DNA of 64,000 bases from positions 42,235 through 106,234 of the forward strand of contig VXRD01000170.1 of NCBI GenBank assembly GCA_009838845.1, written 5' to 3'. Position 1 is the first letter of the stretch. The number at the start of each line of letters is the position of its first letter. The notes under the pieces are model-generated. The model made no database searches and was not told where the DNA came from. It worked only from the letters and a program-made list of their open reading frames with translations. The translations under genes were made by a program, and so were the position numbers. Shown here in pieces: positions 1 to 64,000 of this stretch. The DNA is from Gemmatimonadota bacterium. Lineage in GTDB: Bacteria; Latescibacterota; UBA2968.

Positions 1-468
1 CACAACAATGGGGATGGGACCTTTACAGATGTGACCGCTTCCACCGCCGTTGTCGAACAGGTCGGAAAGGGGCATGGTGTGACCCTTGCAGATTATGATA
101 GTGACGGTGATTTGGATATTTACGTCCCTGTTGGGGGGGCGTTCATAGGGGATCAATGGGTGAATCGCTTATACCGCAACGAAGGGAATTCCAACACCTG
201 GCTGGTGGTTAAAACGGTTGGAACTCGGAGCAACCGGGATGGAATCGGGGCAGCGGTGACCGTGCGTGTGGGGTCACTATTATTGTACGCGGAGGTCAGC
301 GGGGGATGCGGCTTCGGATCTACGAATAGCCTTCCGCTGGAGTTCGGGTTGGGGTCCAACAAGCGCGTGGACCTTCTGGAGATTCGATGGCCGAGCGGTG
401 TGGTTCAACGATTTGAGAATCTCCAGGTAAATCAGGTCCTCACGGTGACGGAAGGAGAGGAATTGTGA
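1..468 (+). CDS. CRTAC1-family FG-GAP/ASPIC-UnbV protein, 3' part only
   Basis: The open frame enters from the left edge, so this is the C-terminal 155 codons of a larger gene. It begins inside an FG-GAP/VCBS calcium-binding-type repeat (HNNGDGTFTDV), has another Asp-rich repeat (DYDSDGDLDIY), and ends in an ASPIC/UnbV domain (TRSNRDGIGAAV, then RWPSGVVQRFENL). FG-GAP repeats form beta-propeller blades and ASPIC/UnbV domains follow them in secreted or surface proteins; the substrate or partner is unknown for this family. It is a close paralogue of the gene at 1865-3583. Its stop overlaps the GTG start of the TPR gene by four bases, so the two are probably cotranscribed. Confidence 0.85.
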   Translation, partial: HNNGDGTFTDVTASTAVVEQVGKGHGVTLADYDSDGDLDIYVPVGGAFIGDQWVNRLYRNEGNSNTWLVVKTVGTRSNRDGIGAAVTVRVGSLLLYAEVSGGCGFGSTNSLPLEFGLGSNKRVDLLEIRWPSGVVQRFENLQVNQVLTVTEGEEL

Positions 469-1808
469 ATGCCGGCTTAAAAAAATGGAAAAGAGGTTGG
501 ATATACGCTGTACTCCTCCTGTTGATCGGGCTTATCATCTACTTCTGGCCGTATCCCGAAAAGGAGAAGGGCATGTCCAGGGGGGAGATAAGGTATCATT
601 TAGGGATGGTTCACTTAAACCAGGGCGACCGCGACAAGGCAATGGAGGTCTTCCAAAAAGCAGTCGAATTGGACTCGGATTCTCCGATGCCCTACTTTGG
701 TTTGGGCCTTGTTCACACATCCCATGGCAAATACGATGAGGCGGTGGAGGCCTTCCGCAAGGTAATCGCTCTGCGACCAGATTTTGTGGAGGCCTACTAT
801 AACCTCGGCCGGGTTCTTGCACAGCAGGGCGAGTATACGGAGGCAATTCGAGCCTATGAAAAGGTGGTCGCGATCAACCCGGATCTGACCCAGGTATATT
901 ACAATCTGGGGGAAATCTACATGGAAGGAAAGGAGTATGCCCGGGCCATAGCGAAATACAAGAAGGCGATACAGCGCGATCCCGACTATCGAGATGCCCA
1001 CTACGCGCTGGGAAACGCGTATTCAAAACAGCGCAAGTATCCGGAGGCCATTCAGGCGTACGAACGGACTCTGAAGATCGATCCGGAACACGCGAAGTCC
1101 CACTACGGTTTGGGTATGGCCTACATGAGACAGGGAAAAACCGACGAGGGAGAGCGGGAGTTGGAGATATTCAAACGGCTGTATGCGTATCTGGAAGAGA
1201 TAGAACAGGCGGAAGCCGTCCTTCGACAAAGTCCCAATGATCCTTCTGTTTACGTTGAGTTGGGAGTGATTCACGCGCGCTACGAAAGGTTTGAGCGGGC
1301 TGCCAGGGCGTTTCAACGGGCGATTGCGCTGGACTCAGTTTCGGTAGATGCACATCACAATTTGGGGTTGGTCTATGCACAGCAAGGCATGTATCGGGAG
1401 GCCGAAACGGCATTTCAACGGGCGATTGCGCTGGACTCAGTTTCGGTAGATGCACATCACAATCTGGGCCTGGTCTATGCACAGCAGGACAAATATCGGG
1501 AGGCTGAAACGGCATTTCAGAAGGCGATCGGGCTGGACGCCAAGTTTGCGCCAGCGCATGTTGAGTTGGGTGCGGTACATCAGCAACAGGGTGTGCTGGA
1601 TAAGGCGATGGCCGAATATCAACGGGCGATTGCGCTGGATCCCCATCTTTTGAAGGCCCATAACAACCTCGGGGTCATCTACGCAGCGCAAGGGCGATTA
1701 CTGGAAGCAGTGGCGGCCTGGAAGGCGGCGCTTGCGATCGATCCGACCGATCCCGAAACGAAAAGAAATTTGGAAGAGGCAGAAGAGATCGCACGCAAAG
1801 CGCCCTAA
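465..1808 (+). CDS. Membrane-anchored tetratricopeptide-repeat protein
   Basis: 447 residues. A basic N-terminus precedes one hydrophobic segment (about residues 12-29, WIYAVLLLLIGLIIYFW), then from about residue 40 to the end come consecutive 34-residue TPR units (for example YYNLGRVLAQQGEYTEAIRAYEKVVAINPD). A short non-TPR stretch near residues 228-255 splits the array in two. The layout predicts a signal-anchored protein with a helical protein-binding solenoid outside the cytoplasm. The start is a GTG overlapping the previous stop (GTGA). TPR proteins commonly sit next to CRTAC1-type proteins, as they do here on both sides, suggesting a joint surface assembly; that role is inference. One 34-residue unit has been tandemly duplicated at DNA level. 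Confidence 0.9.
   Translation: MNAGLKKWKRGWIYAVLLLLIGLIIYFWPYPEKEKGMSRGEIRYHLGMVHLNQGDRDKAMEVFQKAVELDSDSPMPYFGLGLVHTSHGKYDEAVEAFRKVIALRPDFVEAYYNLGRVLAQQGEYTEAIRAYEKVVAINPDLTQVYYNLGEIYMEGKEYARAIAKYKKAIQRDPDYRDAHYALGNAYSKQRKYPEAIQAYERTLKIDPEHAKSHYGLGMAYMRQGKTDEGERELEIFKRLYAYLEEIEQAEAVLRQSPNDPSVYVELGVIHARYERFERAARAFQRAIALDSVSVDAHHNLGLVYAQQGMYREAETAFQRAIALDSVSVDAHHNLGLVYAQQDKYREAETAFQKAIGLDAKFAPAHVELGAVHQQQGVLDKAMAEYQRAIALDPHLLKAHNNLGVIYAAQGRLLEAVAAWKAALAIDPTDPETKRNLEEAEEIARKAP
1311..1514 (+). repeat. Two-copy 102-bp tandem repeat inside the TPR gene
   Basis: Copy one is 1311-1412 and copy two is 1413-1514. The first 51 bases of both copies are identical and the rest differ at only a few positions. 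102 bp is exactly one TPR unit (34 codons), so the duplication added one repeat without changing frame. The retained DNA identity implies a recent event. Confidence 0.9.
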
Positions 1809-1864
1809 AGGTGGCGTTACGGATGTGTTGGGACCTGCAAGGTGGATAGAAAGGATCGTTCAGG

Positions 1865-3583
1865 ATGTTCTGGTTTCACTCAGCACGAGTGTGGACAACC
1901 CGTTTCATGATTCTCGTCGCGTTATTTGGCCTGACCTGTGGTCCAAAACGGGATCCAGGCGATGCACAGGGCGTTCGATTTGTGGATATCACGGTTCAGG
2001 CGGAAGTCGAATTCCGCCACGTCCACGGAGGGAGTGGGCAAAAGTATTTCGTGGAGACGATGGGAGCAGGCTGCGCCTTTTTTGACTGCGATGGCGATGG
2101 TGACCTGGACCTGTATGCTGTCAACGGTGCCCCACTTCCGGAGTTTGTAGGAAATGAGATGCCGACGAACAGGCTTTATCGGAACAATGGGGATGGAACA
2201 TTCACCGATGTGACGGAGCGCGCCGCCGTGGGCGACACGGGATACGGAACGGGATGCACCACCGGCGACTATGACAACGACGGAGATCTGGACCTCTATG
2301 TGACCAACTACGGTTCCAACATCCTCTATCGAAACAACGGGGATGGGACGTTCACCGACGTGACGGAGCGCGCCGCCGTGGGCGACAGCCACTGGGGATC
2401 TGGGTGCTCGTTTCTGGACTACGATAACGACGGGGATCTGGACCTCTACGTGGCCAACTACCTCGATTACGCTCTGGACGATCCGCGAATTGATCTGATC
2501 CCCTATATCGTCGATTATCAGGGCACCGGTGCCTCGGATCTGAAGACATATCCCCATCCGCACAACTTCAATGGTGCGCCCGACCGACTCTATCGGAACA
2601 ACGGGGATGGGACATTCACCGATGTAGCCGATGCAGCCGGTGTAGCCAATACCGAAGGGAAAAGCCTGGGCGTAGTCGTCACAGACTACGACGACGATGG
2701 AGATCCCGATCTGTATGTGGCTAACGATATGGTCGGGAATTTCCTCTATCGGAACAACGGAGACGGGACATTCACCGATGTGGGATTGATCTCCGGGGTC
2801 GGTTACAACGAGAACGGCCAGGAGGAGGGAGGCATGGGCGTGGATGCTGGCGATTACGACAACGACGGGTGGATGGATCTGATTGTGACCAATTTCCAGC
2901 ATGAGACTTATACCCTCTACCGCAACAACGGGGATGGGACATTCACCGATGTGTCGTTTGCCTCCGGTACGGGCAGAGTCACCCGGCCTTACCTCGGATG
3001 GGGGGTCGGTTTTTTCGACTATAACAACGACGGGTACAGCGATCTTTTCGCGGCCAACGGTCACGTGCAGGACAACATCGAAAAGCTGGACGGATCAACC
3101 TCTTATCCACAGCGCAATCTCCTTTTTCACAATAACGGGGATGGGACGTTCGCCGACACTTCCCTGAAGTCCGGAGATGGGATGCGCCTTGTGAAAGCCA
3201 GTCGTGGAACGGCGTTCGGGGATTATGACAACGACGGAGATGTCGATCTGTTTGTCCTCAACTCCAACGAGCGGGCGGACCTGCTGCGCAACGACGGGGG
3301 AAATCAGAACAACTATCTGACAGTCCGAACTGTGGGGACGGTGAGCAACCGGGATGGAATTGGTGCCAGGGTGAGGGTAGTCTCTGGAAGGCTGAGACAG
3401 GTGAAGGAGGTGCGGAGCGGATCCAGCTATCTCTCTCAGAACGATCTCCGGGTTCACTTCGGGTTGGGCAGTCGTTCAACAGTGGATACCCTGATGATTC
3501 GGTGGCCCAGCGGAACGGTGCAGGTGCTGACGGATATACCCGCCAATCGAGTTTGGACAGTGACTGAACAGACGGGCCCATAA
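1865..3583 (+). CDS. CRTAC1-family FG-GAP/ASPIC-UnbV secreted protein
   Basis: 572 residues. The N-terminus has a hydrophobic export segment (about residues 13-24, MILVALFGLTC) with a cysteine at its end; the context GLTC is a poor lipobox, so a lipoprotein is possible but not certain. There follow at least seven FG-GAP/VCBS repeats, each with an Asp-rich loop (DYDNDGDLDLYV) and a linker RNNGDGTFTDV, then a C-terminal ASPIC/UnbV domain from about residue 485 (NRDGIGARVRV, RWPSGTVQVL). A beta-propeller surface protein is expected. AAAGGA precedes the ATG by about nine bases. It is a paralogue of the truncated gene at the window start, lying 56 bp behind the TPR gene. The repeated linkers are also near-identical as DNA, notably the blocks around 2177-2236 and 2325-2388. 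Confidence 0.9.
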   Translation: MFWFHSARVWTTRFMILVALFGLTCGPKRDPGDAQGVRFVDITVQAEVEFRHVHGGSGQKYFVETMGAGCAFFDCDGDGDLDLYAVNGAPLPEFVGNEMPTNRLYRNNGDGTFTDVTERAAVGDTGYGTGCTTGDYDNDGDLDLYVTNYGSNILYRNNGDGTFTDVTERAAVGDSHWGSGCSFLDYDNDGDLDLYVANYLDYALDDPRIDLIPYIVDYQGTGASDLKTYPHPHNFNGAPDRLYRNNGDGTFTDVADAAGVANTEGKSLGVVVTDYDDDGDPDLYVANDMVGNFLYRNNGDGTFTDVGLISGVGYNENGQEEGGMGVDAGDYDNDGWMDLIVTNFQHETYTLYRNNGDGTFTDVSFASGTGRVTRPYLGWGVGFFDYNNDGYSDLFAANGHVQDNIEKLDGSTSYPQRNLLFHNNGDGTFADTSLKSGDGMRLVKASRGTAFGDYDNDGDVDLFVLNSNERADLLRNDGGNQNNYLTVRTVGTVSNRDGIGARVRVVSGRLRQVKEVRSGSSYLSQNDLRVHFGLGSRSTVDTLMIRWPSGTVQVLTDIPANRVWTVTEQTGP

Positions 3584-3594
3584 GGGATAAAAAG

Positions 3595-4761
3595 ATGAAA
3601 ATTACCGATATCAAGCCGATGGCGATTAAAATTCCCCGGGAAGATACCTTTGGCGGAAAGGGAGTGGAAGAAGAGCAGGCGAAGGAGCGGACCTACGATG
3701 TGCAGCCGGGATGGCGCGGACTCTATTCCCGCCAGACCGAGACGACGCTGGTCAAAGTGGAGACCGACAGTGGCATTGTGGGATGGGGAGAGGGACAGGC
3801 ACCAATCGGCCCGGAGGTGACGGCGATGGTAATCGACAAGGTGCTAAGGCCGATTCTGATCGGAAGAGACCCGGCCGAGTGGGGAGTATTGAAACACGAG
3901 ATGTATCACGCGATGAACCTGAGGGGACACTACTCCGGGTTTATGGTACACGGCCTTGCGGCAGTAGATTCCGCCCTGTGGGATATCCAGGGGCAGAAGC
4001 TGGGTGCGCCGGTAGTAGAACTTCTCGGCGGGGCTTTTCGAGATCGAGTACCGGTTTATGTTTCGGGGGTGCGGGGAAACTCAATTGAGGAAATGGCAGA
4101 GACGGCACGCGGGCATATATCGGAGGGTTTCCGGGCGCTCAAGATGTTTTTGGGCTTCGGAATTGAAAGAGATTTAAAACACGTCGAGGGAATTCGAGAT
4201 GCTGTGGGGCCAAATGTCCGGCTGATGGTGGATGCACTGTGGAATTATGACACACCGACGGCCCTGCAATTGGGACGGCACCTGGAGCGGCTGGGGGTGT
4301 TCTGGTTTGAAACGCCGACCAGCCCGGAGGATATCGAGGGCCACGCGGAGATTGCCCGGGAACTGGATATGTTCGTTGCGGCCGGAGAGACCGAGACAAC
4401 GCGGTACCAATTTCTCAACTGGTTTCAGGCGCGGGGGCTGGATATCGCACAGCCCGATGTGGGGCGTTGCGGAATTACGGAAACCAGGAAAATTGCCGAT
4501 CTGGCCGAAACATTCAATATCCCCATTGCGCTGCATGCAGGGATCTGTCTGCCGCCCAGTATCGCGGCTTCAATCCATGTGGCATTGGCCATTCCGAATT
4601 TGATTTTCCAGGAGTATCAACCGCTGATGCTCGGTCTTTCCAACCAGTTTTTGAAACGACCCATCGTGTGTGAGGAGGGCCATTTCCGCCTGCCTGAGGG
4701 GTCGGGGCTGGGAATTGAGATGGACGAAGATGCCCTATCTCAATATGTGGTTTATCCGTGA
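3595..4761 (+). CDS. Enolase-superfamily (mandelate racemase/muconate lactonizing) enzyme
   Basis: 388 residues. An N-terminal capping domain (about 1-130) is followed by the TIM-barrel domain with the superfamily's metal ligands in order: Asp213 (LMVDALWN), Glu239 (WFETP) and Glu265 (AAGETE). Candidate acid/base residues are Lys183 (ALKMF), Asp288 (QPDVGRCG) and His314 (IALHAG). Members abstract the alpha-proton of a carboxylate to dehydrate, racemise or cycloisomerise sugar acids; the exact substrate cannot be assigned. The Lys motif is K-x-F rather than the K-x-K of classical mandelate racemase. The gene begins 11 bp after the CRTAC1-type gene and is followed by a DUF3604 gene, suggesting one transcription unit. 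Confidence 0.92.
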   Translation: MKITDIKPMAIKIPREDTFGGKGVEEEQAKERTYDVQPGWRGLYSRQTETTLVKVETDSGIVGWGEGQAPIGPEVTAMVIDKVLRPILIGRDPAEWGVLKHEMYHAMNLRGHYSGFMVHGLAAVDSALWDIQGQKLGAPVVELLGGAFRDRVPVYVSGVRGNSIEEMAETARGHISEGFRALKMFLGFGIERDLKHVEGIRDAVGPNVRLMVDALWNYDTPTALQLGRHLERLGVFWFETPTSPEDIEGHAEIARELDMFVAAGETETTRYQFLNWFQARGLDIAQPDVGRCGITETRKIADLAETFNIPIALHAGICLPPSIAASIHVALAIPNLIFQEYQPLMLGLSNQFLKRPIVCEEGHFRLPEGSGLGIEMDEDALSQYVVYP

Positions 4762-4820
4762 CAGGTAATATCCGTTGAGATCGTCAATCAATGAGCGATC
4801 AATAGCCGGACTTAAACGAG

Positions 4821-6755
4821 GTGGCGGGTATGATTTTTTCTCAGGACGACGCAACTGGTCAGGTGACGCTTTCACCAGAGGGTCCCTTTGTCACCGGCTC
4901 ATATGTGACCTTGACGTTAACGTTTACAACAGGCGAGGACGGCCTGGCTGAAGGTGCGCGGTTGCGTGTTGGGATGCCCAATACCGGGTGGGAGCCTGTC
5001 GTGGTGCCCCAACTCCGATACTGGGACGAACTGGTGCGGGGAAAAGATCGAAAGTACGCACCCTTTTATGCGGTCAACACGACAGCAGAGATAGTCACCC
5101 AGGGAGACGCTGTGCTGCACCTGGAGACGATGGAGCGTATGCTGATTCCCGATGAAGACCCTGCAGAGGCTTATTGGCGATGGTGGATCACGGCGACGGT
5201 AGAGGATGGGCCTCTGGCCGGAGGAGACCAGATAGTGTTGACTTACGGTGACCCTCGATTTGTGAGACGCGGTGTAAGGGTTCAGACCTTTCCGGAAGAC
5301 GAACTGACGATTTCGGTATATGTGGACTCGGGCGATGGGAATTGGATGCGCCCCAAAGGCGCGCCGGTTGAACTGGACGTGGTGTCAGGCGCTCCTGCAC
5401 GGGCCAATGTAGTAGTCCCGTCTGTGATTACGGGACCCGTCCCTCCGGTGCGGATTGCTCTGACAGACGCCTGTCACTGCCGTCCGAACGACGATCCGCC
5501 CAGGTCCCTGATCCTGCGCGACGAGCGCTGGCGCCGGGTGGGCAATGTCCGATTCTCCGGATTGCAGCCGGTTAAAGTGGAACTGGAAAATTCGGGAGCC
5601 ATTTTTGAGAGGGTGACGCTGACCGATTCGGGGGGAGAACAGATCTGGGGGACTTCCAATCCGTGCATTCACTCGGATGAGGACAATTTGCAGCTTTTCT
5701 GGGGGGACCTGCACGCCCAGAGTGAATATCACGTGATGCACTCGCAAAAAAAGGACGCCCGCCAACCCGGCTGGTCCAAGGGCATTTCCTGCGGCACGCC
5801 GGACGATGTGTATCAGTACGCCCGGGATGTATCGCTGCTCGATTTTGTGTCCATTACTGATCAGGGCGCGATTACAGGCGTGGGCTGGGAGCTTCTCCAG
5901 CAGAAGGCCATTGAGTATTATCGACCGGGAGAATTTGTAACGTTCAAGTCCTATGAGGCTGGCTCTCCAGTGGGCCATCGGAATGTGTATTTTCGGGACG
6001 TTGCGGTTGAGCCGCCTCAGGATGCCGGGACGTTCAGCTATATGCCCGATTTTCTGTACGAGTACTATCGAGGACGCAGGGATGTAATGTTGATCCCGCA
6101 TCACGTCAAGACGTGGACAGATTGGTCACTTCACGATCCGGACCTGGAACCTTTAATGGAGATCTATTCGTGCTGGGGACAATCTGAAAATCCCTCAATG
6201 GACCGGTGGGACAAGGGGGTGACGCCGGGGGCTGGGGCATGGGAAGCACTGAGACGGGGTTACCGACTGGGTATGATCGCCAGCAGCGACAACCATGTGG
6301 GCATGCCGGGACGGAGCTATCAGCACGACCGACAGGCCCATACGCCTTTTCCAGGAGGACTTGCAGCGGTCTGGGCGCCAGAGCTGACACGGGAGACGCT
6401 CTTCGATGCGCTCAAAAGCCGTCGCTGTTACGGCACTACGGGTGCTCGCATTATCCTGGACTTCACACTCAACGATCAGCCTATGGGGAGCATTTTGGAG
6501 GTCGAGAGAGGCGAGGTGCCGAGAGAAATCTATGCCTATATTCGGGGCACAGACGCAATCGATCGCGTTGAGGTCGTGCAGAACGGAAAGGTCGTTGAGA
6601 CTGGAACGCCTCCCCACCGGGATAGACAGGATATCTATCGTTTGCAGTGGCGGGACACCACGGCGCTTGAGGCGAATACCCATTACTACATCCGCGTAAT
6701 CCAGACCGATGGCGAGATGGGCTGGTCGTCTCCGATCTGGGTGGATCGGGTATAG
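4821..6755 (+). CDS. DUF3604 / CehA-McbA family metallohydrolase
   Basis: 644 residues from a GTG start; an ATG lies three codons later (4830). The first ~285 residues are beta-rich and unassigned. From about residue 290 comes a PHP-type metal-binding domain: WGDLHAQSE (His298), a SITDQG motif, LIPHHVK and ASSDNHVGMPG, the His/Asp set expected for DUF3604. Characterised relatives (carbaryl hydrolase CehA, McbA) hydrolyse carbamate esters, but most members are uncharacterised and the substrate here is unknown. The C-terminal ~120 residues (GAR to the end) look like a beta-sandwich appended to the catalytic domain. No signal peptide is visible. It follows the enolase-superfamily gene by 59 bp. 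Confidence 0.88.
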   Translation: MAGMIFSQDDATGQVTLSPEGPFVTGSYVTLTLTFTTGEDGLAEGARLRVGMPNTGWEPVVVPQLRYWDELVRGKDRKYAPFYAVNTTAEIVTQGDAVLHLETMERMLIPDEDPAEAYWRWWITATVEDGPLAGGDQIVLTYGDPRFVRRGVRVQTFPEDELTISVYVDSGDGNWMRPKGAPVELDVVSGAPARANVVVPSVITGPVPPVRIALTDACHCRPNDDPPRSLILRDERWRRVGNVRFSGLQPVKVELENSGAIFERVTLTDSGGEQIWGTSNPCIHSDEDNLQLFWGDLHAQSEYHVMHSQKKDARQPGWSKGISCGTPDDVYQYARDVSLLDFVSITDQGAITGVGWELLQQKAIEYYRPGEFVTFKSYEAGSPVGHRNVYFRDVAVEPPQDAGTFSYMPDFLYEYYRGRRDVMLIPHHVKTWTDWSLHDPDLEPLMEIYSCWGQSENPSMDRWDKGVTPGAGAWEALRRGYRLGMIASSDNHVGMPGRSYQHDRQAHTPFPGGLAAVWAPELTRETLFDALKSRRCYGTTGARIILDFTLNDQPMGSILEVERGEVPREIYAYIRGTDAIDRVEVVQNGKVVETGTPPHRDRQDIYRLQWRDTTALEANTHYYIRVIQTDGEMGWSSPIWVDRV

Positions 6756-6804
6756 AGAAGTCGCCCTGGCACCGCATCCGATGTCTCCTCCACACAAACA
6801 GTGA

Positions 6805-6833
6805 TTGCCTACCATGTAAAGATTGTGCATAAT
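6805..6833 (+). promoter_or_regulatory. Candidate sigma-70 promoter for the alcohol dehydrogenase gene
   Basis: A -35-like TTGCCT (6805-6810) and a -10-like CATAAT (6828-6833) are separated by 17 bp, about 50 bp before the gene start. It is identified by eye only. Confidence 0.35.
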
Positions 6834-6882
6834 AACAAAGTAAACGACCTCAAACACATATCCTTTGAACTGCACAAATACC

Positions 6883-7905
6883 ATGCGCGCTGTACGCAAA
6901 CTAAAACCCGGTCCTGGACACATCGCCTTATGCAACACACCAGAACCGGATATCGAACATCCCGACGACATCAAAATCGCCGTTCAGAGCGGCGGACTCT
7001 GCGGCACCGATCTCCACATCCGCCACGGCGGTTATGGCTCTCGCCCACCTGTCACGCTTTGCCATGAACTCTCAGGTGAAGTCGTCAAAGTCGGCACCAA
7101 TGTCACCCGCATCAAAACAGGTGACCGCGTCACGATCCTTCCCACGGCAAATGGCGCATGTGGGCACTGTCGCCATTGTCGGGCCAGCGAATTTTTCTTT
7201 TGTCCCCAGCGCAAATCCGTTGGCAGCATGCGCGACGGCGGATTTGCCGAATACTGCGTCATCCCCCAAAACCTCGCCTTCCCGCTTCCCGAATCCGTCT
7301 CCTATGACACCGCCGCGCTTGTTGAACCCCTCGCCTGCTGCATCAAAGCCGTTCTTTTTTACACAAAAATCGTACCCGGCGACCTGGTACTCATTTCTGG
7401 TCCCGGTCCCATTGGCCTGATGTGTGCCGACCTCGCCAGACTTGCAGGTGGGCGCGTTATTGTCTGCGGAACAGACCGCGACGCCCATCGCCTCGCTATG
7501 GCTAAAGGCGCAGAACACACCGTAGATGTCACGCGCGAAAATATATCCGAATGTGTCCGCTCGCTCAACAGCGACGGTGCCGATATTGTCATCGAATGTG
7601 CTGGTGCTGCCGCCTCCATCGATCAATGCCTCGACGCCGTGCGTCCCCTCGGCACATTCACACAGGTGGCACTGGTCGAACACCCCGTTGAAGTGAATTG
7701 GGGCAAAATCATCTACAAACAGCTCTCCATAAACAGTTCTATTGCCCAGAACTGGCCCAGTTGGCAACGCGCCCTCGAAATGGTCATCGCCAAAACAATA
7801 GATCCCTCGGCATACATATCCCACAGGCTGCCACTCGAAAATTGGGAACAAGCATTTGATGGCGCAGAGCGACAGGAGGGATTAAAATACGTCCTGTACC
7901 CTTAA
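6883..7905 (+). CDS. Zinc-dependent medium-chain alcohol/sorbitol dehydrogenase-like protein
   Basis: 340 residues from the second ATG; an in-frame ATG at 6865 would add six residues, but family members begin near MRAV. Catalytic zinc ligands are Cys40 (GLCGTD), His61 and Glu62 (CHELSG). The structural-zinc lobe has Cys93, Cys96, Cys99 and Cys107. A Rossmann segment (ISGPGPIGLMCADLA) follows at about residue 175. The family oxidises polyols or secondary alcohols with NAD(P)+; sorbitol/xylitol or threonine dehydrogenase-type activity is plausible. It runs convergently into the cupin gene, overlapping it by four bases, and is near a Gfo/Idh/MocA enzyme, supporting a role in sugar or polyol breakdown. 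Confidence 0.92.
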   Translation: MRAVRKLKPGPGHIALCNTPEPDIEHPDDIKIAVQSGGLCGTDLHIRHGGYGSRPPVTLCHELSGEVVKVGTNVTRIKTGDRVTILPTANGACGHCRHCRASEFFFCPQRKSVGSMRDGGFAEYCVIPQNLAFPLPESVSYDTAALVEPLACCIKAVLFYTKIVPGDLVLISGPGPIGLMCADLARLAGGRVIVCGTDRDAHRLAMAKGAEHTVDVTRENISECVRSLNSDGADIVIECAGAAASIDQCLDAVRPLGTFTQVALVEHPVEVNWGKIIYKQLSINSSIAQNWPSWQRALEMVIAKTIDPSAYISHRLPLENWEQAFDGAERQEGLKYVLYP

Positions 7906-8264
7906 CCCACCGGCACAGTCACCAGGATGTGTTCAATCCAATCGTCGCTGTCATTGATCAACTGGTGATACGTATAAGGCGGTAAATGTACGGCATCGCC
8001 CGGCTCCACGGGATAAATCTCGTCATCGATCTTCATCTTGCCATGGCCGCGCGTAAAATAATAAATCTGTTCTTTGTCATCGTGCATGTGGTAATCGCCC
8101 GCCTTGCGGCTCTGCATCATGTGCAGGGTAAATCCCGATGCTGCCAACATCGGTGCTTCTTCCTCGCTCAAACCAGCAGACCCCTTCTGCCTGAAAATCG
8201 ACCAGATCAACGCCGTTTCATGGCCCACTGTGGGCGTGGCATCTTGCCAATTGCGAATCACCAT
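7902..8264 (-). CDS. Cupin_2-domain protein
   Basis: 120 residues, a single small beta-barrel. The metal-binding cupin motif is visible as HMHDDKEQIYYFTRGHG with a distal His in PYTYHQL. The start at 8264 is chosen because GGAGG lies eight bases before it; an ATG at 8279 is in frame but overlaps that ribosome-binding site. Small cupins bind or isomerise sugars or act as metal-dependent dioxygenases, so the function is open. It lies 16 bp downstream of the Gfo/Idh/MocA gene and is surely cotranscribed with it, pointing to carbohydrate metabolism. Confidence 0.85.
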   Translation of the reverse strand: MVIRNWQDATPTVGHETALIWSIFRQKGSAGLSEEEAPMLAASGFTLHMMQSRKAGDYHMHDDKEQIYYFTRGHGKMKIDDEIYPVEPGDAVHLPPYTYHQLINDSDDWIEHILVTVPVG

Positions 8265-8280
8265 CTGTCTTTCCTCCATT

Positions 8281-9522
8281 TTAAGTGTTGATGTTCAACG
8301 CCGCATCGATCTCTGCCTGATATTCATACAACTCGCCGCTTTCGATCTCTGCGGCCGTCACAGTGCGACCTGCGCGAGCAGACTCGCAAATCGCATAAAT
8401 TGCCGCAACATCCTTCATTCCCTCAAGGCCATCGACCTCAATCGGGTCATCATTCAGGACAGCACAGGCGAGTTCGTATTGTTCATAAGCGATCAATTTC
8501 CAATCCACTGCCTGATCGCCCACACTGTTTTTGGTGGGGAAAAAATGATCTAAGAGAGGATGCAATTCAAAATCGTCAACAGCACTCAGAATCGCATTCT
8601 GGTCTCTCACCTCCCCATCTCCCGACTGCCATATCGCCTGACTCCCGCGACTTCCGTAGCTCTGCAAACACCCTTTATCGCCCAAAATCAACTGACTGCG
8701 GCATGCGCCGTGCCCCCCAATGCCCACAATAAAACTCACCATCACGCCGCTTTCCATCTTCATCATCGCCATCGCCGTATCTTCTGCCGTAGCGGGAACT
8801 TCGTCGGGCATCGCGCGAAAACGCTGCTGATAAAATTCATACCGATCGCCAATGGACTGTTGTTTTTTGCGCACCGGCTCCACCAGACGCGTATCGCCAT
8901 ATACCTCAACCACATTACCGAGTTGATACCGAATCAGATCCGCATAGTGTACCCCCATATCGATCAACGGTCCCCCGCGGTCTTTTAAATGCCGCCAGGG
9001 CGTGATAAAAATTTCATTGCCGCCGCGCAAGGCGTGGAGCGTCGCCATATAAGGCGTTCCGATTCGCCCGGTATCCAGCAAATGGCGCGTCAGCCGCGCC
9101 GAAGGATCGCGCCGATAATTTTCAGCAACCGACAGTTTTCGCCCGTTGCGCTCCGCCGCCTCATTCATAGCATGGCATGCTTTTACAGAAATAGCCATAG
9201 GTTTTTCAACCAGCACGTGCAACCCCAGATCCAATGCCTCACACACCACCGTGTGATGCACCGACGGATCGGTGACCACATCGACAGCCATCAAATCGGG
9301 AATCGCTTGCGCCATCTCTTCTATAGACGTAAATACGGGAGGTTTTGAACCGAGCAACTGCTCGGCCTCTCTCGCAGCCATTTCTGCATTGTCTCGATTG
9401 AGGTCGCACAAAGCGCACAATTCAATATTATTAAACGGCGTCTTCGCCAGTTCGCGCAACCCATACAAATGGCGCGTCCCCATACCGCCACAACCGATCA
9501 GGGCGAGTTTGAGTTTGTCCAT
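8281..9522 (-). CDS. Gfo/Idh/MocA family oxidoreductase
   Basis: 413 residues. An N-terminal Rossmann fold has a dinucleotide motif (GCGGMGTRH, residues 10-18). The EKP signature (LVEKPMAIS, near residue 112) marks the family, and a catalytic-type motif DMGVHYADL lies near residue 190. Members oxidise or reduce sugars, inositols and sugar derivatives with NAD(P)(H). AGGAGA precedes the ATG. It is the first gene of a two-gene minus-strand operon with the cupin. The substrate is not recognisable from sequence. Confidence 0.92.
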   Translation of the reverse strand: MDKLKLALIGCGGMGTRHLYGLRELAKTPFNNIELCALCDLNRDNAEMAAREAEQLLGSKPPVFTSIEEMAQAIPDLMAVDVVTDPSVHHTVVCEALDLGLHVLVEKPMAISVKACHAMNEAAERNGRKLSVAENYRRDPSARLTRHLLDTGRIGTPYMATLHALRGGNEIFITPWRHLKDRGGPLIDMGVHYADLIRYQLGNVVEVYGDTRLVEPVRKKQQSIGDRYEFYQQRFRAMPDEVPATAEDTAMAMMKMESGVMVSFIVGIGGHGACRSQLILGDKGCLQSYGSRGSQAIWQSGDGEVRDQNAILSAVDDFELHPLLDHFFPTKNSVGDQAVDWKLIAYEQYELACAVLNDDPIEVDGLEGMKDVAAIYAICESARAGRTVTAAEIESGELYEYQAEIDAALNINT

Positions 9523-9752
9523 ATCTTCTCCTTTGAATCGTGTAAAAAAGCAGGTGCAAGGTGCAAAGTCTGAAGAGCAAAGTCAAATACTCCCTCAGCC
9601 CCTCTGCCTTAAGCAATATGTAAAATTTTTATCCTTCTAAAAAATGCCCTCTTGCATTTTGAAACAAAATTGGGTAACTCTATCACTAATATAAAAAAGT
9701 AATGGGAGATTTCTGGCTATACGCTATTCAACCCGCAATCGCGGAGTGCATT

Positions 9753-10520
9753 ATGGTTATCGCAAAAAACATTGTCAAAACCTTCAAATTATCGCGGCAG
9801 CAAAAACGCGAAATGGGAGATGGTTTTGAGGGCAATACCATTGACGCAGTGTGCGACATCAGCTTCACCTGTCAGCCAGGTCGCGTCTTCGCGCTATTGG
9901 GTCCCAATGGCGCAGGAAAAACCACTGCATTGCGCATGATTGCCACCATGCTCAAACCCACTTCGGGCAGCATATCTGTCGCGGAATACGACACTGTAAC
10001 ACAAAGTCAAGCCGTACGCGAAAATCTCGGCTTTCTCACCGGCAACACGGGTTTGTACGATCGCCTGACACCCAATGAAATGGTGCGCTACTTTGCCGAC
10101 CTGCACGGCATGAACAGCGCCGATTACAACACGCGGCGCGACCACCTCTTTGCCCTCCTCGACATGGAAGCCTTTGCAAACCGCCGCATTGGCAAACTCT
10201 CCACGGGCATGAAACAAAAAGTCTCCATTGTACGCACGATCATACACGACCCCGATGTCATTGTATTCGACGAACCCACCGATGGTCTCGATGTCGTCAC
10301 CTCGCGCAATATCGTACACCTCATCCGCGACTGCCGGGACGCGGGAAAAACCGTCATCTTTTCCACGCACCGCATGGGTGAAGTCAGCCTGCTCAGCGAC
10401 GACCTCGCCATCATTCACAAAGGCCAATTGCAGTTTAACGGCACCTTAGAAGACTTTCAAAACCAGATGCAAACCCCCACGCTGGAAGACGAATTTATTC
10501 GCATCGTTGAAAACGAATAG
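9753..10520 (+). CDS. ABC transporter ATP-binding protein, NatA-like
   Basis: 255 residues. The Walker A motif is LGPNGAGKTTALR (about residues 49-61), the ABC signature is LSTGMKQK and Walker B is VIVFDEPTDGLD. The start at 9753 is preferred over an in-frame ATG at 9702: GGAG lies seven bases before it and the protein then starts at the usual point of the fold. NatA-type ATPases pair with an ABC-2 permease to export Na+ or other substrates; the permease follows 149 bp later. The gap between them carries two perfect hairpins and may affect relative expression. Confidence 0.93.
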   Translation: MVIAKNIVKTFKLSRQQKREMGDGFEGNTIDAVCDISFTCQPGRVFALLGPNGAGKTTALRMIATMLKPTSGSISVAEYDTVTQSQAVRENLGFLTGNTGLYDRLTPNEMVRYFADLHGMNSADYNTRRDHLFALLDMEAFANRRIGKLSTGMKQKVSIVRTIIHDPDVIVFDEPTDGLDVVTSRNIVHLIRDCRDAGKTVIFSTHRMGEVSLLSDDLAIIHKGQLQFNGTLEDFQNQMQTPTLEDEFIRIVENE

Positions 10521-10552
10521 ACGAACCCAGCCCAACCACCCAAAACCTCTGG

Positions 10553-10618
10553 ATTGCGGCTAACACCATGCCGCAATGACACCTACCGTTCGTCACGCCT
10601 GCAGGCCTTAAGCAGGCG
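10553..10618. repeat. Pair of intergenic hairpins between ABC ATPase and permease genes
   Basis: Hairpin one pairs 10553-10559 (ATTGCGG) with 10571-10577 (CCGCAAT) over an 11-nt loop. Hairpin two pairs 10596-10602 (CGCCTGC) with 10612-10618 (GCAGGCG) over a 9-nt loop. Neither is followed by a T-run, so they are not simple terminators. They look like a REP-type or small dispersed palindromic element; copy number elsewhere in the genome cannot be seen from this window. Confidence 0.7.
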
Positions 10619-10669
10619 TCCAGTGGATTTAGGCACGAAACTTATTTGACCGACCAATAAGAGGTCCCC

Positions 10670-11866
10670 ATGAAAACAATCCTCACCATCTTCAAAAAAG
10701 AATTTAAGGACATCACGCGCGACCGGCGTTCGATGATGATGATGTTCATCATACCAATGCTGTTATTCCCGCTGTTATTCACAATTGCGGCTGTCTTTAC
10801 TGCTCGTCAGACCCAAAAAGTCAGGACCAAAACACTTGAAGTTGCTCTGATCACCAATGGCAATGCAGAGGCATTCCGCGAAACCCTGCTCAAGCGCGAC
10901 GACCTGAAGATTCGAGAAGACATCACAGAAGACATAATCCCTCAGCTCATCCGATCAGACAGCATAGATGCAGCCATTCGCGTTGACGAGCAATTCGATG
11001 CCCAAATCACCGACTTACAACGCGGTCAAATCCATCTCTATTTCAAATCCTCCAGAGATATGGACGCATCCCGCAATCGCCTGACAAGTCTAATTCGAGA
11101 CTACGAAAACCAGATCGTCAATGATCGATTTCAACGGCTTGCCCTCGACCGCACAATTGTGGATCCCGTGCAGGTCAGACGCCACGACATTGCTTCTCAA
11201 CGGGAAAGAATCGGAAAAAGCGTGGGTGGTTTTTTGCCTTATATTTTTGTCTTAATGTGTTTTATGGGCTGTATGTATCCAGCCCTGGACCTGGGCGCAG
11301 GCGAAAAAGAACGCGCCACCCTCGAAACACTGCTCGTTGCTCCCGTCAGCAAAATTCAGATCTTGCTGGGCAAATGTGGCGTGATTGTCCTATCGGGATT
11401 TGCGTCAATCGCCAACAGTTTTATCGGTTTTTTTATCGCTGTTATGTTACAACGAGAAATTGTCGCAAGAATCCTCGACGCGCTACAGGGCATGTTCGAA
11501 ATATCGTCCATCCTCCTGGTACTTTCTCTGTGCCTGCCCTTAACCATCTTTTTTGCCGCCGCCTTAATGTCCGTCTCCATCTTTGCCAAATCTTTCAAAG
11601 AAGCGCAGAGCATTATGGCGCCCCTCAACATCATCATTATTATTCCCGTGTTTATCGGCCTCTTACCGGGCATTGAACTCAATGCCATCACATCGCTCAT
11701 ACCGGTCTTAAATGTCTCGCTTGCATCAAAAGAAATTTTTGCAGGAACCATCAAACTGCCCCTATTGTTCGAAGTCTATGCCTCGCTCATCGCCCTTGCG
11801 GCTCTCAGCCTTTACGGTTGCGCCAGATGGTTTGAACGCGAAAGTACGATCTTTCGGGAGACTTAA
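10670..11866 (+). CDS. ABC-2 type permease, NatB-like
   Basis: 398 residues. A cytoplasmic N-terminus (KEFKDITRDRRS) leads into a first membrane helix (about 23-45), a large extracytoplasmic loop to about residue 180, and then a cluster of five or so helices (GGFLPYIFVLMCFMG; FASIANSFIGFFIAVML; ILLVLSLCLPLTIFFAAALMS; IMAPLNIIIIIPVFIGLL; final helix near 365). GAGEKERATLETLLVAPV is the conserved coupling segment of this family. It forms the membrane part of an exporter with the preceding ATPase. The small membrane-protein gene starts at the next base after its stop. Confidence 0.92.
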   Translation: MKTILTIFKKEFKDITRDRRSMMMMFIIPMLLFPLLFTIAAVFTARQTQKVRTKTLEVALITNGNAEAFRETLLKRDDLKIREDITEDIIPQLIRSDSIDAAIRVDEQFDAQITDLQRGQIHLYFKSSRDMDASRNRLTSLIRDYENQIVNDRFQRLALDRTIVDPVQVRRHDIASQRERIGKSVGGFLPYIFVLMCFMGCMYPALDLGAGEKERATLETLLVAPVSKIQILLGKCGVIVLSGFASIANSFIGFFIAVMLQREIVARILDALQGMFEISSILLVLSLCLPLTIFFAAALMSVSIFAKSFKEAQSIMAPLNIIIIIPVFIGLLPGIELNAITSLIPVLNVSLASKEIFAGTIKLPLLFEVYASLIALAALSLYGCARWFERESTIFRET

Positions 11867-12124
11867 ATGGAACATCTCATAGGTGTCGCCATCTTTACAC
11901 TTATCCTGATCCTTGTCATCGGCTATGCAATTTACGCACTTGTGAAAGGTGGTCGCAAAGGTGCAGGCGGATCGGCTACCACAATGCTCGGCGCAACAGA
12001 CCTCATGCTCAACGAGGACAAAAAACGCGCAGCACAAGAAGTTGTACAGCAACGCGCTGGAGAAATCCGACATATTTCAGAGGATGATCGTGGTGAGGTT
12101 TCAAAGGATGAGACTGAGCGATAA
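11867..12124 (+). CDS. Small single-pass membrane protein
   Basis: 85 residues, starting directly after the permease stop codon. Residues about 4-26 (LIGVAIFTLILILVIGYAIYAL) form one membrane helix, followed by a basic Gly-rich turn (KGGRKGAGG) and a charged, probably helical tail rich in Glu, Arg and Asp. No known family is recognised. Its position makes it a likely accessory of the NatAB-like exporter, by inference only. Confidence 0.7.
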   Translation: MEHLIGVAIFTLILILVIGYAIYALVKGGRKGAGGSATTMLGATDLMLNEDKKRAAQEVVQQRAGEIRHISEDDRGEVSKDETER

Positions 12125-12162
12125 GCTCTATTCTTCACATGCAAAACTTTAGGGAACAATGC

Positions 12163-12639
12163 ATGGATACTTTTACAATTTATCTGGACACAGAAGACCC
12201 TCGACAGACAAAATTATTTGCCGTTCTCAGTATTGTAGTCGTAATCAATAGTATGTACCAGGGCTGGCGAACACTATCGCACGCGCACAATACCTTTGAT
12301 TGGGTAGCAGGCACGATGCTACTGCTCGGCGGCATTGCATTGAGTATCATTTTAGGCATTGCCTCATACGCCCCAGAAAAATTTGGACGACCGCGTGTGG
12401 TATTCAGCAATGAGGGACTGGATATTAAAACAAAACGACGCGGACACGCTAAAAAAATATCCTGGGATGAAATCCAGACGATGCACCTCAAAATCAACGG
12501 CGTGGAAATCATTCCGAAAGCCCAACCCACACATCCCATTGAAATTCCAGCGGGCACATGTTCATACACGCAATTTCAGCAAATTAAAAAGAACCTGAAA
12601 GAGTACTCTGCCGAATATCACGTAGAGTCAAATTTCTGA
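12163..12639 (+). CDS. Two-helix membrane protein with PH-like cytosolic domain
   Basis: 158 residues from an ATG preceded by AGGGA; an in-frame ATG at 12139 would add eight residues. Two hydrophobic segments (about 18-32 and 50-74) are followed by a domain with the pattern of bacterial PH-like/YcxB-type proteins (RPRVVFSNEGLDIKTKRRGHAKKISWDEIQTMHL). The family assignment is tentative. It ends the exporter gene cluster, with a strong terminator 26 bp downstream. Role unknown. Confidence 0.72.
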   Translation: MDTFTIYLDTEDPRQTKLFAVLSIVVVINSMYQGWRTLSHAHNTFDWVAGTMLLLGGIALSIILGIASYAPEKFGRPRVVFSNEGLDIKTKRRGHAKKISWDEIQTMHLKINGVEIIPKAQPTHPIEIPAGTCSYTQFQQIKKNLKEYSAEYHVESNF

Positions 12640-12665
12640 GTGTCCGCCAAAAGGGCCAAAAAAGT

Positions 12666-12693
12666 AAAAGCCGACGTTTATGTGTCGGCTTTT
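12666..12693. terminator. Rho-independent terminator
   Basis: A perfect 10-bp stem (12666-12675 with 12684-12693) closes an 8-nt loop and is flanked by A-rich and T-rich runs, so it can work in both directions: after the gene ending at 12639 and after the antitoxin gene ending at 12722. Confidence 0.85.
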
Positions 12694-12721
12694 GTGTTTT
12701 ATGATGAGATTGATAAGCGGG

Positions 12722-13027
12722 CTACACAGGGACTGATTCCTTTGCTTGAACAGAGAGTTTCAAGCCAAGTTGCCTCAGGATGGAAATCAGGCTGGTAAAC
12801 TGCGGATTGCCCTTCTCTGATAACATGCGATACATAGATTCACGGTTCAACTGTGCATCCTCAGCGAGCCGAGTCATACCATAAGCTTCTGCAACATTTC
12901 GGAGTGCCAATAGAAATAACTCATTCATATCTTCTTCCAGAGCCGCGTTCAAATATTCTGCGGCTTCTATAGGGTCTTGAAGTGCTTTAAGCAGTTCCGG
13001 CTTATATGGTCTCGATGTCTTGCTCAT
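12722..13027 (-). CDS. HI1420-type addiction-module antitoxin (HTH)
   Basis: 101 residues. The protein matches the pattern of the antidote family that lies downstream of HI1419-like toxins: EAAEYLNAALEE, then a helix-turn-helix (AEAYGMTRLAEDAQLNRESMYRMLSEKGNPQFTSL). Such antitoxins bind both their RelE-like toxin and the operon promoter. The ATG overlaps (ATGA) the stop of the toxin remnant immediately upstream. Since the toxin is destroyed, this is an orphan antitoxin; it may persist as a regulator or protect against a related toxin elsewhere. Confidence 0.88.
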   Translation of the reverse strand: MSKTSRPYKPELLKALQDPIEAAEYLNAALEEDMNELFLLALRNVAEAYGMTRLAEDAQLNRESMYRMLSEKGNPQFTSLISILRQLGLKLSVQAKESVPV

Positions 13028-13142
13028 AACTCTCGCCTCCTGAAATCGGTCCAGAAGTTTTTAGCCAGCTCGATTGGCTGAAGGGGACTCGGCCTTCAGC
13101 AGTGATATATTCCTCAATCTGTCGGGGGATTGCTTCCTGCAT
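13024..13142 (-). pseudogene. Remnant of HI1419/RelE-type toxin gene with central deletion
   Basis: Reading down the minus strand from 13142 gives a typical toxin N-terminus (MQEAIPRQIEEYITAEGRVPFSQ). After about 25 codons the frame changes, and a second frame gives a typical toxin C-terminus (LAKNFWTDFRRREL) ending at TGA 13026-13024, which overlaps the antitoxin ATG in the usual way. The roughly 60 central residues of a normal ~100-residue toxin are missing. The two ends are out of frame with each other, so no active toxin can be made. Confidence 0.75.
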
Positions 13143-13214
13143 ATACTGAATGTAGCTTAAAAGCGACATTCTTGCAAGTGTCTTCTTGTAGATTCACCAG
13201 TGCGTCTTTTACTT

Positions 13215-13243
13215 TTGCCCACCGCTGTATATCTACTTATATT
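13215..13243 (+). promoter_or_regulatory. Candidate promoter for the S9 peptidase operon
   Basis: TTGCCC (13215-13220) and TATATT (13238-13243) are 17 bp apart and 48 bp before the S9 peptidase ATG. It is found by eye only. Bases 13143-13291 hold nothing else recognisable. Confidence 0.33.
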
Positions 13244-13291
13244 GACCAAAACGATCCGCCCAAAATTTGACCTACTTCTGAGAGATCACCT

Positions 13292-16204
13292 ATGCGTCTA
13301 TCTACATACCTGCTATCTGTACTCTTGAGTATATCTCCACTCGTCTTTGCCCAGCAGAAAAAGCCGCTGGATCACGATGTGTACGACATATGGAATCGCA
13401 CGCATGCCAGCAATATTTCCGACAACGGACAATGGGCTTTTCTCTCTATCGGCCCGGACGAAAAAGACACCGAACTCCGCATCGCAAGCCTCACAGGTGA
13501 CCGCTCCTATGCGATACCGCGCGGAGAAGCCATTCGATTCACCAGAGATTCGCGTTATATCGTCACCCTCATCAAAGCCTTCAAAGACTCGGTACAACAG
13601 GCAAAACGCGACAAGAAAAAACCCGAAGAATCGCCCAAAGACTCACTTGGCATCATCACCCTCGCCACGGGAGATATCTTTAAAGCCACCCGCGTCAAAT
13701 CCTTCAAACTACCCAAAGAAAACGGAGGATGGGTCGCTTATTTGCTGGAAAAAGAAATCGCCAAAAAAGACAGTACTGTGAAAAAAAAGAAAAAAGCACA
13801 CCAAACAGAAAAAAATGAAGAACAAACATCCAAACCCGAAAAACAGCCCGAGCAAAAGCCAGGACCTGAAGAAGCCAAAAAAGAAGAACCGAAAGATCCC
13901 AAAAAGAAAAAACGCAAAAAAGCCGAAGGCACCACACTCGTTCTCCGCAACCTCCAGACCAGTGCTGAAACGCGATATAACCACGTAATCTCCTACGCCT
14001 TCACAGAAAGCGGTTCGTATCTCATTTTTGCCGCCGCCAACAAAGACAGCACAGCCGATGGCATCTACGCCATTCGCACCAGCACGGGCGACACCACAGC
14101 CATACTCACGGGCGCGGGCGATTACAAAAAAATCACCACCGACGAATCCAGTCTCCATCTCGCATTTATTGCCAACCGCGACAGCTTTAACGCAGAGCAA
14201 CAGGAATACGCCCTCTATTACTGGCCCGTTGGCTCGCGCAATAAGGCAAAAGAAATCGCCCGATCTGGAACGAAGGGCATACCCCCAAACTGGTGGGTCA
14301 GCGAACACGCCAACCTCTCCTTTTCCAAAAATGGCAAGCGCCTCTTTTTTGGCACCGCCTCCAGACCAGAAGTGGAAGCAGAGGACGACACGCCCGACGA
14401 CGAAAAAGTCGCAGTCGATATCTGGAACTGGAAAGACCCCTATCTCCAACCCATGCAACTCAAAGATGCCAAAGAGGAACGCGAACGCACATATCGCGCC
14501 GTCTTTCACCTCAACAATGGCAAAATCGTTCAACTCGCCACAGAAACCATTCCCAATATTCGTCTGGGAAGCGAGGGCAATGCCGATGTCGCGATAGGCT
14601 ATTCGATTCTCCCCTATCGACAACTCATTTCGTGGGATTCGCCGGCTTATTACGACAGCTATTTGATCGACATAAAAACCGGTGAAGCAATGCGCGTACT
14701 CACCAAAATGCAGACGCGTCCCACCCTTTCACCCGAGTCCAAATACATCTACTGGTGGGATCGCATCCACAAAAACTGGTATGTTCAGCATGTCAAAAAT
14801 ATGATCCGCGTCAGAGTCAGCAAAAATATCCCCCATCCCATTCACAACGAATTGCACGACTGGCCGTATCCACCCAGCGCACATGGCAATGCCGGGTGGA
14901 CAAAAGGCGACAAAGAATTTCTCATTTACGACCGCTACGACATCTGGCTCACCGATCCCAACGGGCGCAAAGCACCCGTCAATATCACTGAAGGAATTGG
15001 ACGCGAGACCGAAACGCGCTTTCGATATGTACGCCTCGACCCCGAAGAACGGGCACGCGATCCCAAAGCCGATTTGCTCTTATCGGGTTTCAATCTCAAA
15101 ACCAAAGCCATGGGCTACTATCGGGATCGCATCGAAAGCACGGACAAACCCGCTGAACTCATCGCGCGCAACAAACGGTTTTCCAACCTCCAAAAAGCCA
15201 AAGACACCGACGTATTCCTCTTCAGACAATCCTCTTTTGAAGAATATCCCGACCTGTGGACCTCTGACCTCAATTTTCAGAATGCGCGAAAAATAAGCGA
15301 AGTCAATCCGCAACAAAAAGACTACCTGTGGGGCACTGCCGAACTCGTCGAATGGGTATCACTCGACGGCAAACCCCTGCAGGGCATTCTCTACAAACCC
15401 GAAAATTTCGATCCCGCCCAGAAATATCCCATGCTGGTCTATTTCTATGAAAAAATGTCCCATCAACTACACGCCCACCGGGCGCCAAGAGCCTCTGGCG
15501 GCTCCATAAATTTCCCATTTTACGTCAGCCGCGGATATCTGATCTTTATCCCGGACATCCCCTACAAAGTCGGCTTCCCCGGAGAAAGTGCCGTCAACGC
15601 CGTTGTCTCTGGCGTGACGCACCTCATAAATCGGGGATTTGTCGCTCCCGACCGAATTGGCGTACAGGGCCACAGTTGGGGCGGCTATCAAATCGCCTAT
15701 ATGATCACCCGAACCAATATATTTCGGGCAGCCGAAGCCGGCGCACCCGTCTCAAATATGATCAGTGCATACGGCGGCATTCGCTGGGCTTCGGGACTGA
15801 GTCGCATGATGCAATACGAAAAAAGCCAGAGTCGCATCGGCGGTTCGCTCTGGGAAGCACCCACGCGATTTATCGAAAACTCCCCCATCTTCTGGGCAGA
15901 CAAAATTCAAACGCCATTGCTCATCTTGCACAACGACGACGACGGCGCAGTACCCTGGTATCAGGGCATTGAACTCTTTGTCGCCCTGCGCCGCCTGGGC
16001 AAACCCGCATGGCTCGTCAATTACAACGGAGAAGCCCACGGCATTCGCAAACACCACAACCGCAAAGACTGGAGCATCCGTCTGCAACAATTCTTTGACC
16101 ACTATCTCAAAGACGCCCCCGCACCTGTATGGATGAGCGCGGGCATTCCCGCCGTGCAAAAAGGAAAAACACTCGGATTGGAATTAGAAAAGGAACAACC
16201 GTGA
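13292..16204 (+). CDS. Secreted S9-family (prolyl oligopeptidase) peptidase
   Basis: 970 residues. A signal peptide (MRLSTYLLSVLLSISPLVFA) is followed by a beta-propeller region and a C-terminal alpha/beta-hydrolase domain. The catalytic triad is Ser795 (GHSWGGYQ), probably Asp884 (HNDDDGAVPW) and His916 (GEAHGIRK). The family cleaves short peptides, and periplasmic action is expected. An unusual low-complexity insert of alternating Lys and Glu/Pro occupies about residues 155-210, before TTLVLRNLQTS; it probably forms a flexible charged loop in the propeller and makes the protein longer than usual. The stop overlaps the GTG of the SDR gene. Confidence 0.92.
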   Translation: MRLSTYLLSVLLSISPLVFAQQKKPLDHDVYDIWNRTHASNISDNGQWAFLSIGPDEKDTELRIASLTGDRSYAIPRGEAIRFTRDSRYIVTLIKAFKDSVQQAKRDKKKPEESPKDSLGIITLATGDIFKATRVKSFKLPKENGGWVAYLLEKEIAKKDSTVKKKKKAHQTEKNEEQTSKPEKQPEQKPGPEEAKKEEPKDPKKKKRKKAEGTTLVLRNLQTSAETRYNHVISYAFTESGSYLIFAAANKDSTADGIYAIRTSTGDTTAILTGAGDYKKITTDESSLHLAFIANRDSFNAEQQEYALYYWPVGSRNKAKEIARSGTKGIPPNWWVSEHANLSFSKNGKRLFFGTASRPEVEAEDDTPDDEKVAVDIWNWKDPYLQPMQLKDAKEERERTYRAVFHLNNGKIVQLATETIPNIRLGSEGNADVAIGYSILPYRQLISWDSPAYYDSYLIDIKTGEAMRVLTKMQTRPTLSPESKYIYWWDRIHKNWYVQHVKNMIRVRVSKNIPHPIHNELHDWPYPPSAHGNAGWTKGDKEFLIYDRYDIWLTDPNGRKAPVNITEGIGRETETRFRYVRLDPEERARDPKADLLLSGFNLKTKAMGYYRDRIESTDKPAELIARNKRFSNLQKAKDTDVFLFRQSSFEEYPDLWTSDLNFQNARKISEVNPQQKDYLWGTAELVEWVSLDGKPLQGILYKPENFDPAQKYPMLVYFYEKMSHQLHAHRAPRASGGSINFPFYVSRGYLIFIPDIPYKVGFPGESAVNAVVSGVTHLINRGFVAPDRIGVQGHSWGGYQIAYMITRTNIFRAAEAGAPVSNMISAYGGIRWASGLSRMMQYEKSQSRIGGSLWEAPTRFIENSPIFWADKIQTPLLILHNDDDGAVPWYQGIELFVALRRLGKPAWLVNYNGEAHGIRKHHNRKDWSIRLQQFFDHYLKDAPAPVWMSAGIPAVQKGKTLGLELEKEQP

Positions 16205-17040
16205 GTCTGGAATTACAAAATCGAGTTGCACTCATAACAGGTGCTGCGCGGGGCATTGGAGCAGCCATCGCACAACACCTATCGGATGCGGGTGCTAAAA
16301 TCGCCATTACTGATCTGGATGGCGATGGTGCGAAAAAAACCGCAAAAACGCTCAAAACGCCTGCAATAGGTCTATCAGCCGATGCATCCGATGAAACCGC
16401 CATGCACGCGGCAACAGATCGAATTATTACAGAACTCGGCTCACTCGACATCCTCGTCAACAACGCGGGCATTGGAGGACCGGATACAAACGCGGCCAGA
16501 GCATCGCTGGAAATCCCACTGACGGAATTATCCGTTGACGATTGGGACGCGCATCTACACACCAATCTCCGGACCGCCTTTGTCTCCGCCAGAGCAGCCA
16601 TTCCACATCTCGGCCGCGGATCCAGCATCATCAACATCGCATCTATCGCCGCGCTAATGCCCAGCGTTTCCATGCCCGCTTACGGTGCGGCCAAAGCCGG
16701 AGTCATTCATTTGACCAGAACTTTAGCCAGCCAACTTGCAGGGCGTGGGATTAGAGTCAACGCAATATGCCCCGGCTACCTATGGACGCGCGCCTGGGAA
16801 ATGATCGCATCTCAAATCAAAAACAACAACCCGGCATACAAGGGATTTACCGCAAGAGAAATTTTTGAAGATGTGATACGCAACAGCGTGCCCTTAGGAA
16901 CCGAACAAACCCCCGAAGATGTGGGTCACATGGTCGTCTTTTTGGCGAGCGACAAAGGGAAAAATATCACCGGACAAGCACTGACCATCGATGGTGGCGC
17001 CACGTTAGGGGGTCGAAAACAGCGGTCAGATTCTCCGTGA
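16201..17040 (+). CDS. Short-chain dehydrogenase/reductase (SDR)
   Basis: 279 residues from GTG 16201, which overlaps the upstream stop (GTGA) and has AAGGA six bases before it; a longer frame to 16129 runs inside the peptidase gene and is rejected. It has the classical SDR features: TGAARGIG cofactor loop (about residues 13-20), NNAGIGG, catalytic Ser in INIASIA, Tyr and Lys in YGAAKAG, and a C-terminal LTIDGGATLGG. NAD(P)-dependent oxidation or reduction of an alcohol or ketone is expected; the substrate is unknown. Confidence 0.92.
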   Translation: MSLELQNRVALITGAARGIGAAIAQHLSDAGAKIAITDLDGDGAKKTAKTLKTPAIGLSADASDETAMHAATDRIITELGSLDILVNNAGIGGPDTNAARASLEIPLTELSVDDWDAHLHTNLRTAFVSARAAIPHLGRGSSIINIASIAALMPSVSMPAYGAAKAGVIHLTRTLASQLAGRGIRVNAICPGYLWTRAWEMIASQIKNNNPAYKGFTAREIFEDVIRNSVPLGTEQTPEDVGHMVVFLASDKGKNITGQALTIDGGATLGGRKQRSDSP

Positions 17041-17080
17041 GAATCAATCGAAACATCCACATTCACAAGGAGTTGAGAAC

Positions 17081-18061
17081 ATGAACCTCGAAGAACTTTA
17101 TACCCAGATTGACACGGCCAACCGCATGGCCGATGCTGCCACGGCATTTTTAGCATCTCTACGTCCCGATCAGGCGGCGACTGCGCAACTGGGCTTTGGC
17201 GATGAAAACGCACGACAGGACTGGCACTACATCCCGCGCGACCGATTGGGCCTCGCGCTCAAAGACATGGAAGCGCATCAGCGAGACAAAGCATTTGCTC
17301 TGCTCGATACCGGACTGAGCGAACAGGCGCGCACCAAAGCCAGAACAATCATCAACCTGGAACCCATACTCGCCGAAGTAGAAGGTCCCAGACGCCGATT
17401 CCCGCGCGATCCAGATCTCTACAACCTCGTAGTCTTTGGCACGCCCAATGGTGAAACCACCTGGAGCTGGCGTTTTGAAGGCCATCACGTCTCGGTCAAT
17501 TACACCATTGTCAACGGCACACTCGTCGCGCCTACGCCCGTCTTCTTCGGCTCCAATCCCGCACAGGTTCGACACGGTGAACACGAGGGATTGCGCGCCC
17601 TCAAAGAAGAAGAAGACCTCGCCCGCGACTTACTCGCCTCTCTGGACAGCGACCAAAAAAGAGTGGCAATCATCAGTGACGAAGCACCCGCCGACATCCT
17701 CACCCGCAATGTCCCCCAGGTAAATGAAGAAGTCCAAATTGAGGGTCTGCAACTCAAGGACATGACCGCATCACAACGCGAGGTTGTCACTGCACTCATC
17801 GATGTATATATCACCCGCTTGCCCAACAGAATAGCAGCAGCCCAGCGTGCGAACCTCACCTCACTCGATACAGCCGCATTCGCCTGGGCTGGCGGCACAA
17901 ATCGCGGCGAAGGCCACTACTATCGCGTACTCGGATCCACCTTCCTCGCCGAATACGACTGCACCCAGGACGAGGCCAATCACATCCACGCTGTCTGGCG
18001 CGACCTGACCAATGACTTTGGCAGTGATATACTCAAGCAACACTATCGGGACAGTCATTGA
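17081..18061 (+). CDS. DUF3500 family protein
   Basis: 326 residues, a full-length member of DUF3500 by the pattern of conserved segments (RQDWHYIPRDRLGLALKDM, DLYNLVVFGTPNGETTWSWRFEGHHVSVNYTIV, PVFFGSNPAQV). The biochemical role of the family is unknown. Conserved His and Trp residues in WSWRFEGHHVS suggest a catalytic or ligand pocket. No signal peptide is seen. AAGGAG lies nine bases before the ATG. It is 40 bp after the SDR gene and 24 bp before the nucleotidyltransferase gene, so it is probably in their operon. Confidence 0.85.
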   Translation: MNLEELYTQIDTANRMADAATAFLASLRPDQAATAQLGFGDENARQDWHYIPRDRLGLALKDMEAHQRDKAFALLDTGLSEQARTKARTIINLEPILAEVEGPRRRFPRDPDLYNLVVFGTPNGETTWSWRFEGHHVSVNYTIVNGTLVAPTPVFFGSNPAQVRHGEHEGLRALKEEEDLARDLLASLDSDQKRVAIISDEAPADILTRNVPQVNEEVQIEGLQLKDMTASQREVVTALIDVYITRLPNRIAAAQRANLTSLDTAAFAWAGGTNRGEGHYYRVLGSTFLAEYDCTQDEANHIHAVWRDLTNDFGSDILKQHYRDSH

Positions 18062-18085
18062 GAGCATCAGTAGTCAGGAGACTTT

Positions 18086-18793
18086 ATGCAAGCAGTTGTG
18101 CTGTTAGCCGGCAAGGGAACGCGGATGGCGATGGATTATGAGGGACCGAAGCACTTATTGCCGATAGCGGGAAAGCCCGTCGTGGAGCACGCACTGGATC
18201 GATTGCCGTGCGAGGTACGCGAACTCGTATTCATTGTAGGAGGACCGCACGAGGAGGCGATTCGCCAGCACTTTTCTGATGGCATGTATGGGGGGCGGCG
18301 CATTGTATTTCTCGTTCAGGAAGAGCCATTGGGTATCGCCCATGCATTTCGGGTCGCTGCACCTGTAATCACCGGGCGGTGGCTGGGCATGGTTGGCGAT
18401 GATATTTTTGGACCGCGTGGCCTTCAGAAACTCGTCCAACAGCAGGACCTTTCTCTCATTAGCTCGCGAGTGACGCATCCTCAACATTTTGGAGTTCTGG
18501 TGACAGATGACAACGGATACCTCCTTCGGTCAGTCGAAAAGCCCCAAACGTTTATTTCAGATTTGGTTTGGAACGGCGCGATGGTCATGGACAGAGATTT
18601 CTTTGACGCGGAAATCGCACCATCCGCACGCGGCGAATACGAAACGCCCGATGTATGGATGAAACTGATTGCATCTGGCCGAAAAATTAAAGTGATCGAA
18701 GCTGATTTTTGGCTGCCAATTAACGATAAGCAACAACTTGAAGAAGCCGAAAAATTACTCGGCGGTTGGGAATCAGACAACCCGGGGAAATAG
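18086..18793 (+). CDS. Sugar-phosphate nucleotidyltransferase
   Basis: 235 residues. The N-terminus shows the NTP-transferase signature (VVLLAGKGTRMA followed by GPKHLLPIAGKPVVEHAL) and a metal-binding VGDDIFG near residue 110. Members activate sugar 1-phosphates to NDP-sugars. It contains only the catalytic domain and lacks the C-terminal left-handed helix of bifunctional enzymes. AGGAGA precedes the ATG. The EttA gene starts one base after its stop codon, so the two are cotranscribed even though they appear functionally unrelated. Confidence 0.88.
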   Translation: MQAVVLLAGKGTRMAMDYEGPKHLLPIAGKPVVEHALDRLPCEVRELVFIVGGPHEEAIRQHFSDGMYGGRRIVFLVQEEPLGIAHAFRVAAPVITGRWLGMVGDDIFGPRGLQKLVQQQDLSLISSRVTHPQHFGVLVTDDNGYLLRSVEKPQTFISDLVWNGAMVMDRDFFDAEIAPSARGEYETPDVWMKLIASGRKIKVIEADFWLPINDKQQLEEAEKLLGGWESDNPGK

Positions 18794-18794
18794 C

Positions 18795-20474
<1,680 letters not shown>

Positions 20475-20488
20475 AAGGGACATCAGCC

Positions 20489-21244
20489 ATGCAACGCATA
20501 TATAAAACTACCCCACAGGGCGAACTCGCCATTCACATCTTTGAACCCGACACTAACGAACAGACAGCCGCTATTGTATTCTTCTTTGGCGGTGGCTGGA
20601 CGGGGGGCAATCCGCAACAGTTTTTTCCGCACTGCCAGTATCTCGCAAAACGCGGAATGCTCGCTACATCGGCTGAATACCGCATCAAAAGCAAACACAA
20701 CACCTCGCCTTATGAATGTGTAGAAGACGGCAAATCAGCGGTTCGCTGGCTGAGGACACATGCCGATGAACTCAACATTGCCCCCAACCGCATCGCTTCG
20801 GGTGGTGGATCAGCCGGAGGTCACGTCGGCGCGTGTACCGGTACTGTTCCTGGCCAGGATGCGCCCGATGAGGATATGGCGATATCTTCCCTGCCCAATG
20901 CCATGGTACTCTTTAACCCCGTCGTCGATGTCGCTGGCCTAAAACGCCTCGCCGAACGTTTTCCCAGAGACCCGCGGGAAATCTCGCCTTTTCAACACGT
21001 CTGTTCCAACCTGCCGCCCACCATAATTTTTCACGGCACGGATGACACAACCGTCCCTTATGAACAGGCTCAACGCTTCACAAAAGCCATGCACAAAGCG
21101 GGCAACACCTGTGAACTCTGCGCGTACGAAGGCAAAGGACACGGATTTTTCAACTATGGCCGCGACGATGGCTCAGCCTATGAACAAACCGTCGCGCAAA
21201 TGGACGATTTTCTCGTGCAATTGGGATATCTGGATCCAAAATGA
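20489..21244 (+). CDS. Alpha/beta hydrolase (esterase-lipase-like)
   Basis: 251 residues. The oxyanion loop is FFGGGWTGG, in place of the usual HGGG. The nucleophile elbow is [10 protein letters not shown] (about residue 105), followed by an Asp in [13 protein letters not shown] and a His in [10 protein letters not shown], a complete triad. The substrate is probably a small ester. No signal peptide. The stop overlaps the ATG of the transhydrogenase gene (ATGA), and the ATG is 14 bp after EttA. Confidence 0.88.
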
Positions 21245-22611
21245 CCTGCGACTACGACATCATCGTGATAGGCACTGGCCCCGGCGGAGAAGGCGCGGCG
21301 ATGAAATCCACCAAGGAAGGCAAGCGCGTTGCCGTCATCGACAATTTCAAAAATGTGGGCGGCAACAGCACGCACAGAGCCACAATACCGAGCAAAGCAC
21401 TGCGCCACTATGTCCAACAACTCATCGATACCAATACACATAGCACAACGAGTTTTCCCGAATTGCTCGACCGGGCCGCCGACCTCATCGAGGATCAGGT
21501 TGACCTTCGCACGGGCTATTACGAACGCAATGATGTCGATATTATCCTGGGGCGCGCATCTTTTGTCGATGAACACACCGTCGAAGTCGCATTGCTCAAC
21601 GGAGGAATCGAACGCTACACAGCCCAGGGATTTATCATCGCCACGGGATCTCGTCCCTATCAACCGCCCGACATCGACTTTTCCCATCCGCGGATTCGCG
21701 ATAGCGACTCCATCCTGGACCTCACAGAAACACCGCGCATCATCACCATCTATGGCGCGGGGGTAATCGGCTGCGAATACGCATCCATATTTCGCGGCCT
21801 GCGCATAAAAGTCAATCTCATCAACAGCCGCAGCCAATTGCTCTCCTATCTCGACGACGAAATCATCGACGCCCTCAGTTATCATCTCAGCCAAAACGGA
21901 GTGCGTATTCGCCACAACGAAGAATACGACCGCGTTGAAGCCAATGACAGAGAAGCGCGCGTATTTCTGAAATCCAACAAACAAATTGTCAGCGATATTC
22001 TCCTCTGGGCGGAAGGCCGTACGGGAAACTCGGACAACATGGGATTGGAAAATATCGGAATCGAGACAGATGAACGCGGCTCCATTCTCATCAACGACGC
22101 GTACCAGACACTCGCCCAACCCCACATTTATGCCGTTGGCGATGTCGTCGGTTTTCCCAGTCTGGCGAGTGCGGCTTACGATCAGGGCCGGTTTGCCGCC
22201 ACCCATCTCATCTTTGGCGAATGCGAACAACACCTCGTAGAAGACATCCCCACGGGGATTTACACCATTCCCGAAATCAGTTCTATCGGATTTACCGAAA
22301 AAGAACTAACAGCTCAAAAAGTTCCCTACGAAGTGGGCCACGCCTACTTCCGCCATATCGCGCGGGCACAGGTAACGGGAAGGCTCACCGGCATGCTCAA
22401 AATTATCTTTCATCGCGAAACCCTTGAAATTTTGGGCATTCACTGTTTCGGCTCTCAGGCATCTGAAATCATCCACATTGGGCAAGCCATTATGGCGCAA
22501 GAAGGTGAAGCCAATACACTCATGTACTTTATCAACACCACCTTCAACTATCCCACAATGGCCGAAGCCTATCGCGTTGCCGCGCTCAACGGGCTTAACA
22601 GAGTAAAATAA
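21241..22611 (+). CDS. sthA: Soluble NAD(P)+ transhydrogenase
   Basis: 456 residues. An FAD-binding motif opens the protein ([15 protein letters not shown]), an NAD(P)-binding motif follows ([16 protein letters not shown]), and the second FAD motif is [10 protein letters not shown]. The C-terminal dimerisation domain contains [21 protein letters not shown]. The active-site segment [19 protein letters not shown] has neither cysteine of the disulfide-reductase CxxxxC motif. SthA already lacks one of them, so this fits a transhydrogenase rather than a lipoamide dehydrogenase. SthA balances NADPH and NAD+ pools in the cytoplasm. Confidence 0.9.
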
Positions 22612-22660
22612 AAGTGCGTATTTGCACAACTTGCCCTATATTTACGCCAACATTCATTTT

Positions 22661-22674
22661 GCCCCTCGCGGGGC
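22661..22674 (+). terminator. Possible weak hairpin in the leader of the small-protein gene
   Basis: GCCCC (22661-22665) pairs with GGGGC (22670-22674) around TCGC, 15 bases before a T-run that merges into the ribosome-binding site of the next gene. It may weakly terminate the sthA transcript or act in the leader. Confidence 0.35.
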
Positions 22675-22704
22675 GTACCTGTAACCTTTTTTTTGGAGAC
22701 TCTC

Positions 22705-23121
22705 ATGGCCGACCAGTTGCCACTCGATCAGATTCAGGTTGATCAACAAAACCTCTATCGGGAAGAATCCATCACCGATTTGCGCGTTGCCACAATTCGA
22801 CGCCTGATCCCCATCAATGCCGATGGCACAGACGACATCAGCCGTCCCACCCAATACATCGGCTCCACACAGATCATCTCTCAAATGGGGCCTTTGCCAA
22901 TCTCTGCCCCCATTGAAGCGGCTTCGCTTCAAGAAGCAATAGAAAAATTTCCCCAGGCCATCAAAGATGCCGTTGATCAAATGGTTGAAGAAGCCAAAGA
23001 ATACCGCCGCCAGGAATCTTCTCGCATCGTCGTCCCCGGCACAATGCCCGGTGGTGCGCCCGGACAGGGAGGCATTCCAGGAGCGGGCGGTCCACCAAGC
23101 GGTGGCATCATCTCGAGTTGA
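22705..23121 (+). CDS. Small cytosolic protein with Gly/Pro-rich tail, unknown function
   Basis: 138 residues from ATG 22705, with TTTGGAGA about seven bases before it. The N-terminal half (LPLDQIQVDQQNLYREESITDLRVATIRRLIPINADG) is mixed and soluble. A helical segment (AASLQEAIEKFPQAIKDAVDQMVEEAKEYRRQE) follows, then a Gly/Pro-rich tail (about residues 110-138). No membrane segment and no recognised family. The strong ribosome-binding site and a double terminator behind it suggest a well-expressed gene. Confidence 0.72.
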   Translation: MADQLPLDQIQVDQQNLYREESITDLRVATIRRLIPINADGTDDISRPTQYIGSTQIISQMGPLPISAPIEAASLQEAIEKFPQAIKDAVDQMVEEAKEYRRQESSRIVVPGTMPGGAPGQGGIPGAGGPPSGGIISS

Positions 23122-23141
23122 TCCAATAGCCATATAACAAA

Positions 23142-23206
23142 AGCCGCGAGTGCATCTTTTCGCGGCTAAAAAACAAACGCCGTGCAAATTTTTCTGCACG
23201 GCGTTT
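23142..23206. terminator. Double hairpin, probably a bidirectional terminator
   Basis: Hairpin one pairs 23142-23148 with 23161-23167 (7 bp, 12-nt loop). Hairpin two pairs 23175-23186 with 23195-23206 (perfect 12 bp, 8-nt loop) and has A and T runs on its sides. It separates the convergent genes ending at 23121 and 23226. Confidence 0.85.
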
Positions 23207-23225
23207 TGGCGTATTTGGCACTTAT

Positions 23226-25208
23226 CTACTCACTCGATAAGTAACCCGAGGAGAAGATGAGACCATCATAGCGGATGAACCAGATGTTTAAGAAATCGTC
23301 TTCGGCAGTGTACCGAAGAGGGTACGGAAATTTGACCCATTGCCCTTTCTCGGTGGCTTTGGCGATTTCCTTGCCAAATTCGTAGCCCGTTGGCGATCTC
23401 CCAGCCTTGACGTCAGACCCTATGAGGTGTGGCAAGATAGGATACGTGAGCATGAGGTCGTTTTCATCAACCAGGGTTAGGAACCACTGCCCATCGATGC
23501 TCTCCCGGCTATTGTAGTACGTCGCAGTCGCATCGCGGCCCTCTCGTTTGTAGTATTCTATCGCCCTTTCCACGTACGCGATTGTGTGAGCCTCCATATC
23601 TTCGGGATTCTTGTAATATCCGGAGACGAAGATGAGACCGTCGTAGCGAATGGCGTACGCGGCTTTGGGGGCTTCTTGCAAGGTAAGCGGATGCGGCCAA
23701 GGGTAATCGATCCAGTGGCCTTCTTCGGTGGCTTTGACGATTTCCTTGCCCAACTCGTAGCCGTTGGAGCCGACCACGTCTTTGATATCTGTGCCGATGA
23801 GCTCGGAGAAGATGGGATGGACGATGTAGAGGTCATTTTCGTCAATCACAAAGAGATACCATTGATACTCAAAGCTGCCCACGCTGTTGTAGAAAGTGAT
23901 CATGGATTCGCGGCCATCGCGCTGATAACGGGCTATCGCCTTGTTCACGTATGCCACCGTGTAATCTTCGGGACCTTGATAGTACCAAGCGGGCCGCTCG
24001 GTCTGATCATCCGGGTTGTAGTATCCAGAGGCGAAGATGAGACCGTCGTAGCGAATAACCCAGGCGGCTTTCGGTTCTTCCCGATATGTGACGGGATTCG
24101 GCCAGAGATATTGCACCCAGTGGCCTTCTTCGGTGGCTTTGGCGATTTCCTTGCCCAACTCGTAGCCGTTGGAGCCGACCACGTCTTTGATGTCCGTGCC
24201 TTTGAGGTGGGGAAAAATTGGATGTGCGATGTAGAGGTCGTTTTCGTCAATCAGGAAGAGGTAGAACTGTTTGTCAATGCTTGGCAGTGAGTTGTAATAC
24301 GCAACTGTTGCGTCTCTGCCTTCGCGATTGTAATAAGATATTGCCTCTTGCACGTATTCCTGTGCAATGGTAGCGAGTTCATCGGGTAAAACCACATGTG
24401 CAGTTGTAAAGACGAGACCATCGTGCAAAATTGCGAGATACCATCCCAGTTCTAACCGACCGGTGAGGATATTGTATCTATCCTCCTTAAACCAATAGCC
24501 ATCTTCGGTCGCTCGCGCTATGTGCTGTCCAAAAGAGGTACGGGGGTGGGTAGCCCAATTAGACCCTACGCCCCCGGACCATGTAGCTAACGCCAGGATG
24601 GTGTGGTCGCCTTGGGCCATGACAAGCAGCACGAGATCGCCCTCAATGCTTTCCTTGCTATCGTAGTAGGCGAGCGTGGCTTCCCGCCCGTCGCGCTGGT
24701 AGCGGGCTATAGCCGCTTCCAAAAAGGCCCTCGTTCGTGCCGCAGCCGCTTCATCCGCGGGGGTCGTTTCCAGTGGCTCAGAAGACGTGATGCGTGCCCT
24801 CTCGCCGATGGGCAAGTCGAGTCTGACCTCGTAGCCGGCATTCAGCGGAATGCTCGACCAATGCCCGATCTCGCTGCCATCTTGCAGGGCGCGGGCTTGA
24901 TAATACCCGCTGTCTGAGGTAATTTCTATCCGCGCCTGTCCCTCGTCGCTGGTGGTCGCAGACCATTCATACTCGGCCACACGCCCGGCAACAGAACGCG
25001 AAAGCTCGACCACCACACCGCTTACGGGCGCATCGTCTTGCTGCACGGTGGCAAGAACCACAAAGGCGTGCCCGGCGGCAGCCAATTTGCTCAAGGGCCT
25101 TGTGACCGGTTCGCCAGTATCTGTAATCTGAGATTGGGTGACGCGCTCGCCACCACAGTGCCACAATGCAGCGGCGATGAGTGCAATTGCAAATATACGG
25201 CTCAACAT
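23226..25208 (-). CDS. Exported protein with four Cache-like repeats
   Basis: 660 residues. The N-terminus is an export signal (MLSRIFAIALIAAALWHCGG) ending in a cysteine with an atypical lipobox. Residues ~40-135 look like a carboxypeptidase-regulatory-type beta-sandwich (PVSGVVVELSRSV). Then come four units of about 125-135 residues, each starting AIxxYxREGRDATxAYYNS, continuing LxxIDENDLYIxHPIFPHLxGTDIKDVVGSNGYELGKEI, and ending AxxIRYDGLIFASGYY. This pattern resembles single-Cache small-molecule sensor domains. No transmembrane helix or signalling output domain follows, so it may be a periplasmic ligand-binding protein. Two units (around 23713 and 24118) are nearly identical in DNA with a 405-bp spacing. 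Confidence 0.85.
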   Translation of the reverse strand: MLSRIFAIALIAAALWHCGGERVTQSQITDTGEPVTRPLSKLAAAGHAFVVLATVQQDDAPVSGVVVELSRSVAGRVAEYEWSATTSDEGQARIEITSDSGYYQARALQDGSEIGHWSSIPLNAGYEVRLDLPIGERARITSSEPLETTPADEAAAARTRAFLEAAIARYQRDGREATLAYYDSKESIEGDLVLLVMAQGDHTILALATWSGGVGSNWATHPRTSFGQHIARATEDGYWFKEDRYNILTGRLELGWYLAILHDGLVFTTAHVVLPDELATIAQEYVQEAISYYNREGRDATVAYYNSLPSIDKQFYLFLIDENDLYIAHPIFPHLKGTDIKDVVGSNGYELGKEIAKATEEGHWVQYLWPNPVTYREEPKAAWVIRYDGLIFASGYYNPDDQTERPAWYYQGPEDYTVAYVNKAIARYQRDGRESMITFYNSVGSFEYQWYLFVIDENDLYIVHPIFSELIGTDIKDVVGSNGYELGKEIVKATEEGHWIDYPWPHPLTLQEAPKAAYAIRYDGLIFVSGYYKNPEDMEAHTIAYVERAIEYYKREGRDATATYYNSRESIDGQWFLTLVDENDLMLTYPILPHLIGSDVKAGRSPTGYEFGKEIAKATEKGQWVKFPYPLRYTAEDDFLNIWFIRYDGLIFSSGYLSSE

Positions 25209-25279
25209 AAACGACTCTCCTAAATAAAGCGGCGTTGGCCGCGATAAGTAAGTGGATTTTTGATTTATGAAACCCCTAA

Positions 25280-25285
25280 TATAAT
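25280..25285 (+). promoter_or_regulatory. Exact -10 hexamer upstream of the dienelactone hydrolase gene
   Basis: TATAAT lies about 150 bp before the gene. There is no good -35 at the standard distance. A transcript from here would start near 25292 and pass through the hairpin at 25389-25410 before reaching the gene. Confidence 0.35.
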
Positions 25286-25388
25286 CCTAAAAAATTTTTC
25301 AGCAAAAATATACGTCATGTGAGACTTTCAATAGACAGGCGGACGTTTCAGGGCTATATTTGTGTCCGAGACACAACAGCACAACACC

Positions 25389-25410
25389 AAAGCCGCTTTT
25401 GTGCGGCTTT
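25389..25410 (+). terminator. Terminator-like hairpin in the leader of the dienelactone hydrolase gene
   Basis: AAAGCCGC (25389-25396) pairs with GCGGCTTT (25403-25410) around a 6-nt loop and is followed by TTGG; the stem ends in a run of five T. It lies 22 bp before the gene start, and no plus-strand gene precedes it, so it is either an attenuator or the end of a short independent RNA. Confidence 0.55.
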
Positions 25411-25432
25411 TTGGATAAAAAGGACAAACGCG

Positions 25433-26200
25433 ATGATTGAAAAAACCATTGAAGTTGCAACTTCAGACGGTATAATGCCCGCCTATGTCTTTCATCCAGA
25501 AGGCGAAGGACCGCATCCCCCTGTCATCTTCTACTTTGACATATTTGGCATTCGCGACGAATTGAAAAACATGTGCCGTCGTTTTGCTCGCGCGGGATAT
25601 TACACCGTACTCCCCTCCCTATTTTATCGCATGGGCAACCCGTCTTACAACCCCGAAAAATTCATGATCGGCGGTCTCAATCTCGAAAAAACGGATCCCC
25701 TGCACCCGATGAACCTCAACACCAGCACGACCAATGCCATGGTCATCGACGACACGGGCGCACTGCTTCGCCACCTCGACAATGAAGAACCTCAAGCCAA
25801 TGCCCAACGGGTCGGCACTATCGGCACCTGTATGGGCGGCCGCCACGCCCTCTTTGCTGCAGCAACGTATCCCGATCACGTTTTGGCCTTTGCCTCCATT
25901 CACGGCGGCAAACTCGTCACCGATGCACTGGACTCACCCCATCTCGCCATACCCAAACTCAGAGCCGAAGGCTACTTTGGCTGGGCAGACCAGGATGCCG
26001 GCGCAACCGAAGAACACTTACAACTCTACAAAACCGAACTCACCCGCTGTGACGTCCCACATCGCATTGACTTTATGCACGGCGCGCTACACGGCTATTT
26101 CTTTCCCCAGCGTTTAACGCACTACCACGAAGACGCCGCCGAAAAATCCTGGAATGCAGTTCTCGACTTATTCGCCCGCACCCTCAAAAGTAAAAAATAA
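25433..26200 (+). CDS. Dienelactone hydrolase family protein
   Basis: 255 residues from ATG 25433 with AAGGA nine bases upstream; the frame extends to 25319, but that part crosses the leader hairpin and does not look like protein. The catalytic triad of the family is visible: Cys133 (GTCMGGRHA), Asp186 or Asp188 (GWADQDAG) and His220 (ALHGYFF). An FDIFGIRD segment near residue 35 fits the conserved region around Glu36 of the family. Members hydrolyse dienelactones or other small esters in the cytoplasm. It is monocistronic, followed by a strong terminator. Confidence 0.9.
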   Translation: MIEKTIEVATSDGIMPAYVFHPEGEGPHPPVIFYFDIFGIRDELKNMCRRFARAGYYTVLPSLFYRMGNPSYNPEKFMIGGLNLEKTDPLHPMNLNTSTTNAMVIDDTGALLRHLDNEEPQANAQRVGTIGTCMGGRHALFAAATYPDHVLAFASIHGGKLVTDALDSPHLAIPKLRAEGYFGWADQDAGATEEHLQLYKTELTRCDVPHRIDFMHGALHGYFFPQRLTHYHEDAAEKSWNAVLDLFARTLKSKK

Positions 26201-26228
26201 AAAACCCGGTGAGATCACCGGGTTTTTT
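26201..26228. terminator. Rho-independent terminator
   Basis: A 12-bp stem (26201-26212 with 26217-26228) with loop AGAT, flanked by A and T runs, starts at the base after the dienelactone hydrolase stop. It can also end the convergent ExbD-like gene. Confidence 0.88.
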
Positions 26229-26246
26229 ATTGGGGAATATTGCGAT

Positions 26247-26669
26247 TTACCACAGATGCACATATACGGCGGGGCGCACCTTTTGGCCCGCTGTGCCAGC
26301 AGACAATAGAGAATCTGCATAAGCCGCGTCATTCACCATACGCTCTCGGCTACCCCCCTTTAGAAAAAGATGCAAATGCCGATTGGGTTCAGCAACCAGA
26401 TCATTTACTGTCTTGCGAAACTCGCCCGGTCCCAAACTGCGTGTTGCAGACCGCCCATCTTCCGAAAACGCCAGACCTCTGGAAGTATATAAAATCACCA
26501 CATCCCCTGGTTCGGGATCGTGGTGATAGACGCGCCACACGGGCTGTGACACATTCAAAATCATAATCCCCAAGCACAGCATCAACATCATAATGCCCAG
26601 GAACAACTCTTTGCTCACGTCGTGCGCTTCGGCCTCGCCCACCGCGCGCTGTAAAAAACGTCGTCTCAC
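26247..26669 (-). CDS. ExbD-like single-pass membrane protein (tentative)
   Basis: 140 residues from a GTG that overlaps the previous stop (GTGA); an ATG at 26702 is in frame but would give a 37-bp overlap. A short cytoplasmic N-terminus is followed by one hydrophobic segment (ELFLGIMMLMLCLGIMILNV, about residues 21-40) and a soluble, probably periplasmic domain of about 95 residues (DVVILYTSRGLAFSEDG, PNRHLHLFLKGG, VRPAVYVHLW). Topology and its place directly after an ExbB-like gene suggest an ExbD/TolR role, but sequence similarity by eye is low; the usual membrane-embedded Asp is not evident. Confidence 0.68.
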   Translation of the reverse strand: MRRRFLQRAVGEAEAHDVSKELFLGIMMLMLCLGIMILNVSQPVWRVYHHDPEPGDVVILYTSRGLAFSEDGRSATRSLGPGEFRKTVNDLVAEPNRHLHLFLKGGSRERMVNDAAYADSLLSAGTAGQKVRPAVYVHLW

Positions 26670-27427
26670 CCTCTTTTCTCCCCTTCGCGCATATCCAACC
26701 ATTTGCGTTCCAGATCAGACATGCGGTTCAGCAACATATCATAGCCCTTTCGAAGCGGCAAATAGGCCAGCAAGGCAACGAGCGTTGTCTGAAACGCCAG
26801 CACCAATCCACCTGCCATATCGCGCAACACCTTAAACGTCTCGGTCGCCTCATCCAGTCGGGTCAGTTCTTCGGCCATCAGCAAAATACCGCACACAGTC
26901 CCCAAATACCCATAAAACGGAACGCGACTCAAAGCGCGTTGCCCGGACAACAACCGCTCGCCAAACACAGCGAGTAACTCATCTACTGCCTCGTCATCGC
27001 GCGCTTTTAAGTCCGCATAATTCTCGTGGCTCTGGCGAAATTTATCCACCTGCTCATGGCGCAATGCGGTCAAATTACCTGTATCCGCACCTTCTGCACC
27101 CAACCGTCGCCAAAAATGAATAAATGTGACCAGATGCGCTGCCGAACTGCCCAAAACGAGCACATAAGCCGAACGCCCCGTCCACTCGACCCAACTCGCG
27201 GCTGCTGGCGCAAAAAAATAAAAATAAATACCAATACTCGCCACACCAGCGCCGCTCAATCCACCTATTATCGCACCAGGCCAATTGGACTCGGGCAGAC
27301 CAAATTGTTTTTCGTAACCACAAATAGCACTTAAGCGTTGCATCAAAATCAATGCACCTGCTATAGCACACACAACCCAAAAAAGAACCAATGACAACGA
27401 TTCAGACCAGTGTAATCCGTACATCAC
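26666..27427 (-). CDS. ExbB/TolQ/MotA-like membrane protein
   Basis: 253 residues with hydrophobic segments near 10-32, 50-72, 85-105 and a C-terminal pair (VPFYGYLGTVCGILLMAEEL at about 168-187 and AGGLVLAFQTTLVALLAYLPL at about 205-225). The C-terminal pair matches the MotA/TolQ/ExbB proton-channel arrangement: a Gly-x-x-Gly helix, then the helix with Thr residues that precedes a cytoplasmic tail. Such proteins form the pentameric stator of proton-driven motors. Its ATG overlaps the previous stop (ATGA), so it is coupled to the periplasmic-protein gene. Confidence 0.8.
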   Translation of the reverse strand: MMYGLHWSESLSLVLFWVVCAIAGALILMQRLSAICGYEKQFGLPESNWPGAIIGGLSGAGVASIGIYFYFFAPAAASWVEWTGRSAYVLVLGSSAAHLVTFIHFWRRLGAEGADTGNLTALRHEQVDKFRQSHENYADLKARDDEAVDELLAVFGERLLSGQRALSRVPFYGYLGTVCGILLMAEELTRLDEATETFKVLRDMAGGLVLAFQTTLVALLAYLPLRKGYDMLLNRMSDLERKWLDMREGEKRG

Positions 27428-28620
27428 TCGTGTTCTCCCATTAACGATTGCCAGCGTATAGCCACATACAACACATAAATTCCCACGATCAGCGTGGGCA
27501 ACAACAATCCCAATCGCGTGGCCTGATTCGACTGTCCACCCCCACCACCGCGTCTCATCCCCTGCGGCTGCACCTGTGCATTGACGCCCTCATCTTTTGT
27601 TTCACTTTTTATCCCACCGCGTTCATCAGGAGGGCGATACGCCTGCTCGCGACTACCGCGGTCACTCGCGGTGGAAACCGCATCACCCGTAGTCGCAGTT
27701 ACAGCACCTTCTCCTTTTAACGCGCGGCGGTCTGGATAAATCAACTGCTGCTGCACCGCCGGTAACTTCTCCGACCAGGACCGAACATTTTCTGCCACTG
27801 GTGTCGACACCTTTTCGGTCAAAGGCGCGGCTTTTCCCAGTGTCAGCGATGGAGAACGGGCGCGTTCCCGATTGTAAAGTGGCACACTCAGGTTGCCCTC
27901 ACGCGCTAAATCTGCTCTTAATTTTTTTCGTCGAGCCTGCAAAATAGCGAGTTGTTGGGCAAAGGTGTGATAATCCATCGCCTGTTGCCGCACAGCCTTA
28001 GATATGGCGGGTGCGCTTTCTGCAAGCGCGCGATCAATCGCACCCTGGTCAAATGTGATAGCCATATCTACAAACCCAAACATTCGCATGCCCCAAATCG
28101 GTTGCGCGCCGGGAATATCTGGCATCGGATGGGCATAAGTAATTTCCGTTGCCCGTCCTCCTGAAGTCTCCCATGCCCCATTGGAAACCACAATGGGGTA
28201 CAACCTTCCAACACCATCTTTCAAATACAAACCACCCATAAAACCACTCTCTACCCTATCCGTATCCCAACACCTCACGCGCAGGCGATTTTGTCCTTGA
28301 AAATACAAATCTGGAACGGTCACTTCCACGGGTGTCAACCGGGTCTCACCCACGGGAAAATCATTGAGCCAAACCCGCGCTTCGTCATCCGCCCAAAAAA
28401 TCATCACAGCCGTCATTCCCTCGGGCAGCACGCGATCGGGACGCGCCTCGGGCAGCTTCTTCAACACCTCGGCATCTGCCACCTGCATCATCCGCACGAG
28501 ACTATCTACGGCGGCGGACACATCGTTGTATTCCCGTCGGACTGCCGACACATCCCTCTCCATCGCCTCCGCATAACTGCTTGCAAACAGCAATAGAATC
28601 ACGAGGTTCACCAAACGCAT
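27424..28620 (-). CDS. Exported membrane-anchored protein of unknown family, partner of ExbB/ExbD-like pair
   Basis: 398 residues starting at ATG 28620, four bases after the upstream stop; a longer frame to 28764 lies inside the dehydratase gene and is rejected. It has a signal peptide (MRLVNLVILLLFASSYAEA), a short coiled region (VRREYNDVSAAVDSLVRMMQ), a beta-sandwich-like domain (VMIFWADDEARVWLNDFPVGETRLTPVEVTVPDLYFQGQNRLRVRC), a helical part (ARRKKLRADLAREG), a low-complexity Gly/Arg/Gln stretch and a C-terminal membrane helix (LGLLLPTLIVGIYVLYVAI). No family is recognised. Overlapping coding with the ExbB-like gene points to a physical complex. Confidence 0.78.
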   Translation of the reverse strand: MRLVNLVILLLFASSYAEAMERDVSAVRREYNDVSAAVDSLVRMMQVADAEVLKKLPEARPDRVLPEGMTAVMIFWADDEARVWLNDFPVGETRLTPVEVTVPDLYFQGQNRLRVRCWDTDRVESGFMGGLYLKDGVGRLYPIVVSNGAWETSGGRATEITYAHPMPDIPGAQPIWGMRMFGFVDMAITFDQGAIDRALAESAPAISKAVRQQAMDYHTFAQQLAILQARRKKLRADLAREGNLSVPLYNRERARSPSLTLGKAAPLTEKVSTPVAENVRSWSEKLPAVQQQLIYPDRRALKGEGAVTATTGDAVSTASDRGSREQAYRPPDERGGIKSETKDEGVNAQVQPQGMRRGGGGGQSNQATRLGLLLPTLIVGIYVLYVAIRWQSLMGEHE

Positions 28621-28624
28621 TTTC

Positions 28625-29749
28625 TCAAAAATCCGCAAAAGATCCGTCATCTTCATGCCAGAACATCCCGCGCAGGCGATAAGATTCATCGCGCAAAGCC
28701 TCGAGTGCATCATCGTCCATATCCACACCCAAACCCGGCTCAGTTGGCAATTCAATAAAACCATCTCGAAAAATTAGAGGCGTCTTAAACAAGTCTTCTC
28801 CACGGTTATGACCGCCCTCGCAAATCAACAAATTTGGAATCGTTGCCATTACATGCACCGACGCTGCCACCCCCACAGGCCCGGCCGCATTGTGAGGCGC
28901 AATCGCCATATTGTGAATCTCTGCCATCCCCGCGATCTTTTTCAATTCTAACATACCCCCACAATGGCGAATATCCGGTTGCAAAATCGCGCACATCTCT
29001 CGCTCGATGAGTTCGCGAAATCCCCAGCGCGTCAAATGCCGTTCGCCCGTGGCAATGGGCACAGTTGTACCCCGGGACAGCGCCAATAACGCCTCGTTAT
29101 TTTCCGGATGACACGGCTCTTCTGCGAACAGTAGGTGCAGCGGCTCCAACTCCTTCACCAGAATCGCGGCCATCGTCGGACTCAACCGCCGGTGCAAATC
29201 CACTGCAATATCGACCGAATAGCCCACCGCTTCGCGCACCGCAGCAACGCGCGAAACCATAAAATCTATTTTTTCTGGCGTATCGACAAATCTCACAGGA
29301 CTCGGCGAAGTCCCCATCTTCACAGCGCGAAAGCCCTCTGCCACCTTCTGGCTTGCAGCCTCCGCACATTCCTCTGGCGTCGTCCCGCCCGTCCCTGTGT
29401 ACACGCGAATGCGATCGCGAACTTTCCCACCCAAAAGTTTCCAGACCGGCAGCCCCACCATTTTGCCAAACACATCCCACATCGCCATCTCAATCCCACT
29501 CAGCGCACCGACCAACACCGGCATACTCCGGCTATAACTCGAGCGATACATCGCCTGCCAGTGATCTTCGATATTCAACGGATCTTTGCCCACCAGGTAC
29601 TCGGCCATATCCTCTACAGCCTGTGCCACCACGCGCCAATGCTCGTAATTCATCGGCTCGCCATATCCCACCAATCCCTCATCCGTAAACATCTTCAAAA
29701 TCATCGCCCGACCCCGAATGGGAATCGTCTCAAACCCCGTAATTTTCAT
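28625..29749 (-). CDS. Galactonate-dehydratase-like enolase-superfamily enzyme
   Basis: 374 residues from ATG 29749; the frame extends upstream to 29830 through a repeat element and is rejected. The residues correspond closely to the D-galactonate dehydratase set: Asp184, His186 (DLH), Glu210 (AEEP), Glu236 (TGER), Asp259 (QPDIRHCGG) and His286 (APHNAAGP). The family dehydrates a sugar acid to a 2-keto-3-deoxy acid. Whether galactonate or another aldonate is used cannot be told. It leads the downstream genes for the periplasmic protein and ExbB/ExbD-like pair, with only four bases between stop and next start. Confidence 0.9.
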   Translation of the reverse strand: MKITGFETIPIRGRAMILKMFTDEGLVGYGEPMNYEHWRVVAQAVEDMAEYLVGKDPLNIEDHWQAMYRSSYSRSMPVLVGALSGIEMAMWDVFGKMVGLPVWKLLGGKVRDRIRVYTGTGGTTPEECAEAASQKVAEGFRAVKMGTSPSPVRFVDTPEKIDFMVSRVAAVREAVGYSVDIAVDLHRRLSPTMAAILVKELEPLHLLFAEEPCHPENNEALLALSRGTTVPIATGERHLTRWGFRELIEREMCAILQPDIRHCGGMLELKKIAGMAEIHNMAIAPHNAAGPVGVAASVHVMATIPNLLICEGGHNRGEDLFKTPLIFRDGFIELPTEPGLGVDMDDDALEALRDESYRLRGMFWHEDDGSFADF

Positions 29750-29764
29750 GACAAAACCTTTTGG

Positions 29765-29882
29765 AACCACAGATAAACGCCGATAGACACAGATGGTTAC
29801 ATCTTTATCCTTCCGAAAATGAGTGATCATTATCCAACGTTGTACCCTCTTTATCGGTGTTCATCTGTGTTCATCTGTGGTT
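29765..29882. repeat. Inverted repeat of the CCACAGAT/ATCTGTGG type
   Basis: AACCACAGAT (29765-29774) is repeated in inverse orientation as ATCTGTGGTT (29873-29882), and further shorter matches lie inside both arms (GCCGATAGACACAGATGG and TATCGGTGTTCATCTGTG). This resembles a widespread intergenic repeat family. Its right arm overlaps the end of the epimerase gene and contains that gene's stop codon (29871-29873). Confidence 0.7.
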
Positions 29883-30722
29883 GCTTTGTGCCTTTTGAAT
29901 AATCTCTGCAATCTCCCCCGCAAACCGGATCTGACTGTCATCCTCTGGCGCATATCCCACAACGCGCCTTGCATTGTCGATATTCCAGAACCGGTGCGTA
30001 TTCCCACTAATGCCAAAAAACACCTGAAACGGCACCCCATTTTCATCTTCAATATTCTCTGTCTCAATACTCTTAATCACCAGTTGAGATAAATCCCGCG
30101 CACTCAAATACGCGCCCAATTCGCGGTGCAACTGCTTCAAATTATCGGCCGACTGCCCTTCCATAATGGTGTCTCGGGGCGCGCCAATGCGGATGTGGAC
30201 ACTCTCCAGCCGCTTGCCGTTGGTCGCATTGCCCGTTGCAAACACAAAGGCCAGATGTTCGTACGACGACTTTGCCCAACCATAAAAATTATCAGACAGA
30301 GGCAGCATATCAGTCGTGGCAAAATCCAATCGGTCAGCCCAGATCAACCGCTCGTAAAAATCGCATGCGTGATTTGAACTCATCACAACAATGCGTTTCA
30401 CACCCTCTTCGACACACGTCTGGTACACATTGTGGCACATCCGAATATTATCGGATTCCTTCCAATAATCCGTGTGCTGCCAATCTACAGTCCCCTTAAA
30501 CCCGCTGTGTACCACGGCATCGGCACCTCGAAAATGGGCGCGATACGCATCCCGATCCGGATTTTCCAAATCCACAACTTGCACGCCTTCAACTTCATCG
30601 CCCTCGCGGTTGGTCGCCTTCACATCCAACAATGTCAGATCGTACCTCTCGCGCAATGCCGGCAACATCCGCCCCGCCACATAGCCCGATGCACCTGTTA
30701 GAACAACCTTTTTCTTCGCCAT
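29871..30722 (-). CDS. NAD-dependent epimerase/dehydratase family protein
   Basis: 283 residues, an extended SDR. The cofactor motif is TGASGYVAGR (residues 9-18); the active site has MSSNH (Ser-containing strand) and the Tyr/Lys pair in YGWAKSSYE. The protein is short for a sugar epimerase and resembles uronate/hexuronate dehydrogenase-type members, though that is only a guess. It follows NagA by 11 bp and lies upstream of the galactonate-dehydratase-like gene, so an uronate or aldonate route is plausible. The last codons and stop are inside a dispersed repeat arm. Confidence 0.88.
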   Translation of the reverse strand: MAKKKVVLTGASGYVAGRMLPALRERYDLTLLDVKATNREGDEVEGVQVVDLENPDRDAYRAHFRGADAVVHSGFKGTVDWQHTDYWKESDNIRMCHNVYQTCVEEGVKRIVVMSSNHACDFYERLIWADRLDFATTDMLPLSDNFYGWAKSSYEHLAFVFATGNATNGKRLESVHIRIGAPRDTIMEGQSADNLKQLHRELGAYLSARDLSQLVIKSIETENIEDENGVPFQVFFGISGNTHRFWNIDNARRVVGYAPEDDSQIRFAGEIAEIIQKAQSNHR

Positions 30723-30733
30723 ATCGCGTTCCT

Positions 30734-31903
30734 TTATGCAGCCTGATAAACAACCTGCCCCCGCACCACCGTTGCCACCACATCCAATTTCTCCTGTCCA
30801 TCTTCCCAGCGGAACAAAGACAAACTCGCCTCTTTACCGACATCCACAGACCCCACGCGGTCTTCTATCCCCAACAAACGCGCCGGATTAATCGACGTCA
30901 TTTCAATAGCATCGGACAGCGAAGCGTCTGTAAACCGCACGGCATTGGGAATACCACTATCCAGAAATAAACCCGCCCCTGCCAGATAAGGCGTTCCCGC
31001 CAGCGAAATTTTGCCATTGGCGTGCAATTCGCTCTGTCCCAACCCGCTCTCGCTGCCGTAAATACCCGGCGACAGACCAGCGATAGATGCCACATCGCTC
31101 ACCAGACACAGGCGTTCTTTGCCTTTTGCGCGATAAAAACTCTTCAACACCGCAGGCGGCAGGTGAAACCCATCGGGAATAATCCCTGCCCACAACGCAT
31201 CTGCCGCGAGTTGTTCCCATATATAATTGGGATGACGCGGCAACTCGGCATGCGCGCCATTGCCCAGATGGGTTGACATTTGGGCACCGGCGGCAACCGC
31301 CTCCTGGATGCGCTCGGGACTCGCGCCCGAATGACCAATTGAAACAATAACACCCGTTGCAGCCACCTTCTCAATAAATTCCAATGCGCCGTCTCGCTCG
31401 GGCGCAAGCGTAAAAATCGCAATGCGCCCACCAGCCGCTTCTTGATACCGCTGAAATTCATCCCAATCTGGATCGCGCACATGCGCCAGGGGATGCGCTC
31501 CGCGCGGACCATCTTCAGACGCGATATAAGGTCCCTCAACGTGAAACCCGACAAAAGACGCACGCGCGACTTCTGATTCCTCACACGCCTTTGCCAACAG
31601 CGCTAGACCGTGAACCGCATCTTCCTCAGATGAAGTCGTCACCGTGGGACACCACAAACCCGTGCCCGTCCTGTGCATCCACGCCGCTGTCTCCACAATT
31701 TTCTCTACCGTCAAATCTTTGGCTTTATAGTTGATCCCCCCCACGCCATTGACCTGCACATCAAAAATCGCCGGCGCGATCCACACATCATCTCCACCAA
31801 TCGCATCTCCCGCCTCCCTGCGATGAATAGCTGCGATCTTCTCGCCATCTGTTTGCACGGTTACGACCTGCGACGTATCAACCAGTTTGCCCCTAAAATT
31901 CAT
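30734..31903 (-). CDS. nagA: N-acetylglucosamine-6-phosphate deacetylase
   Basis: 389 residues, close to the family's ~380. The NagA pattern is clear: FDVQVNGVGG, Glu123 in HVEGPYI, His191 in SIGHSGA, His212 in THLGNGAH and catalytic Asp270 in VSDVAS. It removes acetate from GlcNAc-6-phosphate in the cytoplasm, feeding amino-sugar catabolism or recycling. THLGNGAH replaces the common THLFNAM. AAGGAGA precedes the ATG. It starts the minus-strand operon; no nagB or nagE is present in the window, and the neighbours act on sugar acids, so the true substrate could be another N-acetyl-hexosamine phosphate. Confidence 0.9.
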   Translation of the reverse strand: MNFRGKLVDTSQVVTVQTDGEKIAAIHRREAGDAIGGDDVWIAPAIFDVQVNGVGGINYKAKDLTVEKIVETAAWMHRTGTGLWCPTVTTSSEEDAVHGLALLAKACEESEVARASFVGFHVEGPYIASEDGPRGAHPLAHVRDPDWDEFQRYQEAAGGRIAIFTLAPERDGALEFIEKVAATGVIVSIGHSGASPERIQEAVAAGAQMSTHLGNGAHAELPRHPNYIWEQLAADALWAGIIPDGFHLPPAVLKSFYRAKGKERLCLVSDVASIAGLSPGIYGSESGLGQSELHANGKISLAGTPYLAGAGLFLDSGIPNAVRFTDASLSDAIEMTSINPARLLGIEDRVGSVDVGKEASLSLFRWEDGQEKLDVVATVVRGQVVYQAA

Positions 31904-32041
31904 AGTCTTATCTCCTTTCTGAGCGCTAAACTACGCGATTTTCTGTACTTAATCAATAATGAATCCATCTGCCTACAATTCATTTGTCCATTATCCCCTG
32001 TCCCATTATCTTGCATACACACCCAAAAATAAACGACTAAT

Positions 32042-33412
32042 ATGACCCGTTCTCAAACCATCGGCCTCATCCTCGGCCCCGCGCTGGCACTGTTTATTTT
32101 TTTCTTCCCAAGTGACCTCGGCATATCTGCCCGCATGGCGCTCGCTTTCACCGCGCTCACCGTTATTTTCTGGACCTTTGAACCCATTCCTATTTCCTAC
32201 ACCGCCATCTTCATCCTCACAGTCTTTCCGCTTCTCGAAATCCTCTCTTTTGAAACCACTTTTCAGGGCTTCTCCGGCAAAGCCGTCTGGCTCGTCTTTG
32301 CCGGAATGGCATTGAGTCTGGGCATTACTGAAACCCCCTTGGGGGCGCGAATGGCCCAAAGCGTCCTCGGTCGCCTGAGTGGATATCGGCAACTCGTCTT
32401 TGGCCTGCACATCCTGGGCCTCACAATGGCACTGCTGATCCCCTCTGGCGTCGTGCGCATCCTCATCTTGATGCCAATGGTCGTCTCTCTGCTCAAAACC
32501 CTCGGCGAAGCCCCCAACTCAAAAGTCAGCGCTGCTCTCGTCCTCTCGCTGACCTGCGCCACGTATTACAGCGGCACGGGCATCCTGACGGCTGGCGTGC
32601 CCAACCTGGTCATTCTCGGCGTTCTGGAATCGCGCGATATCACAATCTACTGGAGCGAATGGGCCTATTATCTCTTTCCCATCATCGGCCTCCTGCGCGT
32701 TGGCCTGCTCTACGGCCTTATCCGCTTGCTATTTCGCCCCTCGAGGGAACCCGATTTCTCGGGCCATTCCGCTATCGCCGCTGTTCCCACACACATGACC
32801 GGTTCCGAAAAAAAAGTACTCGGCATTCTCATCGCAGGTGTTCTCCTGTGGACGACCGATATTATACACGGCATTCACCCGGTCTATATCGGCCTGAGCC
32901 TCGTCCTCCTCTGCTATTTGCCCGGCTGGGGTCCCTTGCCCTTTGACACCATCAAAAAAGTCAATTTTCCCCTTCTCATATTCATTTCCGCGGTTTTTGC
33001 CATCGGTCACGCCCTCGAACAATCTGGCCTCAACCGAGCCCTCGCGTCCGTATTCATACACCATCTCCAAACAGTCGAAACCCCCATTGCCCAACTCGCC
33101 ATCATAGCTTATCTGGCTGTACCATTTGATTTTTTAATGGACACCGCTGCGGTTGGCGGCGTGCTCGCCCCCTTTCTGCTCGACCTCGGGCCTCAACTCG
33201 GCCTGTCGCCCCTCCCCATCGCCCTCAGTCTGGCAATCGGCACAGGCGTGGTTTTCATTCCCTATCAGGGCGCGCCATTTATTGTCGCGTACAGCTTTCG
33301 CTATGCTCGAATGGGTCAATTCATACTCGTGATGTCGCTGATTTCTCTGGTAACGCTCATCGCGCTGCTTCCACTGACCCTGTTATACTGGCGTATAATT
33401 GGATTTATTTGA
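32042..33412 (+). CDS. SLC13/DASS-family anion transporter
   Basis: 456 residues, strongly hydrophobic with about 11-12 membrane helices from residue 8 to the C-terminus. The order of segments matches divalent-anion:Na+ symporters: WTFEPIPISYTAIF after the first helices, a reentrant-type segment near 175-190 (TYYSGTGILTAGVPNLVILG) and a second one near the end (GTGVVFIPYQGAPFIVAYSF). The SNT signature is not exact. It likely imports dicarboxylates or another anion. It is divergent from nagA with 138 bp between the starts, which may hold both promoters although none was clear by eye. Confidence 0.85.
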   Translation: MTRSQTIGLILGPALALFIFFFPSDLGISARMALAFTALTVIFWTFEPIPISYTAIFILTVFPLLEILSFETTFQGFSGKAVWLVFAGMALSLGITETPLGARMAQSVLGRLSGYRQLVFGLHILGLTMALLIPSGVVRILILMPMVVSLLKTLGEAPNSKVSAALVLSLTCATYYSGTGILTAGVPNLVILGVLESRDITIYWSEWAYYLFPIIGLLRVGLLYGLIRLLFRPSREPDFSGHSAIAAVPTHMTGSEKKVLGILIAGVLLWTTDIIHGIHPVYIGLSLVLLCYLPGWGPLPFDTIKKVNFPLLIFISAVFAIGHALEQSGLNRALASVFIHHLQTVETPIAQLAIIAYLAVPFDFLMDTAAVGGVLAPFLLDLGPQLGLSPLPIALSLAIGTGVVFIPYQGAPFIVAYSFRYARMGQFILVMSLISLVTLIALLPLTLLYWRIIGFI

Positions 33413-33445
33413 TTCTATCCCATCGCCGTACAACCCCTTCTATGC

Positions 33446-33474
33446 TTGACAAATACGCCCACACACACTTTAAT
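33446..33474 (+). promoter_or_regulatory. Sigma-70 promoter for the IorA-like gene
   Basis: A perfect TTGACA (33446-33451) is 17 bp from TTTAAT (33469-33474). Transcription would start near 33481, with the ribosome-binding site CAGGAG at about 33504 and the ATG at 33518. Confidence 0.55.
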
Positions 33475-33517
33475 ATTTCCAATGCTATCACCCGATTTTT
33501 CACTCAGGAGTACAAAA

Positions 33518-35128
33518 ATGACCCAAACCATTGACGGAGAACGCGCCCTTGCCTGGGGTGCGGTAGAAGCGGGCGTCGGCGTTGTAACCGGGTATCCCGG
33601 TTCACCCGGCACAAACACATTTAACGCCATGGCCGAAATGGCCAAAGATCACGGGCACCACGCCGAGTGGTGTATCAATGAACGCATTGCCCTGGATATG
33701 GCAGCCGGTGCATCACAGGGCGGCAAGCGCGCGCTCGTATGTCTCAAAAGCGTGGGCATGAACGTCGCGCTCGATACCCTGATGGTGCTCAACATGACCG
33801 GTGTACACGCCGGACTCGTCATTGTCATGGGCGATGACCCCGGCGCATGGGGATCGCAAAACGAGCAAGATACGCGCACCCTTGGTCCCCTGGCCGAACT
33901 TCCAATGCTCGAACCCGCCACGCCAGGGGAAGGCCGCGACATGATAAAATGGGCTTTTGAATACTCGGAAAGCCTGCAATCCATCGTGATATTGCGACTG
34001 ACCAGAAGTTATAGCGTCAGCACGCAAGCCCTTTCCGACTTTCGCCCCGCAGCGCAACACCCCACCCGCGAACCCGACCGCGAGCCAATGAGCTGGATAT
34101 CGGCACTTCGCACAACCGAAGGCAACCACACAGAATTACACGAAAAAATTGCGCGCGCCACCGCACAATTTAGCGACCTGCCCTTCAATAGCATAAATGG
34201 CAATGGAAAGAAAGGCATCATCGCTTGCGGCATGGTACACACCAAACTCCTCGACGCGCTCGATGGAGCAGACACATCTAACCTCTCCATCCTCAAACTC
34301 AGTGCCCTGTACCCCCTTCCGCAAAAACTCATCGCGGACTTTCTCGCAAAGTGCAGCGAAGTACTCGTCGTTGAAGAAGTTGATCCATACATCGAAGACG
34401 CCATCAAAGCCATTGGTTACGACGCCGGTTTTACCCCGCCAATCCTGGGCAAACGCACGGGACATCTCACCAGCGTGGGCGAACTCTTCCGCTGGCAAAT
34501 ACAAAACGCACTCGACAACTATCTCCCTGGTTTCTCGCCAACCACGCGCTACACCGAAGAAAATTGGGAAAGCGAAAAACCCTTTCGCAAAAACCACTGC
34601 GCTGGCTGCCCCTTCACAGAAATCCTTACTGCACTGCGCGAAGAAGCCAATGCCCTCGGTCAAAACCCCTTTATATCTGCCGATCCGGGATGCGTGGTAA
34701 TGGCCGCTCCCATGCTCGACACCAAACTTTCGATGGGATCCGCCATTGGCGTAGCCTGTGGCTTGAGCAAAACGGATATTACCGAACGCACCATTGCGAT
34801 ATGTGGCGACTCCGCCTTTTATCACGGCGGCATCAATGCCCTCGTCCATGCGCGCGCCACAGGTGCGACACCCATTGTTATGGTACTCGACAATGGCGGC
34901 TCGCTCACCACCGGCGGACAAACCACGCCCGACCAGGGCGTTCAAATAAATGGCGAAGCCGGACCGCAAGTCACCATGCGCGACCTCGCTCTTGCATGCG
35001 GAGCGTCGCGAGTCCGCGAAGTCCATGAGCAAGACACCGACGACTATATGCGTAGCGTCTTTCGAGACGCCCTGCAAGATCCCACCCTCAACCTCCTCAT
35101 CGTGCGAAAGCCATGCCATGAAGTGTAA
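33518..35128 (+). CDS. Indolepyruvate:ferredoxin oxidoreductase alpha subunit-like protein, no C-terminal ferredoxin domain
   Basis: 536 residues from ATG 33518 (CAGGAG upstream); the frame extends to 33446 over the promoter. Layout is that of IorA: pyruvate-ferredoxin-type domain I (VTGYPGSPGTN, residues ~20-190), domain II (~235-330), a KNHCAGCPF motif near residue 370, and the thiamine-diphosphate-binding domain (ICGDSAFYHGG, MVLDNGGSLTTGG). Normal IorA continues after IVRxPC with a domain binding two [4Fe-4S] clusters; this protein stops at IVRKPCHEV. No iorB is adjacent. It should act on aryl or other 2-oxoacids, but the electron carrier must be supplied elsewhere. Confidence 0.85.
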   Translation: MTQTIDGERALAWGAVEAGVGVVTGYPGSPGTNTFNAMAEMAKDHGHHAEWCINERIALDMAAGASQGGKRALVCLKSVGMNVALDTLMVLNMTGVHAGLVIVMGDDPGAWGSQNEQDTRTLGPLAELPMLEPATPGEGRDMIKWAFEYSESLQSIVILRLTRSYSVSTQALSDFRPAAQHPTREPDREPMSWISALRTTEGNHTELHEKIARATAQFSDLPFNSINGNGKKGIIACGMVHTKLLDALDGADTSNLSILKLSALYPLPQKLIADFLAKCSEVLVVEEVDPYIEDAIKAIGYDAGFTPPILGKRTGHLTSVGELFRWQIQNALDNYLPGFSPTTRYTEENWESEKPFRKNHCAGCPFTEILTALREEANALGQNPFISADPGCVVMAAPMLDTKLSMGSAIGVACGLSKTDITERTIAICGDSAFYHGGINALVHARATGATPIVMVLDNGGSLTTGGQTTPDQGVQINGEAGPQVTMRDLALACGASRVREVHEQDTDDYMRSVFRDALQDPTLNLLIVRKPCHEV

Positions 35129-35151
35129 TTAAACGCCATTAATACCAACTC

Positions 35152-35188
35152 AAATGCCCCTGTTTCTGCGAATGAAACAGGGGCATTT
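35152..35188. terminator. Strong Rho-independent terminator
   Basis: A perfect 15-bp stem (35152-35166 with 35174-35188) closes a 7-nt loop and runs into T-rich sequence. It lies between convergent genes ending at 35128 and 35215 and can serve both. Confidence 0.92.
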
Positions 35189-35214
35189 TGTTTGCACTAT
35201 TTTGATGGTACAAT

Positions 35215-36009
35215 CTAAAGATTCAGAAGTTTAGCCGCCGTGCGGTATTTGATATCTTCGAGCGCCTCTTCATCGACGGGCAGAATAGCGAGTTTGACAA
35301 GAGCTGGACCAGCATAGGATATGGGCAAGTGCGTGCCAAAAAGAATATGATTCGCACCGCCTTCCTCAATCAAATATCCCAGATCCTTCATCGCATTGGT
35401 ATTTTTGTGCAGACCATAATGAATTTCGGCCAGTGAAAGATCGACGTACCAGTTCAAATCGCGCAGGTCCTCTCGCACCCAGAGCGGTGACCGCGCGAGC
35501 GGACGGGCATTCGGTATAATAATCGCGGCATCGGGCACAGACGCGATCAGATTGGCGAGTTGTGCCAGGTCAACACTCTGGCCCGGATCCATCCAGTGAT
35601 GCTGCCGAACATCTTCGAGTCTGTGCGGAATAAAAACCGGGAGATTGCACTGAGCGCATGCCTGAACGACGCTTCGGCTCTCAGCACCATCGGCCTGATA
35701 GTTGTGATATTGCGGAAAAAGGCGAATCCCCTTCATACCGAAATCAATACAGGCTGTCAGATCATCTTCCCAATGCGGCGACAGAGGATTAATTGTACCA
35801 ACTGGAATAAGGCGATCATGCGGTTCAACATCGCGGGCGAGCCGCTCATTCGCCGATTGTGGATGCCTGTGAAATGCGGCTTCAATATAAGAGACAACAG
35901 CTTTGTCAATACCCGACCGGTCGAGGCGTGTGATAAGCGCATCGGGCGTATTGTCTCGCAAAGAACGAAAAGGCCATATGCCGAGCCAGGCATTTACATC
36001 TATGAGCAT
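35215..36009 (-). CDS. Amidohydrolase 2-family protein
   Basis: 264 residues from ATG 36009; the open frame runs on to 36528 through the next gene in another reading and is rejected. It has a short TIM-barrel pattern of amidohydrolase_2: DVNAWLGIWPFR at the N-terminus, in place of the usual DxHxH, FGMKGIRLFPQYHNY, a VFIPHRLED segment and a C-terminal HILFGTHLPIS. The loss of the N-terminal metal-binding His pair suggests a different metal site or loss of classic activity. It is the last gene of the six-gene operon and a distant paralogue of the gene before it (16 bp upstream). Confidence 0.85.
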   Translation of the reverse strand: MLIDVNAWLGIWPFRSLRDNTPDALITRLDRSGIDKAVVSYIEAAFHRHPQSANERLARDVEPHDRLIPVGTINPLSPHWEDDLTACIDFGMKGIRLFPQYHNYQADGAESRSVVQACAQCNLPVFIPHRLEDVRQHHWMDPGQSVDLAQLANLIASVPDAAIIIPNARPLARSPLWVREDLRDLNWYVDLSLAEIHYGLHKNTNAMKDLGYLIEEGGANHILFGTHLPISYAGPALVKLAILPVDEEALEDIKYRTAAKLLNL

Positions 36010-36025
36010 TTTTTGTTTTCTTTCT

Positions 36026-36847
36026 TTAACTGGTACGAGGTTCTGTGGGCGTAGCTCCCTGTTGCGCAAGAATGCGCTCGGCATTGGTCCAAAAAATGTG
36101 TTCGCGTTCGTCCTCTGTAAGATCTGCATCGAGAACTTTGCCCACCGAGCCAGCCATCGTGCCATCGGTGCCAAAAAGCACGCGCTCGACACCGAGTTCT
36201 GAAACCGCGTATTCGACCTGTCCATCGTCCAGGTTGCTACCCGACACATCGACATAAACATTGGGAGACGCCTGGCGCATTTCGCGCACAGTGTGTTCCC
36301 AATCGCCTCCACCCCCGATATGGGCGTGAATGAGAATCGCATCGGGATATTTTTCACTGGCTTCGCTAAAATGAATACCGTGTGAAATGAGCGGCTGGCT
36401 TGCGCGGTGTTCGGGAACGGGATATCCCGCATGCTGAAGAATGGGTACGCGGCGTTCGCTCGCCAATTCGAGAACAGGGTGCAAAACCGGATCGTCGATG
36501 CGGTACTGATTGTAGAGCTTAATGCCAATCATGCCCGCATTGAGACAGCGCTCGGCTTCGTCTATAGCACCTTGAAAATGACCGGGAATGAGAAAACACC
36601 AGCCGCGAATGCGTTTGGGATGGCGCGCCATCGCGCTCAAAATAGTATCGTTGTGAGGAGGCACATCCCTAACAGGTGCCAGAATGCCCTGTTGGATAAC
36701 GGAGGAACACCAGTATTCGGTAATGCCGAGCATGTCGCCCGAAGCGACGAGATGATCAGCGGACTGCTCCCACCCATCCATAAGCCAGACATGGCAGTGC
36801 ATGTCAATTTTGGGACGGCGAATGCCAGATTCGATATCTAAGGTCAT
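36026..36847 (-). CDS. Amidohydrolase 2-family metal-dependent hydrolase
   Basis: 273 residues. The N-terminal metal motif is intact (IDMHCHVW). A substrate-side KLYNQYRI at about residue 125, a His in ILQHAGYPV, another in ILIHAHIGGGGDW and the terminal Asp in RVLFGTDGTM complete the usual metal and catalytic set. These enzymes decarboxylate or hydrolyse aromatic acids, lactones or amides. It is followed 16 bp later by a related protein without the N-terminal His pair, so the two could form a heteromer. The function cannot be narrowed. Confidence 0.88.
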   Translation of the reverse strand: MTLDIESGIRRPKIDMHCHVWLMDGWEQSADHLVASGDMLGITEYWCSSVIQQGILAPVRDVPPHNDTILSAMARHPKRIRGWCFLIPGHFQGAIDEAERCLNAGMIGIKLYNQYRIDDPVLHPVLELASERRVPILQHAGYPVPEHRASQPLISHGIHFSEASEKYPDAILIHAHIGGGGDWEHTVREMRQASPNVYVDVSGSNLDDGQVEYAVSELGVERVLFGTDGTMAGSVGKVLDADLTEDEREHIFWTNAERILAQQGATPTEPRTS

Positions 36848-36931
36848 GATTAGCTTTACCCGTTATTGTAGATTTGCGATGGGCAATTTACTCAGTTCTG
36901 AATGATTGGTCAAGACAACAAGCAACACGAT

Positions 36932-38155
36932 CTAAAAATAGTGCGCCCAGACCTTTTTTACCCCTGCGATCGTCTGATCGATATCCTCGTCCGTATAGCG
37001 TTCATTCACGGGAAGGCGCAGACAAGTGGCTTGCAGGGTATCGACATTGGGACAGTCATCGGGATTGTACACAGTATTTTGCCAGAATATCGGAATATCG
37101 TCCGTTAAAGGATAGTACTTGCGTTTCTGGATAACTTCCGTGCGTAAAATATTTTTCACTGCGGACATGCTCGTATTGATGGAAATGCCCTCGGCGCGAA
37201 AAATATTGACGAGTTCATCTCGCGTTGGCGTGCTGCCCGTATAGCGAATGGCAAGCGGCCACCACGAAGGATGGACATTATCGGCAATTTTCGGAAAATC
37301 GAGATGGGGTAGATCGCCGAGTTCGGCATAGTATCGCCGAACAATCTGGTCGCGACGTGCAACGAGGTACTCGAGCTTGTGGAGTTGTGCAATAGCGACA
37401 GCGGCTTGCAAGCAGGTCGGGCGCAAATTAGTACCAAAAAAAGGAATGGGTTGCACACCGCGTTCGAGTTTCTGACCCCGCAAATAGGTTTTGTCGCGGA
37501 AAAGACGGGCAATTTCAGCGGTCTCATCGTCATTGGTCGTGACAAAACCGCCATCGCCAGTGGAAATCTGCTTGGATTCATTCATGGAAAATCCTGCGGC
37601 GTGTCCAATCGCACCAACAAATTGACCGCGATAGGTTGCGCCGTGTGCCTGCGCGCAATCTTCGAGAATTTTGACCCCTGTTTCCTCGCTAATCTCCAGA
37701 AACGCATCCATATCACAGGGCATACCGGCCATGTGGACAGTAATAATAACCCTGGTCTTATCCGTAATTTTCTCGCGCACCTTTTGAGGATCGAGCAGGC
37801 GGGTTGACAAATCGATATCAGAAAAAATCGGGATAGCGTGCAGTGCAAGAATGGCCGCAGTCGTACCAAAATCCGTCATAGACGTAGTAATAACCTCATC
37901 GCCTTCAGACACACCCAGCGCGGCAAGAGCCGTTTGCAGTGCAACCGTGCCTGATGTCACCATAATCGCGTGTTTGACCTCAAATGCGCGACATATTTCA
38001 GCTTCAAAATCCGCGACTTTCCCATCTGGTCCCATGAGTTTCCCCGAATCGAGAACCTCGAGCAACAATTCGCGCTCTTCATCGGTATATTTATTCGGTT
38101 GATTATACGGAATGGTTTTGGCCTTTTCTCCACCGTTAATTGCGAGTTCATCCAT
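36932..38155 (-). CDS. DegT/DnrJ/EryC1/StrS family aminotransferase
   Basis: 407 residues from ATG 38155, overlapping the SnoaL-like gene by eight bases; the frame to 38239 lies inside that gene and is rejected. PLP-binding residues fit the family: TSGTVALQ near residue 68, Asp166 in LEDCAQAHGA and the Schiff-base Lys195 in MNESKQISTGDGG. These enzymes aminate keto-sugars or act in antibiotic and osmolyte-type pathways. No NDP-sugar genes are nearby, so its acceptor may be something other than a nucleotide sugar. Confidence 0.92.
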   Translation of the reverse strand: MDELAINGGEKAKTIPYNQPNKYTDEERELLLEVLDSGKLMGPDGKVADFEAEICRAFEVKHAIMVTSGTVALQTALAALGVSEGDEVITTSMTDFGTTAAILALHAIPIFSDIDLSTRLLDPQKVREKITDKTRVIITVHMAGMPCDMDAFLEISEETGVKILEDCAQAHGATYRGQFVGAIGHAAGFSMNESKQISTGDGGFVTTNDDETAEIARLFRDKTYLRGQKLERGVQPIPFFGTNLRPTCLQAAVAIAQLHKLEYLVARRDQIVRRYYAELGDLPHLDFPKIADNVHPSWWPLAIRYTGSTPTRDELVNIFRAEGISINTSMSAVKNILRTEVIQKRKYYPLTDDIPIFWQNTVYNPDDCPNVDTLQATCLRLPVNERYTDEDIDQTIAGVKKVWAHYF

Positions 38156-38549
38156 CGTGCATATCTCCTGATTCAGGTACGCCGAGTGAGGCGTGGATCT
38201 GGACAAATTTCCACTGATCATCTTCTTTCTCGAGAACACCTGTCAAACGCATAGCCAATTGTTCGCGTTTGCCCTGCCATTTGAGATTCCAGGTCTGACG
38301 CGTGTAAAACCATGCAACTGCCTCGCGCTCTTGAACATCGAGATAATCGCATGTAATGGTAAAATCCTCGGTACTATCCACATGGTGACGATAGTACTCG
38401 GGTATATTTTCATCACCCTGGATATATTCGTCTTCATCTGTACCTATCTTGACATAATAGGGCGCGCGGGACATAAGACCGATCAACCGCCGGGCGTCTC
38501 CCGCAGTAAGCGCGTCAAAATAGGCGTGTACAGTTTTACGTGCATCCAT
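38148..38549 (-). CDS. SnoaL/NTF2-like small protein
   Basis: 133 residues with the pattern of the NTF2-like cone fold: an N-terminal helix pair (ARKTVHAYFDALTAGDARRLIGLM), then a curved sheet (SRAPYYVKIGTDEDEYIQGDENIPEYYRHHV, AVAWFYTRQTWNLKWQGKREQLAMRLTGVLEKEDDQWKFVQIHAS, shown here as separate strands). Members are isomerases, cyclases or ligand-binding proteins; a function cannot be given. It lies three bases after the sulfatase stop and overlaps the aminotransferase start, so the three are translationally linked. Confidence 0.82.
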   Translation of the reverse strand: MDARKTVHAYFDALTAGDARRLIGLMSRAPYYVKIGTDEDEYIQGDENIPEYYRHHVDSTEDFTITCDYLDVQEREAVAWFYTRQTWNLKWQGKREQLAMRLTGVLEKEDDQWKFVQIHASLGVPESGDMHDG

Positions 38550-38552
38550 ATC

Positions 38553-39890
38553 CTAAAACGTGCCGGGCCAGGGATACGCATTGGACCCCGCATTGGCATC
38601 AATCGGACCTTCGGGCAGGGTATCTTGCCATGCCAGCACCCGATCAGCCATTTCCGCGACGCGCTCTGGCATATATTCTGCGCGATTGTTGAGTTCCATC
38701 GGATCTCGCGGAATATTGAAAAGTTCGACGCGGCTGCGGTCGGGATTCAAAAGCAATTTCCAATCGCCTTCGCGGATGGAAAGCATGGGGCTTTTGTGCA
38801 AACAATGCCCGGCAATATTGAACCGCCATTCCCACATAAGCGGTTTTTTCCTCATAACACTGCGACCGCGCAGCGCATCGGTCATATCTTCCCCGTCGAG
38901 CACCAGACCATCGATATCAATACCAGCCAAATTGCAAAAAGTGGGCAAAAAATCGACCGCGCAAAACGGCGTATCGTTATCAATGCGCCCGGCAGAAACG
39001 CCATTGGGCCAGCGAATAATAAAAGGCGTACGCACACCGCCCTCGTAGAGACTGCGCTTGCGACCGCGAAAAGGACCGGAAGAACCGACGCCGCTATGCG
39101 TGGCATTGCGAATATGGATATCTTCGGGACCATTGTCCGCAGAAAAAATAACTATGGTATTATCGCTCAAATTCAATTCGTCGAGTTTATCCATCAACCG
39201 ACCAATGTGGCGGTCTGCATTCGTGACAACCGAATAGTAAATCCGCAACGCGCCCTTGTGTTTGTCTTCCAGGCCATTCGCTGTGAATTGCTTGTAGGGC
39301 TCCATCTGTTCTTCAGTCGGATCGAGAATCGCGTGGGTATCGTTGAGCCAGGCCTGAACAAAAAAAGGCTCGTCTTTATTGCGCTCAATAAAACCAATCG
39401 TTTCATCAATAATCACCTCCGTAGAGCGGCTGCGACCCTCGCCAGTCTGCAAATCGGTAAAATTGAGCAACGGGCCATTGCCCACATTGATTTTAGACTC
39501 GTCAATACCGTAGTCATAAGGAGCCGGTGCGCCTGCGCCGCTACCGAGATGCCACTTGCCAAAGTGCCCCACCGCGTACCCGCTTTGTTGTAACAGACCA
39601 GTAACTGTAACCGCATTGGGATCGAGAAAATTGGGCATACCCCGTGCCGCATTCTGCGCGTGCTGTGCAAAATGCCCGTGTATGCCCCAGTGCGCTGGAA
39701 AACGCCCGGTCATAACAGCGGCGCGGCTTGGGGAACAAACCCCAGAGCAAACGTAGAACTGAGAAAAAAGAGTCCCCTGTGCGGCAAGGCGATCCAGGTT
39801 TGGCGTCCTGGCATGAGGATGTCCATAACAACTCAAATCGCCCCAACCCCAGTCATCGGCGAATACAAAAACAATATTGGGTCGGCTCAT
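38553..39890 (-). CDS. Sulfatase (formylglycine-dependent)
   Basis: 445 residues from ATG 39890 with AAGGAGC upstream; the frame extends to 40016 through the transporter gene and is rejected. The N-terminus has the metal-binding Asp pair (VFADDWGWGD, residues 8-17). The activation motif is Cys52 in VCSPSRAAVMTG, a type-I C-x-P-x-R site converted to formylglycine. HFGKWHLG and FSADNGPE are also present. No signal peptide is seen, so action in the cytoplasm or after transport is implied. The formylglycine-generating enzyme is not in the window. The substrate sulfate ester is unknown; the adjacent EamA transporter may move it. Confidence 0.93.
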   Translation of the reverse strand: MSRPNIVFVFADDWGWGDLSCYGHPHARTPNLDRLAAQGTLFSQFYVCSGVCSPSRAAVMTGRFPAHWGIHGHFAQHAQNAARGMPNFLDPNAVTVTGLLQQSGYAVGHFGKWHLGSGAGAPAPYDYGIDESKINVGNGPLLNFTDLQTGEGRSRSTEVIIDETIGFIERNKDEPFFVQAWLNDTHAILDPTEEQMEPYKQFTANGLEDKHKGALRIYYSVVTNADRHIGRLMDKLDELNLSDNTIVIFSADNGPEDIHIRNATHSGVGSSGPFRGRKRSLYEGGVRTPFIIRWPNGVSAGRIDNDTPFCAVDFLPTFCNLAGIDIDGLVLDGEDMTDALRGRSVMRKKPLMWEWRFNIAGHCLHKSPMLSIREGDWKLLLNPDRSRVELFNIPRDPMELNNRAEYMPERVAEMADRVLAWQDTLPEGPIDANAGSNAYPWPGTF

Positions 39891-39903
39891 AAAAAGCTCC
39901 TTT

Positions 39904-40740
39904 TCACAAAACCAGAAGAACGGCAAGAACAGCGATCCCCACACCGGCAATCGCAGGTCGGGCGAGGCGTTCTTTCCAGTAGAAATGGGCAAAGAGGTTA
40001 TCCAGCACAACAACACTACATCCCAATGTCGGAAAAAAAAGCGTGCCTGGCAACTTGCTTAATGCGGTCATAATGACGCAAAGCGCCAGGACATTGTAAA
40101 GACCGATGAAAACGCCGAGTTTGACCGCAGGTCCTTGTGGTCGGTGTTTTTTCAGGGCAATGACAACACCACCTATCAGTCCAGCGGTTGCTCCGATGAA
40201 CATCAAGACATGTAAATAGACGGGATCGAGACCATTGTAGTGAACAGATCGCAAACACGTATGGCTTATGCCCTGACAGAAACAAACCGCGATAAGCAAA
40301 CCAAATGCTTTTATTCCTCTGACTTGCGCGGTTCTGCCCGGATGAGAAGTCATAAGTGCCAGCGCACTGAGCGCGAGAAGCAACCCCACAAACTGCGTTG
40401 GGGCCATGGACTCGCCCCAAAGGTAAATGCCCAGCACAATGGGCATGACAATGGACATTCGGAAAGCCGTAACAACAGAACCGATGGGCGCAAGGGTAAG
40501 CGCGTGATTCATCAGCAACATGGAACTGATAAAAACCGTACCAGTTCCCAACCCCATGTAAAGGGCAAGACGGGGAAACGTCCACGCATCGGTAACAAAG
40601 AGATAAATGGCAATTGCGAGAGCCAAGACGAGGTAGTTGGTGGCGACAACCACTGGCGCGTAACAGCCGCGTCTTTGTCCGAGCTTGAATAGCTGGACAA
40701 AACCGAAGTCGAGGATAATAGAAAAAAAGAGCCAGTGCAT
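39904..40740 (-). CDS. EamA-like (DMT superfamily) transporter
   Basis: 278 residues with about ten membrane helices, beginning at residue 2 (HWLFFSIILDFGFVQLF) and ending with IAGVGIAVLAVLLVL. The two halves repeat the EamA pattern (GSVVTAFRMSIVMPIVLGIYLWGE and LGCSVVVLDNLFAHFYWKERL). Drug/metabolite transporters of this type move small metabolites across the inner membrane. It is the first gene of the minus-strand operon, 13 bp before the sulfatase. Bases 40741-40960, up to the divergent ceramidase-like gene, show nothing recognisable. Confidence 0.87.
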   Translation of the reverse strand: MHWLFFSIILDFGFVQLFKLGQRRGCYAPVVVATNYLVLALAIAIYLFVTDAWTFPRLALYMGLGTGTVFISSMLLMNHALTLAPIGSVVTAFRMSIVMPIVLGIYLWGESMAPTQFVGLLLALSALALMTSHPGRTAQVRGIKAFGLLIAVCFCQGISHTCLRSVHYNGLDPVYLHVLMFIGATAGLIGGVVIALKKHRPQGPAVKLGVFIGLYNVLALCVIMTALSKLPGTLFFPTLGCSVVVLDNLFAHFYWKERLARPAIAGVGIAVLAVLLVL

Positions 40741-40960
40741 AAAAGATAATTAGTGATCTCGGCTTTTATTCCTATGACAATATGGATAGGTTAAACGACT
40801 TTCGTCCGCAATTTATCCCCGATGGGGTGATGGTGCAAGTTATAATTCAAATAACGCTTGCCTTACCCAGTTCGATTTCAGTATTACTCACCATAGACAA
40901 AGAGTATATTGAACTGATTCAGCCAAAAACCTGGTCATTCCCCATCAAGGATGTTGTGCT

Positions 40961-42358
40961 ATGCTTCAAATAGGCCAAGCCGCCGTCGGCATCACACCGC
41001 CTTTAGGCACCCATCTGGCCGGAAGCGGCATGGGAGAATACCGCCCTGCTCAAAAAACCCTCGATCCACTTTACGCCAAAGTGATGGTCGCCCAGGCCAA
41101 AGACGCGAAGTTGTGTATCATCTCATTAGACACGTTGGCGGTTACTTTGCCCTACACCCGGGCCATTCGAGAAAGCGCTGTCGCGCTGGGCTTTGAACCC
41201 CACGCCGTGATGGTGCATTCGTTGCAGAATCACTCGGCACCGAGTTGCGGCGCCCTCATGCTCGACCCGGATTTCCCGCTTGACCTGAGAGCTGATCAGG
41301 AGCACATCACCGGTAGTGAAGCCGCTTATACGAAGCAGGCCGTCGCCGGCGCAACCCGCGCGATCCAAGAAGCGAACGATGCGTTAACGCCAGTGCAGGT
41401 CGCCATGGGGCATGCCGTTCGCGACGACCTGGCCTTTAATCGGCGTGGCGTGATGCGCGGCGGCAATATCTGCATGCCGTGGCCCTTCACCAGTGACGCC
41501 AAACCCCTGGGGCCGACAGACATCGTTTACATGGAAGGCCCTGCCGACCCACAGGTGGGTGTGTGGTGCGCGCAATCGGTCGCGGGTGATATGGCCGCGA
41601 TGCTGCTGCACTTTACCTGTCATCCGGTCAATGTGTTTGCTCGGGAAAAAAATACCATCTGCGCCGACTGGCCCGGCGCGTGGAGCGCAAAAGTCAAAGA
41701 CCAAAACAGTCTGATGTGCCCGCCCCTGGTCATCAACGGATGTTGTGGCAACGTCAATCCCTGGCCCGCCTTTACGCCCAACTTCACGCCTGACCACGTG
41801 CGCATGGGGAATGAATTGGCGGACACCACACAGGCCGTCATCGAATCGCTGAGCTTTGCAGACGTTGATTCGATCGATTGGCGCTTCGAAAAAATCCCTC
41901 TGGCGTATCGCGATATTCCCAACGATCGGCAAGACCAGGTCAACCGCATTCTGGCCGAACACCCAACGCTGAAACTACAAGACAACGGCGAAGTAGATCC
42001 CACATGGTTTCATGCCGCATCGACGAAAAGCATCGAGCTTTGCCGAAATCGCGAGCCGCAATTCATGTATGAAATCCAGGTCTTCCGTATCGGCGACATG
42101 GCTATCATTTCTCTGCCGGGCGAGCCGTTCGTGGAAGGTCAATTGGAGATTAAGACCAGGTCGCCTGCGAAGCTCACCTTCATCGCTCACATGTCCACGC
42201 AATACGTCGGCTACCTTCCCACGCGCGACGCCTGCGCAAGACCGGGGCACGAAACCAACGCCAACTGCACCTACTGGGCCAAGTTTGCGCCGGACTCGTT
42301 GGAGCGCATCGTCGAAGCGACGTTGGCAATACTGACGGAATTATTCGAAAATAACTGA
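40961..42358 (+). CDS. Neutral-ceramidase-like protein, paralogue 1
   Basis: 465 residues. The order of motifs matches the N-terminal domain of neutral/alkaline non-lysosomal ceramidase: AAVGITPPLGTHLAG at the start, a metal-site histidine pair region (VMVHSLQNHSAPSCG, near residue 90), LHFTCHPVNVFA near residue 225, NGCCGNVNPWP near residue 265 and LPGEPFVEGQ near residue 385. Known ceramidases cleave the amide of N-acylsphingosine using zinc, but they are larger and carry a signal peptide and a C-terminal domain; both are absent here. The protein probably cleaves a different amide, in the cytoplasm. Close paralogue of the gene at 50640. AAGGAT precedes the ATG. Confidence 0.85.
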   Translation: MLQIGQAAVGITPPLGTHLAGSGMGEYRPAQKTLDPLYAKVMVAQAKDAKLCIISLDTLAVTLPYTRAIRESAVALGFEPHAVMVHSLQNHSAPSCGALMLDPDFPLDLRADQEHITGSEAAYTKQAVAGATRAIQEANDALTPVQVAMGHAVRDDLAFNRRGVMRGGNICMPWPFTSDAKPLGPTDIVYMEGPADPQVGVWCAQSVAGDMAAMLLHFTCHPVNVFAREKNTICADWPGAWSAKVKDQNSLMCPPLVINGCCGNVNPWPAFTPNFTPDHVRMGNELADTTQAVIESLSFADVDSIDWRFEKIPLAYRDIPNDRQDQVNRILAEHPTLKLQDNGEVDPTWFHAASTKSIELCRNREPQFMYEIQVFRIGDMAIISLPGEPFVEGQLEIKTRSPAKLTFIAHMSTQYVGYLPTRDACARPGHETNANCTYWAKFAPDSLERIVEATLAILTELFENN

Positions 42359-42368
42359 GAGGTGATAG

Positions 42369-45341
42369 ATGCCCCTGAGCAACGACTTCATCGAGCAGTT
42401 CGCCACACCTGGGGACGACTACCGTCCGCACATCATGTGGTTCTGGAACGCCCCGCTTGAGGAAGGCGAGGTGCGCCGACAAGTACGGGACTTCAGGGAC
42501 GCAGGCATCCTCAATTTCTACATCCACCCCATGTACGGTTTCCCGGTCGATTACCTGTCCGAGAAAATGTTCGAGGCCATCGGATGGGCTGTCGATGAGG
42601 CCAGGAAGCACGGCATGCGCTTCTGGATCTATGACGAATACAACTGGCCCAGCGGCGCCGCAGGCGGGTACCTGATCCGCGACAACCCCGATCGTCGCAT
42701 GCTCGTGGTGACGAGCGACGAACAGGCATCGGAGCATGGACCCCAGGACGATCACGCTGCATGGCAATGCGTGGACGAATCGGGCAAAGCGACCGTCTTC
42801 CACGAGACGCCACAGAATGGGGTGTGCCCTTTTGCGCAGTGGTCGCCCTTCTGCTGGGGGCAAGAGGGCTACGGCGATGTTTCCGACCCGGAGACGGTAC
42901 GGGCATTCATCGAGCTCACTCATGAAGCCTACCGTAGCCGTTTCCCCGGAGAGCTGGGCAAGACGATTGCCGGCCTCTTTACGGATGAGGTGTCTTACTG
43001 CCTGGCCGGCTTCTACGGCGAGTCCGAGCGCCCTCTCCCCTGGACTCATGGCATGCGCGAAACGTTTCTTGAGCGCCATGGCTATGACGTCGCGGCGCAC
43101 CTCCCGAGCTTGCTGGCAAACGTGGGAGATTACCGGAGAATCAGGTGCGACTACTGGCACTACCTGACCGGCCGCCTGGAGAGCGCCTACTACCGGCAGT
43201 GCGCGGAGTGGTGCCGAGAGCATGGGCTAACGCTCACGGGACACCTTTCGGGGGAGGAGCTTTTCCGCCACAACATTCTCTTCTTCGGAGATTTCTACCG
43301 GTGCCTCCGCTGGCTCGACATCCCCGGGATCGACGCCATCTTCCCTCGACTGAACCACGAGGCCGACCACTTCATGGTCGCCGCTAAGAGCGGGGGGTCC
43401 GCCATCCGCCATCTCGGACGCGACCGACTGCTCTGCGAAACCTACACGGGCAGCGGCTGGGAACTCACGCCCGAGCAGATGAAGATCATCTTCGACAAGC
43501 TCGCCCTGGGCGGTGTCAACCTCCTGCAGTACATGGGCGCCTACTACTCAATCGCCGGCATGCGCAAGGTGCTGCCGGGCGGGTATCCACCCTCACACGG
43601 CCACCAGAATCCGTTCTGGCCGTTCTATCGGACGTTCGGCGACTATGTCGCGCGTATCTGCCAAACGCTGGCTCTGTCACGGTCCACCGGGAAGGTCGCC
43701 GTCCTGCACCCGATCACCACAGCGTTCTGTGAGTGGGCGGGTAGTGCGGAAGACCTGGCCCGGGGAGTCCCGGGGCCGCCCGCCTTCGAGGCGATGCAGC
43801 AAGCCTTCCTTGCTGTGACAAACCTGCTCCTGGAACTCGGGGTCGACTACGACTACCTCTTCGAGGACGTCCTGGCTTCTGCGAACGTGGACCGTGGGAC
43901 CGTTCTGACCGCCGAGGCTGAGTATGAACTGCTGATCTTGCCAAACGTCACTTGCCTGACTCGGAAGACCGCAGAGAAGCTGGCAGGTTTCCTGGAAGCC
44001 GGGGGACGCACGGTCTTCGTCAACAGCGTGCCCGGCTGGGCGGAAGGCGATCCCGCGCTCCTCAAACGAGTGACCGATCATCTCTCGGCGCTGCCGGACA
44101 ACGAGGGGCGTGAAGCGGCCGCCGCACTCCAGGAGGGGACGGGCACACATCTCTGCGGCCGGGATCGCGTGACCTGGATCGTGAGCAACGACCTGCCACC
44201 CGACGCCCGGGACCCGCTGAGGAATGTCCTCGATGCCGTCATTCCACGCGAATTCCGAGCCCTGCCTGAGATGCCGTCCTCCGTGCGGGCAAGTCGGCGG
44301 GTGTTCGACGGCGAGCCGCTGCTGTTCCTCTACAACCAGGGAACGGAGCGCGTGTCCGTGCCCTTGCCTGCTGACGTCAACACAGTCCTCGATCCCGAAA
44401 CAGGGGACGCCGGGAGTATCGACGCGAACGTTGACCTGGCTCCGTTCCAGACGCTTATTGCAGCCCGGACCGACGGGCCGGTCTGCGCCAGCCGGGGACC
44501 GGAGCAGAGCTGGACACAGGAGCTGGTGTTGGGCGAGGCCGAGTTCTCACTCCTCGAGGCGAATTTACTGGCCATCGCCTGGCAGGTCCGGATGTCCGAC
44601 GCCGAGGAGTGGCAGGACCTTGACGGACTGCACTTCCCCGCCACATGTGCGGTTCAGCCCGGCGACGAGTATGAGCTCAAGTGGACCTTCCGAATCGAGG
44701 AAGGTGCGGAGCCGGTCGAGATCGTGACCGAGGATCTGACCGAAGCGTTTCATCTCGAGCTCAACGAACGTCCGCTCACCGGCTTCGAGCGGGCGCGGAT
44801 CTGGGATTGGCGCAACCTGCGGGCAGACATCCGTACTCTGGTCGTGCCGGGCGAGAATGTGGTCACGTTCCGGAGCCGCACACCCGGATGGGATGGGCCT
44901 CACACGCCGCCACTCACAGCGATCCGTGGCGATTTCTGCGTGGACGACGGGTGCCTGGTCAAGACACGAGGGCGTCTCGGCCCCGGGTCATGGGCTGAGG
45001 CGGGCTTTCCAAACTACACAGGCACGGCCCGGTACCGCTGGCGATGTGAGTTGCCGCCACTGGGGGGCCGCGTCTGGGCTCATGCAGAGGAGGTCGCCGC
45101 AGTGGCAGCACTGATTGTCAACGGGCATCGTCTCGCACCGCGCCTCTGGCGCCCCTACACGTTCGACATCACGGATCTCGTGTTGCCGGGGCCGAACGAG
45201 ATTGAGTTAGAGGTCACGAGTTGCGCGACAAACCTATTGGGTTTGAACCAGCCTGAGCTCTTCCTGAAAGGGAAAGCCGCGACGGCCCGACAGGAACGCC
45301 AGGCCGCCGGACTGCTGACGCCTGTGTCCATCAGGTGGTGA
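42369..45341 (+). CDS. GH106-like alpha-L-rhamnosidase family glycoside hydrolase
   Basis: 990 residues. The N-terminal barrel carries GH106 hallmarks: IMWFWNAPLEEGEVRRQVRDFRDAGILNFYIHPM is replaced here by its short keys WFWNAPL and FYIHPMYGF, then WIYDEYNWPSG and GLFTDEVSY. Beta-rich domains follow from about residue 640, including carbohydrate-binding-like sandwiches (ELNERPLTGFERARIWDWRN; LEVTSCATNLLGLNQPELF). No signal peptide is visible. It would remove terminal rhamnose or a related sugar. It starts 10 bp after the ceramidase-like gene with GAGGTGATAG before the ATG. By eye, the gene is markedly richer in G+C-ending codons than the genes before 40 kb. Confidence 0.82.
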   Translation: MPLSNDFIEQFATPGDDYRPHIMWFWNAPLEEGEVRRQVRDFRDAGILNFYIHPMYGFPVDYLSEKMFEAIGWAVDEARKHGMRFWIYDEYNWPSGAAGGYLIRDNPDRRMLVVTSDEQASEHGPQDDHAAWQCVDESGKATVFHETPQNGVCPFAQWSPFCWGQEGYGDVSDPETVRAFIELTHEAYRSRFPGELGKTIAGLFTDEVSYCLAGFYGESERPLPWTHGMRETFLERHGYDVAAHLPSLLANVGDYRRIRCDYWHYLTGRLESAYYRQCAEWCREHGLTLTGHLSGEELFRHNILFFGDFYRCLRWLDIPGIDAIFPRLNHEADHFMVAAKSGGSAIRHLGRDRLLCETYTGSGWELTPEQMKIIFDKLALGGVNLLQYMGAYYSIAGMRKVLPGGYPPSHGHQNPFWPFYRTFGDYVARICQTLALSRSTGKVAVLHPITTAFCEWAGSAEDLARGVPGPPAFEAMQQAFLAVTNLLLELGVDYDYLFEDVLASANVDRGTVLTAEAEYELLILPNVTCLTRKTAEKLAGFLEAGGRTVFVNSVPGWAEGDPALLKRVTDHLSALPDNEGREAAAALQEGTGTHLCGRDRVTWIVSNDLPPDARDPLRNVLDAVIPREFRALPEMPSSVRASRRVFDGEPLLFLYNQGTERVSVPLPADVNTVLDPETGDAGSIDANVDLAPFQTLIAARTDGPVCASRGPEQSWTQELVLGEAEFSLLEANLLAIAWQVRMSDAEEWQDLDGLHFPATCAVQPGDEYELKWTFRIEEGAEPVEIVTEDLTEAFHLELNERPLTGFERARIWDWRNLRADIRTLVVPGENVVTFRSRTPGWDGPHTPPLTAIRGDFCVDDGCLVKTRGRLGPGSWAEAGFPNYTGTARYRWRCELPPLGGRVWAHAEEVAAVAALIVNGHRLAPRLWRPYTFDITDLVLPGPNEIELEVTSCATNLLGLNQPELFLKGKAATARQERQAAGLLTPVSIRW

Positions 45342-45369
45342 AGCCGGTCCCGAGAATGAAGGACCGGCT
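45342..45369 (+). terminator. Hairpin after the GH106-like gene
   Basis: AGCCGGTCC (45342-45350) pairs perfectly with GGACCGGCT (45361-45369) over a 10-nt loop, beginning at the last base of the gene. There is no T-run, so it may be a Rho-assisted or mRNA-stabilising structure instead of a true terminator. Confidence 0.55.
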
Positions 45370-45451
45370 GAACGTTCAGTCCGAGTTTATGCTAACGCCT
45401 GAAGAAATGCAAATCTATCAAGATAGCTGAGCCCGAATCAGGAGGCTGAAA

Positions 45452-47560
45452 ATGATATCACCGCCATCATCTCATATCGGCATCGATATCGGCGGAACAT
45501 TTACCGACATTGCTGTCTTGGGCAGTGACGGTTCGCTCGCTGTCCGGAAGGTCCTTTCCACGCCGGAGGACTACGCCCGGGGTATCATTCAGGGGCTTCG
45601 CGGATTGATTGAAGATCGCCGGATTTCAGAGGTTTCCATTGAGAGAATCGCACATGCCACGACTGTTGCCACAAATGCGATCCTGGAAGGCAAGGGAGCC
45701 CGGACGGCCCTGATCACGACAAAAGGATTCCGAGACGTTCTCGAGATGCGACGGATTCGGATCCCCGAGCTTTACAACCTTTTTTATAGCCCGCCCAGTC
45801 CTCTTGTTCCACGCCGCCTGCGATTCGAATTGGATGAACGAATGGACTCTCGCGGCGGGGTGCGGGAACCTCTCCAGCAGGTGTCCCTGGAAAATGTCCT
45901 GAACACCGTGCAGCAGCAGGAGATCGAAGCACTGGCGATCTGTCTGCTCCATTCCTACGCCAACCCGGAGCACGAACTCCGGGCGGTCACCGCGGCCCGG
46001 GAGTCGCTTCCCGATGTATTTGTCACCGCCTCCTGCTAGGTCCTTCCTGAAATCCGCGAATATGAGCGTACGAGCACGACAGTGATTAATGCCTACCTCG
46101 GGCCGGTCGTGCAGCGATATCTGAATTCCCTGAGCGAACAACTCCAGTCAATGGGCATTCGCGCGCCGCTGGAGGTTCTGCATTCAGGGGGCGGAGTGAT
46201 GACAGCCGACTCGGCGCAGAAGAAGCCCGCCCACCTGATTGAATCCGGACCCGCGGCCGGGGTGATGGCCGCAGCCTGGATGGCCGGCAAAGCAGGCTAC
46301 ACAAACGTGATTACCCTGGACATGGGCGGCACAACCGCCAAGACCGCCATAGTTGAGAACGGAACCGTTGCCCGGACTTCCGAATATGAAGTCGGTGCCG
46401 GTATCAACCTGAGCAGCCGCCTGGTCAAAGGCGCAGGATATGCGCTCAAGCTGCCGGTCATCGATATCGCGGAGATCGGAGCCGGCGGCGGGAGTATCGT
46501 TTCGGTTGACCGGCACGGCCGGCTCCGGGTCGGGCCGGAAAGTGCCGGCGCTGACCCCGGGCCCGTCTGCTACGGGCTTGGAGGCGATGAGCCGACCTTC
46601 ACGGACGCCGCCGTCCTTCTCGGCTATCTCAGTCCCGATGCTCTGCTTTGCGGGAAGATGAAACTGGAGACAGATCAAGCGAGGAGGATATTCGAGGAGA
46701 AAGTGGCCAGACCGATGCAACAATGCCTGATGAAGGCCGCCTTTGGGGCTTTTACACTGGCCTGTGCGACCATGATCCGGGCCGTGAAGTCCGTTTCTAC
46801 GTATCGCGGAAGAGATCCGCGTGAGGCCGCCCTGTTGGCGTTCGGAGGGTGCGGGCCCCTCGTAGCCACAACCCTTGCACAGGCCCTGGGCATGCGAGAG
46901 GTGATTATTCCGCCGCATCCCGGCCTGTTCAGTGCCTTCGGGCTGCTTGTGTCCGAACCCGAGCATGAATCCGTCCGAACCTGGTGTCGCAGACTGGAAG
47001 AGGTCAGGCCCGAAGACTTGAACCGGCTCTATAGCGAACTCGAGTCGCAGGCGGTGGAGACGCTCGTTGCCGAAGGATATCGCCCCGAACAGATTCGAGT
47101 ACGGCGGCTTGCCGATTTGCGCTATGTCAACCAGACCACCGAACTGACCGTGCCTGCACCCGGCGTTCCGCTTGGACCCGGGGAACTAACGACATTGGCG
47201 GAGGCATTCGAGCAGGAGCACCTCACGACCTACGGCCACCGGGCAAACCATGACCCCATCGAACTGGTCAACCTCAGGATTGTCTCGAGCGTCATTCGGG
47301 AGTTCGGAGCGAATGAGCCCCGGGACCTGTTCCGTGCGGATCACCGGGAAGAGAACGTCGTAAAAAACGACTGCAGAAGAACCTTTTTCGGGCCGGCCGG
47401 CGATGATCTGAAAACCGTGGTTTGTTCACGGCAATCCCTCTGCGCTGCGCCCACTGGAGGACCTTTGATCATCGAAGAATTGGACTCAACCACCGTCGTG
47501 CCGCCAGGTTGGCAGGCATCTTTGGACGGCTTCCAGAACATCATTCTTCGACATGCCTGA
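45452..47560 (+). pseudogene. Hydantoinase A / N-methylhydantoinase subunit, interrupted by in-frame TAG
   Basis: The reading frame encodes a full HyuA of 702 codons: IGIDIGGTFTDIAVL at the N-terminus, the ATP-site DMGGTTAKTA, GAGGGSIVSVD and a C-terminal EELDSTTVVPPGW. Codon 196 (46037-46039) is TAG, in the same frame as all downstream sequence. Paralogues in this window have Asp or Glu at this place (SSDVLP, SSEVSP), so a single GAG-to-TAG change explains it. TAG serves as the normal stop of other genes here (for example at 10520, 20474 and 50524), which argues against general recoding. A GTG at 46082 could restart translation of the C-terminal part. Ribosome-binding site AGGAGG precedes 45452. 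Confidence 0.85.
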
Positions 47561-47581
47561 CCACGGTGTGAGAGAGTGGAC

Positions 47582-50524
47582 ATGAACAAGACAGACCCTG
47601 TAACTCTTGAAGTCATTCGCAACGCCCTGGAAATGATCGCTGATACAATGGCGCTTGTGCTGATGCGCAGTGCCTATTCATCAGTGGTGCGAGATTCCAT
47701 GGACTATTCCACCGCGCTGTTTGACGCAAAAGGCAGAATGATCGCCCAGGGTCTCACGACCGCGCTGCATCTCGGCTCGTTTCCCGTGGCCATCGCAGAA
47801 CTCACCCGGGCATATGAAGACAGAATACATGCGGACGATGTGTTTATTACCAATGACCCTTATGGTGCCGGCGGCATGCATCTGCCGGATATCTATCTCA
47901 CCCTGCCCATATTTTTTGCTGGCGTACTGGAGGGCTTTGCGGTTGCCCTTGTCCACCATGCAGACGTTGGCGGGATCGCACCCGGGAGCAATACGTCGTT
48001 CTCCACCGAGATCTACCAGGAAGGTCTCCGCATTCCACTCGTCAAACTTTACGACCGGGGAACACCCAATGATACGGTATTCAAATTTATTGAAAAAAAT
48101 GTCAGGGTACCTGTGGAAGTCGCGGGCGATATGCGCGCCCAGCTCGCTGCCTGCCGCCAGGCTGAACAGGCCTATATGCAGCTTCTGGAAAAATATGGAT
48201 CGGATTCGCTGGGGCATTATCTCAACCAACTTCTCGAACTCGCCGAACGCATGATGCGGGAAGAGATTCAGGCCATCCCAGACGGCAGCTATGAGTTCAC
48301 GGATTTCATCGACGGTCTGGGCAGCGAACCGGAACCGATCCGGTTTCAGGCGACCATCACGATTGCCGGCGAGGAGGCAGTCGTGGACTGGAGCGGGAGC
48401 GCGCCGCAGGTGAAAGGCGGCATTAATGCGCCCTTCCCGATGACTCTCTCAGCATCCTACCTTGCTTTCCGATGTCTGGGAGGGCGTGATATCCCCAACA
48501 ATGAGGGTTATATGCGGCCCATCCGGGTTCTCGCACCGGAGGGTACGATTATGAACCCCGTCCTGCCTGCCGCCTGCTCAACCCGCGGGATTACGGGCTT
48601 TCGGATGCTGGACACCCTTCTGGGCGCGCTGGCCGGAGCCGTTCCGGACCGTGTGCCGGCGGCAGGGGAGGGCGGCGCAACGTTTCCCTCGATTGGCGGT
48701 TATCACGAGGGCGAGCCATTTGTCTTTACAGAATCCGTTCTCGGCTGTTCAGGCGGTCGGCCGGATCGCGACGGCGCCGAAGGCGTTCCCAATCCCGGCG
48801 CCAATCAATCTAACCAGCCCGTCGAACTCATCGAAGCACGTCACCCCATTGAGATATTGCAGTACGGCCTGGTCATGGATTCCGGCGGACCGGGAAAATA
48901 CCGGGGCGGGTTGGCGCTCATGAGAGAATACAGGATCCTTGCGGAGGAAGCCGTTTTGAGCATGCGATCAGATCGACGGGCGCATCCGCCGTACGGACTA
49001 CAGGGCGGCCTTTCCGGGTCTCCAACCTGCAATACTCTCTATTCCGGTCCGAACCAATCACTTCTTCCTGTGCTTCCAAGCGAAGCGATCGTGTTAAGGA
49101 AAGGAGAGATCCTGCGCCATCTTCAGGCAGGCGGCGGCGGCTGGGGCACGCCTGTGGAACGGAATCCTCAAATGGTCCTGGAAGATGTACGGAATGATAA
49201 GGTCAGCCTCGAGCAGGCCAGGGAAGTTTATGGTGTGGTAATCGACCCCCTAACACTGAGTATGGATGAAGAGGCAACAGCCACGACCCGGCAGAGGATG
49301 CTGGCAGCAGGCGAACATGAAAATAGGGCATCGGCGGATCTCTCTGCAGAAGACCTTTCCAGGATACCGAGTCGGGCGGCCCTGGCCGGCAGGGTCAGCT
49401 CGAAGGAAATGGCGGACCGCGTCGCCTCGTTCCATGTCGTGGGAAGCGAAGTCCTGTCGCTCAAGGGTTCGCCCGCCTGGCCGCCGCCGGAACATGTCCT
49501 GGCCGCCGCCGAACAGGCCATAGGCGAGAATGCAATGGCCCCTTCCAACGGCTTCCCCGAACTTCGGAAAGCCATCGCGGCAAGATGGGAAACCGATGAC
49601 GGGATCCGACCGGACTCGGATACGGAGATCCTGATCACGCACGGCGCCATGCATGCCATGAGCATCGCGTTTCTGGCGCTGCTCGCGCCGGGCGACGAGG
49701 TTCTGATGTTCAGTCCGGGATTTCAATTTGGCGGACCGCTTCACCTCGCCGGCGCCGTCGCGGTCTGCGTGCCGACTCACCAGGAACAGAACTGGCGCTG
49801 GGACCTCGAGGCCATGGAAGCGGCCTGTTCGTCAAGGACCCGCATGGTGATCCTGAATTCGCCCGGAAATCCGACAGGATATGTGGCGTCAAAGAGAGAT
49901 CTCGAGGCGGCCGCGGAGCTGGCCCTCAGGCACAATCTCTTGATTCTCTCTGACGAGTGCTACGACAAGATGGTCTATGACGGGCGAAAGCACTTGAGGG
50001 CGGCCTCCATTCCAGAGATCCGGGACCGGCTGCTGACATTGTGCAGTTTTACCAAGAGCTATGCGATGCAGCCGTGGCGGTTGGGGTATATTGTCGGGCC
50101 CCCGGACCTGATATCTGCTTGCCGGAAGGTGCTTGAGTGGAATGTGCTCACCTGCAGCCATATCGCCCAGCGGGCAGCGCAGGCGGCATTGGAGGGACCG
50201 CAGGACTGGGTGCACGAGATTGCCAGGCGGTACCAGCAGTACCGTGACCTGATGATAGAGGGCCTGGACCGGGCACCGGGGATTTCCTTTGCCGTCCCGG
50301 CAGGAGCGCCATTTCTATTTCTGAACATACGCGGACTCGGCCTTCCCAGCGCGGAATTTGCCGAAGCGCTGCTTTCAGAATACGGCGTCGCTGTCGAGCC
50401 CGGCGGACCGTACGGGTCCGGAGACCATGTAAGGCTCATGTTCGGCGGTACCGAAAAGACCATACAGGAGGCAGCAAACCGATTCCGGAAGATAGTGGGC
50501 AACCTTGCGTTGTCCGGTCAGTAG
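47582..50524 (+). CDS. Hydantoinase B fused to PLP-dependent aminotransferase
   Basis: 980 residues in one uninterrupted frame (an in-frame GTG lies two codons earlier). Residues 1 to about 570 are a complete HyuB/oxoprolinase beta-type domain: DPVTLEVIRNALEMIADTM, NDPYGAGGMHLPDI, HHADVGG, YRGGLALMREYRI and the terminal GGGGWGTP. A linker of about 35 residues follows. From about residue 605 to the end is a class I/II aminotransferase: SNGFPELRKAIAARW, NSPGNPTGYV, SDECYDKMVYDG and the PLP lysine Lys825 in SFTKSYAMQPWRLGYI, ending FGGTEKTI. The two enzymes would couple ring-opening of a cyclic amide to transamination of the released amino acid. The intact HyuB at 56991 lacks the second part. 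Confidence 0.9.
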   Translation: MNKTDPVTLEVIRNALEMIADTMALVLMRSAYSSVVRDSMDYSTALFDAKGRMIAQGLTTALHLGSFPVAIAELTRAYEDRIHADDVFITNDPYGAGGMHLPDIYLTLPIFFAGVLEGFAVALVHHADVGGIAPGSNTSFSTEIYQEGLRIPLVKLYDRGTPNDTVFKFIEKNVRVPVEVAGDMRAQLAACRQAEQAYMQLLEKYGSDSLGHYLNQLLELAERMMREEIQAIPDGSYEFTDFIDGLGSEPEPIRFQATITIAGEEAVVDWSGSAPQVKGGINAPFPMTLSASYLAFRCLGGRDIPNNEGYMRPIRVLAPEGTIMNPVLPAACSTRGITGFRMLDTLLGALAGAVPDRVPAAGEGGATFPSIGGYHEGEPFVFTESVLGCSGGRPDRDGAEGVPNPGANQSNQPVELIEARHPIEILQYGLVMDSGGPGKYRGGLALMREYRILAEEAVLSMRSDRRAHPPYGLQGGLSGSPTCNTLYSGPNQSLLPVLPSEAIVLRKGEILRHLQAGGGGWGTPVERNPQMVLEDVRNDKVSLEQAREVYGVVIDPLTLSMDEEATATTRQRMLAAGEHENRASADLSAEDLSRIPSRAALAGRVSSKEMADRVASFHVVGSEVLSLKGSPAWPPPEHVLAAAEQAIGENAMAPSNGFPELRKAIAARWETDDGIRPDSDTEILITHGAMHAMSIAFLALLAPGDEVLMFSPGFQFGGPLHLAGAVAVCVPTHQEQNWRWDLEAMEAACSSRTRMVILNSPGNPTGYVASKRDLEAAAELALRHNLLILSDECYDKMVYDGRKHLRAASIPEIRDRLLTLCSFTKSYAMQPWRLGYIVGPPDLISACRKVLEWNVLTCSHIAQRAAQAALEGPQDWVHEIARRYQQYRDLMIEGLDRAPGISFAVPAGAPFLFLNIRGLGLPSAEFAEALLSEYGVAVEPGGPYGSGDHVRLMFGGTEKTIQEAANRFRKIVGNLALSGQ

Positions 50525-50639
50525 TGCTTCTCGAAGATAGTGTCCAGCGCCATCGTTAGCACTGTATGCAGCGAGAATCGTTCGTGCAGAATTTCTCATT
50601 GATCAGCCGACAGATTCTTTTGTTTTAGAAGGAGACGCT

Positions 50640-52061
50640 ATGACTACATCCGACCGACCCAATGTCCTCCGGGCCGGCGGTGCGCTGATTGACATAACGC
50701 CGAACGCAGGCACACACTTGGGCGGCACGTGGGGCGTGTTACGCGATGCGCGCACGGTGGCGGAACCGCTATACACCCGGGCTCTCGTGCTGGAATCCCG
50801 CACACGGAAACTCTGTATCGTCCAACCAGACCTGGAAATCGCCACGCTTCCGTGGACGCAGAAGATTCGCCAGAGCATTGAGCGCCGCTGTGGAATCGCG
50901 CCCGACGACATCATGGTACATCTTCCGCAATCCCATTCCACGCCGCCCCTCGGCAACTTTGTCATCGACGAGGCGCTGCCCAACATTCCGCCTGAACTAG
51001 AGTACCTCCGCGGCTCCCAATCTGAGTACTGCGAGTACGCCGTCGGCAAAATCCTTTCGTGCGTTGAAGCCGCGGACAAAGCCTTGCATCCGGTCCAACT
51101 CGGCGCGGGCCGGGCGGTCCGTGATGATCTGGCCTTTAATCGGAGGGGAGTAACTCGCGACGGGGGCATAGTGATGCCGGGACAGTTCTCCAGGGCGTCC
51201 AGGCCGCTGGGCCCCACGGACATCGCCTTCCTCGAAGGTCCGACGGACCCCGAGGTGGGGATGGTGTGTCTGCGCAATGAGAAAATGAAGATGAGCGCTA
51301 TGCTCCTTCACTTCACGTGCCATCCGGTCAATGTGTTCGCCACGCAGCACTACACCGTCTCGCCGGACTGGCCGGGCGTTTGGTGCGCCGGGATGCAGGA
51401 GGAATGCGGTGAAACGTGCGTTCCCCTGGTGCTCAACGGTTGCTGCGGCAACATAAACCCGTGGCCCGCATTCCACGCCGATTTCGTCCCGGACCACCGG
51501 CGCATGGGGCGCGCGCTGGCCGAGACCTCACGGCACATCCTCAGTGCACTCACCTTCGAAGAAGAGGCCACGCTGGACGCACGAGTGAAGCTCGTCCCGC
51601 TCCCCTTGAAGAAGGCCGATTCCGCCGACCGCGCAGCCGCCGAGAAGCTCCTTGCCGAGCACCCCGAGCCACGCTGGGATGAAGATAGTACGCCTCGCCG
51701 CGTGAACGCCGATTGGATGGATGCGGCCATGCTGATGAGCGTGGAGCTTGAGCGCGAGCGCTCCCCAGAGCTCGCCTATGAGATTCAAGTCATGCGCATC
51801 GGCGACATCGCCCTCGTCGGACTCCCCGGCGAGCCCTTCGTCGAAGGCCAACTGGAGATCAAAGTCCGGTCGCCCTTCCCCTATACTTTCGTCGCCCACA
51901 ACACAACCGACTTCGCCGGCTACATCGCCCCGCGCCACAGTTACCCGCGGGGCGGGCATGAGATTCGTAACAAGCCGGCGAAGTGGGCAAAGGTGGAGCC
52001 GGGGTGTCTGGAGAAGATCGTGGAGGAGGCGGTGAGGTTGCTGGACGAGATTGGGACCTAA
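50640..52061 (+). CDS. Neutral-ceramidase-like protein, paralogue 2
   Basis: 473 residues, clearly similar to the gene at 40961 through most of its length (shared RAVRDDLAFNRRGV-type segment, PLGPTDI, LEGPTDPEVGM, HFTCHPVNVFA, NGCCGNINPWPAF, LPGEPFVEGQLEIK). Candidate zinc ligands are the His in HLPQSHSTP (near residue 103), the His in TCHPV and the Glu in PGEPF. No export signal. An amidase role on a non-ceramide substrate is the best guess from the family. AGAAGGAGA lies six bases before the ATG. It is downstream of the HyuB-aminotransferase fusion (115 bp) and directly before an acyl-CoA ligase. Confidence 0.85.
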   Translation: MTTSDRPNVLRAGGALIDITPNAGTHLGGTWGVLRDARTVAEPLYTRALVLESRTRKLCIVQPDLEIATLPWTQKIRQSIERRCGIAPDDIMVHLPQSHSTPPLGNFVIDEALPNIPPELEYLRGSQSEYCEYAVGKILSCVEAADKALHPVQLGAGRAVRDDLAFNRRGVTRDGGIVMPGQFSRASRPLGPTDIAFLEGPTDPEVGMVCLRNEKMKMSAMLLHFTCHPVNVFATQHYTVSPDWPGVWCAGMQEECGETCVPLVLNGCCGNINPWPAFHADFVPDHRRMGRALAETSRHILSALTFEEEATLDARVKLVPLPLKKADSADRAAAEKLLAEHPEPRWDEDSTPRRVNADWMDAAMLMSVELERERSPELAYEIQVMRIGDIALVGLPGEPFVEGQLEIKVRSPFPYTFVAHNTTDFAGYIAPRHSYPRGGHEIRNKPAKWAKVEPGCLEKIVEEAVRLLDEIGT

Positions 52062-52143
52062 AGGATTGTGCGGGTTTATGATTGCGGGGGCATGCCGGAC
52101 CCCGATTGGGTCTTTACACGACGGTCCCGAGGAGGATTTGCCA

Positions 52144-53685
52144 TTGAATGTCGCTCATCTGGTAGCTAGAGCGGGGACCACTTTCAGCGAAAAGCCCGCG
52201 ATCGCAATTGGTAAGAATGCGTACTGCTCCTACGGAGACCTCTACAGTCGCGTATCGACCATGGCAGGTCGATTCCTCGATCAACTCCATCTCAAACCCG
52301 GGGACCGCATCGCACTCGCCATGCAGAACTGTGCGGAATTCCTCGAAGTGATGTACGCTGCCTGGCATGCCGGGCTGTGTACAGTCCCGATCAACGCCAG
52401 GCTGCATGCGCGTGAGTTTCAGTATATCCTCGAGAACTCAGGCGCCCGCTGCTGTTTTGTCACCGCTGACTTGCTTGAGACGATTGATTCGCTTCGCGAT
52501 CTGATACCTTCGCTCGAGTATGTGGGCTGTGTATCCTCATCCGATTACAAATCCCTGCGACAGGGCAAATCGGTTCGGATGGCAGAACGTTCGTCCGACG
52601 ATCCCGCCTGGATATTCTACACGAGTGGTACGACGGGTCGCCCCAAGGGAGCTGTGTTGAGTCATCGCAACTTGATGGCGTTGACACTGAATTACTTTGT
52701 CGATGTCGATGCGGTCTCATCAGAAGATTGCATCCTGCATGCAGCTCCCCTCTCCCACGGCTCGGGTCTGTACAACCTCTCCCACGTCGCTGTTGCGGCA
52801 AAACAGGTCATCCCGGCGAGTGGCCGGTTCAATCCTGATGAAGTTTTCGACCTGATTGTCTCCCACGAAGGGATGACGATTTTCGCAGCGCCGACAATGG
52901 TGAAACGACTGGTCGATCATCCCACCAGCCGTAGCGCCAATACGTCAAACTTAAAAACGATCGTGTACGGCGGTGCGCCGATGTATGTAGCCGATCTGAA
53001 GCAGGCCATAAATCTATTTGGCAACAAGCTGGTTCAGATCTACGGTTTAGGCGAAAGCCCGATGACGATTACGGCGTTGTCGAAAGGGCTGCATGCCGAG
53101 AAAGATCATGCTCGGTTTGAAGAACGGCTTCAATCGGTGGGGGTCCCTCAGTCGGTGGTCGAAGTCAGGGTGGTCGATTCGAATGACCGGGTGCTCCCTC
53201 CTGGCGAAATAGGCGAAGTGATTGTCAGGGGTGATGTTGTCATGTGTGGATACTGGGAAAATCCGGAAGCAACCGAAACGACCATGCGAAACGGCTGGCT
53301 GCATACGGGCGACATGGGTACGTTCGACGAGGACGGGTTTTTGACGTTGAAGGATCGCTCAAAGGATCTCATTATCAGTGGAGGCTCCAACATCTATCCC
53401 CGGGAGGTGGAGGAGGTCCTGCTGATGCATGGAGCCGTCCAGGAGGTATCGGTGATCGGCCGGCCACATCCAGAATGGGGGGAGGAGGTTGTTGCTTTTG
53501 TTGTGGCGGGGGATGGCCGTGAAAAGATGGAGGACGAGCTGGATGTGCTCTGTCTCGATCATATCGCTCGCTTCAAGCGCCCCAGGGCCTATTTCTTTGT
53601 GGATAGTTTGCCCAAAAACAACTACGGAAAGATCCTGAAAACTGAGTTGCGACAGTGGCTGGATAAAGAAGACCTTGCAGGGTAA
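52144..53685 (+). CDS. AMP-dependent acyl-CoA synthetase/ligase
   Basis: 513 residues from a TTG with GAGGAGG seven bases upstream, giving the usual family start (NVAHLVARAG); an ATG at 52078 in the same frame would add 22 residues unlike the family. Motifs: ATP/AMP loop FYTSGTTGRPKGA (near residue 170), YGLGESP, WLHTGDMG, KDRSKDLIISGGSNIYPREVEE and the C-terminal lysine in NNYGKILK. It activates a carboxylic acid to its CoA thioester through an acyl-adenylate. Placed between a ceramidase-like amidase and a threonine aldolase, it could activate the acyl chain released by the amidase. Confidence 0.9.
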   Translation: MNVAHLVARAGTTFSEKPAIAIGKNAYCSYGDLYSRVSTMAGRFLDQLHLKPGDRIALAMQNCAEFLEVMYAAWHAGLCTVPINARLHAREFQYILENSGARCCFVTADLLETIDSLRDLIPSLEYVGCVSSSDYKSLRQGKSVRMAERSSDDPAWIFYTSGTTGRPKGAVLSHRNLMALTLNYFVDVDAVSSEDCILHAAPLSHGSGLYNLSHVAVAAKQVIPASGRFNPDEVFDLIVSHEGMTIFAAPTMVKRLVDHPTSRSANTSNLKTIVYGGAPMYVADLKQAINLFGNKLVQIYGLGESPMTITALSKGLHAEKDHARFEERLQSVGVPQSVVEVRVVDSNDRVLPPGEIGEVIVRGDVVMCGYWENPEATETTMRNGWLHTGDMGTFDEDGFLTLKDRSKDLIISGGSNIYPREVEEVLLMHGAVQEVSVIGRPHPEWGEEVVAFVVAGDGREKMEDELDVLCLDHIARFKRPRAYFFVDSLPKNNYGKILKTELRQWLDKEDLAG

Positions 53686-53840
53686 TGAGGTGAAAAATTC
53701 CAGAATTCGAGCCTTCTCTGGGTGTCACGATGCCCTGCAGAGAACCATGAAACCTGGTGAGAGACGGAGAAAGCAGCGAAGTTGCAGGGAGGAAAGACCA
53801 TAGCTGCTGACGCCCATGGCCATCAGGTGGTGATAGGAAC

Positions 53841-54920
53841 ATGATGTGCGAGAACATTGCTGACGGCGGTGCAGCTCAGGTCGTCGATCTCAGATCGGAC
53901 TTTGTTGCCCGACCAACTCCGGCCATGGTTGAAGCCATGCTGCGTGCTGCGAGGCAACCCTGCGGCTTCGGGCTGCGCGAAGACACGATCGTTGCCGACC
54001 TTGAAAATCGCGCGGCGGAGGTCATTGGAAAGGACGACGCTCTTTTTGTGCCGACTTGCACGATGGCCAACCAAATTGCGCTACATATTCATTGCAGGCC
54101 CGGTGAGTTGTTCGTAACGGAAGCCTACGCCCACGTGGTGACGTCGGAGTCTGCCGCCACCGCCGCGCTGTCCGGTGCCATGCCGAAGATGCTCCCGGCC
54201 CAGGCCGGTGCGCTTGACCTCGACGCTTTGCGTGATTCCCTCCGACACAGCGATGCACAGCACCCGCGCCCCGCCGCAGTCGCCCAGGAAAACACGCACG
54301 TGCGTTCTGGAGGTCGTGTCGTGCCCACGGCACACATGACAGCTATTTACGACATCGCCAGCAGTCAGGAGGTACCGGTGCACCTTGACGGCGCGCGGAT
54401 CTTCAATGCAGCCGTCGCCTCAGGAATCCCGGCGCGTGACATCGCCATGACATGCGATACCGTTTCCTTCAATCTCAACAAAGGACTTGGTGCGCCACTC
54501 GGCGCGATCCTTGCCGGACCCGATGGGTTCATCGCCGAGGCAGTGCGCATCAGACAAATGTTCGGCGGCGGTTGGCGACCGGCCGGCATTGTTGCCGCGG
54601 CAGGTATCGTTGCGCTCGAGACGATGATCGAACGACTGCACATAGATCACACCACTGCGCGACAACTGGCAAATGGTCTGTCTTCCCAGCCAACTCTTAG
54701 TATTGACAAGTCCCAGGTGGAGTCTAACATCGTGCTCGCACGTCCAGACACAATGCGCCCCGAAACCCTTGCCGCCGCGCTTGAACGTGAGGGCGTGCTG
54801 GTTTTACCGTTCGGCGATGACGTGCGTCTTGTGACCCATCACGAAATCACTGAGAACGCCGTTGAGATCACACTGAAGGCGTTTCACTCAGTTCTCAGTG
54901 GAGCATCCCATGGCCCATAG
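53841..54920 (+). CDS. Low-specificity threonine aldolase-like beta-eliminating lyase
   Basis: 359 residues, fold-type I PLP enzyme: DLRSDFVARPTPAM at the N-terminus, GLREDTIVADLENRAAE, FVPTCTMANQIAL, HLDGARIFNAAV with the PLP-contact Asp, and the Schiff-base Lys214 in NLNKGLGAPLGA. L-threonine aldolases split beta-hydroxy-alpha-amino acids to glycine and an aldehyde. Typical members read DGARLxNA; the conserved His/Arg set appears kept. The 3' end overlaps the next gene by 11 bp (stop 54918-54920 versus ATG 54910), so it is coupled to HyuA. Bases 53686-53840 hold no recognisable feature. Confidence 0.9.
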   Translation: MMCENIADGGAAQVVDLRSDFVARPTPAMVEAMLRAARQPCGFGLREDTIVADLENRAAEVIGKDDALFVPTCTMANQIALHIHCRPGELFVTEAYAHVVTSESAATAALSGAMPKMLPAQAGALDLDALRDSLRHSDAQHPRPAAVAQENTHVRSGGRVVPTAHMTAIYDIASSQEVPVHLDGARIFNAAVASGIPARDIAMTCDTVSFNLNKGLGAPLGAILAGPDGFIAEAVRIRQMFGGGWRPAGIVAAAGIVALETMIERLHIDHTTARQLANGLSSQPTLSIDKSQVESNIVLARPDTMRPETLAAALEREGVLVLPFGDDVRLVTHHEITENAVEITLKAFHSVLSGASHGP

Positions 54921-56994
54921 GCTTGGCGTCGATATCGGCGGCACCTTTACTGACTTCGCACTGGTCGATAACGACTCCGGCGAACTCTCAACACACAAGC
55001 AATTGACCACACCGTCCGATCCATCGCTCAGCGTTCTGACCGGAATTGCAGCACTACTCAGCCGAACCGGCGTCGATATCTCCGACGTCACCGTCCTGTC
55101 ACACGGCACGACGCTCGTCACGAATGCCGTCATCGAACGCCGCGGCGCGACGACCGGCATGTTGGTCACCAGGGGCTTCCGCGATGTCCTGGATATCGCC
55201 ATGGAGCGTCGCTACGATTTGTTCGACCTGCGACTGGGTTTTGCAGAGCCAGTCGTCCCGCGGGATCTGCGCGCCGAGCTTTCGGAACGCATCCTATTTG
55301 ATGGGCAGGTTGAGACACCCTTGAATGAAAAAGAGGTTCAAGCGGCCGTCGCACACCTGGTTTCTGCGCATGGGATAGAGGCTCTGGCCATCTGTTTCTT
55401 GCATGCCTATGCCAATCCGGATCACGAAAACCAGGCCCGAGACACTGTCGCGAAGGCATTTCCCGACCTGCATGTTAGCACCTCGTCCGACGTACTGCCC
55501 TTCATGCGGGAATATGAACGCTGGTCGACAACCACGATCAACGCGTATGTGCGCCCGCTGACCGATCGCTATCTCGAACGCCTGGAGACCGGACTGTCCA
55601 CCATGGGATTTGATGGTCGTTTTCTGGTGATGACATCGTCTGGCGGCATGGTCACGCCTGAAATCGCGCGGCGCTATCCGGTGCGGCTTATCGAGTCGGG
55701 GCCGGCCGCCGGCGCCCTCATGGCGGCCAATTTGGGACAGCGAATTGGCGAACCCAATCTACTGGCATTTGACATGGGCGGGACGACGGCAAAGGGCGCC
55801 CTAATCCGCAATGGCCGCCCCCTGCGCCGCTACGAGTTCGAGGTGGCGCGAGAGCATGACTTCAAGCAAGGCAGCGGTCTCCCACTCCGTATCCCAGTGA
55901 TCGACATGATTGAGATTGGTGCCGGTGGCGGGTCGATCGCCAATGTCGACGAACGCAATCTTTTGGCCGTTGGACCCAAGAGCGCCGGCGCGGAGCCCGG
56001 TCCAGCCTGTTATAGCCAGGGCGGCGACAACGCAACGTTGACGGATGCCAACCTGACCCTCGGCTATCTGGTTCCAGAGGCATTTCTTGGTGGGAATATG
56101 ATCCTGGACAGCGAAGCCGCACATCATGCAATTGACCGGAATGTCACCGAACCACTTCGGGTCGACACGATCCGAGCTGCCTGGGGTGTTCATGAGGTCA
56201 TCAACGAGGACGTCGCGCGGGCATTCCGCACCCATGCTGCGGAAATCGGCTTCGACTACCGCCGCTGCACAATGATCGCGTTTGGCGGATCCGGCCCGGC
56301 ACACGCCATTCGTATTGCTCGAAAGCTGCGAATCCCAAAGGTGGTTTTCCCCGTCGGTGCTGGCGTGATGTCGGCGATTGGACTCTTGATGACTCCGATT
56401 TCCTATGCAACCTTGCGCTCTGGGCGGGTCAATCTCGAAGAATTGGATGCAGATGGCCTCGACGCCGGATTCAATCTGGTTGAACGCCAGGCACGTTGCC
56501 TCCTTGCAGAGGCCGGCATTGACGACGCGCAGATTCAAATTGACAGGCGGCTTGACATGCGGTATTGCGGCCAGGGCCACGAGGTTGAAGTGCCGCTTCC
56601 GCCGGGCATTGACCGCAATGGCATCGCCGATCTCTTTCGCGAAACCTATGTCAAGATTTTTGCCGCCACGCCAATCGATACCGGAATTGAGATCGTCAAT
56701 TGGAAAGTGGAGGCGAGCGGACCTGAGCCGGAATTCGCAGATCGCTATCGCCCATTCAGCGGCGCTCTGACCTCACAAGAACAGGTTGGTGAGGCCGGTA
56801 TCTTCTGCGACGACGCAACGGGACTTGCCAATTGTCCTGTCTACGATCGTTACGCCCTGGACCAGGGGCAGCGCATAACGGGTCCTGCCCTCGTCCAGGA
56901 GAATGAGGCAACAACCGTCCTGAGCGTTGGCGACACGATCGAAGTTGATGACATGGGCAACTTGATTGCGACATTGGCCGGAGAGACGTCATGA
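54910..56994 (+). CDS. Hydantoinase/oxoprolinase family protein, HyuA subunit
   Basis: 694 residues from ATG 54910 (GGAG seven bases before it). It shows the Hydant_A_N domain (LGVDIGGTFTDFAL, HGTTLVTNAVIER) to about residue 180, the ATP-grasping Hydantoinase_A domain (ESGPAAGALMAANL, DMGGTTAKGAL, EIGAGGGSIANVDE, GGSGPAHAIRIARKL) and a C-terminal domain. With HyuB it hydrolyses hydantoins, oxoproline or similar cyclic amides using ATP. It has a four-base ATGA overlap with hyuB, as usual for this pair. Two further HyuA proteins are encoded in the window, one broken (45452) and one intact on the other strand (61899). Confidence 0.92.
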   Translation: MAHRLGVDIGGTFTDFALVDNDSGELSTHKQLTTPSDPSLSVLTGIAALLSRTGVDISDVTVLSHGTTLVTNAVIERRGATTGMLVTRGFRDVLDIAMERRYDLFDLRLGFAEPVVPRDLRAELSERILFDGQVETPLNEKEVQAAVAHLVSAHGIEALAICFLHAYANPDHENQARDTVAKAFPDLHVSTSSDVLPFMREYERWSTTTINAYVRPLTDRYLERLETGLSTMGFDGRFLVMTSSGGMVTPEIARRYPVRLIESGPAAGALMAANLGQRIGEPNLLAFDMGGTTAKGALIRNGRPLRRYEFEVAREHDFKQGSGLPLRIPVIDMIEIGAGGGSIANVDERNLLAVGPKSAGAEPGPACYSQGGDNATLTDANLTLGYLVPEAFLGGNMILDSEAAHHAIDRNVTEPLRVDTIRAAWGVHEVINEDVARAFRTHAAEIGFDYRRCTMIAFGGSGPAHAIRIARKLRIPKVVFPVGAGVMSAIGLLMTPISYATLRSGRVNLEELDADGLDAGFNLVERQARCLLAEAGIDDAQIQIDRRLDMRYCGQGHEVEVPLPPGIDRNGIADLFRETYVKIFAATPIDTGIEIVNWKVEASGPEPEFADRYRPFSGALTSQEQVGEAGIFCDDATGLANCPVYDRYALDQGQRITGPALVQENEATTVLSVGDTIEVDDMGNLIATLAGETS

Positions 56995-58547
56995 CCCAGT
57001 ACGATCCCGTCAGTCTCAAGATCTTATGGGACCGCCTGGTCTCGATTGCCGACGAACTCGTCCTGTCGCTCGTCCGCACATCGTTCTCCATGAATGTTCG
57101 AGAGGGCTACGACCTGTCATGTATGATCTTTGACGCCAGGGCACACCTCGTGGCGCAGGGCAGCTACTCGGTGCCGTCCTTCACCGGAACGGCACCACAG
57201 ACCATCGCTCACATGCTGCGTGCGTTTCCGGCCAACACGTTGAAACCCGGCGATGTCATCGCCACCAACGATCCATGGATGGGCACCGGTCACTTATTCG
57301 ACATCAATGTCATGCGTCCGGTATTTCTTGGCGATCGCCTGACAGGGTTCACCATGAGTGTCACGCATCTGCCGGATATCGGCGGCAAAGGCATGGCGTC
57401 TGACTGCACGGAGGTGTACCACGAGGGCCTGCGCCTTCCCGTGTGCAAGCTAAGCGACGGTGGTCAGCTAAATGAACTCCTCCTCGATATCGTTCGCACC
57501 AACGTCCGCGTTCCGGAACAGACGGTTGGCGATTTGATGGCGAACGTCGCTTGTAACGAAGTCGGCGGGCGGGCCTTGCTGGAGTTCATGGACGAGTACG
57601 GTCTCGATGAGATCGAAACACTCTCCGACGCCATCAACGATCACGCCGAGGCCGCAATGTGCGAACACATCGCCGAGATCCCTGACGGCTCTTATGCCAA
57701 TGCCATTGTAATTGAGGGGCCGGGCCGGCCAATTCAACTGGCCGCCAACGTCAGAGTAAACGGCAGTCATGTCGCCATAGATTTCACCGGCACTGAAGGC
57801 CCTGTGCGGGCCTCAATTAACGTGCCGTTCTGTTACACTCGCGCCCAGGCCAACTACGTGATCAAGTGTCTGACGATCCCCAATCTGCCGAACAATGCCG
57901 GCGCGGCACGACCGATCGATATCTCGGCACCCGATCATTGCATCCTCAATGCGCAACCGCCGTGGCCGACCGGTGGGCGACATTCGGTGGGTCACTTCGT
58001 TGTCCCGCTCTTGATGGGTGCCATGGCGCCGGCCCTGCCGGACCGTGTCCAGGCCGACGCCGCCATGATGAATGTCTTCAGCGTCCAGGGACGTCACCGT
58101 GACGGCGAGGAAATCTCCTCACTCTTCTTTCTCGCCGGCGGGCTCGGTGCCATGCTGGGGCAGGATGGCCGCGCCGTCACACCGGCGCCGTCCAACATGA
58201 CTGTGATCCCCACGGAGGTCTGGGAAAACCGCACGTCCATCACCATCGAAAAGCGTGAGATCCTACCCGACACAGGCGGCGACGGGAAGTGGCGCGGCGG
58301 CGACGGCCAGGAAGTGGTCTTTCGTAATGACACAGGTCATCTCCTCGAGATCGCCCTAATGGGTCAGCGAACCGAATTTGCAGCCAAGGGGCTACAAGGC
58401 GGCGACGACGGGGCACTTCGCCGGTACGAAGTCAATGGTCAACTGGTCGACCCCAAATCGCGTGTCGAGCTGTCACCCGGTGATCGGATTTCGATGCGCG
58501 AGGCCGGCGGCGGCGGCTTTGGCTCAGCCGCCGAACGCAGGGGTTGA
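56991..58547 (+). CDS. Hydantoinase/oxoprolinase family protein, HyuB subunit
   Basis: 518 residues, a normal-length HyuB without fused domain. Conserved segments: DPVSLKILWDRLVSIADEL, NDPWMGTGHLFDINVM, THLPDIGGKGMA, GGRHSVGHFVVPL, GGDGKWRGGDGQEVVF and the terminal GGGGFG. It supplies the metal site that completes the ATP-dependent cyclic amidase with HyuA. Its start is inside the last codon of the upstream gene. Between its end and the convergent ceramidase-like gene (78 bp) lies a stem-loop that includes the stop codon. Confidence 0.92.
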   Translation: MTQYDPVSLKILWDRLVSIADELVLSLVRTSFSMNVREGYDLSCMIFDARAHLVAQGSYSVPSFTGTAPQTIAHMLRAFPANTLKPGDVIATNDPWMGTGHLFDINVMRPVFLGDRLTGFTMSVTHLPDIGGKGMASDCTEVYHEGLRLPVCKLSDGGQLNELLLDIVRTNVRVPEQTVGDLMANVACNEVGGRALLEFMDEYGLDEIETLSDAINDHAEAAMCEHIAEIPDGSYANAIVIEGPGRPIQLAANVRVNGSHVAIDFTGTEGPVRASINVPFCYTRAQANYVIKCLTIPNLPNNAGAARPIDISAPDHCILNAQPPWPTGGRHSVGHFVVPLLMGAMAPALPDRVQADAAMMNVFSVQGRHRDGEEISSLFFLAGGLGAMLGQDGRAVTPAPSNMTVIPTEVWENRTSITIEKREILPDTGGDGKWRGGDGQEVVFRNDTGHLLEIALMGQRTEFAAKGLQGGDDGALRRYEVNGQLVDPKSRVELSPGDRISMREAGGGGFGSAAERRG

Positions 58548-58568
58548 CCTCTAAGGCGAAGAGTCAAC
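58543..58568. terminator. Possible stem-loop at the end of hyuB
   Basis: GTTGAC plus CTCT (58543-58552) can pair with AGAGTCAAC (58560-58568) with a one-base bulge over a short loop. It overlaps the stop codon and has no T-run, so terminator activity is uncertain. Confidence 0.35.
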
Positions 58569-58625
58569 AGCCCGGAAGTTGATTCTCCTGGAGGATATCC
58601 ATGGGTGAAACCTGAATGTGATGGC

Positions 58626-59927
58626 CTACAGGTCGTGCAGATTGCGCAGGAGAGCCAGATTTTCTTCGACCAGAACATCGTCGATGTTCTCCGCCAGAAT
58701 GTACGCGCCGAAGGCTTTGGCCACCCAAACTTCGTACCCGCCGCGGTGCAGCGAATCCCGCGTGGCGAAATAGCCATAGCTGCCACACGAAGTACTGGCG
58801 CAAAGCGTATATTGAAAGGGACTGTACTGGCGCAATCGAAGTACGATTTCTGCGAATGGCTCGCCAGGGAAAGGAACAAACGCGATCGGCCCGAGAGCAG
58901 TGATCACCTGCCGGTAAGTTGTGCCAGGTAACGGTTCGGTTTTGTGGGCATGGATAACGGCTTCCCAGTGTTTGTACTCGCACATGCCCTTCCCTGGCTC
59001 ATCCTTTTCGGATTTAGTCAAGGCGAACGTCCGCTCGGCTTCTTCCAGTGGAGGCAGCGACCGGTAGGGCATCATGATGTCCCCGTTGATAATGGACAAC
59101 GGCAGGTCCTGGAACGTCTTGATGGACCGGTACGCACGCATCGCATCCATTCCGGCTCGCAATCCGACTTCCATGAGCGCCATTTCGCCATCTCCGACGG
59201 CGCGGAGGCTATTGGTGCGGGGGGCGATATCACCGACGGCGCCGTTGACAAAGAAAACCGGAGCGCCCGTGAGGTGTTCCACCCGGTCGATCATGACACC
59301 CGGCCAATCGCGGGACACTGCCCTGTTAGCACTGGAGAAAACGGTTGGATGCGCGCCGTAGTGGATCAATGAAACAAGCGGCCCATCCTTCCCTTCAAAT
59401 CGCAAAAGGGTCATCTCGGGATCATAAGGTCCCCAGGGATTGACACCCAGGGCAACCTCGTGGTTTTCAAGGACCTCTCGTCGGTTGACGCCCACGTCAC
59501 TCTGCGTTGTGCCGATGCCTACAGTTACAGGTATGGGTGATTGAGCAGCGGTGACGGCGGCTTCAATGCTTCTCTCGACGAGCCTATCGATATACGGTTT
59601 GTCCTTTTCGCTCCATCCCCAGCAATCAATGGTGCAGGGTCCACTGTGAGTCTGGATAGCACAGATAGTGATATGATCCGAAGGGATGCCTGTTCGATCA
59701 TAGATTCCCTGGCGAATGGACTCGACTTCGACATCATCTACAATGCACACATCAAGGCTCAAAATGACGGCTCTCACGCTATTTTGTTCCAGGTAGAGCG
59801 CATTCGCGTTGAGTCGGTCACGTACGGATTCGGCTCTGCGGTCTGGATCCGGGTAGCCCAGCAGCAGACATCCCAGATCTGGGGTAATATCCGTTCGTGC
59901 AAATCCGGCCTGTAATCGAGTTCCCAT
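58626..59927 (-). CDS. Neutral-ceramidase-like protein, paralogue 3 (divergent)
   Basis: 433 residues. The same family as the genes at 40961 and 50640 but more distant: TDITPDLGCLLLGY at the start, ICAIQTHSGP (metal His), SLIHYGAHPTVFSSAN, VFFVNGAVGDIAPR and FPGEPFAEIVLRL. The CCG of the other two (NGCCGN) is replaced by NGAVGD, nearer to the classical ceramidase sequence. THSGP also equals the classical metal motif better than the other paralogues. AGGAGAG precedes the ATG. It is the third gene of a minus-strand operon after HyuA and the CocE-type hydrolase (20 bp gap). Confidence 0.85.
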   Translation of the reverse strand: MGTRLQAGFARTDITPDLGCLLLGYPDPDRRAESVRDRLNANALYLEQNSVRAVILSLDVCIVDDVEVESIRQGIYDRTGIPSDHITICAIQTHSGPCTIDCWGWSEKDKPYIDRLVERSIEAAVTAAQSPIPVTVGIGTTQSDVGVNRREVLENHEVALGVNPWGPYDPEMTLLRFEGKDGPLVSLIHYGAHPTVFSSANRAVSRDWPGVMIDRVEHLTGAPVFFVNGAVGDIAPRTNSLRAVGDGEMALMEVGLRAGMDAMRAYRSIKTFQDLPLSIINGDIMMPYRSLPPLEEAERTFALTKSEKDEPGKGMCEYKHWEAVIHAHKTEPLPGTTYRQVITALGPIAFVPFPGEPFAEIVLRLRQYSPFQYTLCASTSCGSYGYFATRDSLHRGGYEVWVAKAFGAYILAENIDDVLVEENLALLRNLHDL

Positions 59928-59947
59928 GCGTTCTCTCCTATAAATGC

Positions 59948-61852
59948 TCAGACCGGGATCGTCGGCAGAAGTACGCCCGACGGGCGCTGCTTGTCCATAT
60001 ATACCGTGTTGCGTGCGGGTACCGTGTGTGTATGTCTCCCCATCGGTTCGCCCGTATTGGGATTCAGGTCCAGGCGGGGGAAATTGCTACTGGATATATC
60101 GATCCGAATCCGATGACCGGCTTGAAACAAATTACTGGTTGGGGGCAAAGGAATCTGAACCCGATAGACTGCACCGGGTTCCATGAGTTCTTCCTGTTCC
60201 CAGCTATTTCGATACCGCGTGCGAATCACGGAATCCACGAGGTTCATTGCATATCCATCCGGATAGTCATCATTAGACGGCGCAAGGTCGATGAGCTTCG
60301 CGGTGAAATCGGTATCGGGAGCCGAGGAAGAAATCCACAATGTGACGATGGCGGATCCGGTTACTTCCAGATCCTCCTCCAGAGGAGACGTCTGAAAGAC
60401 CAGCACATCCGGTCGATCCGCCAAAAGCTGGTAGGGGGAATTCGCGCCGAATACATCGGCAGATTCCCTTTGATGGGCCGGCCCGGGAATGACGATGTTG
60501 CGCAGTCGCGTGACCGGAGAGAGAAACCGGCTCCACATCTGATCCAGGTCTCCATCATCCTCGGGAAGTTCCATGATACCGCACAGACTGCCTCCAATCG
60601 TGGGTACCGGATTGGTGGGATCGTAGGTGAAGGACAAGGGAGAGCTTTCCTCATCAGGCTCATCCGTACTCAGCAGGCCTTGCGAATGAAAGTGGTACTG
60701 AATGGAACGGGTACGGGCCAACGGCCACTCCCACTCACGGCGCCATCTTCCTCCGTGATGGTATTTTCCCTCGTCTGTTTTGCACCCTGTTCCTCCGCCC
60801 ATCACAAATATACTCACAAGTGGACCGTCTTCCTTTTCCGAATCTCTTAGCCACGCGTCAAAAAACCGGCGTTGCTCTTCGAAGTAGCGGCTTACACCCC
60901 AAACACTATCAGATCCAAAATCTACATCTCCCGTGAAAGAAGAATCCCCTCTCATCCCCACGTGGTTCCAGGGGCCCATCACCAGTCGCTGCGGCGAAGA
61001 GTTTTGTTTGGCCATTGCGGCAAAATAGCCCGTGACGGCTACCGCGTACGGGTCGTACCAGCCACTTGAATAGGTGCCGGGAATGTCCGCGTGGCGTTCG
61101 AAATTCCGCTCAAAATCGTTGTATTCCCGCTCCCAGAAACTATCGTATTCTCCCCGACAATAGTAGTCAAAAAGCGTTTTTTCGAGATTGGGAATTGCGG
61201 ATAGAGCAGTTTGACCGGGCTGAAACGGCATCGAAACGAGAAGCTCGCGAATCCCGCGGAGATCGTTCCAGACAGCGTTCTGCGCTTCAGGGTCATTCTG
61301 GATTTCCTGTGCGTCCTGAGCATGGAGGTAAAGCGCCCAGAACATGTGCATCTGCATGGCTCCGCCTTCTCGAGCCTGATGGTGATAGCTGTTAATAGGT
61401 GTTACGTCTGGCCAGATAGCGGTGAGATGCGGCGGACGGTGAAACGCCATTCGTGTCTGCACCAGAGCCGCGAAAGAACTGCCAACAGCCCCCACGCGTT
61501 TGTTTGACCAGGGTTGGGCAGCGATCCATTCTACCGTGTCATAGCCATCCAGACCATCGTTGATGTTGGCAACGTGGAAGTACTGACCCAAACCTTCGGA
61601 GCGGTATCGGCCTCGCAGGTCCTGGAGCACGGTCACATACCCGTGTGGCGTAAAGAAGTCTCCTATTTCTTCATAGCGTGCATCGGATTTGTCATACGGG
61701 GTGCGACACAAAATCGTGGGAAAGGGACCCAGCAGTGGGTCTCCATTGCGTGCCGGGCGGTAAATATCTGTAGCCAGACGAGTACCGTCCCGCATGGAGA
61801 CCATGACGTTTTTCGACAGAATGATTCCGTATTCAGCTTCAGTATGAAGCAT
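59948..61852 (-). CDS. CocE/NonD family hydrolase (X-Pro dipeptidyl-peptidase/cocaine-esterase-like)
   Basis: 634 residues from ATG 61852, which has GAGGAG seven bases before it; an ATG at 61870 in frame lacks such a site. The N-terminal alpha/beta-hydrolase domain shows RDGTRLATDIYRPA, CRTPYDKS, DLRGRYRSEG and the nucleophile Ser126 in GAVGSSFAAL (an Ala where family members usually have Gly). The C-terminal jelly-roll starts near residue 480 (VTGSAIVTLWISSSAPDTDFTAKLIDL) and ends with GHRIRIDISSSNFPRLDLNPNTG in part. The family cleaves esters and amides. No signal peptide. It is between HyuA and the ceramidase-like gene in the same operon. Confidence 0.9.
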   Translation of the reverse strand: MLHTEAEYGIILSKNVMVSMRDGTRLATDIYRPARNGDPLLGPFPTILCRTPYDKSDARYEEIGDFFTPHGYVTVLQDLRGRYRSEGLGQYFHVANINDGLDGYDTVEWIAAQPWSNKRVGAVGSSFAALVQTRMAFHRPPHLTAIWPDVTPINSYHHQAREGGAMQMHMFWALYLHAQDAQEIQNDPEAQNAVWNDLRGIRELLVSMPFQPGQTALSAIPNLEKTLFDYYCRGEYDSFWEREYNDFERNFERHADIPGTYSSGWYDPYAVAVTGYFAAMAKQNSSPQRLVMGPWNHVGMRGDSSFTGDVDFGSDSVWGVSRYFEEQRRFFDAWLRDSEKEDGPLVSIFVMGGGTGCKTDEGKYHHGGRWRREWEWPLARTRSIQYHFHSQGLLSTDEPDEESSPLSFTYDPTNPVPTIGGSLCGIMELPEDDGDLDQMWSRFLSPVTRLRNIVIPGPAHQRESADVFGANSPYQLLADRPDVLVFQTSPLEEDLEVTGSAIVTLWISSSAPDTDFTAKLIDLAPSNDDYPDGYAMNLVDSVIRTRYRNSWEQEELMEPGAVYRVQIPLPPTSNLFQAGHRIRIDISSSNFPRLDLNPNTGEPMGRHTHTVPARNTVYMDKQRPSGVLLPTIPV

Positions 61853-61898
61853 CCTTTGCTCCTCTGCCATTAGTGTATTCCAGAAGTCTCGCTCTGCT

Positions 61899-63980
61899 CT
61901 ATACCCAGGTCAAAATCAGGTTCCCGTACGTATCTACGGTTCCTCGGTACCCGGGGTGGATAACGGTCGTGGAATCAATTTCTTCAACGATCGCAGGTCC
62001 ATCCAAAATATTCCCCGCGGCGAGGGTATAGCGGTCGTAAATCGGACAATCCACAAATTCGTTGCGCTCGGAAAAGTAAACGGGCCGGCTGGTTTTGAGA
62101 ACTGGAGCGTCTGAATTTGAATCGAGGCTACGGAGTCGGGGTTTTGCGATTCGGCCGATTGCTGAAAGACGAAGATTGACAAATTCCGCAGGTTCTTCAG
62201 GGGCGCTGTATCCGTAGGCCCGGTCGTGTTCCCGATGAAAGTAGATCAGCAGGGCTTCAATCTCGGCTGGTGTAAATTCAGTTCCAGAAAGCGGCACGGT
62301 CAGTTCATAGCTCTGGCCTACATAGCGCATATCTACCTGGCGGAGGAAGGCCTTGTCCCTGTCCTGCACCCCTTCTTCCTCCAGTATCACCCTCCCCTGT
62401 TGTTCCATATTGCGGAACGCTGTCGCCACCTCTTTGAGATCCAGCTTATCTACCCGGCATATGAATGTTGTCGAATAATCGTGCTTGAGATCTGTCACGA
62501 GCAGGCCCAGCGCCGAAGTGGTTCCCGGACTCATCGGAATCAGGGTAGTCGGAATTTCCATTTCTGCTGCCAGGCGGCAGGCATGTACCGGGCCGGCCCC
62601 GCCGAAGGCCACCAGCACGAATCCTCTCGGATCATATCCCCGCTGAACAGAAACCAGCCGAAGGGCGTTGACCATGGCCGCGTTGGCGATTTCCACAATC
62701 CCGTGGGCGGCTTCTACGGGATCCAGTCCCAGCGAGTCGGCGCATTTTTGCTGAATCGCCAGTCGAGCGGCTTCTGCGTCCAGTGCGATCTCACCGCCTA
62801 AAAAGTAATCCGGGTTGAGGCGCCCCAGCACCAGGTTGGCATCGGTGATCGTGGGATCTTCGCCGCCCTTTCCGTAGCACACCGGACCGGGATCGGCTCC
62901 CGCGCTGTGCGGTCCCACCCGCAACACACCACCCGGGTCTATCCAGGCGATTGACCCCCCACCGGCGCCGATTTCCACCAGATCGATGACGGGCGTGCGG
63001 ATGGGATATCCCCCGCCTCTTGCTGCGCCCGCCTGAGCAATAGCCCCCACCTCGTAATCCTTAGTCACCTGGGGCCGCCCATCCTGTACGAGGCCCGCTT
63101 TGGCCGTTGTCCCTCCCATATCAAAAGAGATCACATTGGGATGCCCCAGTGTATCACCCAGATAGGTAGCTGCGATCACGCCAGCCGCGGGACCTGATTC
63201 GACGAGAAAAACCGGTTTTTTAGCCGCCGCTCCAAAGGTCAGAACTCCCCCACTGCTTTGCATAACCAAAAGTTGTGCCATTAACCCTTCTTCTCGCAAC
63301 CGAGTCTGGATATTTTCCAAATAGCGCGCAGCAACAGGCCGGATACAGGCGTTGATGACGGTGGTGCTGGCCCGGAAATACTCTCGGAATTCCGGTGATA
63401 CTTCCGAAGACAGCGACACCATCGCTTCGGGAAAGTCCCTCCTAAGAATCTCGCCGACTCGCTGCTCATGAACAGGATTGGTGTAGGCGTGAAGTAGGCA
63501 GACCGCGATCGATTCCACGCCCTCCCGGCGCAGTTGGCTCGCCGCGGCGGAGACGGCTTTTTCATCGAGAGGCTCGAGAATCTTTCCCCTCGCATCCAGA
63601 CGCTCCGGCACACCAAAGCAGAGGTAGCGCGGTACCAGCGGCCGGGGCTTTTCAAACTGCAGGTCGTAAAGCGATGGACGGGTCTGGCGCGCGATTTCAA
63701 GCAGATCGCGGAAGCCACCTGTGGTGATAAAACCCGTCCGAGCGGTTTTGCCTTCGATAATCGCATTGGTGACCACTGTGGTTCCGTGTACGATATAGCC
63801 CACTTCAGCCGGTTCAATTTCTGCTTCGCCCAGAATTCGACGGGTGGCTTCCATAAATCCGAGAGAAGGATCCCGCGGTGTGGACGACACCTTACCGACA
63901 CGGATGTTTCCAGTTTCTTCATCGATGAGCGTTGCATCCGTGAATGTTCCACCAATGTCAATGCCCAGCCGGTACGCCAT
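61899..63980 (-). CDS. Hydantoinase/oxoprolinase family protein, HyuA subunit
   Basis: 693 residues, intact. Motifs run in order: LGIDIGGTFTDATLI, HGTTVVTNAIIEGK, SLSSEVSPEFREY, ESGPAAGVIAATYL, DMGGTTAKAGL, EIGAGGGSIAWID, GGAGPVHACRLAAEM and a C-terminal EEIDSTTVIHPGY. The ATG has GGAGA nine bases upstream (63986-63994), and only 20 bases remain to the window edge, so its HyuB partner, if present, would be upstream beyond 64000. It starts the minus-strand operon followed by the CocE-type hydrolase and ceramidase-like paralogue 3. Confidence 0.92.
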   Translation of the reverse strand: MAYRLGIDIGGTFTDATLIDEETGNIRVGKVSSTPRDPSLGFMEATRRILGEAEIEPAEVGYIVHGTTVVTNAIIEGKTARTGFITTGGFRDLLEIARQTRPSLYDLQFEKPRPLVPRYLCFGVPERLDARGKILEPLDEKAVSAAASQLRREGVESIAVCLLHAYTNPVHEQRVGEILRRDFPEAMVSLSSEVSPEFREYFRASTTVINACIRPVAARYLENIQTRLREEGLMAQLLVMQSSGGVLTFGAAAKKPVFLVESGPAAGVIAATYLGDTLGHPNVISFDMGGTTAKAGLVQDGRPQVTKDYEVGAIAQAGAARGGGYPIRTPVIDLVEIGAGGGSIAWIDPGGVLRVGPHSAGADPGPVCYGKGGEDPTITDANLVLGRLNPDYFLGGEIALDAEAARLAIQQKCADSLGLDPVEAAHGIVEIANAAMVNALRLVSVQRGYDPRGFVLVAFGGAGPVHACRLAAEMEIPTTLIPMSPGTTSALGLLVTDLKHDYSTTFICRVDKLDLKEVATAFRNMEQQGRVILEEEGVQDRDKAFLRQVDMRYVGQSYELTVPLSGTEFTPAEIEALLIYFHREHDRAYGYSAPEEPAEFVNLRLSAIGRIAKPRLRSLDSNSDAPVLKTSRPVYFSERNEFVDCPIYDRYTLAAGNILDGPAIVEEIDSTTVIHPGYRGTVDTYGNLILTWV

Positions 63981-64000
63981 TTTTATGTTTCTCCAAAACC

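Follow-up and report, generated by a model that had tools for sequence, protein, structure and literature searches.

In Pseudomonas jessenii, caprolactam is opened by the HyuAB-family lactamase CapAB, after which a separate omega-aminotransferase leads to the oxo acid (PMC6061476). The A subunit of CapAB activates the ring with ATP, and the B subunit performs the metal-assisted hydrolysis (PMC8453981). In the locus described here, a HyuB and a PLP domain resembling class I aminotransferases are encoded by one single gene. It lies in a 64,000-nucleotide stretch of a Latescibacterota genome, which was analysed as a whole and is called the window in the following. The first-pass annotation of this sequence knew of no described HyuB-aminotransferase fusion. 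Our literature search, which had partial coverage, likewise found no description, and no paper on the two sister MAGs introduced below was found. The fusion is apparently undescribed so far; it joins enzymes that are adjacent elsewhere and does not represent a new kind of system.

As the best explanation of the whole, to which we give an even chance, we propose a functional fusion that carries out ring opening and then removes the amino group from the released amino acid. The HyuA encoded by the upstream gene would perform the ATP-dependent activation of a cyclic amide (a lactam or a hydantoin-like ring), and the HyuB half would finish opening the ring with the assistance of metal. The free amino acid thus released would pass to the tethered PLP half, which would transaminate it to an oxo acid. 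The reaction order, transamination as the PLP reaction and the free amino acid intermediate are what we infer in this scheme. Dimers are known for HyuAB-family enzymes as well as for class I aminotransferases, so that a dimeric assembly could suit both halves.

The fused gene and its unfused counterparts

The fusion gene and its parts, together with the gene directly upstream, are located in the window as follows:

45452-47560, + strand: hyuA (ATPase subunit), directly upstream of the fusion; split by a TAG at 46037-46039
47582-50524, + strand: HyuB-aminotransferase fusion gene, 980 aa, ATG start (Pfam; same frame in two sister species)
47594-49153, + strand: Hydantoinase_B domain, residues 5-524 (Pfam PF02538)
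49310-49381, + strand: linker, approximately residues 577-600, limits approximate
49382-50521, + strand: class I (aspartate-aminotransferase-like) PLP domain (Pfam, alignment, model, Foldseek)

The frame runs from the ATG at 47582 to a TAG stop at 50524 and yields 980 residues without any internal stop upon translation; an in-frame GTG is present upstream of the ATG, at 47576. In the same stretch, the two remaining forward frames contain 31 and 24 stops, and an open frame of such length is thus not a product of chance. Translation and the Pfam matches bear out the uninterrupted 980-codon frame reported in the first-pass annotation, in its coordinates as well as in its content. The linker was placed at about residues 577-600 because unfused HyuB relatives stop at about 575-580 in the numbering of the fusion protein. 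Model confidence is low across residues 556-611, and the linker is modelled as disordered.

Two further species from the genus of the window genome (Latescibacterota) have the same unbroken frame, with approximately 97% amino acid identity. Both are Candidatus Latescibacterota MAGs from a public collection that were deposited separately (G002, JAJDYX010000050.1, and G009, JAGWBW010000066.1). The alignment of the three fusions comprises 2943 bases and has zero gaps, the linker included, at 97.6-97.7% nucleotide identity (divergence 2.3-2.5%). Pairwise pN/pS values among the three species are 0.07-0.14 for the HyuB half and 0.18-0.35 for the aminotransferase half. To obtain a neutral expectation, changes were simulated with the observed transition bias. 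For the HyuB half, in which we counted 12 nonsynonymous and 32 synonymous changes, the expectation is 30.6 nonsynonymous changes, and none of 2000 simulations gave a number as low as the observed one. The aminotransferase half has 16 nonsynonymous and 20 synonymous changes against an expectation of 24.9 nonsynonymous ones (P 0.003, by simulation). Purifying selection acts on both halves of the fusion. We conclude that the fusion is real and conserved, and that it probably arose within one Latescibacterota genus.

With these data, the fusion is present in 3 of 64 Latescibacterota genomes, all of which belong to one genus (3 of its 11 members); the draft genomes of the other 8 of the 11 members gave no fusion match. 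A scan of 84,980 species for the linker plus aminotransferase pattern, which detects close relatives only and would miss remote fusions elsewhere, returned the two sister species and no other close relative. Other families of the Latescibacterota possess unfused HyuBs that are about 50% identical to that of the fusion, and in the loci read, no aminotransferase gene was found near them.

Outside this phylum, a tblastn search of plasmids resulted in 114 records in which at least 80% of the fusion is matched at one place. A hyuB followed by a class I aminotransferase gene, as two genes, is common on proteobacterial plasmids, and in the annotated examples checked from Rhizobium, Shinella and Agrobacterium fabrum plasmids, hyuA, hyuB and the aminotransferase gene are consecutive. 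Haloterrigena and Bradyrhizobium have one gene in between hyuB and the aminotransferase gene, and in Haloterrigena the order is reversed, with the aminotransferase gene first. On plasmids of S. fredii and A. fabrum (L051:5938-8856 and L073:5992-8910), only one stop codon separates hyuB from an aminotransferase gene in the same frame; judging from these sequences, the two pairs are one mutation short of a fusion. A Sinorhizobium fusion candidate, which appeared as a single tblastn piece, was rejected because a TAG separates two genes.

In the HyuB tree, the fusion groups with the HyuBs of Marinibacterium, Bosea, Paraburkholderia and Pseudosulfitobacter (support 100/99, 50-55% identity). In the aminotransferase tree, the other half is a lone long branch. 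The plasmid hyuB-aminotransferase operons are found on other branches in both trees, and descent of the fusion from a rhizobial-type operon is thus unsupported. Since neither half groups with these operons, HyuB and aminotransferase seem to have been paired on more than one occasion, and this speaks for a functional link. The closest HyuB relatives have DadA and RidA (Marinibacterium), alanine racemase (Bosea, Paraburkholderia) or, in Pseudosulfitobacter, an FAD oxidoreductase and RidA as neighbours; all of these would suit a HyuAB that releases a free amino acid.

The proposed coupling of the two halves has a competitor, which we consider somewhat less probable than an even chance. The halves may be joined and yet independent, with the stop lost in a co-transcribed pair, so that the fusion would provide co-expression at a fixed ratio and no coupling. 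The S. fredii and A. fabrum pairs illustrate how short the way to such a product would be, and the linker, modelled as disordered, is without a sign of constraint, having 3 nonsynonymous changes and 1 synonymous change. However, four changes are too few to judge constraint, and the fused state has been kept in three species with selection on both halves.

Properties of the two halves

The HyuB half matches PF02538 with 560.6 bits (cut-off 26.8; E 4e-168) over model positions 1-519 of 519. In the alignment, its residues D41, H100, D103 and H125 correspond to D41, H99, D102 and H124 of CapB (6yra_B), which are the metal ligands of that subunit (PMC8453981), and all four are invariant across the HyuB alignments. 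Still, the model of the caprolactamase beta subunit (NF050157) gave 319 bits, below its curated cut-off of 1000, and a caprolactamase identity of the HyuB half was rejected for this reason. Best PDB matches are 7hk5 and 9h03 (N-methylhydantoinase / 5-oxoprolinase). The full-length model of the fusion is poor in its second half, for which there are few alignment rows, and was used for the HyuB fold only.

The PLP half matches PF00155 in residues 635-968 with 198.9 bits (cut-off 19.7; E 2e-58), covering model positions 18-361 of 361. The HyuB domain is complete, the aminotransferase domain near-complete. The PLP lysine expected in the motif SFTKSYAMQPW was located at K825 (AAG, 50054-50056), and the alignment also shows the aspartate for PLP-N1 (D791), Y794 and the arginines R833 and R951 to be kept. 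Sequence identity to the class I aminotransferases 1gd9, 1dju and 1j32 is about 32-33%. A separate model of the PLP half has a mean pLDDT of 80, with its first 56 residues disordered. Its fold is closest to aspartate/aromatic aminotransferases, the best Foldseek match being 1gd9 with a TM-score of 0.83 (by query length).

Three deviations from the class I comparators were observed, at positions that are usually conserved. The substrate loop reads GSPAW where they have G-x-PDF, QPWR replaces their TGWR, and apparently a methionine occupies the position aligned with the PLP-phosphate tyrosine, which we take to be Tyr70 of aspartate aminotransferase. The G-x-PDF loop and Tyr70 are typical of the class I comparators and do not strictly define PF00155. 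Due to these deviations, the substrate of the PLP half would be an unusual one, and the reaction possibly too.

The same deviations would fit a different assignment, which we regard as rather unlikely, namely that the PLP half belongs to a different kind of fold-type-I PLP enzyme (racemase, lyase or cyclodehydratase) and has the ring-opened amino acid as its substrate. This would also agree with its isolated long branch and with the alanine racemase that accompanies the closest HyuB relatives in two genera. The best NCBIfam model for the PLP half is moreover that of GntC (PLP cyclodehydratase, NF041364); its score of 280.6 bits is below the curated cut-off of 415, however, and membership was rejected. 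The residues characteristic of class I (aspartate, tyrosine, lysine and the two arginines) are retained, and the top matches in sequence and fold are aspartate/aromatic aminotransferases. These reach 212 bits, far above the 74.8 bits of the 8fft chain, which is presumably GntC. A more specific version of the coupled reaction can be put forward only tentatively: in a bifunctional enzyme of cyclic-amide catabolism, the atypical PLP domain may accept the ring-opened product directly at the HyuB active site, and its reaction may differ from plain transamination.

For the functional fusion with transamination, PLP chemistry restricts the possible substrates. In an N-carbamoyl amino acid the nitrogen is acylated; an external aldimine is impossible, and there is no direct transamination. 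The first-pass annotation had named the N-carbamoyl or the free amino acid as what the fused transaminase would act on directly; the first of these therefore does not hold. A hydantoin ring would need a decarbamoylase; the genes annotated near the fusion include no recognisable HyuC/N-carbamoylase candidate, so that a lactam-type substrate is somewhat favoured over a hydantoin.

The surrounding cluster and the split hyuA gene

Downstream of the fusion, the following genes were annotated:

50640-52061, + strand: neutral-ceramidase-like hydrolase, next downstream gene in all three species (Pfam 20.3 bits, below the cut-off of 32.1)
52051-53685, + strand: acyl-CoA synthetase (AMP-binding), in G002; absent from the G009 locus
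53841-54920, + strand: PLP-dependent threonine-aldolase-like enzyme, mostly missing in G002; absent from the G009 locus
54898-56994 and 56991-58547, + strand: hyuA2 and hyuB2, an unfused pair

The constant core across the three species consists of hyuA, the fusion and the ceramidase-like gene. In G002 or at the G009 locus, the acyl-CoA synthetase, the aldolase and the hyuA2-hyuB2 pair are lacking in part or completely. Positions 53941-54892 are missing in G002 and 52081-58507 at the G009 locus, giving the cluster round the fusion a modular appearance; 69 bases of the window (45316-45384) are found again close to the G009 break. A third hyuA/hyuB set is located at 61899-63980 and continues beyond the window (G000:C170:106260-107960), adjoining genes for an S15 peptidase and an M81/MlrC-type metallopeptidase. 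Three of the four HyuB genes of the window genome lie within about 18 kb. Neutral-ceramidase-like genes were found at 50640-52061, 58626-59927 and L066:8334-9683, one scoring below and two above the Pfam cut-off. Other Latescibacterota HyuAB pairs (about 50% identity; L058, L060, L061) adjoin an X-Pro dipeptidyl-peptidase-like S15 gene, in one case together with an amidohydrolase. These S15 and amidohydrolase neighbours may hint at the breakdown of cyclic peptides or amides.

HyuA is the obligatory partner of HyuB, and the first-pass annotation had overlooked that its gene is interrupted. Codon 196 of hyuA is TAG (46037-46039) in the window genome only and breaks the gene into two open reading frames; both sister species have GAG at this position and an intact hyuA. 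Read-through is not expected, since TAG is an ordinary stop here and terminates, for example, the fusion gene. Either HyuA is lost in this strain, or another hyuA supplies the subunit, or the TAG is a base error of the assembly. Due to the nonsense codon, ring opening in the window species has probably been lost or relies on another HyuA.

One might go further and regard the gene of the window species as a decaying relic, with HyuA inactivated first and the HyuB-aminotransferase next, which we think improbable. The restriction of the TAG to the window genome would agree with it, as would the 11 nonsynonymous and 9 synonymous changes in the aminotransferase half on the branch of this genome (G000), whereas the two remaining branches have 5 and 11. 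However, this difference is small, and the G000 branch also contains the stem leading to the other two. The frame of the fusion is unbroken, the TAG in hyuA may be an assembly error, and two further hyuA genes (54898-56994 and 61899-63980) could provide the subunit. Although the window genome is a draft assembly of 172 contigs, an assembly or frameshift artefact merging two genes is ruled out for practical purposes by the two separately deposited MAGs, which share the frame without a gap at 2.3-2.5% nucleotide divergence, and this also answers the earlier worry about a base missing between 49280 and 49440.

Comparison with known systems

Gene fusions are strong hints of a common pathway. Together with the independent hyuB-aminotransferase, hyuB-racemase and hyuB-dadA-ridA neighbourhoods, the fusion points to a free amino acid as the product of many HyuABs. 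If true, this would help to assign hydantoinase/oxoprolinase genes, which are commonly annotated by family only; the HyuAB group concerned is large and mostly uncharacterised.

With the class I aminotransferases (1gd9, 1dju, 1j32), the PLP half has the fold and the catalytic residues in common, but it differs in its altered substrate loop and in the attached HyuB. In N-methylhydantoinase and 5-oxoprolinase (7hk5, 9h03), HyuB is part of a longer polypeptide, as in the fusion. There it follows HyuA, however, while here HyuA is a protein of its own and a PLP enzyme is attached at the C-terminal side of HyuB. The operons of Marinibacterium, Bosea, Paraburkholderia and Pseudosulfitobacter resemble the fusion in that a related HyuB is found beside amino-acid enzymes, but these are DadA/RidA or alanine racemase instead of an aminotransferase. 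The rhizobial, Shinella and Agrobacterium plasmid operons show the gene order of the fusion, two of them with a shared frame and one stop, but consist of two genes whose HyuB and aminotransferase belong to other tree branches.

The system described at the outset, CapAB followed by an omega-aminotransferase (PMC6061476, PMC8453981), also has HyuAB-type ATP-dependent opening and then an aminotransferase, and the metal ligands of CapB are conserved in the fusion. In contrast to the fusion, the P. jessenii pathway employs separate proteins, and its omega-aminotransferase is of subgroup II, not class I. The first-pass annotation had seen in the fusion a new route from a cyclic amide to a 2-oxo acid; as caprolactam already provides a described case of a lactamase working with a separate aminotransferase (PMC6061476), what the fusion would add is a new architecture and not a new route.
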